From Polymyxa betae (taxonomy: Eukaryota; Endomyxa; Phytomyxea; Plasmodiophorida; Plasmodiophoridae): a DNA stretch of 42,379 nt. The notes beneath the pieces were generated by a model. It was given only the letters and a program-made list of their open reading frames with translations, ran no database searches and was not told where the DNA came from. Below are positions 1 through 42,379 of this stretch, piece after piece. A program made the position numbers and the translations under genes. The stretch is from positions 1 through 42,379 of the forward strand of contig RBZT01000700.1 of assembly GCA_003693705.1 (NCBI GenBank), given 5' to 3'. How positions within the stretch are numbered: position 1 is the stretch's first letter; each line of letters opens with the position of its first letter.

Positions 1-720
1 GGCAATACTAACCCCGTGGATGTTGGTCTGCGGAGAGTGGAAAAATTGCGTGCGAGAGAGAAGTTGCGGTTCGGAGAGTAGGCATCAACAAAGGTCCATT
101 TTAGCTCAGTTGCTATCTGAAAAAGTACCAAAAATGACGCGGGAGTTCAATTCGCCCAAAGGTATATTTATTTTAGGCAGCTTTGGACAAGCCCCAGTGA
201 AAAAAATACAAAATGCGTGACAGAGAGTACAAATCTGCGTATGAGTTTCTCCAATCCCTAACCCTTTTTAGGGGTAGCTGTATATGAATTTATTGTTTCG
301 GTGTTGATTCAAACCCATCCGCTGATTTCAAGGTTTAGCCGCAAGTCCGGCATTCAAACGAGTTATCTTAGGAGAAATGCCGTGTGTGGGATTGTTCCGC
401 ATCGAATAGGCGAGAGCAGATAGAGCATCTTATCTACGAAGCTGTCGGTTGAGGATCTCGGTGACGATCTTCAGCCATCTAAGTTAGCTGGCCGGTCTGC
501 CTCTCCCTGAGGTGGGTTTCCAACCATCCAATGCGTTATTGGTCTTCAAACCTCCATAACAAACCCTAACTGTCAATAATTGTTAGAAAATTTCCAGCCT
601 CTCATTTTCTTCACACATTTTTGTTCAGTATTTTTATTCAAAACATTCTCATTTCGCTTTCTTCCGAAATTCCCTCTGTCTCTCCATTGATTTGACACGG
701 TCTGTCATTAGTATTGCAGT
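1..720. other. No confident gene; upstream region of the nucleoside phosphorylase gene
   Basis: I see no open frame with convincing protein character. The stretch holds two short telomere-like motifs (CCCTAACCC near 256-266 and AAACCCTAAC near 561-570). It ends in TTAGTATTGCAG at 709-720, which looks like a 3' splice site. The gene that follows may therefore have an upstream non-coding or short coding exon here, which I could not identify. Confidence 0.4.
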
Positions 721-744
721 GTGCCAAAAAGCTACGAACACGAG

Positions 745-1827
745 ATGGTTCTGGGAACCCAGTGGCCTTTGAAGATTGCTCAAGTAGTACCCATCTTGTA
801 CTCTGTGCAAAGTAGCGACGAACGCGAGAAGAAGGCTCAGAAGATTGCTCAAATGATATCCATCTTGTCCCCTAACGATGATTCCCAGAAAAACAGGACT
901 TCAGAAAAGATGCTGGTTCTGGTGTTCCCAAAACTATTCGAGCATGCAAAATTTCTAATCTCGCTGGCTTTGCAATATGAGTGCTACTTCTTCCGTACCG
1001 ACAGCCAAAATTTCTTTTTATGCTGCCTGGTGATGGATGGCCAGTATTACCTGCTCGGACTGTACTGTATGAATGAAATGGATGCTGCTTTCAACTCCCA
1101 ATTCATCAAGTTCGTTTTTCAGCACTTGAAAGATCGTTTCCAATATATGCTAATTGGGACCTGTGGTGGAGCCCGACCTGGTGACGATATCGGATCAGCA
1201 CATTTTATCACTTCAGCTGTGAAATACGATAGAGGAGTGATTGTGTCTGGAGGAGCATTCCAATTAAGAGGCAAATGTCCACTGATACAGACTGTGTCGC
1301 CTGATATCCCCGCAGGCGACACAACGTATTCAGGGAACTTTCTCTGTAAGGATTTGACAATAATTCCGAACGCTGATGTTCGGTTTTTGGATATGGAGAC
1401 ATTCGATTTTTTCAGCATTGGCATCGGAATGCAGCAAAGAGTTTTGGGAGCCATTCGTGTTGTTTCAGATAAACCTGGACAAAATTACAATGAAGCAACA
1501 CGTGCGGCTGTTGATTTCGACCAATGTGTTAGACAGTTCATCACGAAATTGAAACACTCGATCGATATCCACGGTTATCCGGTTGATTTCGAATCATTCA
1601 AGAATGATGTGACGGCGCAATTTCAAAAGTTTTTTTATGGTTTCGCCAAATGGCAGGAGTCGATAAACTATGCGTGGAGAGATTACATGCAAGCGAATTT
1701 TATTCCAAATTTGGTGGATGAAGCGCAGCGGAAAACTGGCGGCAACGGTGTCTTCGTGTCACTTGCACAGGTGCTTAAGGAAAAGATGAAAAACCGTCCT
1801 TTCTGCGAGAAAACCCGTAACAAGTGA
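745..1827 (+). CDS. Nucleoside phosphorylase / nucleosidase-like protein
   Basis: The protein of about 360 residues carries signatures of the PNP/uridine phosphorylase superfamily, enzymes that cleave the N-glycosidic bond of nucleosides. A glycine-rich loop, GTCGGARPGDDIG (near 1156-1194), resembles the GTxGG phosphate/ribose loop of uridine phosphorylases. DMETFDFF (near 1396-1419) resembles the E/DME motif that binds ribose in the active site. About 25 residues downstream of the first motif, VIVSGGAF fits the next core strand. The frame is open from 721 with a GTG; 745 is the first ATG. A splice-acceptor-like sequence ends at 720, so the true start may lie in an upstream exon. The N-terminus contains a 23-residue direct duplication (KIAQVVPIL / KIAQMISIL). 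The C-terminal 110 residues after the core domain are not recognised. It ends in TGATAA. The enzyme class is fairly sure, the substrate unknown. Confidence 0.75.
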   Translation: MVLGTQWPLKIAQVVPILYSVQSSDEREKKAQKIAQMISILSPNDDSQKNRTSEKMLVLVFPKLFEHAKFLISLALQYECYFFRTDSQNFFLCCLVMDGQYYLLGLYCMNEMDAAFNSQFIKFVFQHLKDRFQYMLIGTCGGARPGDDIGSAHFITSAVKYDRGVIVSGGAFQLRGKCPLIQTVSPDIPAGDTTYSGNFLCKDLTIIPNADVRFLDMETFDFFSIGIGMQQRVLGAIRVVSDKPGQNYNEATRAAVDFDQCVRQFITKLKHSIDIHGYPVDFESFKNDVTAQFQKFFYGFAKWQESINYAWRDYMQANFIPNLVDEAQRKTGGNGVFVSLAQVLKEKMKNRPFCEKTRNK

Positions 1828-2273
1828 TAAACGTTGTTCATCCTGCAGCAGACTATATTCTTATATCATATATTTTGTTCAGTAATTCCAAGATTCAATT
1901 GAATGTGATTCAGTTGAATGTCGGAAAGAACGATGACAATGCCTAATCCTGGCAGCTGCTAGGATTTCAATACAGTATATTTTGTTATGGATTTAGTCGA
2001 CCTTGACTGGGAGCAAAACATTCAAATAACAATTGAAGATGTCTTGTAAGTTTGGAATTGTAATCTTCTTTGAATAAGCTGCAGGAGCGCTATAACGAAT
2101 TCCAACCGATAATGAAGGATATGCAAAAAGTTAGGGTTTGCTGATGGAATTTCATGTCATTAATGGACACGGCTGCGCCACCGAATCAGACGTCATGAAT
2201 CGATCGAGTCCGTGAACAATATCGAACGACATCCTTCTCCGATTTCTTCATAACAGAAATCGCTGGTCCCATC
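1828..2273. other. Intergenic, no gene seen
   Basis: AT-rich spacer between two plus-strand genes. It contains one short GTTAGGGTTTG telomere-like motif near 2130. I see no further supported feature. Confidence 0.4.
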
Positions 2274-3227
2274 ATGCCCTTCCAACCAATCACGGAGGAC
2301 GTCCAATATCCATCCGGTTTCACAGCCGATGACCAGAGCCTGCTCCTGGATGTCGCGAGGCTGTCGGCGCTCGCCTATCAAGAAGGCACTAATCTCACGA
2401 ACTTGTGGAACAGCGCTCTATCAGACAGTTCGCGCCCCTATCACGACCTTCTTAATCGCATCCGAACGTTGAAAATCATCGAGCAGCGTGAAGAGGGCCT
2501 GCAGGCGTTCTCCTGCGAGTATAAACCGCACGGATATCCGGACAATGTGCTGGCGATCGTGGTCCGCGGCACCTCGGACATCATCGACGCTCTCACCGAT
2601 ATCAAGATCCGAAAGATCGATTTCGGGTCGAACTCGAACGGCGAATTGCAGGAAGGAGTCCGCGTACACCGCGGCTTTCATGACCAATATGAGAGCCTGG
2701 TCACGCAGTTCGGAAATGTGATCACCGATTACCTGAAGAAGGGAGGCGTCGTACTGTTCTCCGGGCACAGCATGGGCGCAGCCATCGCCACCCTTCTCGC
2801 TATGAATTACGGCTCGTTCAAGGGGACCGGGAAGGTCTGGCTGACGGTGTTCGGATCTCCGGCCGTCGGTAACGTAAAGTTCGCGGAGCGATGCGAACAG
2901 GTCGTGGACCTGCTGTGGCGCGTTAAGAACGGCCGTGACCCGGTCTGTATGGTGCCGTCGGAGTTTTTCGGTTACAGACACGCCGGGAAGGAGATTCATC
3001 TCGGAGATGAAGATCCGCTCCCGCACTTCGCGTTCCTCTGGGATATCGCCGATCACGCTTTCAACAAGTACGTCGAGAATCTCGCTCAGAACGGAACGAT
3101 GCCGTCGTTCACACCCGCCCATGTTATGGAGAAGATTCAAAGCTCTATGGCTGGGCTGAGCATGGCTGCTCAGCAGGCTGCTCAGAAGGCTGCTGAGCAG
3201 GTTAAGCAGAAGAAGGTCGCTTCTTAA
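2274..3227 (+). CDS. Class 3 lipase (alpha/beta hydrolase)
   Basis: An intact 317-residue protein of the Lipase_3 family, triacylglycerol-lipase-like serine esterases. The nucleophile elbow GHSMG places the catalytic Ser at about residue 166. A following FGSPAVG strand, Asp at about 222 in GRDPV, and His at about 261 in ADHAFNKY complete the expected Ser-Asp-His triad in the right order and spacing. VVRGT near residue 97-100 fits the oxyanion strand, and VHRGFHDQY fits the helix before the nucleophile. The first ATG at 2274 gives the whole domain. There is no obvious N-terminal signal peptide. The C-terminus ends in an Ala/Gln/Lys-rich helix with a repeated AAQQAAQKAAEQ pattern, possibly a coiled coil. 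The stop overlaps an AATAAA (3226-3231) that could serve as polyadenylation signal. Coding GC is clearly higher than the flanks. No intron is needed. Confidence 0.9.
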   Translation: MPFQPITEDVQYPSGFTADDQSLLLDVARLSALAYQEGTNLTNLWNSALSDSSRPYHDLLNRIRTLKIIEQREEGLQAFSCEYKPHGYPDNVLAIVVRGTSDIIDALTDIKIRKIDFGSNSNGELQEGVRVHRGFHDQYESLVTQFGNVITDYLKKGGVVLFSGHSMGAAIATLLAMNYGSFKGTGKVWLTVFGSPAVGNVKFAERCEQVVDLLWRVKNGRDPVCMVPSEFFGYRHAGKEIHLGDEDPLPHFAFLWDIADHAFNKYVENLAQNGTMPSFTPAHVMEKIQSSMAGLSMAAQQAAQKAAEQVKQKKVAS

Positions 3228-3640
3228 TAAAAGCAATTGAAGCTTCGTGATAATATCATAAAGAGTTTGCTTGAAAAGATAAATTTTAATATATTGGTTA
3301 AGAAGATTCGCTGCGGACTACTATATGATCGACTTGACGGATGCGAGCAAACACACGCATGATTGCCGTCATTGTTAATCTCCTGCGATGTCTCGTCAAC
3401 CTGTTCGCGGAGCGAGGCGAGCATCGCCATCTGCAGCCCGAACCTCAGCTCATCCGAGATCTGAATCTCTATCATGGCGCTCACAATCCGGATCTGTATA
3501 TGACAGGGAGATCGGCATCCTCCGGCCTCGACCTTCCATTCGGAGCTCACCTTCAGCGTACGAACTCCGTCTTTCGGCTTCAGCAGCCGATCTTCTACCA
3601 TCCGGAATGCAACATCATCATTTCGGCGTCCGCCATCATC
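3224..3640 (-). CDS. Uncharacterised minus-strand open frame, possible exon
   Basis: The minus strand is open for about 135 codons from a splice-acceptor-like CTGTAG near 3640. It reads RNDDVAFRMVEDRLLKPKDG, then an even, charged composition, and ends in a hydrophobic tail. Overlapping plus-strand frames (3341-3768) are less protein-like. I recognise no domain. It converges tail to tail with the lipase gene and overlaps its stop by a few bases. It could be the last exon of a minus-strand gene or a gene relic; upstream coding cannot be joined with confidence. Confidence 0.25.
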   Translation of the reverse strand, partial: DDGGRRNDDVAFRMVEDRLLKPKDGVRTLKVSSEWKVEAGGCRSPCHIQIRIVSAMIEIQISDELRFGLQMAMLASLREQVDETSQEINNDGNHACVCSHPSSRSYSSPQRIFLTNILKFIFSSKLFMILSRSFNCFY

Positions 3641-3868
3641 CTACAGAGCTCCGCCCAGAAGCTCTGACCTCAGGACTTCAGCTCTACAGAGACAACTCTG
3701 CACTTGGAGCGAAGATCGAGGCCATCCATCACTCTGTTAGATTACACCAAGTTCTCATACAGATCTAACTAATAGGCTTCATATCCATCAGACCAATATC
3801 ACGGATTCGTACAATAACGCATCAAACAATGGAAAGTAACAATTTGCACATTTTCATAGTTCAACATA

Positions 3869-4321
3869 TTGTTACATTGTATCACTAAAACCAGCGAATT
3901 TTACAGAGAATGTCGAAAGCGAAATGGAGCTGCATGCTGGTGTCATGATACAAAGGATCCATTTCAATTAGATCTCTATACAGATCTTGATTGGAGTATG
4001 ACTGTTGATTATCAATTTAATGAGGAACTTTGTCAGTATGATACAACATCATCATACAGATCATCATCTCATATAGTTACTCCTATCAATATCAATCAGA
4101 TATCTACCAATGACAATCCATCACAGCAATCAGGTATTTATAGGCTTCTTCTGTTCCCAATATTTTCCTTCCTCAAATATCCTTCTAATAGTTCACATAG
4201 AGTCCTGCATCACGACATGTCCATCTTTGATCAGATCAAAATGTCCAAGATATCCAGGATAAGAGGAGGACGCAGTTCGAGATCGTCTCGACGTAGCAGA
4301 CGTCAACGGAAACGCAAATGA
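3869..4321 (+). CDS. Hypothetical protein with basic RS-rich tail
   Basis: An open frame of 150 codons. The first half has a cysteine-containing, Asp/Tyr-rich stretch (CRKRNGAACWCHDTKD, then DLYTDLDWSMTVDYQF). The end is strongly basic: RIRGGRSSRSSRRSRRQRKR. A possible short intron lies inside, GTATTTATAG to TTCACATAG (about 4132-4200), which would remove the hydrophobic middle part. The base composition is AT-rich, like the 37-39 kb element and unlike the neighbouring lipase. I do not recognise the family. It may be a real small gene or a remnant of a mobile element. Confidence 0.35.
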   Translation: MLHCITKTSEFYRECRKRNGAACWCHDTKDPFQLDLYTDLDWSMTVDYQFNEELCQYDTTSSYRSSSHIVTPININQISTNDNPSQQSGIYRLLLFPIFSFLKYPSNSSHRVLHHDMSIFDQIKMSKISRIRGGRSSRSSRRSRRQRKRK

Positions 4322-4568
4322 GATTGAATTCAATCAGATGATTGATTGGCTCAAGTGGAAACTTGCCAGGATTATTCAGTAGATACAGAACTTATTCAAT
4401 GTTCGATTTCAAGCCCAACAGGGGATGGGATTTGTGAGAATTAAAGGGGTTTGGGGTCATGGGTTGGAGTCCCTGTTGGATTGGGAGGGTTGCCTTCTAG
4501 AGGCTCTCACATGGTCCTGCTGATAGGGACCAGTCGCGCAGCCTTTGACTCTGTGGGCGCGGCCTGTC

Positions 4569-4610
4569 GAGTTGCAATGGCGCGGCCCCGCGAGTTGCAA
4601 TGGCGCGGCC
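4569..4610. repeat. Short GC-rich tandem repeat, two copies
   Basis: The 19-base unit GAGTTGCAATGGCGCGGCC occurs at 4569-4587 and again at 4592-4610, a 23-base period, with no mismatch between the copies. Confidence 0.9.
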
Positions 4611-4642
4611 TTGCTCTTTCAGAATCTTGCAATGCCGAGGCG

Positions 4643-4706
4643 CTATCGACCTTGCGATAAGGAAGCAGCGTCGCCTATCGACCTTGCGATAAGGAAGCAG
4701 CGTCGC
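4643..4706. repeat. Perfect 32-bp tandem duplication
   Basis: Two perfect head-to-tail copies of a 32-base unit that begins CTATCGACCTTGCGATAAGG, at 4643-4674 and 4675-4706. The absence of differences suggests a recent duplication. It lies directly beside another tandem repeat. Confidence 0.95.
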
Positions 4707-5483
4707 CTGAGAACAAAGATCAACGAACTAGACGGCATAAGCACATGACCACTGCAAACCCCCAATCTGCTTCTGCCATTTGACACGACATTCAGGTTGT
4801 TATCAGAAACATCTCTGTCTGTCAATGGTGATCAATGTTCTTTTAGAACCAGCTTCATATCTGCTAGAATCTCGCACAGATTCGAACCTTCCATCGTCAT
4901 CATCTGGATGTAGGGTTTGGATGCTGGAACTCGACCTGGCGCCCTGATAGGCTTTGTTACAGAATCCAGCAAGTAATTGTCACTTGAAGCAATTAAATGT
5001 TACAGAAAATATCTTTGTCTCTTTAAAACGCACAGAATAATGTATTGTATTTATCCGTTTCCTTGAATCGACCAGCTGTCTGCTGCCGCCGACAGAGTCC
5101 ATAACGACGAAGATCTATTCAATTAAGTTCTCATAAATGGGTAAAATTAAAACTCTAAAAACGGAAGGAGCTCCTGAAAATCATTAAAAAAAGGTGAAAA
5201 GCCTACCTCAGACCTTGTGATACTGCTCCGTTCGTTGAAATCAGCAAACTTGTTTAATCCAATCCAATCCCATTACGCGGCGATTATCAGATCGAAGGCC
5301 GTTCCGGATTTCATTAACAAGACCGTCGTGCCCGTATTGGCGAATATCGATCTTAATCGGAGCCTCAGATCGCGAGTTCATGGCCACTCAGGATACTGAC
5401 GGCGACGGCAACAGTGCCGCAGCTAAGCGGAATAAGAGCCATAATTGCGGAAGGACCAACAAGAAGTTCCGTCACTCAAAAAG

Positions 5484-5770
5484 TCCACATTCTTGAGTTA
5501 TGCAAAAATATCCGTGAAAGACCCATTACCGGTATTATGTGATATCTGCAGGTGTCGCGCATCTTCTTTCAGTACGGCTGTGCTCTGCGACTTCTTACGC
5601 ACTATCTGCACTTTAATAGGGGTTTTAGGGTCCAATTCTTGAGTTTTGCAAACCTATCAAGACGCACAATTGTTTTGATATCAGAAAATGTCGAGCAACT
5701 TCTTCAATACCTACTGTAGTCAATACTGCTGTGTTCTGTGACTTTTACGCACTTATCTACACTTTCATAG
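5484..5770. repeat. Diverged tandem duplication (about 140 bp) upstream of the 5.8 kb gene
   Basis: Two related blocks, about 5484-5620 and 5631-5770, share TTCTTGAGTT.TGCAAA near their left ends and GCTGTG.TCTG.GACTT followed by TACGCACT.ATCT.CACTTT.ATAG near their right ends. The second block ends only about 8 bases before the ATG of the downstream gene, so the duplicated unit covers its likely 5' leader or promoter. A GGGGTTTTAGGG telomere-like motif sits at the junction. Confidence 0.75.
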
Positions 5771-5777
5771 CAGAATC

Positions 5778-6848
5778 ATGACCGCCAGCCGGCCGCTCAC
5801 GTTCCCATTCAGATTGTCGCCGGATATTCGGGCCGATCCCGATCACCGACGATTCCTGAAACGCGCTGCCCAGTGGAACGCTTCGGAAGCGCTCTATGTG
5901 GTTGCCGAGGAGCTCGGCTGCTGCTTCTATTACGCCGACATTGCGCGAGCCGCTCTGGTCGCCGGCCATTTCGAATTCTGGATGCAATATCTGCTGTTAT
6001 GTCGCTTCCATTGCATTGCTATCAACGATTCTTTTGAATCGTGGCCCTATTTTTTAGAGCCTGTTCGTATTCTATTCTATCCGGATCTCGACGATCGCGC
6101 TCGTTTCGAGGCGCTGAAATTCATTATAGAGATTTTCGTACCGAACCTACCTAAAAGAGGCGAGATTTTTCCGAACACTCTACAAACGAGGCGATTGCTG
6201 CCCGATCCGAATACGATCTGGACCAGGGACGAGATCGTCATTGATCTTCAAAACCTCCCCGTTCGTTTGGATTTCGTAGATTCGGCGCTGATGCCCGGAT
6301 CCGAGTCAATTTTGCGATATTTTCTTGAAGAAATCGCTGTCTGCACCAATCTGAATCATCTGAAGCGCGTCGTCTGTAGATTTCGACCCGATTTATACAA
6401 GTTGGATTTGGATCATCTCTCTCCGGACGTTTTACAGCATGCATTGCCGACAGCTTGTCAATATCGTACTCCGTCGAATGATTCAAATTTCCTGATACAG
6501 ATAACGGATGCAGCCTGGTGCTATCATTATCGCGCCAGCCTGAAAGACGTCGCTGATTTCCTGCAATATAATCCGGAATATATCAGTAAACTTCCCGCTG
6601 CTTTGAAGTTCTTTCAAGATGTGTGTGACGGTACTGCTGACCTCAGCGAATGTCATGTGTGGTTACGGGAGCTGCTCGAAGACGAGCAATCCCTCGAAAC
6701 GGATCGCCCAGAAATCGAAACTATCAGCTCGGTGGCTCGAAAGGTATCAGAACAGCTCTGTCGAATTTTCCATGTCTCAAATGAGACAGCTATCTTAGAT
6801 CTTAAGGATTGTCCTTATGAAATTGTCAGTTGGGAAGAGAGTATATAA
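5778..6848 (+). CDS. Uncharacterised helical protein, intact
   Basis: A single uninterrupted frame of 356 codons with even, leucine/aromatic-rich, mostly alpha-helical composition and coding GC above the flanks. No transmembrane segment or signal peptide is obvious; it starts MTASRPLTFPF. Repeating blocks of the type LKRVVCRFRP, LKDVADFLQY and LRELLEDEQ suggest stacked helices, as in ankyrin- or TPR-like solenoids, but I cannot match a named family. The style resembles the decayed F-box-like genes at 23-26 and 40-42 kb, and it could be a distant member. That is inference from composition, not alignment. It ends TAA. The 5' leader is duplicated (see repeat). Confidence 0.6.
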   Translation: MTASRPLTFPFRLSPDIRADPDHRRFLKRAAQWNASEALYVVAEELGCCFYYADIARAALVAGHFEFWMQYLLLCRFHCIAINDSFESWPYFLEPVRILFYPDLDDRARFEALKFIIEIFVPNLPKRGEIFPNTLQTRRLLPDPNTIWTRDEIVIDLQNLPVRLDFVDSALMPGSESILRYFLEEIAVCTNLNHLKRVVCRFRPDLYKLDLDHLSPDVLQHALPTACQYRTPSNDSNFLIQITDAAWCYHYRASLKDVADFLQYNPEYISKLPAALKFFQDVCDGTADLSECHVWLRELLEDEQSLETDRPEIETISSVARKVSEQLCRIFHVSNETAILDLKDCPYEIVSWEESI

Positions 6849-7122
6849 ATGGACACCATATTATACACAGATTTTCCACATTTGGTGCAACCTAGTCTAT
6901 CATAATGTCAGCTGGCTAGATCTCATACGAACAAATGATGATATCAATCCATATAGTGGCATCGATGTCCCAAAATCAGCAGGGCTTTTACAACTGCCAT
7001 TACTCCGAAAACAAAGCTCAGGAAAGGAGCAGTGTCACGCAAAGGTTAAGGATAAACCCGATCGGGACGCTTTTGATAAAACGTTATGTGTAGAAAACAC
7101 ATTTGTGAGTTTAACGAGTATG
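6849..7122. other. Spacer between convergent genes
   Basis: The plus-strand gene ends at 6848 and the minus-strand peptidase ends at 7123. A frame at 6817-7128 overlaps the end of the upstream gene and has no recognisable features; I read this as non-coding. Confidence 0.4.
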
Positions 7123-10100
7123 TTATGAGGCGGAGATAGTTGCGAATAATTTCTCGGCGGTTGTGATTTGCAGATCGATGCCAAGATCATCACGGAAAGC
7201 ATCTCGGACGTTTTCGGATTGGGCAGAACCAGTAACGAGAATCAAACGCGAAGATTCGGTGGAAAACAACGGAGCCACGTATTTGCTCAAAGCATCATGT
7301 AGATCATTTACCGAAACAAGTTGAATCTGAAAAAAGAAGCCATACTTTAATGGGGACGAATGACAATTATTTCACAAAAACCCGATTGTCAAGCCTTGGA
7401 TGAAAGATCACATTAAAGCGAAAGGACGGCGAAATAACAAGAGAAACGGGGCGCAGATTGCAAACAGAAGACAAAATGAGAGGGAATCTGCGTACCTGTT
7501 CTAATAAACATTTCTGGTAGTCGTCACCGACGCCACGAAGAGTATTGTCTAGGTGTTGATGAGCGGCCGAAACGTGATTGTCACATTGCCTATGAATGTT
7601 GCACTCAGAACAAAAACAGAATATCTCAGAATAAGCAACACTTCGGAAATGTTCGGAAAAAGTCAAATCGAAAAAGTGAAAACAATCCTCACGAGATAAT
7701 GGAGAATGAGAGTGACGAACGTGCAGCTTCAACTGAGGCCGAGGTGAACGCTTCTGATCCACCGCTCAAAAGTTCCTCAACGACAGCACGGGCTTCAGCA
7801 TACGCGGCGGCCGGATTTGTAGCACGATGGACGCTGCACGAGACCAGCCCGGATTCGAAGTCCGCCGACATACCGTAGCTGTAACTAAGCCCGGCACCGC
7901 GGATTCGCTTCCAGAGCGGGCCTTCGGTCGCGGTCAGATACTCGAGTACCAAACGGACCGCGGGCACAACCGTACTGGACCACGAAGTCGGGACCAGCTT
8001 CGCTGTGAGACGTTCAGGAGATCTTGGCAGAAACGCTGCAGCATGACGTACCGGTGCGAGTTAGATAGGCTGAGTCGAGACCAGCGACAGTAACATATAG
8101 ATGAGCAGGGACAGACGTTGACTTTTGAAACTATTAATAAGCAGAAAAAAAGTGAAAAACTTTCAGGAAAGGCTTTACAAAATAAAGGATAAGATACAGC
8201 TTCCAAACGACAGACAATAAATGAAGGCTGAAACAATTGAGAGCCATGCAGTAGGGAACTATGTTCAGTTAACAGCATACCAGTTCTGTATACTTGCTAA
8301 CGAATGGGAAGGGATCCTCGGTCTTTTCAATTTTTGCATCTAAATCATCGAGGCATATAATCAGCAACGGCAGAAAAAAATCCTACAACTAAGCCCAGCA
8401 TACCTTGAAAAGCGGCACGTATTGGACCTGTAACATCGGTGTATTGCGAGCTATCGAGAATAACTTGGAAGGCCGGAGTCTGGGCCAGCACCTCTTGCAC
8501 GCGATGCAGAGCGGGAATGACTTCGGATAGGTCGGGCTTTTCCAGGATCTCCGACAGAAACGATTCCTGTGGCGATATAGATTTGGATAAATGATCAGGG
8601 CAACAGCAGAGAGCAGACCTGGCGAAATGGAGAAAGTATGACATGATTGCAGGAAGATGAATAGACAGAGAGGTGAGAGGCAGCGCCCAACACTCGATCG
8701 CCTTTCCGCTTCAGTGCCGCAATCGAGCTGTGCGTTAAGAGTAAGAAATTGCAGAGACGGTAATCAAACAGGTGAAGAAAAGCAAAAGAGCTTGAACAGA
8801 TACATTTTGGGATACTTCGCAAATAAACTTAGTTTTGTTAAATCTAACAAACAATAGCTTATTGAACAAAGAAAGAGCGGAATCGTCAACCGTTGGAGCA
8901 TGAAATGAAAAAACAATACACGTATTCGAATGAACGTACTTGTAAAGACGATTGCAGACCGAGCGTATACGGTCTTCGGTGAAAACGACACCGGTTAGGA
9001 CTGCAGCAAGCGATCAGAGGCCATAATACAAATTCTGAGCATTTACAAGTCCGCATCCAGTTGAGACAATCGACATAACGCTCTGCAGGCATTTTCAGTG
9101 AGATCTGGAACAGTTGCGGGAACGATCCACACGAGAAGCATGCTGCATACATATGAGAGTGAAAACTAAGCGCCGAACAAAACAGGGGGAGCAAGCCCAA
9201 CTAGAAAAACGAAAGTAAAGTCCAACCGAACATAAAGAAGATTGATGACTGAAAAATCAACCGATTCGGCAACAAGCCCCAGAAAACAATTGCAATGAGA
9301 AGAGGGAAAAAAAGGAGCGTATGTCGCATCAACATGAGAAAACAAATGGACAAAACCGCAAAAAAGGGAACTGATGACTGAGAAAATGCAAAAAATGCCG
9401 AAAATCATTGATTGGAAAAAACGATGCAATCAACAGATGTGATGATTAACGGACATGAGCGAGTTCCAGTGTGGGAAGACCAAGATACCGCAGATCTATC
9501 AAGTTCAGCGATTACCTCGCTATACGATAGTTCCTGTCCAGTCTATGATTCAAAACTCGATCAGAAGGCAGATAAATTGCGAGGCGGAAACGAATACCGG
9601 ATAGAGACGAACGTTGCTCTCGAACATAAGCTCGGCATATAAATCCAAGTATGGCCGCAGATCCACAGGCAGAGCATCGGTGTTACAGACCGCACGGACT
9701 TCGACGAATCGTGTCGGGATACTGTCGATCTGCACTGAGAACGGAAACTGGAACAGCGTGACGGTCCTGAGAGGGCGCGTGACGGATCGGTCCAGGTTGG
9801 TAACCGACTCAATATCGATCATGGAGATCTGGAAAACTGCTCAGTTAAGAGGCGGAGCAGTATGATCGGGTCATGGTTACATCGCCGAGATTCGGGACCC
9901 GAAATGATTCTATGAGAGAGGCCGGCGCCGGGACGTTATTGGCTTGTTCGGCACGCTGCAGCGCCAGGCCGCATGATACCAGAGCATCTGGGCCAAGAGC
10001 TGCAATCTGTGCATGAACTCGTTCATTCTCGGATAGCGTCAATTCCGCATCCAGAGCTGAAAACAAGTTCAATGGTAGCAGTACGGCGTTCGAAGAAAGA

Positions 10101-13100
10101 TAAAAAAGAATTAAGTTGAATTGAAAAGATTTGAAACAAACTTAGAGAGCAAAGCAGATTTTGTAAATAAAATCAGTACAGCAGGATCATCTTCAAGACC
10201 GAAGAGAAAAATGAATATGCTTGAAAACAAGGAGGAAACTTCACAAAAAAAGATGGGAAGCGTAAGCTGACCGCTTGAGGGGCGACTGAAAACGGTGACC
10301 CGGGGTGCATTAAGGATCATAACACGCAGGAATTCGATCCAGGCAGCGACGTCCAGGTCGAGAAGTTCTGTCAGAATCTGGTCCACTTGCACCTCCGTAT
10401 CCAAGTCGGCGTCCCGACCGTAAAGAAACACCTGCAAACAGCAAACAATTATTGACTGTAAAAACGCCAACGAATTACAAATGTGATCGTGGATTTTTGA
10501 AGAACCTTGCGAAAAGAAAGCACAGAAATCCCAATAGAAATGTAACAAGCAAAGTGAAGGAACAGAAAGACGAAGAGCGAAAACTGAATTCTAAGGTTTA
10601 CTTCAATTGCTTTGCCGGCTACGAACTCGTGAGGCCGCTCCTGTACAAAACAGACTCTCAATTAGGGTTTGGTCAGGAAAACATCTTCAAGAGTAGCCCA
10701 CCTCGAGGTCCGCATAGAATTCTCGCAAGGTCTTGCCGATCAGCCGATGGACGCGCTACATTTCAGAATCAAAACCAGCAAATTATATAGTCTCAAAATC
10801 TCCAAAAAATAGACAGTAATAATGGCTCAAAATCTCCAGTAAATGGACAGCGATAACGGCTCAAAATCTACAATAAAGGGGCAACAATAATGGCCCAAAC
10901 AGTAAGCGAAGGAGAAATGCTGCTATACCTGAATATCAAACGTGTCGGAGTTTTCAAAGACATCTTGCAAAGTCTTCATGGTTAAGGGCAAGATCTGATC
11001 CATCCTGACAAGACTGGTTGAGCAGAAATCAGTTTCAAAGGTTTCAAGAAATTACGTTTCTGAGGTAGCGTCGGAAAAAGTAACGACTGAGAATGCTGTA
11101 GATTGCTCGGTCAGGTGATGCTCGACGCTAGTACAGTATGGCGGATCGCATTCCACCAAAGCTTGCTGGAGCGGCGAAACGGCTGTGGATAGGCACTCAG
11201 ACCATAAAAACAGAGGTCGGAGAAGAAATTAGTGAAAATTTCAAGAAAGGTTTTACGCGCAAAAAGAGCATACTAACTTCAAAAAGCAAGAAAAAACGCC
11301 AAAACGCAAACAAGAAGCTTAAATTCATCAGACACCATCTAACACAGAATACAACTCGATCAAATTGTCCGATCATAAACATTATAGAAAAAACCAAGCA
11401 AGCGAGCTGACCAGATTCTGACAGGTAACGCCAAAGAATTATCAGCTGCATTTTCCGACGAATGTCGACCCAGGGCGGACCTACACAGCATCAGTTTGAA
11501 ACAAAACTGAGCGTGTTTTGCTCTCCGTACCGGCCCAGCCCATAACCACCATCCCGAAAGATTCCTGCAAAACTGATTAGAATATAGAACTCAGAGAATG
11601 TATCAAGAGCCGATACGTCGTCAGTCGGGAAATAGACGATCTGTTCTGTAGTCTGGATAGGAGGAACGGGCATATGCCAAGGCTTGACAAAACGTGAAGC
11701 AGCGGCCTCTAAGCCTGGATAAACACATCAGAAATGTGAAAATATAAAATAAGCAGTAATCTGCCAATCCCACAGAGGACAAGTGAAACTCATCAGCCCA
11801 AGATTTGAAAGCGGAAGCCAGAGATAGAAAAGAGCGCAAGAGAAAAGAAAGCAGAAGTGAGTTAGAAGGCAATGAATAAAGAGGAAGGTACCAACGCTTG
11901 CGGATAATCTTGTTTTCGATTGGTTCAAGGGCAGCCCAAAGCCGTTGCAGATCGACAACACCAGTGATGATAAGTGTACTGAAGACAGTCAGATATCAAG
12001 ACAGAAAATGTTTGCGATTTTAGCACAGGTTCTCCGGTCGGTAGTATTCTGCATGATACTTGCGAATTGTATCAATCGTCAGATGACGTAGTTCGTGTAG
12101 CATACCACCAGTCTCGGAAGAGTAACCTTTCATCGAAATTAGAAATACTGATCTTGGATTGAAACGAATTGCTGAAGAGAAGCGGAGAAACGCAATAGTG
12201 CTCAAAAAATATCAACGTTGTTGGCTAAATGTTATTCAAGCGATCCAGCAGAAATATCGTTCATACAAACATAGAAAATATAATCGACGAACAATATTAG
12301 AGCGGCAGCGAACACGAAAGGTTGAGAACGAACCGACCATGTTTCGGAAAGCAGAGACGACGCAAGGCCAGCATGACACGGGACATGGCGGTATTTTCCC
12401 GAGCTTGCATCTCACAGTAGACGACACCGGCGCTGATGATAAAGCTCAATGAGAAATAGGTTGGCTGATAAGTGTTGGCTCACTCGGTGCCGGAGTCGGT
12501 GATATGGTGCACTTCGGTCACGAACCCGCTGTCGGTTAACGTCGGGAAAAGAGCATGATCCAGATAGACGGGGATTAGCGCCAGAAAACCGTCCTGGCCC
12601 GCCGTGGTCAACGTATATGCAGTGTGATCCACGTCCGTCCAGGCATTGGTTCCTAAGAAACAAAAATCAGCGCATTGAGATCATATCAAAGCTGGCATCA
12701 AGGATAAGCACGATGTGGAAAACGGAAACAGTAAGTCAGATGGGAAAAAATAAGATAAAGTTCAGAAAAGGAAGAAAAGTCAACCTGAAAAAAAGACGAC
12801 CTTCAGACAAATTACGATTTGCCAATTCATCAAGAACGCCTTTGTAAGGGTAATCTTCTGATCTAGAAAGTGGGAGAATGAACGGAATGAAAGTTAAGAA
12901 GCAAGTTCAGCCAACCCCAAGAAGACGAGATGCTCAAGTGTATGTGGACACCTGACGAGAAGAATGTTATTCAGAGAAGCGATTCAGAGGATAAAAAATT
13001 ATCATGAAACGAATGGCAGAGAAAAAACAACGACAATGGGCCAACAACAATTGGACGCAACGAAAGCAAGAAACAATAAAGAAACTCAGAGCGACTAGGA

Positions 13101-13496
13101 GGAAGCAAAGTAGAGAAACATATACAGGAAATAGTGTTAAAATCATTCGAAGGAAAGGCTCTAATGGAAAATTACAAATCCGCTACAAAGTTGAAATTTC
13201 AATATAAGAAATATCAAATCAGGCAACACTTTTTGATTGGCGAAAGCTGCAAACAAGCGAAATAGAGAATCACAGAAAACACAGATAAGGAATCACGAAA
13301 AACCTTACCCATCATCTGAATGCGATTCGGTACGAAAAGTGAAGACCCCGTTCACAAGCGGGCCTGGGATAGCAGATAAAACGACAGAGAGGCCAGTTGC
13401 CGGGCTTCGGTAGATCTGGACATCGGGAAGCGGACCATGGCGGCCGGAGCTAGTCTTGGCTGTGTGAATCAGCTCGAAAGCAGGCGCAGATCGCAT
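7123..13496 (-). CDS. M16C-type zinc metallopeptidase, about 27 exons
   Basis: Spliced translation gives an insulinase-superfamily peptidase resembling the yeast YOL098C / worm C05D11.1 group. Exon 1 (13496-13309) ends SDDG and joins in phase to an exon at about 12951 with PHTLEHLVFLG, containing the inverted zinc motif HxxEH. Next come DYPYKGVLDELANR (about 12862), GTNAWTDVDHTAYTLTTAG (about 12652), GVVYCEMQARENTAMSR (about 12437, probable third zinc ligand), GYSSETGG and YYRPENLC (about 12130), LIITGVVD (about 11980), VVMGWAG spliced to GPPWVDI (11563/11480), SPLQQALVECDPPYC (about 11190), FLYGRDAD (about 10434), LRPYLDLYAELMFES (about 9650), TGVVFTEDRI (about 9000) and, near the C-terminus, EGPLWKRIRGAGLSYSYG (about 7900). 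The last exon starts near 7329 and stops TAA at 7123-7125. Introns are short GT-AG, one only 50 bp. One or two small exons remain unplaced. The order matches the family throughout and no frameshift is needed, so it is probably functional. Confidence 0.85.
10792..10893. repeat. Intronic 34-bp tandem repeat, three copies
   Basis: Three head-to-tail units beginning CTCAAAATCT start at 10792, 10826 and 10860. They differ at several positions. They lie inside an intron of the M16 peptidase gene, between the exons near 10929 and 10757. Confidence 0.85.
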
Positions 13497-15122
13497 CGCC
13501 GAATTACAATTGATGAGGCGACCGAAGTGCCGTTGCAGATTACAAAACAGCCTCGAAAAGATATTTTGAAAATGGACAAAGAGAAAATGAGCGCACTTTT
13601 ATCACAAGCTGCCACTTTTCATGACTATAAAGAGTATAAATACAGTATTCATAATCCCTAACTTTAAGCACCCTTCACTTTAAGTACTTCCTGGCACATC
13701 AACCCTTGAAACCAATACGTTTGTATGTGGAATTAAGGTCGGTTGGAAAGGGGGAGTGAGCAAATTTAAGATATAGTGCTAATGATCTTTTCACTCATCT
13801 TAAGAATATGGCCTGGCATAGTTCATGTTATCGAGCCGCTTAACATCAGCTCTAAACAGTTTAAAGTATGCAGAAATCCGATCGAATTTGGAGCAAAGGA
13901 AATAAAGACCGACCCGAAAACCGGCTGGAATGTTCAGATAATGGCTTTGATGATGAAAACGCATATCTGTAGAATCTTCATTGAATCAGTTATCAGAGAA
14001 ATACTATCCATAACAAATTACTGATTCGTCATGAGCCATGGCGGTAGAAGCACGCAAGCACGGGTGGGTCGCAACCGTGCACATTCTTGGCATTTGTGAA
14101 GAGATGCGTCACAGTGAGGTTGCGACGGATCACTTTCGGATTCGCTTTTTCTTTTTCTAAAATCTGGTTCGGCCAAAGAGTTGGGCAAAACCAAGAGATT
14201 CGAGCTCTTGCGGGCAGAACCAAGTAGATTTCAAGTCTACCCCTTTGACCAACCTGACACAACTGCATACGCTTGGCTGTACTCAGCCAAAAGGTGTACT
14301 CATGAATGTCCTGACAAAATGCAGCGATTAGCAGTTTGAATGGCTCTCCAATGCTCATTTTGTTCCAGCAAACGTTTATAGCAGAGACCAGCAAACAGTG
14401 CATTTTCAAACCCGATCGAAGATCAGATGGTAGTGTTTGTATTCCAGCGAAAATCTCGCCCAATGAATGATTTCTTTCTGCAGCATGTAAGTACTGATAT
14501 CACAATGCGTCGAATGGACTTCACTGGTTTGTTTAACGTTCATGCGGTGCTGTCATCATCGTCAACAAAGATTCCGGTTAAGATGAAGAAATATGACGAA
14601 TTTAGACACGATTTAAATCCTAGACTCAGTTTGATTCAAAGTTTTATCCCAAACAGAACGGCTGCGGAATCACATTGCCGAATCACTTCCGTAATCGCTC
14701 AAACACCAGCAGAAATCACAACCTCCCTCTGCAGCCGAAATGTTTGCTCCATATCTCGTAGATTTTCGAAATCGCTGTTTTTTACAGGGTTTGCCAAAGA
14801 AAAGTCACTTGGCTGGCCAACATTTCATCAATCGGAAAAAGATGCGATTGCATGAGTTGACCTGCGTTAGATTCCAGTCATTCACAGCCACCATTAGAAA
14901 ACAAAACAGCTGTATATTGTATAACCCCTTCCGACCACCTATTGAATGACTATACAACATGACCGAAATGGGCAAAAGGGAATTGTTTTCTCCTCGTTAT
15001 CACGAATGATGGATGTCTGGTCGTTGCTTGGCGGACTTCCTCCATGCTGATTCTGGCATTATCTGGAGCAATACTCAAAGCTGATGTTCGTGGCCTTGAG
15101 TGAAGCGAGGAGAGAAACATAA
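13497..15122. other. No confident gene; weak open frames
   Basis: Frames at 13776-14024 (+), 14029-14463 (-) and 14427-14855 (+) are open for 80-145 codons, but show no domain, no consistent composition and no splice logic I could support. The tRNA-like stretch inside is listed separately. Confidence 0.35.
14179..14264 (-). tRNA. Degenerate tRNA-Ser(UGA)-like sequence
   Basis: On the minus strand an anticodon arm GTAGA-CTTGAAA-TCTAC (anticodon TGA, serine) is followed by a long variable region and a T-arm-like AAGAG-CTCGAAT-CTCTT. The ends AGTTGTG and CCCAACT pair at six of seven positions. Seven extra bases separate the T arm from the 3' acceptor strand, the D arm is poor, and the T loop has C for the usual first T. 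It is best read as a tRNA-derived pseudogene or chance similarity. Confidence 0.25.
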
Positions 15123-15234
15123 TTTTGCCGGAGGGCTGCGCTTCCCATCGGAGCTATGACTCTAAAGACGAGTCGTGAGCGACGACTTAAAGAACCAAGC
15201 CTTTGCAAAAGGGCTGCGCCACCCATCGGAGCTG
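15123..15234. repeat. Direct repeat upstream of the Myb/SANT gene
   Basis: GGGCTGCGC followed by CCCATCGGAGCT occurs at about 15133-15155 and 15211-15234, a 78-base period. GGGCTGCGCT also occurs twice near 31797 and 31832, upstream of another gene, so it may be a recurring upstream motif in this genome. Confidence 0.6.
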
Positions 15235-15377
15235 AGACCAGCGTGCTCACCCCACGTATCGGAGCTTGTTCGGAGGTTATCCAGCTGGCTCCCAAGTTCA
15301 CCAAAATCCTCACCGTCCGACTTCTTCAATTCTCTCGGCTCTTTTTCAGCCTGATTTGTCAGCTGCTTAGAGGTTTA

Positions 15378-16252
15378 ATGTCGGCTGAAGAATTACTCCA
15401 GCTCATGAAGCATGATGGAGTCGAACGAAGCCCGCTTCTGGAACCCAAACCGGAGTCTGACAGCCGTCGCAAAAAGCCGCGACTTTCAAAGAAGCCGAAA
15501 ACGCAGCGACTGATCTGGACTGCGGATGACGTACGAACGTTACTCGATATCCGACATTCGGCGCAATCGTTGGAGCTATTCAAAGCTTGTAAAACTGCGA
15601 AACAGAAATCGTCGTGGTGGACGTGGTTAACCAAAGCCGTCTCCATGAAACTGGGCCGTCATGTGATCACGAAACAAGTCAAGAATCGATATGATAAGCT
15701 GAAGGCCGAATATCAACAAGTCCTGTATGTCGAGGAGCATAGGAAAACTCATCCTCATGTTTACGTCCGGTATCCAAAATACTGGGACGCCATGGTCGAT
15801 TATTTTCAGGTCCATACAAACATCTGAAAGCCGGGAGAGACTCAAATTGACTTTAGCTCGGGAGAAGCTCCGATATCTTTGTCGATATCAACGATGAGAG
15901 TGTCGCAGGCGATTCTAAAGCAACAGCATCGGAGCCCAGCTCTGATGAGGATTCGATGGAGCGGCCGGAAGGCTCTTTGGAGACGCTGGCTCAACTTGGG
16001 GAGACGATTTCAAACGAGAGCAACAAACTATCGAAAACTTGCCCTATGACGACCTTGGTGGATGGACGCTGCGAGCCGTCGGTCTCAGATCTGCTCGAGA
16101 ACTTGAAAAGCATGATACAAGCGCAAACTTCCCGTACTGAGTCACTGGTCGCCCATCAACAAGAGGCTGCCAGACATCAGAATGCAATTGATCTGCAGAT
16201 TTTCCGAATTTTGCAATCGATCTCGGATAAAGTCCAAACGAAACACTTGTAA
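15378..16252 (+). CDS. Myb/SANT-like DNA-binding protein, two exons
   Basis: Exon 1 (15378-15809) encodes a basic stretch (RRKKPRLSKKPK) that could be a nuclear signal, then a Myb/SANT-like trihelix domain: WTADDVRTLLDIR, WWTWLTKAVSMKLGR, VKNRYDKLKAEYQQV. The spaced tryptophans and the third helix before the linker match the Myb/SANT-like family found in trihelix factors and in PIF/Harbinger accessory proteins. A 47-bp intron (15810-15856, GTCCAT...CTTTAG) joins phase 0 to phase 0. Exon 2 (15857-16252) encodes an acidic Ser-rich linker (ASEPSSDEDS) and a C-terminal probable coiled coil (LLENLKSMIQAQ through LQSISDKV). I chose the ATG at 15378 because the 74 codons upstream in frame look non-coding. 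It is either a transcription factor or a domesticated transposon protein; no DDE transposase lies beside it. Confidence 0.75.
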
Positions 16253-17158
16253 TGAATTTTGCTGAAATATCCCATTTGCCATCAGCATATATCCCATTTG
16301 GCATCATATTACAGTCATGTTCAAGAATGTGGAATTGTGCTTGGCAGATTTTCTAAATATAATCAATAATATGGCTGTTTCAATGTACTGAAACGAAATG
16401 ATTTGTCCTAGAAACTACAGGGTTCTCCCTAAATGGTTAATGGCCAAAAGCAGGCAGGAAGGACCACAGAGCCGACACAGCCTGGGCGGGGCCTCCCCTC
16501 TTCCGATACAGGAAGAGCTGTCTGGGCGCGGCGTCCCCTCTTCCGATACAGGAAGTGCAGCCTGGGCGCGGCCTCCCTCGCCTCCGCTTTGAATCTTTTC
16601 GAGCATGCTGACTTGCTGAGCCAGCAGTCATCGGCATTATAGCAGGCTGTCGAAGAGCAATGCACAGCACGTGGTAAAATGGTCCCAAAGTTGGAGGTCG
16701 AAGATTGTCATTAAGAAGCCTGACACGATATTGTGACACCATTGGGGTTCCCTCTCTAGAGCATCGAGGTCTTGTGAGCGTCATTTTCTCCCTCTATCAG
16801 CCGTTCATCGTCCCATCTGGACGAGATCCTTCAAGCTCAGTCAGATCTCCTCACCAATATACGATCTTCGCCCTAATGACCTTGTTGAGTTGGTTCGATT
16901 AACCCAAATGCAAACCTGTGTGAATGCTGCTAAAAATTCAGGTCTGTTTTTTACTTGGCTCTGAACTTAATCGCCGCTATTTGCTCAATGATGCATAATT
17001 TTCGGCTTTTTTACATGAATCGAGATGATTTGCTATTTTAAATACTCTCCCAGAAAATGTTTTTTCGCTGCGTTTACAAATCCATTATCATCATCCTTCA
17101 AAGTTGATTCGAGAGGTTTAGACCAGGTAGGCGAGGTTGAATGTTATTGCGCTATCAG
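16253..17158. other. Intergenic with small repeats
   Basis: No gene supported. Two imperfect copies of ATATCCCATTTGCCATCA lie at about 16267 and 16288, directly after the Myb/SANT gene. The GC-rich tandem repeat is listed separately. Confidence 0.4.
16481..16582. repeat. GC-rich 40-bp tandem repeat, about 2.5 copies
   Basis: Units start at 16481, 16522 and 16562, each with CTGGGCGSGGC.TCCC and, in the first two, CTCTTCCGATACAGGAAG. Long frames called here on both strands are a by-product of the repeat and its GC content. Confidence 0.85.
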
Positions 17159-17371
17159 CTACTGCTTCTGCATGATATTAACAAGCATGTCCGGAAGCAA
17201 CTCATCACTTCCTAACAAGCAGAATCTGTCGGCATGAGCGTAGTCGGGCTGTTTCCGGTAATCTCGCAAAGGTCCTTTTTTTAGGAGCTTTGCCATTCGG
17301 TGGCGCCACTGCGGAAAGTTGGCTCCATTGAATATCGGCATTAGTGCTCGTTCATTGGGAGCGTCGCTCAT
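17159..17371 (-). pseudogene. Copia-type gag N-terminal remnant
   Basis: The minus strand reads from an ATG at 17371: MSDAPNERALMPIFNGANF, then PQWRHRMAKLLKKG. FxGxNFxxWxxRM...L is the hallmark of the N-terminal gag region of Ty1/copia retrotransposons. It stops after 70 codons without the rest of gag, zinc knuckle, integrase or reverse transcriptase nearby. It is therefore a short fragment of an LTR retrotransposon, or a domesticated piece. No LTR was recognised. Confidence 0.55.
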
Positions 17372-17589
17372 GGTGGAGTTGGGGACTTTTAAGCTGAACG
17401 AACAGAGAGACGACAAGACAGCGACTCCCTCTTGTTGTGTCAATAGCGAAGTAGCCTTCGCCCTTTTATTATTCGTAGTTAATGTTTCAGTTTTTACTGG
17501 AGCAATGACCACGGGCATCTTTATGAAAAAAAAAACAGCATTTTCATGTTTGCTTGTACATCGAATCGGTCAAGAAAATATTCGCAGAT

Positions 17590-18296
17590 TCTGAGCTGAT
17601 ACACGAGGGCGCTGACAACAGAGTCTCGATTAAGCTATGTTTCAGGAACTGAAACGTGTCGTCATTCATCAGAACCTGAAAGAAAAATGGGTCTGATCAT
17701 CTCGAAGACGGGAACTGAAATGTTCAATCAGAGCGTTATCATCACCATGGAACTCATCCCAGAAATCATCACTCTCAATCAGCGGCTTGAACGCAGACGC
17801 GGACTCCGCGAACGCTGTCGCATCCCTATCCAGAAATCCACGTCCAGAATTACCTTGGCGGTCTTCCCATTCCGGAACAGCCCGAACCCAGCAATTTGAA
17901 GGTGATCATGATGGGCCAGTACTTCCCCGCGAGTAGCGGATCTCGAAACAGGCAATCGAAGAAGTCGTCACTTTGTTTGTCGCCGCCACCAATGTGTTTC
18001 ACGAGCAGGCGCAATCCGGTTGGCCAGTACGACCGCGCACCGATCGTCGCGGATGCTGTCGCAGAACGGCTTGAGCTCGAACAGAACCAGTCCCAGGTCC
18101 GTTCGGACATTCGGCATAAAAACGGACCCATCTCGTACAGGTAATCGGCATACGCGGCCTCCGCCTGACGGTGTCCGCATCGTCAACCTCGACCAAGGAC
18201 ACAGAGTCGAGGATTGGGAACTGAACCCTAAACCCTAAACCCTGCATAACGCCGAAGTCGGCGAGTTCATCCGGGCAACGAGACAGCAGATGTTTG
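17590..18296 (-). pseudogene. Frameshifted remnant of a helical (F-box-like?) gene
   Basis: Reading from 18296 down, protein-like pieces appear in changing frames: LLSRCPDELADF, FPILDSVSLVEVDDADTV, AEAAYADYLYEMGPF, then in another frame GLVLFELKPFCDSIRDDRC, then GGGDKQSDDFFDCLFRDP and AGKYWPIMITFKLLG, and lastly FKPLIESDDFWDEFHGDD. No intron with GT-AG ends explains all the switches, so I read this as a decayed gene. The opening PDELADF recalls the LPDDL motif of the 24.7 kb gene, which suggests, weakly, the same family. A telomere-type patch lies inside the reading frame at 18224-18244. Confidence 0.45.
18224..18244. repeat. Interstitial telomere-type repeat (about three CCCTAAA units)
   Basis: GAACCCTAAACCCTAAACCC is the longest uninterrupted run of the plant/SAR-type telomere repeat in the window. 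It lies within the coding remnant, whose minus-strand frame stays open through it. Confidence 0.9.
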
Positions 18297-21200
18297 GGCT
18301 AGTTTGGCGACATCGATTCATTCGGGTTCGTGGTTCCTATGTACTACAGGAGATCATCGTATTCATGGCGGAAGGAACAATGATTGCGGACCCCATGACC
18401 CCAACGGGGGTCATCACCATGATTGACTGGTTTGGTGCGATGGTGACAGTGTTTGAACACCTTGACGGATTCAAAGCCCAAATGGCGAAATTCGAATCTT
18501 TTCGCAAAAGCGCGGATTGTGAGCAACCATAAGTTTGGCTTTGAAATTTCCGAATGACCACCGACCATGAATCGGCGCAGACCGTGAGGCTCGCCACGGC
18601 CCTGCTTCCATGAATATTAGAGCCATCCACCAATAGTTCCCAGTATGAGGTAAAAGCCAACTTATGGTCATCACGTTACTCTTATAGAAATCCTGTTATT
18701 TCCATACAACTAGAAGCAGCTTCTCCTCGGCTTTGCTCAGGTAGAATCCGATATTGGCTCTGCCAATCAGATCGAGAGTATGGGCTGCCAACATAATGAT
18801 CTAACTGTTACGCTCCTGCACAAAACGTTCGACCGTGATGACTCATGAATCCTCAATAGTGCCAAAAGGATTTCGAAAAGTGCGAACGAAATTTTGGAAT
18901 CAAACTGCGCGATTGCGTTTCTACTTCATGTTTTGGGTACTTATCTGGTGCCAAAATATTTCATGCCCTCACAAAGATTGTGTCCCGCAGTAGGTAAACA
19001 TTCTTTAAAAAGTTCGCTTTATAGAAATATTCCTTTCGGCAAAAGCTATCGATCTTTAACGCTATTGTTTGGCAACTGGGTCATCCAGCACGAGAATATA
19101 GTCCGAAGTTTATGTATGGGAAATTTGAGGATTAAGGCCGCAGGTAATATCGAATGTTTCGAAAACTCAAAGATATTGAATAAAAATGCGCCGCTTCTGA
19201 ATCCCGAGAAACCTACTTTTAAGTACCACGAAAGCGGTAGCTGCAATATAGCAATATAATCGAAGCTTTTTTAATGGAACCAACACGCAGTTTTAAGCGC
19301 AGAAATGAGCGCGAAAATTTGTGCGTTGTGCGTCACAACTTCGATTTCATTTTCTTGTGCTAAATTTGATTGTTTCTCGGCGACGTCCTTAACAACGGCA
19401 TTTGTAAATTTATATTAAAATGGGAGGGTGGCTAGTTGCTGGATGTATGAGAATGAATCTGTGAATAGATGGATCTTCCTATCTACAAGTTCTAGTGGAA
19501 GAGATACCTAGACCTGATTTCAGTTTCGTCGCTCGATACAGCGTTTTTGAGATTTAACGCAGTTTTGATTGAGAGTAACAAAGCTGTTCTGGGCGGTCTC
19601 TATCTCTGGTGGGATCATGTCCGGATAAAGAAGCTGAAACACGCCCGAGCTACCAGTCCGCATTGCCAAGATAAACAATGAGCTTTGATCGCTTCTAGAA
19701 TGAATCCAATAATAATCGGGTCTTGACTTCGCCAACAAATCGCCATCTTAAACCCGGCTATCGAGAAAGGAAAACAAGTTTTCATCATGATAGGATCATT
19801 GGCGTTTTCGTGTTAATCAGGGTTTTAGGGTTTCGCTTATAATTGCTAAAGCAGCCGTTATGTCAGCTGGTTTGATTTCATCTGAGAGCGTATTCAATAA
19901 CTTGATTTTTTTAGCAAAAACTGTCGATGTTGGGATGGGGAAAAATCGATTTCCTTAACAGACGAATTTGGGTTTGAAACGACCCGTTCTACCTCTGCAA
20001 ACGTGTAGCTGTAATTCTGACATTGTCTTTTTCAAGATATCATCAGGCTTAGAGTTAACCTTAAGACAATGAAGGAGCGATATCCTGTCTGGTTATCCTC
20101 ATCTCTCGTATTGATCAGAGTCGGCTGAACTTATTCATCCTGTAAAACATTTAACGAATAACTTTGTGTATTTACGAACATAAAAAACAAATGTTTTTAT
20201 AGGAGATCGCAGATATAACCCCAGTATAGGAAACCCTAACTTTTAGGAGTCAAATCTGTAAATGAATTCAATTTTATCGGCAGGTTACGGTTTATAAGGC
20301 GGTGTTGAAATAGAAGTGAGTTCGGTATACAGCTGAGTGTTTCGCGCCTCGGAATAATGCAGTCCTAAAACGTTATCGATATCGATTTTTTTCACAAAAT
20401 ATCACGGGAGCTGTTTTCTGGAATTGTTGCTTAGACCTATTTTGCTTTGATGATATTGTTCATTACGCCGCCCAATCATGCGTTAATTAGGTGGGCTTGA
20501 TAAGGCGTTGGTGACGACTCCCCGGAATTTGACGAATTCGACAAGCTCGGATGTCGTCGTGGTTTCCGCCGATGGAAATTTATCACGAAAGTGCCATGAG
20601 AAAATGAAAGAAGAATCTTGCGGATTGAAGGAAATGCAATTTTTTGGGAATGGATTCTGAAAATTGATTTTATATATTATATTTTAGGGGATTTTTGGAA
20701 TTCGATACGAAGGCGTCATTGTTATTTTCGTATGTTAAAATCTTGAAAATCTTGACTCGGGGTGAATTTTGTATCTTTTTTATGGGGAACACTGGATTTT
20801 AACCGACTTGACAAAATACAAACGAACCTGCTAGTTGTATTTTTACAACCAGTTGTACGACGAACTTCTTATTATTAAAGGGCGAGCCTAACCCTTGGCG
20901 AACCTCTGGCTGTTATCAATAGATACCGCGCAGTAGTCTGATTTATTGAGCTCCCTTGGATCGTTGTTATGTTTTTTTTGTTGAAATTCGAAATTCAAGC
21001 TGAATAGTGAATACGCACCGCCCCGTTAGGGGTGATTTAATGGTGTAAATTGTTTCAATCTTCTTTGGAAGAGGTTTTTGTATTACAATTCAGTTTAAAA
21101 CTTTTCTGAGTTAGAATGCCTTTGCAGTCAGCACAGCGTTCTGATGTCGCCAGTCTTGCTCGGTTTATTGTTTGGATTTACAAAGTCGGCATTTTTAACT

Positions 21201-21520
21201 CGAGAACCTCGTTTTCCCTGACCGCGCTGAGGTGGAAGGACCGGCAAACAAATTGCAAAAGAAATTTGAATTTCCTGAACATGGGAAATTGAAGAAATAT
21301 TGTTTCGTCATTTGATTTATGATTATCATATTCAGAAAACGTTCTTCATATCCTACAAGCTGAGTCGTCTTTCTGAAAATCAGCATAAAATGCTTGATCT
21401 CCTTGATATAATAATTGTCCAGCTTGTAATTTTGAAAACTTTTTTTGGTTATCAGACGATTTAATATTATTTTATCTTGAATTATTTGCTGTTTATAATG
21501 CGTCAAACCAAGTTTTGGAG
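18297..21520. other. Long gene-poor region
   Basis: About 3.2 kb without a supported gene. Frames at 18290-18532 (+), 18337-18660 (-) and 18894-19259 (+) are open but unrecognised. Composition turns AT-rich to the right. Short telomere-like motifs occur near 19821-19834 (GGGTTTTAGGGTTT) and 20224-20232 (AAACCCTAAC). Confidence 0.4.
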
Positions 21521-21735
21521 TCTTGAGAGGAATAGAGAACAGGGTTCGAATCCCTGAAGGGTGCCTTTTCTCGAGACTCTTCTCTTTCTTCGTAAGAAAA
21601 GCCTAGTAAGAGAATAGTCTCATTAATGGGTGAAATATCTTCTAAATTTGAAACCCTAACCCTAACATAGACTGTACTCGCATTTGGAATGGATTATCGG
21701 GTTCGTATTGATGCAAAAGGTTCAGAGATTTTATG
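21521..21735 (+). repeat. Left arm of a dispersed inverted repeat, with telomere patch
   Basis: Two blocks, 21521-21652 and 21666-21735, are homologous to the reverse complement of 27064-27194 and 26300-26369. Shared text includes CTTGAGAGGAATAGAGAAC, TGGGTGAAATA and CATAGACTGTACTCGCATTT. In this arm the blocks are separated only by AAACCCTAACCCTAA (21651-21665). The second block begins a small open frame (21690-21863) whose start YRVRIDAKGSE is kept as YRVRIDTKGSE in the other arm, so the repeat may once have been coding. A tRNA-B-box-like GGTTCGAATCC lies at 21543-21553. Confidence 0.8.
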
Positions 21736-22120
21736 CTCTCCAACGAGCAACGGAATGCATCATATATCTGGATTGTATTATCTGGTACAACATGTTGACA
21801 AAGGAGGCCTGAAGCTCGTGGCAGGTTCGCTGCATCTCGTTGTTTTTATTCCTCGTTGGTGACAAACCCGAAAGTTTGGCATTCAGCAGCACAATTCGAA
21901 GCAGATTGAATGGTGCGATCCAATTAGGAGCACGAAAGAAACGAAATACACAGATTTTATCTTCTTCCAGCTCACCGTCAGGTCACAAAAATGATTCAGA
22001 AAAGACACGTAGAATCAGAAGTCGAAAAAAATACGTTAGCTGCGCACAAACACTGTACCGAGTAACATTGTTTGCGACCCTGAATTCGAGTTAGCAGTGG
22101 TAAAAGTTCAGAAATCACAA

Positions 22121-22513
22121 ATGGCAGGAGAGCCCCTCAGTCTTTCACGAAAAGAGAAGGCATCGATTAAACATTTACTGAAACCAATCAATCATATTCC
22201 TGCAACTGACACAACCGATCATAGTATTGTCGAAGATGTTGACTTAACCGGATTAGCGGCTGCTATCCGTCGCTGAAAAAAACGAAAGATCGACAGGCCA
22301 AACGAAAGTACTCATTATATTGATCTTAGATTTATCCGGCCAACAACAAATGTTTGCGAGCGGATGTTTAGCACTGCTGGGTATACCTACTCCAAGACCC
22401 GGCAGAGCTTGCTGCCAGAAAATCTGGAAATGCAACTCTTTCTTAAAGCAAATGACCATCTATGGGACGAATCCCTTTTTATTTGTTATTGCACAATAAC
22501 TTATTCCTATTGA
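22121..22513 (+). pseudogene. hAT-family transposase C-terminal remnant
   Basis: The plus frame ends with the hAT dimerisation domain: RPTTNVCERMFSTAGYTYSK, RQSLLPENLEMQLFLKAND and HLW. This CERxFSxAG...R..L.P...E....L..N..LW pattern is diagnostic of hAT (Ac/Tam3-type) cut-and-paste transposases. Upstream in the same frame an ATG at 22121 opens MAGEPLSLSRKEKAS, but a TGA at 22274-22276 interrupts it between AIRR and KKRKID. No catalytic N-terminal part is visible and no terminal inverted repeats were recognised. It is a truncated, probably dead copy; the minus-strand frames here are shadows. Confidence 0.75.
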
Positions 22514-23352
22514 TGCAATCTTAGGAAATTATTCTTGAGCGCGCCTCAGCCCAAAAGAATAACTTATTCCTGTTGGATCATCCCAAAAAATAACAAATAG
22601 TTATTTCGGAAGCCCTGCAAACACAGAACGAGACAAATCGAAAGTCGTTATCAAGAAACAATACTGCGTGATGACTTTTTTGCTGACAGAAAACTCTTCG
22701 TAGAATGGATTGGGAAAGGGATTCTGTCTGTCGACGGATGCGAAACATCACTATTTGGTGATTTGGCTAAACCCTAAAACCCTACGCTTAACCGCACCAA
22801 GCAAACGATGCAGCCTAAAAGCATTGCAGCCGAATATCCACTTTAATCGAATGTCCTGTATTACCAGATCGGGTGTCAAGCTGTCAAAAATCGCGCCTGA
22901 ATCGTCGACCATTGTCACAGGAAATCGACGTGATGAACGGCGTCGCCTCTATGAGACCGTCTCAGGTTCGTTTTGAAAGAGGGGGCGATTACGAAGGAAG
23001 GAGCGGCTCAGATGACGATACTGACAGCTGTTTAATAAGATAAAATAAAATGACAAAAAGATGGACGAAAAGAAGAGAGATTCTCCTGAATTTCACGACT
23101 CACTATATAGCAATGATCGAGTCGGCACGGAAAGCGCAACCTCCTGCAATCGCCGAGCCGGTCGCCTGCGCTCGACCCTCTCCCGTATCCCCAACCCCAT
23201 CACACCGATCTGCCCCTTTTCACCTGAGAATCGTCCCAGCCCGATGCTGAATGGAATCGCTGGTTGGCAGCAATAGCAGAAAAGTCCGCCAACCCCGTGA
23301 CGGACTTTCGTCACTGCGTCAGTCCATTCTCTCTTCCGAGCTCTCTCTGGAC
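22514..23352. other. Spacer with short repeats
   Basis: AATAACTTATTCCT occurs at 22495-22508 and 22558-22571, a duplicated AT-rich word bordering the hAT remnant. GCTAAACCCTAAAACCC near 22767-22783 is another telomere-like patch. No gene supported. Confidence 0.4.
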
Positions 23353-24701
23353 ATGAACGCCGCCGCCATGCTCGTGGTCGTACTGGTCCTGCTGGGCAGC
23401 GCCGCCGCCGCCACCGACGACCCCTTCGACCGTCTCCCGGAGGCACTCGTCGAGCGGATTCTGGCCCGGGATCGTCGACCTGGGGCCAGTACGACCTCCA
23501 TGGGTGCGTGTGTCGGAGATTCCGCGTCCTGTCCACGACCACCCCGATATCGGACCTCGACGATGGACGGTTTCCGGACTCGGAATTACTCCGACGGATT
23601 CAGGCGGCGGTGAATTTTATGGCGGCGATGGCGATTCCGTCGCAGGTCGTCTTCAGTCCGCAGCGGACCGTGTCCCTGTACGACCGCCTCGTTGGCAGCG
23701 AGCATTTGACGGAGACGGAGAAAGCCGCCGGACTGAAGGTCCTTATTGACGAGATCGACGCGGATCTGATCACGGGACTTTTGGCCTCCTCTAAAGCGGA
23801 TCTGAAATCGGAACCATTTCTGCGATTATTTCGGAATTATAAAAAGCAGCTGGATATGGAAACAACATTCACGCATCATCAAATTCCTCCGGAGGTCATC
23901 GAATCGCTTCACGATGCTGAGTTTGAAACCAATAATTCCGGATTCTCCGAGGAGGTCGTAGCCGAAGTCCGTGGTCGATATCCGCCTCCATTCAATCGAT
24001 TCTTTCCGCAAGGACCTGGCTTTGGACCATTGATTTGATTCCAGAGACGTTCGCATCCATTGGGCGATCGCTCTGTCCTCCTGGCTCTGCTCTATCAAGG
24101 CGTCCGCTTCAACATTACGCACTTTTGCCATTTTGTGTTTTTCTCTGCTGATCAAGTTCCGGACATTCTTCCGCTATTACGTTCACAGAATCTGGATGCT
24201 CTCGATGTAATGTTTCACTTCATCGAAGCGAAAAATCTGGATCGAGTCCGGGCGATGTTTCGCATTCCCAATTTGCGCTCTCTAATTCTCACTAATTCCG
24301 ATTATTTCCAGAAAAAACTCCTCGATTTCTATCGTCGTCAATCTCCTTGGCGTGTATTCTCCATAACCCTACTCCGATTCGTCACCGAACTGCCGTTCTT
24401 CCCGCAGATCGCGAATTCCTCCGATCAGTATGGATCTACTCTATTGAGTGTATTCATCTATAATTGGAAGAAGTTTGATACTACAGATGATCCGTGGTAT
24501 CAAGCTCTATTCGATCTTATTCGGCCTTATACAGAGGATTTCGATTCCCGATTCGTCCGAATGGCCGCACAAGCTCAGGAACTTCATCGTCTGGAACGTC
24601 TCGGTCTTCCGCCTCCTGTTCCATTCCCTTCTAGTCCGGACGATCCGCACAACCCCATCACGGACATGGAAGATCCCCGATTGGAATTTCGTTCCAATTG
24701 A
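23353..24701 (+). pseudogene. Secreted F-box-like helical protein gene, copy 1, disrupted
   Basis: It begins with a clear signal peptide (MNAAAMLVVVLVLLGSAAAA), then DPFDRLPEALVERIL, resembling an F-box first helix, and VCRRFRVLST. Between ARD and VCRRF the frame must change once (about 23470-23500) without a plausible intron. The second frame (23508 on) carries SLYDRLVGSEHL, LKVLIDEIDADLITGLL and RYPPPFNRFFPQG, and meets an in-frame TGA at 24036-24038. The same frame then continues VLLALLYQGVRF to RFVTELPFFPQI and stops at 24701. The matching parts of copy 2 show that the pieces are one protein. It is either a pseudogene or carries two sequence errors. Role unknown. Confidence 0.65.
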
Positions 24702-24704
24702 GAG

Positions 24705-25867
24705 CGCCGAATCTCCGGAACTTTCCGCGGCGTCGAATTTCGATCGTCTTCCGGACGATCTTGTTCGAGGCATTCTGCGCTCGGATCGGAATCTTGTCCG
24801 AGTCCTTCCGCAAGTTTGTCGCAGATTCCGTCATCTGTCCATTCCTTCATCGATGCGGAATCCGCTATGTTTCGCGTCTCTTGAGCTCCCCGATCTGTTA
24901 CGAGCTTTGCCGCAGCTGCTTCGTCAGAACGTCGATCTCCGTCGCCTTTTAACACCGCACGTGATCGTGAGCCTGTACGACCGGGTGATGCGGTGCCGGA
25001 ATCCGAACGAGTGGATCTGTTGAAGATTCTGATGGAGGAAGGTGACCGCGATCTGGTAACGCGATTGTTATGCAGCGGATCGCAGCTCTCATCACCGCGT
25101 ATGATGGAACTATTTCTCAGCCAAAGGCCGCCAATCGATTCTGCCGCAGCTCGGCCTCCGAATATTCCCGCCTCTCTCGTTACAACGCTCGCGAGATTTC
25201 CGCTGCTCAATTCACCGAGTTTTTCTCTCAGGCGGACGTTGATGCAGTCCGCAGTCGTTTCCCGCCTCCGTTTAATCGCCTGTTTCCATTCGGATTCGAA
25301 TCGTCAAATCGTCGTTTACAGGACTCGTTCGTCTGGTGGAAACACAGCGATCAAGACCTGTTGCAGACGCTGCTGCGTCTCGGATTTCGTTTCTCGTACC
25401 GCGATTATTTCTGGCTTCAAGACGTCTCGAGTCTCTCCGAAGTCCGAAATCATTCCGCATTTGGGGTTCCCCGAACCCGGTTTTGCCGCTTTGATCGACG
25501 ACCTCCACCGTACCAATACGTTGATTGCCGCGCGGACCTGTCTCCGGTCTCCATTGATGATGGATTCCATCCGCTCTTGTCCGACCTCTCTTCTGTCCGC
25601 GATCTCGAACTTGCTTGCTGATGACGATCATCGGTCCCGATCTTCCATACGATTTCTTCGTCTGGTTGCCGAGATGCCATTCTTCCCTTCGATTGCGGCC
25701 CTTCTTTCCATTTCTGGAAGCGTTCTTCTCCTGAAGACCATCAATGGTTTCAGTTCCATTTCGATGTTCTACGAGCTCATCTCCCCAATTTCCATCAACA
25801 AATCACGCAATTCGAGATTGATTATGAACTTGAAATGCTGAAGCAGGATTCGAGAAATGTTCAATAA
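24705..25867 (+). pseudogene. F-box-like helical protein gene, copy 2, heavily frameshifted
   Basis: It starts straight after copy 1 without its own signal peptide: SNFDRLPDDLVRGILRSD, QVCRRFRHLS, then VSLYDRVM. The frame then changes to VDLLKILMEEGDRDLVTRLL, again to AQFTEFFSQADVDAVRSRF and PPPFNRLFPFG, again to RFLRLVAEMPFFPSI, and finally to NFHQQITQFEIDYELEM before TAA at 25865-25867. Each piece aligns in order with copy 1 (VSLYDR, PPPFNRxFP, MPFFP/LPFFP). At least four frame changes with no intron signals make it a pseudogene. The pair arose by tandem duplication. Confidence 0.7.
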
Positions 25868-26299
25868 ACGGAACCTTTTGAACCTTGGCATTCGTCTTCG
25901 GACTTTATTAACCAATCAAGATCTTGATTCAGACTTCCTGTCGTCATCAGAATCTGCAGCCGCACAGAGTTCCAATGATAATGCGCTCACTCCAAAAGTT
26001 CGCAATCTGAACAGGTTTGGGGTTCCATCTGTAAGAAACTTGATATCGACAGGATTAGGGTTTAACCTGCTCATTAGATACGATCATCGTCGTACTCGGC
26101 GCTATGGCGGCCTCCTGCTCAAGTTCTATCATAATGGCAGCCTTTCTGCGTGATCCTGAAACTCTTTAAAATGCCTCATTATCTTTCAGTATTAGAAATT
26201 GTCTCGTAATCAGTAACAGAGATCTTGTTAAGCAAGCTCCAGCTTGATTCAAGCTTAGAAAACCTCCGTTCAATTGCGCAGAGATGATATATAAGCTCC

Positions 26300-27194
26300 A
26301 TAAAGTCTCTGAACCTTTTGTATCAATACGAACCCGATAATTCAATCCAAATGCGAGTACAGTCTATGTTCGGATCTGAGAAATACGTTCAAGCATGAAG
26401 TTCAACGTTTATCCTCAATCCAGGTCTGCATTCTGATTGGAATAGTTTTCTATGGCCATTGAACGCAGGTAGATGATCACTCATCATCGTAAACCCTAAC
26501 TAGTGGAAAGTCCATCAATATTGTGAAGAGGATTTCCATTCAGTCCATCACTTGTTCATTGCAATAACAGCTGTAAACTGGGATCTTCCACGGGCTCAGC
26601 GCCGATATGATGTGCTGCTTCGAACAACCAAACATGTCTGTGCAATTTAACAGCCTTCAGGTTTGTATACAACAACCAAAACTTTGCAGATATTCTAAGT
26701 AGGCCTCAGATAGATGCCGCTATAGAAGGAATGGGACCCTGTATGCCGTAACAATACGAATTGATCGATTGAAAAGGTGAAGGACCAATTACGGGCCGCG
26801 GTCCGAAATGAAGGAGCTGTATAACAGAATTGACGTAGTTCTATCATTAGAATTGTGATCGATTTGATCTCGGCAATCTCTGTTTCTCTGGAACACTCGG
26901 CGAACCCAGGCCTTTCTGCCGTGACCCCATGCAAAGATGGCCGCCATCAATGCGAGGAGATGTGGCACATTGGATTGGATTCGACTACCGGTAGTTTGTT
27001 GGTAAGACCGGGCGAAGCCCATGATATGCCGATTGTTCAGCATTTAGATCTTCACGAATTTCTTTATAGGAGGTATTTCACCCATCAATAAAAATATTAT
27101 CTTCTCGGCCCTCTTAGTAAGACCCAAAAGAGCCTCGGGAAGGTTGAAAAGGCGGCCTTCAGGGACTCGAACTCTGTTCTCTATTCCTCTCAAG
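26300..27194 (-). repeat. Right arm of the dispersed inverted repeat (with about 0.7 kb insert)
   Basis: Blocks 27064-27194 and 26300-26369 match the left arm at 21.5 kb in reverse complement. Between them lie 694 bases (26370-27063) that are absent from the left arm, where a 15-base telomere-type patch stands instead. The insert has an open frame at 26855-27091 (+) with no recognised domain. An AAACCCTAAC motif is at 26490-26499. Confidence 0.8.
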
Positions 27195-28020
27195 CCAACC
27201 CTACTGTCTATCCCAGCTTACTATCTTCTTATTATACATAAAATCCATTCTTGTGCGCTTCCATTAATCGGCCATGAATTGGTCTTGTTGATATAGCGAT
27301 GTGTTCAAATCTGTGATCCCCATCTGGGTGTATTGATTGTAAATGTCACCATCAGCACATCACGAAATTAGGTTTTGATAAAGTTTGTACAGAACAAATA
27401 GATCAAAATTCAAGATAAAACAAAATTGAAGCATTCTGTTATGGTACTACTTTTGATGTTGGAATATTAACGGCAGATGTGTCTTTCGTTGATCGCATTC
27501 CAGACATATTTGATAGAGTCCAAGCGAGATTTATAAAAGAATTTCAAGCTGGACAATTAGAGTATCAAGGTTATCAAGCATTCAATGATAGTCAATAATA
27601 TTTATAGGAAACCAATTGGGTTGAGTTTTATGCGACCCCAAAATTTAGAACCGAATACAGCCTTTACTACTAAAACTGGAACAATTGCTGGCTTAGTAGC
27701 TTGGCAAGTAGTAACAGTCAGACTAGCGATGCTAGTGATTTATTAACATCAGAAACGTATCAAAATAATCAAATTACTATATTACGGGTCAGTGTAAATT
27801 GTAAATACAAATTTTGACCACAAACTTCATTCAATTATTCTTGGATCGAACACACATTTGAAAACAATTGATGGAAGAGTTGGAACAATTATTTTCGGGG
27901 TTTTTAGTATTCCTTAAATCTTACAAGAATTGAGGCAACGTTTACCATCTACTTTTACAAGTTCTAGTTTGACAAGTTTAGGCTACTTTTATCGCAAATA
28001 TACAGCAATAAAAAAATTTA
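27195..28020. other. AT-rich stretch with broken protein-like frames (27.43-28.0 kb)
   Basis: On the plus strand, protein-like segments occur in successive frames interrupted by stops: FDVGILTADVSFVDRIPDIF, then RPQNLEPNTAFTTKTGTIAG, then LKTIDGRVGTIIFGVF, then LRQRLPSTFTSSSLTSLGYF. The composition (Thr/Asn/Gln-rich beta-type, AT-rich codons) differs from nearby genes. I do not recognise a family. It could be a decayed insertion of foreign origin or of organellar or mobile-element descent. Nothing is intact. Confidence 0.35.
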
Positions 28021-28236
28021 TTAACAGTCTTGAGTGTTAGAAGGCAGCAACAGGAAAATTGTATGCCGCAAATCGTTGATGCTATGCAGGATAGCGCGCG
28101 TTTGTTGCTGCGTTTGCTGTTGCTGTTGCAGTGCTTGCTGTTGATGACGTTGTCGTCGTTCTGATAAGCAGGCAGCCAAACACGTCAGAACCCCTGTAAG
28201 CAAAAGGACAGTTATTACGATAAGAGACAATATCAT
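28021..28236 (-). CDS. Possible single-pass membrane microprotein with Gln-rich segment
   Basis: A 71-codon frame: MILSLIVITVLLLTGVLTCL is a strong membrane or signal segment, followed by ERRQRHQQQALQQQQQTQQQ, encoded by a CAG-rich run, and a short tail. The same strand is open upstream in another frame (28375-28082), and TTTTGCTTACAG at about 28200 could be a splice acceptor. The Gln run may therefore belong to a spliced gene whose first exon is the duplicated exon described nearby. Not a known family. Confidence 0.3.
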   Translation of the reverse strand: MILSLIVITVLLLTGVLTCLAACLSERRQRHQQQALQQQQQTQQQTRAILHSINDLRHTIFLLLPSNTQDC

Positions 28237-28300
28237 CTATAAAGTCGCCGACCTCCGGAAATGACCCCGAGTAAGAACCACACGAAGTTCCACCAAAAAC

Positions 28301-28793
28301 CATGGAATTCAAAGGCTGAGCCTCCAATTCTGCAATGGATGCATGCGCCCCAGCACTCCGTGGCCTGAGAGACAATCTTCAGAAGCCAAGGACTATCAGG
28401 ACAAAGCGGGCGAGCTAGAAACGAGGCAGGAGCTGGAAGAGATTGATGTTACGTTTAGAAGGTAATTTCAAGTATGATTTCAAATGCATGCCCGGGCACG
28501 CTTAAATAGCGACAGCGGCGCGGCTCTGGAGACGGCGGCGAACTTGGCAACGAGACGGTAACAGTGGCACGTCGCGAGACGCTCCAGTCGCTCTGTCGTA
28601 CTGTCACTTTGCCATGTTCGCACCAGACTTACCGAGAACTGCGAGCGGATTGTATGAGGGTTGCGCCGACGAGGGCACCGCAGACATGGCTCTGACAAAA
28701 TCATGCAATTCAACGGCGACACCTCCAATTCTGCAATGGATGCATGTGCCCCAGCACTCCCTGGCCTGAGAGAGAATCCTCAGAAGCCACGGA
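28301..28793 (-). repeat. Direct repeat of about 93 bp containing a conserved exon-like frame
   Basis: Copies at 28301-28393 and 28701-28793 share CCTCCAATTCTGCAATGGAT and CCCAGCACTCC.TGGCCTGAGA. On the minus strand both read SLRPxSAGAHASIAELE and PLNxM without a stop, each preceded by an acceptor-like CTCTCAG. Retention of the frame suggests a duplicated coding exon. The right copy continues open to 28480, with a Leu/Arg-rich tail. Confidence 0.7.
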
Positions 28794-28799
28794 CTTGGG

Positions 28800-30617
28800 A
28801 AAAATGAAACAACTGCGGCAGGCGAAAGGCTACGAAGCGATGGACGCTGAGATGAGGGGGAGAAAGGAAGATAGGAATCGTATGGAATAGATCCCAGGAG
28901 TGCCTTAAGAAGGGGGTTGTGTGACGGTAGGGTCGAAAAACGAAAAAACAAAACAAAATCAAAGTCATAGAAAAGGCCGCGCTTTGACACTGTGTGATTA
29001 TCAGAAAAATCTATAAAAATTCACATTTTCTTCTGAATCTTGATAGGTTTAACATGATTTATGGAGTTGCACATCTTTACGCCTAATCCATATTTTGTCA
29101 GTGCTGACTAATAAAAAGTTATTCTCTTAAAATCAGGGTTTCGCTCGTTGATTTTTTGTTAAACTTACTTTGTTTGTAGATTCCCCTTCTTGCTTTGTTC
29201 CTTTTTAAGGCGCTTCTGCTTATCGTTCCAAGACACTAACTTCTGGTATGTAAGCTCTTTTTGTTAGAGATCGATTCATTGGGATAGATCACAGAACGGC
29301 GCTGATTCAGGCAGTAATTCCTTCCAGATCAAATCTACCTCGATGGCACTTTTCTGCCTGTTGGAACCTACACGGCCATACTTCTGAAAATACGCTTCAA
29401 ATACAGGCTTATAATTATCAGTTAGGATTATATGGTTGAATTTCAATTGAAAAATCATTTATCTCTTCTTAGGCTGCGAATATTCCTACGCACGTTCCAT
29501 CGTTCATGAAGCGTTGATCGCCTCGATACCAGATCCTGAGGCAATAGTTATAAATTCTACGCCAGATACGCTGCATAGAAAGCATTCAGATTGCAGAGCA
29601 GAAGCGTGAATTCGCAATTCTTGCAGAAACGCAACCAATCTGTCGTGACCACTCTCAAGGAAATTGGCGCGGTAAAGCGGAATTGAAGCACGCCTTTATT
29701 ACCAATAGAATAATGATGATGAAAAGGATACAACAGGAGAGGACAGGGTTGCGCAAACGTCGCTTATTAGAAGGGTCGCGCTGGCCTGGACCACTACTTG
29801 TGAGAGCAGCTGCTTTAGCGGGAGCGGCCTCTTCGTCATCTCCAGGAGGCTCCGTAGGGTTTTTGGGGTGGGGGCGTCGCTCGCTACGCAAACATTAAAG
29901 TTAGTAAAAAAGACAGCTGGATCGGAAGTAAGAAAAGGCGCCTCTACTGGCATCGACAGTTGATAATTCTTGGAATTCGGTTCTCTCGTATGTAGACAGC
30001 TGTAAAGCGACAAAGCGAAAAAATCAATGGTGGTGTTGGTTTACAAATAGGTTGTCTGTGCGAACAAGGCGTTTAGTTGATCCGATGCAAATTTCGAACA
30101 AATATCAGCCTTTAAGAGAGTGTATCGCCACTCCGGTCGCTGTTCAGGACAAAATTTGGAATCCAGACGACGACACTGTTTTCCCAGGCTTTCTGGAAAG
30201 TCGCGAATGAAGATTCTTAGGTACTTTTGGGCTATGAATATGCATTAGGTGATACGATCTGAAGAACGACAGCTAATCCCGATTCAGGGTCTTCATGGAA
30301 ATCAATCAATTCGTCGCTGACGGATTCCTGAATATCTTCAGCAATTTGCACATGTATTAATGTTTGTGATTAAACTGCCACATTTGGGAAAATTTTGTTG
30401 ATTTTGCTAAAAAAAGTGTTTTTTCATGCAGTGTACAGTAACAAAAATTCAATGGTGTCTTCAACAGTCTGAGGCTGGGTTTCAGGGACAACGGATTCAT
30501 GCATCGTTAATGATTTTTTCAGTTATGGGTTTTAGGAACTTGTCATAGACGCATTTCTATCAAATATTGGGGTTTTAGTTACTACATCACGGTGTATGAA
30601 GAGTCTGGAATGCGGGT
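28800..30617. other. Gene-poor region
   Basis: Apart from the small frame at 29655-29891, no supported gene. A polypyrimidine-like minus frame at 28780-28990 is low-complexity. Telomere-like motifs are weak (near 29855 and 30520). The AT-rich character suggests intergenic sequence. Confidence 0.4.
29655..29891 (-). CDS. Possible small tail-anchored membrane protein
   Basis: A 78-codon minus-strand frame: a polar, Pro/Ala/Arg-rich N-terminal half, then one strong membrane segment (CCILFIIIILLVIKACF) near residues 53-69 and a short tail. This layout fits a tail-anchored or single-pass protein. The overlapping frame 29699-30013 is also open; I prefer the first because of its membrane segment. 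No family recognised, and an upstream exon may be missing. Confidence 0.3.
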   Translation of the reverse strand: MRSERRPHPKNPTEPPGDDEEAAPAKAAALTSSGPGQRDPSNKRRLRNPVLSCCILFIIIILLVIKACFNSALPRQFP

Positions 30618-31060
30618 TTATGGAAACCGCCTCTGTAGTTTTGCCAACAGTACATCCAGTTCCTCTGGAGATAGCACAAAGTTTCCAGTTTCTTCAAAGT
30701 CATTATCGACTGTAGTTTCCTCAGACATTTCGGAGTTTTCATTCTCCTCATCGTCTAACAAATTCAGATGAATATCGTGAGGAATCCGGATCAAGATTTC
30801 TTCAAGCTCCTTGTTGACTTCGGTTAAAAGTAACTCGATATCTTCTTCAGATAGCATTTTAACAGTTTCTCGAACTTCATCATTAGAAGTTAGAATATGG
30901 ACCGTAGTGTCTTGAGGTTCGGGTTCAGAGACAGGACTGGAATCTGTAACGTTACATTAGTGGCTGTGATGTAACATGAATGCAAGGGAATACCAAGTTC
31001 AGTGACAGTGACAGCCAGGGTGACGGCCAACATAAAGAGAAGAGCAAAGACGAGCTTCAT
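30618..31060 (-). CDS. Small secreted acidic protein, two exons
   Basis: Exon 1 (31060-30994) encodes a signal peptide MKLVFALLFMLAVTLAVTVT. A 50-bp intron (30944-30993, GTATTC...GTTACAG) splits a codon after its first base, and exon 2 (30943-30618) continues in frame: DSSPVSEPEPQDTTV, then a helical, strongly acidic protein. Two similar motifs, LSEEDIELLLTEVNKEL and LSPEELDVLLAKLQRRF, begin and end the mature part, hinting at an internal repeat or paired amphipathic helices. The total is about 130 residues. The exact phase match and the lack of stops support the splice. No known family; likely secreted or vacuolar. Confidence 0.6.
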
Positions 31061-32030
31061 GGTTGAAGGGGATCGACAGAGGCGAGAAATTCGGTTACAA
31101 TCAATATAATGAGAGCTGGGGATGAGAGAAGAGAATTGCGGACGCCAAAATCCAAGGCGGGTCTCACTCATCCCTCTGACAGTTTCCAGTCAGAGAGATT
31201 AATCGGATTAATCTGATCGAGTGGCAAATCTGACGTCAAAGGTAGCCCCCCCCCCACACACACATTAATATCATTAGAATGGTCATCATAGATTGGGCAT
31301 CAATTTGTATAAATACTATCGGAAGTAGTCAATGTACCTTCAAATTGTGAAGTGTTATTATATTTTTTGTATAAACTAAAACAAAGCTGATTAGAATCGT
31401 ACTTCTGGAAAAATGGCGAAGCCATCTTTTAAGCATTGTCGTTCTCGTTCTATACTCATTTCCAATGCCGGCGATTTCAATTCGCTAACCCTAAGTATGA
31501 ATAGGTACACTGGATGTTGAAGTCCCCTAGTCTTTTGTAGTTATAAATAGTTGAGTAACGCACCAAGGGCGTCCTGCCAACCGCAAATATCTTGTACGGT
31601 CGAAAGGTCAATCTGCTCACGAAGGCTCTATGGGAGCCTCCTTCAAACTGTTTCTGTGAGCGTCTAGATGGACATGATAGAATGAGTGAGAATGTTCTGT
31701 CTCCGTAACGCACGAACTGACCAGGTGGGCAATCAATCTCAGCCTGGACTCAAAGCTCTACATGAAGCTCCACTGGTAATACCCCAAACGCCGACGGGCT
31801 GCGCTATAAATTCCCGACCTGTGACAGGAAGGGCTGCGCTTTATCTCATCTTCGACTGGGAAACGGCGGGAGAAAGTGCGTAAGCCTGGAATATATGCCG
31901 GTCAGCGCTATAATATCGCCCTATGGACTGTTATACGACGCAGTTGCCCTAATGCGGAATTTGCCGTGATGAGAATCTGCGCGAGCTCGGTCAAACCTCA
32001 TTCTGCAAACAGCCTGATTGTTCTCATATC
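31061..32030. other. Spacer between divergent genes
   Basis: Probable shared 5' region of the minus-strand secreted protein and the plus-strand signal-peptide gene. It holds a C10 run followed by CACACACACA at 31246-31265, a CTAACCCTAAG motif near 31485 and two copies of GGGCTGCGCT near 31797 and 31832. No gene supported. Confidence 0.4.
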
Positions 32031-32597
32031 ATGAAGCTCTTTGCCATCACGTTCCTGGCCTTGGCTTATATAGCCACTGCTGCCCAGCAATCATCCCGCT
32101 CCCAATCTGGGTCCGACCCATCTATCACCAAGTCTCAGAGCTTTCCGCTCAAAGACCGTCTCGGACTTGATATGTCGCGCTCTACCACGATTTCTTCCGG
32201 CTACAAACTCGATGACGATAAGCAACGTGTCACCATCCGCTCTCCAGGTTCGTCCTCGGAGCCTTCTGTCTCCGACAAAGTCGCCCGGATCTTCAGCAGG
32301 GGTCCTTCGTCGCTGAAACCTTCCGAATCCGCCATCATCGAGGAGACGGTCGAGGTCGATTGTAGCCAGGCCGCCCTGCTTGAGATGCTCCAGAAAGCGT
32401 GTCCGAATCTGCAAAACGATGTTCCTGATGCCGACGAAGGTCGTCTGGGCGCCTTGTTCCGTAATATCAAGCACCATGTTAAGAGCAAACTACAATGTTT
32501 ACCGTGCTTCCGCGAATCTGATGCCAATGGTCCTTTCATTACCGACCGTGCCAATGAGGTCCGTTCTGCTCATTCCCATCCTTTTTTCCCATCATAA
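32031..32597 (+). CDS. Signal-peptide protein, possibly the first exon of the ATPase gene
   Basis: The frame opens with a typical signal peptide (MKLFAITFLALAYIATAAQ), then a Ser-rich linker and a cysteine-containing helical part (CSQAALLEMLQKACPNL, SKLQCLPCF). It stops at 32597. A donor-like GTCCGT follows GCCAATGAG at 32558. The next acceptor, TTTGTAG at 32731-32737, opens exactly in phase into EKWAGMTIDNL of the ATPase. If spliced, the 179-bp AT-rich intron would make this the N-terminal extension of the pump. If not, it is an independent secreted protein of 188 residues, with the final residues ANEVRSAHSHPFFPS. I cannot decide; the high coding GC up to 32558 and the AT-rich sequence after it favour splicing slightly. 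Confidence 0.6.
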   Translation: MKLFAITFLALAYIATAAQQSSRSQSGSDPSITKSQSFPLKDRLGLDMSRSTTISSGYKLDDDKQRVTIRSPGSSSEPSVSDKVARIFSRGPSSLKPSESAIIEETVEVDCSQAALLEMLQKACPNLQNDVPDADEGRLGALFRNIKHHVKSKLQCLPCFRESDANGPFITDRANEVRSAHSHPFFPS

Positions 32598-32737
32598 TGT
32601 TTATTTTTTTATAGTTTTTCATATATATTTTATATTTTGTTATTTTTTTTAATTTTTAATTTTTTAGAATACTTTTAATATTTTTTACTATTTTTTGCTT
32701 GCTTTTCAAACACTTACTGACAATGATGTCTTTGTAG

Positions 32738-35700
32738 GAGAAATGGGCCGGTATGACGATCGATAATTTAATGTCTGAGCTACAGACGGATTCCCAAACG
32801 GGTTTAAGCTCTGATGAAGTGCAGCGTCGGATTGAGTCTATTGGTGCGAACGTCCTGGATAAGCCCAAATCGACTCCGTTCTATGAGATTATGTGGGAGG
32901 CCATTAATAACGCCATCGTCTGGCTCATGGTGGCCGGTATCACGGCCAAGTTCGTCACCAAGAAGATCACCGACGCCGTCGTCATGCTGCTCTGTGTCCT
33001 GTTCCTGATCGGAATGGGAACCTTGCCGGAATGGCAGGCTACACGTCAAGCTAATAATCTCGCTATTGAGGCTCCTGGTCAAGTTCAGGTCCTTCGTGAT
33101 GGACAGCCTCAGGTCAGTAATTACACACTTGCTGTTTTCAAGATTTTTTTCTAATAATTTTTGCCTCATTTGTTCCCATTTTATCAGAATATGTTTTCAA
33201 TTTTATCAAAAAAGTTTTCAATTCTATCCAAAAAGTCCTCAATTTTATCAGAAAAGTTGATCACTTTTGATTGTCTTTGATTTTGTTCACAAGGTTTCTG
33301 TTGTTTCAAAACCCTAAACCCTGACTCCTTGGCAGATGATTTCTGCGGAGCAGCTGGTCCCTGGTGATATCATCACTCTGCGAACTGGTGATCGTGCTCC
33401 TGCTGATTGTCGTGTCATTGAATCCAACTGCCTTCAAATCACCGAGGCCGAACTCACCGGAGAGTCGGAACTGATCGAGAAATCCCCTGAGCCTGTTCAG
33501 GAGCCCGGCTCGTCTGGGACCTACGACAACTTAATCCTCATGGGGACCATGGTCGCCAATGGGGACTGTACGGCCGTGGTTGTCGAGACCGGAATGCGCG
33601 CTCGCTATGGGTCGATTCAGGATATGTTGATCATGGTATGTAACATTACTTGTAGGATTATCGGTTCAAGTCCGATCCTTCTAAGCGTTTTGAATTTTTA
33701 TCTAAAAAAGTTTTATTTAAAAAAAGTTTATATTTATTTTTATTCTTTTCACTTTTCAAAGGATCGCTAATCCCGTTCTTCAGAAAGAGAGGAAATCGAC
33801 TCCGCTGACGGACAAGGTCTCTTCTCTGGTCCTGAATTTCACCAAATTCACTGTTGGTGTCGCGACCGTCCTCTCCGCTACCTGTATCGGCCTGCGCCGA
33901 ATCCCCGACCCGAATTCGAGCTCGAGTTTCGTCCTGCAGAACTTGATGCTGGGTCTGGAACTCTGTATCGCGGTCATCCCGGAAGGCCTTCCTATTGTCT
34001 GCGCATTGGCGTTGAACTCCGGCATGAAAGCGATGAAGGAGATCTGCAACACACGAGCCCGCACCATGTCCGCTGTCGAATGCCTCTCTTCTGTTGATGT
34101 CTTCTGTACGGACAAAACCGGCACTCTCACCACCGGCAAGATGACGGTCGTGGGCGTGTACGTCCCCGGGTCCGAGTTCCGTCTCCTGGCTGATGGTCAG
34201 GCTGTGAAGGATGATATCTGTGCTGGTCAGAGATCGGTCGTGTATGATGGTCCGGAACTCGATCTGATCATGTCGTCGGCTGCATTATGTAATAGTGCCG
34301 AATTACTCGATGGAGCCTGGAAAGGACAAATGTCCGATGTTGCTCTCGCTGAAGTTGCTCATAAGCGAAAGATTGACGCCAAGAAGGTACCGTTTTTCAA
34401 ACAACTTTTCAGCTTTTCAGATTTTTTTCGATTTTTTTCTGAATAATTTTCTGTTTTTTTCTTGTCATCTCGTTTTTTTCATTCATAATATAATGTTTCT
34501 TTATGTCATCTTTCATATTAATTTCTCTTCATTTTATCTTAAATTTCATCATTTTCATCAATGTTGGATCTAACTTCATCTCTAATTTTGTTTTGCAGAT
34601 CTTCGATACAATCGCCACGAACACCTTCGATTCTAAGCGGAAGATGATGTCGGTTGTTGTTAACAACAACCCTGAAAATCCCATCTTCGCATCCATAACC
34701 GATGCTCGATACGTGGCTGTCGTCAAAGGTCTCGCTGTTTCTTCTAAACCCTAAACCCTAATGTTAATATCCCTGTCCAGGTGCTCCGGAGAAGATCCTC
34801 GATTTATGTGATGATCTGCGTCAGTCTAATGGAGAAATCCATCAACTGTCAATGGAAGACCGACACGACCTACAACGGCGTGCTCGCATCCTGTCCGAGT
34901 CCGGATATCGAATCCTGGCGCTGGCGTACCGGCCCCTCCCGAGCCGTGACGATCTCAGCCCGCGATTCGTCGAAGATCGTCTGGTGTTTGTCGGATTTAT
35001 GGCGATCGTGGATCCGCTGCGTGATTCTGTCCAAGACACCGTTCGCCGCCTTCATCAAGCCGGAATCGCGGTCAAGATGATCACGGGTGATTCGATCGGG
35101 ACGGCGTCCGCCATTGCCCGCCAGGCTCGCATACTCTATAACGCCGACCCGTTCACGGCCTGCGTTGAATGCACGGACCTGCAAGCGTTACGTAAAGAGG
35201 TCGACGATCTCTTCTTTCGACAGCTTCTCCTTCTGTACAAATGTCAACCCGTGGTGGCCTCCAACCCGGACTTGCTGCAGAATATCGCGCGATATCTCAA
35301 AGATGGTGATACTCCGGAGTCCGTCGGCACACAGTTCAAAGAAGCTCAGACAGAACTGGATGATTTCGTGGAACGGACTGCAGTGTTCGCACGAGCGCAG
35401 CCTGAAGATAAGGTCAGTTATGTGATGAGGATTGAAACCCTAAAACCCTAACCCTCTTCAGGTCACTATTGTCGAATCTGTACAACGTCGGAAGCATATC
35501 GTGGCCATGACGGGTGATGGTGTCAATGACGCTCCGGCGTTAAAGAAGGCCGATGCCGGAATCGCGGTGAAATCCGCCACGGACTTGGCGAAACGTGCTG
35601 CCCCTGTGAACTTGTTGGATGAGGACTTCACTCGTGTTGGACAGATCATCTGTGAAGGACGTCGTGTCGCATACAACATGGTCAAGGCCGTCTTCTGCAT

Positions 35701-36811
35701 GTTCGGGGGAAACGTCGGTGAGCTCGGCCCTTTCTTGGGTCAACTGGGTGGGATTCCCGCACCACTCCGCGGTCTACAGGTCCTCTGGTTAAACGCCAAC
35801 ACCGATATCTTTAATATCACCCCATTTGCCAACGATCAGGTATGACAAGTGGCTTGCTTTCATACTTTTCACAATTTTCCCAATTGCTAAGACACAATTT
35901 TGAATATATTGCGCGGTTAATTTTTCGAGTCTCACATTTTGCGCTTTCGATTTGGCTCTCTTTTACGCACTTTGTTGCGTTGTTATTTTATGCGTGGCCT
36001 TTATTTTCGCTTTCACTTGGCTTACAAATCCGCACTTTTACAATCATTGTGCGGTTTATTTTTACTCTTCGCGCTTTTTTGAGTTTGCGCGTCGCGTTTT
36101 TTTGCTTTCGATTTGTCTTACAGTCACGCACTTTTCTGCGTTTGTGTTTATCTTGTTCAATCCTTGATTGTGCTTGTTCACTGATTGATTCGTTTATAGC
36201 CAGTCCATGACTTGATGGCGGATCTTCCTATATCTCCATCTGCTCCAGTTCTAAAATATTGGCATTGGGTCCAAATTATTGGCATCAACTTGTTGACCAC
36301 CATGTTCTCCTACTTCATCTTACTGTTCGGCAACCGTCGTCTGACCGGAAGCTTTCTCGGACACGTTTCGGATCCTCATTCCACCTCTGCCGCCAGCGCT
36401 TTTGCCTCCATCAGTACTGCTGTCACGACATTCATGGTCGTATCGCAGCTGCTGCTCTCTTATACATGCCGAAATCTCGAGGGGTCCTTCGTCGGAAGGG
36501 AATTCTTCACGAACTGGCCAATGCACGCGGCTATCATCGGATCATCAGCATTGACCATTGGCGTGCCTTTTATCCCAAAAGTCAACCACTATTTGGAGAT
36601 GCATTCTATGCCTTATCTACTCCTGATCGTGGCCCTCGCATGTTCACCATGCTTAATGCTCGGTCATGAAGCTATGAAACTGATCAGGCGCCGCAATGCA
36701 ATTCGTTTCACGGATGAATCTGCTGTTCCTCCCACACCCGATCAAGGCTTATGGAGTTACACAAAAAGCGCTCTATCAACGCTGCGAAGATTGGTGAAGA
36801 GATCCCATTGA
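32738..36811 (+). CDS. P-type II cation-transporting ATPase, seven exons
   Basis: Exons 32738-33112, 33336-33635, 33784-34386, 34599-34728, 34781-35412, 35462-35839 and 36200-36811 join in phase and give about 1004 residues from the ATG at 32753, the normal length of type II P-ATPases (Ca2+, Na+/K+ or Na+ pumps). Motifs appear in order: GLSSDEVQRRIESIGANVL (N-terminal cation-ATPase domain), membrane helices M1-M2, LVPGDI and LTGES (actuator), IPEGLP in M4, CTDKTGTLTTGK with the phosphorylated Asp near residue 330, VKGAPE (nucleotide domain, restored only by splicing), DPLRDSV and MITGDS, TGDGVNDAPALKKADAGIA (hinge), then M5-M10 including LNANTDIF in M6. IPEGLP without LL after it resembles Ca2+/SPCA or fungal-type Na+ pumps more than animal Na+/K+ pumps, but the ion is uncertain. 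Introns are 223, 148, 212, 52, 49 and 360 bp. An N-terminal exon at 32031 may exist. Confidence 0.9.
33170..33258. repeat. AT-rich tandem repeat in ATPase intron 1
   Basis: Three imperfect copies of about 24 bases with the core TTTCAATTTTATCAGAAAAG lie in the first intron (33113-33335). Confidence 0.7.
33308..33322. repeat. Telomere-type patch before a 3' splice site (ATPase intron 1)
   Basis: AAAACCCTAAACCCT ends 13 bases before the acceptor GGCAG at 33331-33335. CCCTAAA could double as a branch-point sequence. Confidence 0.85.
33651..33692 (+). other. tRNA T-arm (B-box)-like sequence in ATPase intron 2
   Basis: ATCGG-TTCAAGT-CCGAT forms a perfect 5-bp T stem with a 7-base loop containing the B-box consensus GGTTCAAGTCC. 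No matching D arm or 5' acceptor strand is found upstream, so it is at most a tRNA-derived fragment. Confidence 0.35.
34744..34762. repeat. Telomere-type patch filling a 52-bp ATPase intron
   Basis: CTAAACCCTAAACCCTAA occupies over a third of the intron at 34729-34780 and ends about 18 bases before the acceptor TGTCCAG. Confidence 0.9.
35435..35455. repeat. Telomere-type patch in a 49-bp ATPase intron
   Basis: AAACCCTAAAACCCTAACCC runs to within 7 bases of the acceptor CTTCAG in the intron 35413-35461. It is the only candidate polypyrimidine and branch-point region in this intron. Confidence 0.9.
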
Positions 36812-37189
36812 GCACCAATACTCATAATTACCCAACTTCTTATATACCTTTCTCATTGTAGTTTTTCAAATACACTTTTATATCATTTCCATATCATCTC
36901 TTCTTGCTGTCCTTGTTGGCATGATTTGCTTCGGAAAAGCCTCGCTTACTATAGGAAGCTAATGCCGTAAGCTATCGGAAGCTAATTGCGTTTATTACAT
37001 TGTAGTAACTTTTAAATCAAGCATTTTGGGTCATCTCCAGATATCCAAGTTCTGAAGCTTTGTCAGATCTCCAATAAGAGGTTCATGACTTTGGAAATCT
37101 TCTGGTAAGTGCTTTAGAGAGGTTGTGGAATATGATTTTTACAGCTCTAATTTATGATGAATTGCCTGAAAGTAATATCCCAGTCAACA
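36812..37189. other. Spacer
   Basis: Non-coding AT-rich sequence after the ATPase. GGAAGCTAATGCCGTAAGC and GGAAGCTAATTGCG form a small direct repeat near 36953 and 36979. Confidence 0.4.
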
Positions 37190-37245
37190 TAAAAATGACA
37201 GAAAATTGACATCATTAATACAATGATGTTCAAGACAGTATAATA

Positions 37246-38213
37246 TTGGTTTTAGAGAAGTTTCGAGATATTCACTCAGATCAGATGATGAATTCAAATT
37301 TGGCTTCTTCACGCAATTATTCACTCGCTGAAGACACTCCAACATACGCTTCTGTGATATACTCAGACAATACAAATAAATTTGAACATAGTAATACCGT
37401 CCCGAATCCTTTCATAGAATATCTCAAAGACACAGGAGTAAGATTTCTGTATCAGGAAGAAGCCACATCTCTTCTACCTCATACTGGAACGTTATCAAAA
37501 TCTTTATTACACCATACAGATATCGCTCCAGATTTACCTCCTATTCTGGAAACTAGCAATGTAATTCTTTCTTATCAAGTCTCATGTCATAGAAATCTCT
37601 GAGATTTTCGTAATCAGATTGATGAGCCTGTTGAAACTATATACCGGAAACGTCCTCGTATTGAAGAGAAATCATCATCAACAGACATTCAATATTTCTT
37701 CAATCATGATGTTACTGATATTCACGACTATTTCAGTCTCTGCAAGTTTCTGGTGAATTTTTTAGAGCCGTTCTGTCCCTCTATATATTGACTGTAGATT
37801 AGATCAAAGAGCCGAATAATGAAGAACTTCAATCTCTGTCTTCGACTTGTGGTGATACAGATCAATGCTCCATGACAAACTGTCAATTTTTTACCAATGT
37901 GAAAGGACATTATCTGGATGTGAGCGAAATCAGACAAATCCGTTCTGCTCGTTGTACATTACAAAAGCTAATTCTGATTGCGAATCTGTATCGGAAATTG
38001 ATCTGGGCTTCCCGAAAATATGAATGGTCATGGAGGAAGGGTGATGGGATAGTACAGGCCTGGCTGATTCAAGTATGTCGTCCTGTATTACGATGTGTCA
38101 TGGAATGCTGTCAGAAAGATCTCCGGAAGTTTCAGACACTTTGGGGGAATCCCTTCAGTCATTGGGTACTCCAAGAGAAATGTTTCAGAGATGAATGTCG
38201 ATCGAAACCGTAA
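37246..38213 (+). pseudogene. Unknown duplicated gene, unit 1
   Basis: The first frame (37246-37602) meets a TGA at 37600-37602. The same frame continues RNQIDEPVETIYRKRPRIEE and FFNHDVTDIHDYFSLCKFL up to 37752. A 50-bp intron (37753-37802, GTGAAT...GATTAG) then leads in phase to IKEPNNEELQSLSS, LQKLILIANLYRKLIWASR, VLRCVMECCQKDLRKFQTLW and GNPFSHWVLQEKC, with stop at 38213. The matching unit 2 confirms the exon order. The alternating helical blocks recall a cyclin box very faintly; I do not claim that. The in-frame TGA suggests a pseudogene, or the start may be after it. Confidence 0.5.
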
Positions 38214-38228
38214 ATTGCCGATCAGTCT

Positions 38229-39118
38229 ATGAATCAGGTCCAAGATAGATCTATTGACCCTCCTGCTCTACAAACTGACCATAATCCGTCCTTAAAACGG
38301 ATGAAGATTTGTTCACCAACAACAAATCTCATGCTGCCAATGTTTAGCGCTCTGCCTGAATTTCTGAAATCGTTAAATTTTGATGTCGAGGAGATCACAG
38401 ATTACATTACACTTTGTGCTTTTCTGGTGAGATTTATTCATATTGAATGCGGAATCTCCCGCTCAATCTTTCATTCAGAAAAAGCAGCCTGATGATAACG
38501 AGTACGCGTTTCTTACTGATACGAACATATTGTTCCCATCAATGGGCAGAAAGCACTCTGTAAGAGACCCCTCTTGATGATGATTTCATATTGACCGAAA
38601 CCTCGGAAATCTCAACTTCGGCAACCACGTTACAGAGATTGATATTGGCGGCCAGTTTATGTCTAAAAATAGCTCGGGCCAAGATTACCGACCCGAAATT
38701 GAACATGAGACGTGAAGGCTGTCGTGATTGGCTGCGGCGAACATGTTACTCAGTACTTTCATGTGTTACAATATGCTGTCAGAATGATCTTCGGGTCTTT
38801 CAATCTCGATGGGGAAATCCGTTCCAGCACAGTCATTTTGGGGAGCTTTGTTATAGGCATAATGGCAAGACTAAACAGTGCGGATTTGAAACTCTCATTA
38901 TCAGTGACAATAAGAAATTCTCCATCAAATCACAACTAGTTCGTGATAGAAGAGACCATGCTCATTGCCTATTGAAATATCCTATGAAAGGATTTGAGAC
39001 GGTAATCCTGTATTCAAGTCTATTTGTAGCGTCTGAATATATCACAGAAGGTCATGTTGATGTGTATTCAGCGAATGAATATTTACGTGAAAAAGCCATA
39101 TTTAAATCCATCACCTGA
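38229..39118 (+). CDS. Unknown duplicated gene, unit 2
   Basis: It starts 15 bases after unit 1 ends. Exon 1 (38229-38426) ends NFDVEEITDYITLCAFL, matching HDVTDIHDYFSLCKFL of unit 1. A 52-bp intron at the same site (38427-38478, GTGAGA...ATTCAG) leads in phase to KKQPDDNEYAFL, matching IKEPNNEELQSL. A second intron, 38560-38635 (GTAAGAG...GTTACAG), restores the frame to RLILAASLCLKIARAK, then VLSCVTICCQNDLRVFQSRW and GNPFQHSHFGELC. The frame ends at 39118 inside the right inverted repeat. Every exon joins in phase without a stop, so this copy may be active. No known family; Cys pairs and WGNPF are its clearest signature. Confidence 0.5.
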
Positions 39119-39205
39119 TCTGAGTGAATATCTCCAAGATTCTCTAAATCCAATATTATACTGTCTTGAACATCATTGTAATAATGATGTCAATTATTTC
39201 TGTCA

Positions 39206-40394
39206 TATATTTGGACATTATATAGATCAATATCAATTTCAACAGAATTATTGTCCTGGACCTACTGGACAATGTCCTGCTCTTTCTGCAGTAAATTAGT
39301 AAAGTATTGTTCAATTTTTACTCAGCTCTACAAATTTTCACGCAAATTGTTCCAAACAATCAATGACTAAACACAGCCAACAATGTTAACATTCACATAC
39401 AGAATTCGTATGAAGAATATTTCACAGAATTATGCACTGTTCATTACAGGCAACTTTAACAGAAATCATCAACTACACTCAAATCACAAGTTACTAGATG
39501 CATAGTAATACTGAAAAGGCTGTACGAGAATTCGAACTGCTAGTGATGATCGTACGACCACGGAGTCGAACAAAATGTTGAGAGTGCGACTTTACAGGTT
39601 GAGGTTTTAGCATAACCGTTGCGGACCTTTTAATCTATAGTATTTGGAATTCACGAAATCGTTTCCACTTTGTATAGCAAGTGTGAAAAACTTCGCATTT
39701 TTGAGAATATGACCGCAAATCGAACGGTTTTGCGTCGGATTGTTTTGGACGAATTCGCAGATCGGAACTGAGAGGAAACCCTCCTGCTTGATATTGTCAC
39801 ACATAAGTCCATCTATAAGGAAAGCGATAATCTCAGTGGCATCGAACTGAGTGCCAAATTGCACGATTAATCGAGCTCTGTTACTGCGCATGAGATCCCG
39901 AAATCGCGACTTTTGATGAGCTGATTCAGGACCCTAAAAGCCACGTTTGTGCCAAACTATGGCATAGTCGGTTCAAATGGGAACGATAGAAGCCATTGAC
40001 ACTGTTAAGTGTGTCATAAATGGTCCCATGAGACTGAGCTTCATAATGTTCAAACCGTCGATCCATCAATCATCAGCGCCATCTGGAGATATCACTGGAC
40101 GTGACGAAGGGATTCTATCAGAGGAATGGAGTGCGGGAATACAGAGGACGGGAAGCGAGGAGCGACTATCAGATTGACATTCCATGAATCTACGAACTCC
40201 GTATCGATCCTCAGCACGCTCTTACAGACGGTTCAGGAATGTTCCTGTAACAGATATCTAAATAATTCTCAATTCAAAAAGGCCAATAATAGATAATTTT
40301 AATTTGGAGAAAACTTTGACCTGATGAGAGATGATTTCCGTGAAACTTTCATCGAAGATTCTCCAGGCTCCGTAGACTAATCGTCACTGACTCC
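39206..40394. other. Spacer with one minus-strand open frame
   Basis: No gene supported apart from the frame at 39607-39935. A short ORF at 39977-40177 has no recognised features. Confidence 0.35.
39607..39935 (-). CDS. Uncharacterised open frame
   Basis: Open for about 108 codons on the minus strand (first ATG at 39891), with a coherent globular composition: FRDLMRSNRARLIVQFGTQF, DATEIIAFLIDGLM, FLSVPICEFVQNN and FTLAIQSGNDFV. Alternating strands and helices suggest a real protein or an exon of one. A TAG followed by a telomere-like GGGTCC lies just upstream. No domain recognised. Confidence 0.35.
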
Positions 40395-41850
40395 GTGATG
40401 ATCGAATTTCTTCACTCTTCATTCCTTCTGATGGTCGCGTTCCGTCTCTGCATCGGCGTCGCCGCCGTACTGGTCCTGCCTGGGCTCGGCGCCCTGGTTC
40501 AGGAGGACGCTCTTTGTTCGATGCCGCGACTAGTGAGCGCCGAGGATCGAGCGGCGGCCGCCCTGTTACCGGACACGTTGGAGGTCCTGGTCCAGCACGC
40601 CCTCATCTCGGAGACGTTCTGCGATCTGGTTCGTGATCGGCTTCAGGCAGCGATCCGCAGAGAGATCGTGGAGCCGCTCTTTGACCCGATGCGATTCGAT
40701 ACGGAAGTAACGTCGACATTGCGGATCATGTTACGGGTTCCGGACTCCGAAAACGAAGGAGATCGATCAGGTCTCGTACGCCGATTGAAACGATTGCGAT
40801 CGTCCTTGGTCCGAAGTCCGATTCGCGATCCGCCACGGATTCCGTATCTGATCGAGACTCTGAAATCCTCTCTGACTGAATCCAAGATCATTTATTTAGC
40901 AGAAATATTGTCCGAGTTAGCGACATCTGCGGACTGGAAATTAGTGCAGAAGTCCGTGGAGTTCTTCATCACGGAATGCGATTGTCACGCACTCTGTAAT
41001 TATATGATGGGATACCTGTTAGGTCCGGGATCTGATCTCTACGGACTCACGGACCAGCTACAATCTCTCATTGTTCATGTTCTTAGTCCGCATTATAACC
41101 CATCAATACTCCGTCACTTCCACTCTGTCCTGTCTCGTCTCCAGCCCAGTCGGTCGTACTGGACCAGCACGGAGATTCTGGACAAGTGCGGACGTGCGCT
41201 TCCGCCCCTGCTCCAGCTGTATCTGCGCACCTATAACCAGTACGACCTGCGCGATCATATCGTGAAACGGCATCTGGAAGAAGTCCGTGCGGATCCCGAT
41301 CTGATCTCGTCTCTCTATCAGATTCGGAGTTTGTCTCAAGATCGATCTCGTCCTGCGCATTCCGCAGTTGTCCGTGAGCGAATTCCGCCGCCTCGCTCCG
41401 CTCCTGTTACGGACGTCGTTCGAGGATCTGTTCCCGCAGCTGGTCCATGCGGGCCGGTACGACCTCGTCTTGGAGCTGTTCCGACTTCGCGGTCTGGTCC
41501 GTGGCAACTTTCGTGTCATGCAGCCTGTATGGGCGTATCTGTCATGTTTGGTGACTATTAAATTAGGCCGTGGCGATATAGTTGATGGGTTCCTCTCCAT
41601 TCCGTTCACCACGACCAGAATTCGGCGCAACCTTCACGCACTCCGTAGATACGATCCACAACGGATATCGGGACATAATCGGGAATCGCTCGACCTGCTC
41701 TACCGACTGTTACAGAGCCGGTACGACCAGCTCCGTGATGAATTCGCGCACCTGTCGGAGATGCCACTGGATCGCGACGAGGTCGTACTGGACCACGAGG
41801 CGTTTCTCGCGGTCCTGGATGAGCCCCATCCGCGCCAAACTTATCTGTGA
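40395..41850 (+). pseudogene. Secreted helical protein gene with a single frameshift
   Basis: The first frame begins with a hydrophobic signal segment (FLLMVAFRLCIGVAAVLVLP), then LPDTLEVLVQHALISETFC, resembling the F-box-like start of the 23 kb genes, and long helical stretches to SSLYQIRSLSQ near 41340. From there the protein-like sequence continues only in the next frame: KIDLVLRIPQLSVSEFRRL, DLFPQLVHAGRYDLVLELF and LDLLYRLLQSRYDQLRDEF, ending TGA at 41850. One base must be skipped and no intron fits. It is nearly intact, about 480 residues, so a recent pseudogene or one sequence error is possible. Family membership with 23-26 kb is inferred from layout. Confidence 0.6.
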
Positions 41851-42379
41851 GTTGAGAATGCAAACCCTAACCCTAATATAGAATGTAACGAATCCGTGAG
41901 AATCCGATACTTGTCTCGCCGAAAAAGCGATTAGCAACAATTCAATGCATTTAAAGTCTGTCATACAAGCCCCAAAGGACGCTGGTGGACGGCCCCTGCC
42001 AAAAAGATCCGACGGTACAAATGTGAAATGAACGAGTCATGCAGAATGGAGGGTGAAATAGAAGTAGGAATGCCCGACGATCAAAAAGGCTGTAACAACT
42101 AATGAGTTAAGAAGTATTTCCCGCGTTGTAGGAATCTGTTGACAAACCTGCGCTTCCAGAATAACTGCGTGACCCTGTGCACCAAGTACTACTGTACTCT
42201 ACACTTTCTCATTTAGTCATTTACAAGATTTTTACTTTATAAGCGCGCGATATTTACTTTACCTAAAATATCTAAATAAATCTAACTAACTTCTTCAATC
42301 ACCTGTTTTTGCAAAGACGGTTTCCTGGATTAGCTATCTCAACCACTCAGCAGAATCGTGTTAAGTAAGCGATGTCAAC
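41851..42379. other. Downstream spacer with telomere-type patch
   Basis: AAACCCTAACCCTAA at 41862-41876 lies only 12 bases after the stop of the preceding gene. The rest shows no supported feature. Confidence 0.5.

Follow-up and report, generated by a model that had tools for sequence, protein, structure and literature searches.

A dispersed, exon-modular and probably secreted gene family in Polymyxa betae, with a degenerate member at a rearranged locus

Introduction

The closest described systems are modular families of secreted proteins. In the sections of PMC12503489 that treat them, the CCG class of Albugo candida is an expanded secreted family whose members often string together several short modules, with cysteines in pairs and a motif that is conserved, and the AvrSen1-like RAYH family of Synchytrium endobioticum is large, species-specific, secreted and helix-rich, with one motif (PMC12503489). 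The same sections describe (L)WY-repeat proteins of Phytophthora (PMC12503489); their tandem modules combine to diversify, as those of the family reported here would.

We analysed a window of 42,379 nucleotides from Polymyxa betae (assembly GCA_003693705.1, contig RBZT01000700.1, positions 1 to 42,379) that contains a member of a dispersed gene family. As far as the description of the Albugo CCG class in those sections goes, the family resembles that class in its expansion, its multiple modules and its conserved motif, which is CC.(N/K)DLR.FQ..WGNPF.H here and CCG in Albugo, the two being compared by description only (PMC12503489). The AvrSen1-like RAYH family, as described there, is likewise large and species-specific with one conserved motif (PMC12503489), whereas one to four modules lie in phase-0 exons here; the literal letters RAYH were present in 0 of 85 open exons. 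From these descriptions, modular secreted families such as Albugo CCG would be the nearest analogues, without membership being claimed. The (L)WY-repeat proteins presumably differ from the present family in both sequence and exon structure.

Results

The window carries one degenerate copy in a rearranged block

The features of the block at 34057-39299 are listed in Table 1. By our gene model, 37429-39299 is one degenerate five-exon gene copy rather than two tandem genes. The initial annotation had proposed two head-to-tail units 15 bp apart; the repeats are real, and a TAA at 38211-38213 does sit 15 bp before the next ATG, but the two units proved to be exons of a single gene with a broken frame. 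In other copies the frame continues through this supposed gap and through exon 3 up to the second intron of that annotation, and the TAA in exon 3 is, on this comparison, specific to the window copy. The shared intron position (after CKFL/CAFL) and the shared signature CCQ.DLR.FQ..WGNPF.H were both found in the two stretches, as had been described. The forward copy has lost the beginning of exon 1, including its signal-peptide-like start, and its exons 2 and 5 are open.

Table 1. Coordinates of the features in the rearranged block of the window
Feature	Position	Strand	Remarks
Flank common to the window and contig C359 (L010:1-2849)	34057..37188	+	3' part of P-type ATPase gene and DNA after it
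Inverted piece of another family copy (exon 4 end, intron 4, most of exon 5)	37195..37427	-	
Exon 1, 3' part only (DTGVRFLYQEE...ETSN)	37429..37560	+	tblastn to L035 exon 1; followed by GTAATT
Intron 1, 57 bp, GT..AG	37561..37617	+	
Exon 2 (IDEPVETIYRKRPRIEE...SLCKFL), basic RKRPR stretch	37618..37752	+	
Intron 2, 50 bp	37753..37802	+	first intron of the initial annotation
Exon 3, module 1, in-frame TAA inside	37803..38426	+	tblastn
Intron 3, 52 bp	38427..38478	+	second intron of the initial annotation
Exon 4, module 2, frame broken between about 38562 and 38573	38479..39001	+	two tblastn pieces in different frames
Intron 4, 46 bp	39002..39047	+	
Exon 5, probable module 3 (CLEHHCNNDVNYFCHIFGHYIDQYQFQQNYCPGPTGQCPALSAVN), stop TAG	39048..39299	+	tblastn; profile match to exon 4

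Two 245-nt stretches, 37183-37427 and 38972-39216, form inverted repeats with 83% complementarity. They had been described as enclosing the units; the gene copy, however, extends beyond them to 39299, and they are not termini of the family. An inverted tail upstream of a copy was seen at only one of the 39 other fetched loci (L027, a truncated copy), so the repeats are particular to the rearranged window site. The reverse complement of the left arm matched the window copy's own tail with 86% identity over 235 columns, which bears out the earlier view of this arm as the tail of an inverted further copy; it belongs to the end of a second copy that runs convergently to the neighbouring ATPase gene. 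This tail meets the truncated exon 1 of the forward copy at a junction near 37428. The AT-rich composition of the block was likewise recovered, with GC contents of 0.354, 0.422 and 0.375 in the 1-kb blocks from 37001 and of 0.443 and 0.502 in the two adjoining blocks.

The ORF of the neighbouring gene ends at 36811 and has a weak Pfam match (PF00702, under the cut-off); we take it to be a P-type ATPase gene. On contig C359 (locus L010) the same flank is followed by a family copy that has the same inverted orientation to the ATPase gene as the left arm in the window. The two flanks aligned in two parts separated by a gap, with 87.1% identity over 1943 columns and 84.9% over 915, and the duplicated stretch as a whole (34057-37427 against L010:1-3223) comprises the 3' end of the ATPase gene, the downstream DNA and the inverted tail at 83-87% identity. 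Since the window and C359 have at least 2.8 kb of flank in common, at least one duplication was segmental. Furthermore, because C359 holds this flank with a copy in the same orientation, the ATPase gene with its convergent copy is the common arrangement and the forward copy is the addition in the window. The arrangement still seen on C359 would thus have been cut into and then joined to a second, forward copy, and a scar left by recombination is the best reading of the window block.

Scans of the window for Rfam families and tRNA genes were empty. Elsewhere in the window, a class 3 lipase gene lies at 2274-3227 (PF01764, E 1.1e-22), and the part at 2692-3029 is 68% identical to a related lipase near the family copy at L038. 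The region 7000-14000 has a strong AT skew of 0.23-0.30 over 7 kb.

A five-exon gene with phase-0 introns

We compared 39 copies, namely 38 copies from 37 loci together with the window; the fetched loci other than the window numbered 39 (L009-L047, some overlapping), and the rearranged L024 and L027 were left out of the set. The alignments showed a gene of five exons with four predicted phase-0 introns, one after each of exons 1-4. Exons 2, 3, 4 and 5 were open in 23, 15, 20 and 19 of the 39 copies, respectively, whereas exon 1 was full-length and open in just seven, in part since it is split in a second subfamily. Every one of the 20 open exon-4 copies is bordered by AG on its 5' side and GT on its 3' side, and since intron borders are retained in this way, copying by retroposition is disfavoured. 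AG also precedes 22 of 23 open exon-2, 12 of 16 exon-3 and 19 of 19 exon-5 stretches. By the same openness test all five exons were unbroken only in L018, the source of three of the five exon queries, and in L019. L018 has no AG before exon 2; in L019, CG replaces AG before exon 3 and exon 5 contains an ambiguous residue. The family hits are thus a mixture of open and broken genes.

Exons 3 and 4, and probably exon 5, carry versions of one module

Profile comparison showed that exons 3 and 4 carry versions of one cysteine-bearing module, CC.(N/K)DLR.FQ..WGNPF.H. With profiles built from 6 of 15 open exon-3, 10 of 20 exon-4 and 6 of 19 exon-5 copies, exon 3 matched exon 4 at E 9.1e-28, so that the homology of these two modules is not due to chance. 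Exon 5 probably carries a third version: its profile matched that of exon 4 at E 5.5e-5 (probability 66%) and that of exon 3 weakly (hhalign probability 16%). The 10 aligned exon-4 copies have conserved columns such as CC.NDL..F..RWG.PF.HS.

The number of modules varies within the genome: some members have one, others three or four, and one exon is chimeric. L016 has an extra open hybrid exon with an exon-4-like start, an exon-3-like end and GTGAG after CAFL; L026 has a partial in-frame duplication of the module within exon 3; and in L050 the 3.5 kb retrieved contain a single module, preceded by a hydrophobic N-terminus and a basic segment. Because the introns are in phase 0, exons could be duplicated or lost without a frameshift.

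Exons are kept open while sequences diverge

Pairwise comparison of open copies gave a median dN/dS of 0.72 for exon 3, 0.69 for exon 4 and 0.78 for exon 5, with single pairs spanning 0.22-2.64, at median dS values of 0.34, 0.31 and 0.20 (15, 20 and 19 open copies). The suggestion of a fast-evolving accessory gene without a recognisable relative therefore came close: the gene belongs to a dispersed family with dN/dS of 0.69-0.78 and no named relative. Values near 0.7 also fit relaxed constraint.

The copies might be remnants of former genes, a decaying repeat that no longer has a function, a reading for which the modest number of copies with open exons 2-5 speaks. The stop codons argue otherwise. 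In aligned stretches of at least 48% identity we observed 0, 18, 10 and 3 stops in exons 2-5, counts that may be low where local alignments end near breaks; about 16, 128, 139 and 56 were expected at 0.15 neutral substitutions per site, and 5, 48, 53 and 20 at 0.05. In exons 3-5 stops were 7-19 times rarer than neutral drift of 0.15 predicts. In addition, the exon-4 columns are strongly conserved among the 10 aligned copies at a median dS of about 0.3. We therefore consider a functionless repeat very unlikely; on these counts, the exons appear to be kept open beyond what neutral decay allows.

A tree of the copies, which like one gene-model comparison took in 31 of the 39, was star-like, with internal branches making up 8% of its length and 6 of 28 supports at 0.95 or more. 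Two copies on one contig, L018 and L046, agreed at 95-99% of positions in the 200 bp surrounding the start codon and at 98% in the last 100 bp, with an identity of 67-92% between these stretches. The copies look mosaic from such patches, to which selection on short conserved stretches could add.

Copies are dispersed and mostly share gene-sized stretches

The family was found not at one locus but as 78 hit clusters, fragments included, on 56 of the 541 contigs of the 24.4-Mb genome, with local groups of eight clusters on C283 and six on C276; a genome-wide search for further copies had been proposed at the outset. Clusters were obtained by merging the places found by DNA queries and by a 3'-end pattern. 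With 40 candidates scored for each DNA query, the first stretch matched at least 44 places, the second at least 43 and the left arm at least 42, similarity counts being lower bounds. The 32-base 3'-end pattern occurred at 60 places with up to three mismatches, and the reversed-pattern control at 0. Used as a protein query, a distant relative hit at least 151 places (150 of 200 candidates scored).

The 38 other copies have hardly any wider flank in common. When the fetched loci were compared with the gene masked, 11 matches exceeded 150 columns, of which two were the same DNA twice and nine were short and 71-80% identical; the window was compared separately with the L010 flank. Upstream homology reached 0-100 bp beyond the ATG in 364 of 378 pairwise alignments and further in 12, and this conserved stretch may be a core promoter. 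At the 3' side the commonest end point of homology lies close to the stop codon (364 of 1,369 pairwise alignments in the 0-20 bin, the zero of this scale having been taken from an alignment end), and homology fades out up to about 275 bp past it. The ends of the stretch common to the copies are thus not sharp. From these comparisons, gene-sized sharing appears usual among the copies, plus one clear segmental duplication. Telomere-like CCCTAA words lie at or near the end of homology in L010, L014, L035 and L042 (copy 3' end); such words also occur in the window at about 41860-41876. Long exact telomere repeats were found on C64, C167 and C171.

A DNA transposon, or a gene borne on one, would be compact, bounded by terminal inverted repeats and spread in a single burst, and the initial annotation had considered a compact spreading unit. 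Such a unit would account for the dispersal over 56 contigs, the scarcity of flank shared among 38 copies and the inverted repeats at the window site, and the star-like tree would suit a burst. The repeats themselves, however, fail to behave as termini: an inverted tail recurs upstream of a copy at one of the 39 other fetched loci (L027), and the left arm runs on into the flank shared with C359. In addition, the copies have no common 3' end, no transposase or reverse transcriptase domain was found in the scanned exons 1, 3, 4 and 5, and stops in exons 3-5 are far below the neutral expectation at 0.15. A transposon is therefore highly improbable, and that part of the annotation was not upheld. 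At L042, a minus-strand ORF of 454 residues is reverse-transcriptase-like, resembling Penelope-like elements, with no Pfam family over the cut-off.

A different reading starts from a new helical cysteine module with environmental relatives, in which a founder with one module would have grown to one to four modules by phase-0 exon duplication, most of the genes then being scattered in one burst as gene-sized units. These units would extend from the core promoter to the 3' UTR and would have been copied neither by retroposition nor by a recognisable transposon. This sequence of events is made less probable by the window and C359 pair, which was duplicated together with its flank, and we regard it as unlikely.

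The proteins are probably secreted

By eye and by regular expression, a conserved hydrophobic N-terminus with an ATG was found in 20 copies, typically M(V/F)G(P/R)AI.FLILSLSEC.AAF, and N-glycosylation-type triplets were present in all seven full-length open exon-1 copies. From these features we infer that the family protein is secreted and would act outside the cell, in an effector-like or surface-variable, host-facing role. The conserved cysteines are presumably paired. The basic RKRPR stretch might serve as a nuclear signal or have no meaning at all.

ORFs next to family copies in L022, L026, L030 and L044 begin, as judged by eye, with hydrophobic N-termini, which would fit an expanded secretome. 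In L030 a minus-strand ORF of 637 residues starts in a signal-like manner and matches ankyrin weakly, narrowly missing the cut-off (PF12796, E 6.7e-6). In the window, an ORF at 40395-41561 begins with a hydrophobic stretch and gave no Pfam family above the cut-off, and 23251-25841 holds a row of ORFs, the first with a signal-like start, with FDRLP(E/D)(A/D)LV segments; similar ORFs lie beside the copies at L022 and L030. These segments resemble an F-box, and the two ORFs scanned gave no Pfam family over the cut-off.

A surface-variant or antigen-like family instead of released effectors, in which few copies are expressed at once and the rest serve as a recombination reservoir, would fit the mixture of open and broken copies, the mosaic patches and the local groups on C283 and C276. 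By eye, however, the exon 5 sequences looked at have no C-terminal membrane anchor, and the contigs with telomere repeats (C64, C167 and C171) are absent from the family lists. We hold such a family to be unlikely.

A family without a named relative

Profile and structure searches, which had been recommended, returned no credible named family. No Pfam family, including transposases and reverse transcriptases, was over the cut-off in exons 1, 3, 4 and 5 or in the relatives, and NCBIfam gave no credible match. The best PDB sequence matches (E 0.34 and 1) were both to a MAVS domain and were not credible. A spliced query of 482 residues found no homologue at E <= 10 in a search whose length limits exclude single-exon predictions. 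The exon-4 profile then matched three metagenomic proteins as distant relatives, P0006, P0007 and P0008 (E 5.1e-16 to 2.0e-12), all with TL(Q/E)(K/R)LILVANLYL and CC.N.L.EF..RWGNPF followed by a CPAGD stretch. They are 29-40% identical to the family modules and have TL..LIL.A.L and CC...L..F...WGNPF in common with them, but each shows one module.

No relative was confirmed in viral contigs, and a viral origin was rejected with two PHROGs matches at just E 0.25 and of no known function; a prokaryotic origin was likewise rejected, no relative being confirmed in prokaryotic contigs. A text search of the literature found no mention of WGNPF. AlphaFold models were mostly helical at low confidence (mean pLDDT 55.7 and 52.6), each module may be a small helical domain, although no fold is put forward, and Foldseek with the first model (pLDDT 55.7) found nothing at E <= 0.001. 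As a side observation, polyubiquitin, which like the introns marks this genome as eukaryotic, consists of 76-residue repeats without the insertion that would be expected in Rhizaria. On these searches, the family is new and without a named relative, yet apparently of an already known kind.

Discussion

Taken together, the data make it likely that the window holds a degenerate copy from a family that is lineage-specific, exon-modular, effector-like and probably secreted, and that diversifies by exon duplication and recombination. A complete gene product would have a signal-peptide-type hydrophobic N-terminus, a basic RKRPR-like stretch and one to four cysteine-bearing modules. Diversity would arise by duplication and loss of exons, together with patchy recombination between copies.

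The transposon reading, though tempting, is corrected, and the locus becomes a clear example of an exon-modular, probably secreted family. What surprises most is that phase-0 exon modularity goes together with sharing that is mostly gene-sized, and why so little flank is shared along with the genes is a puzzle that can be tested. Should the modules face a host, an unnamed module family would join the candidates for host interaction.
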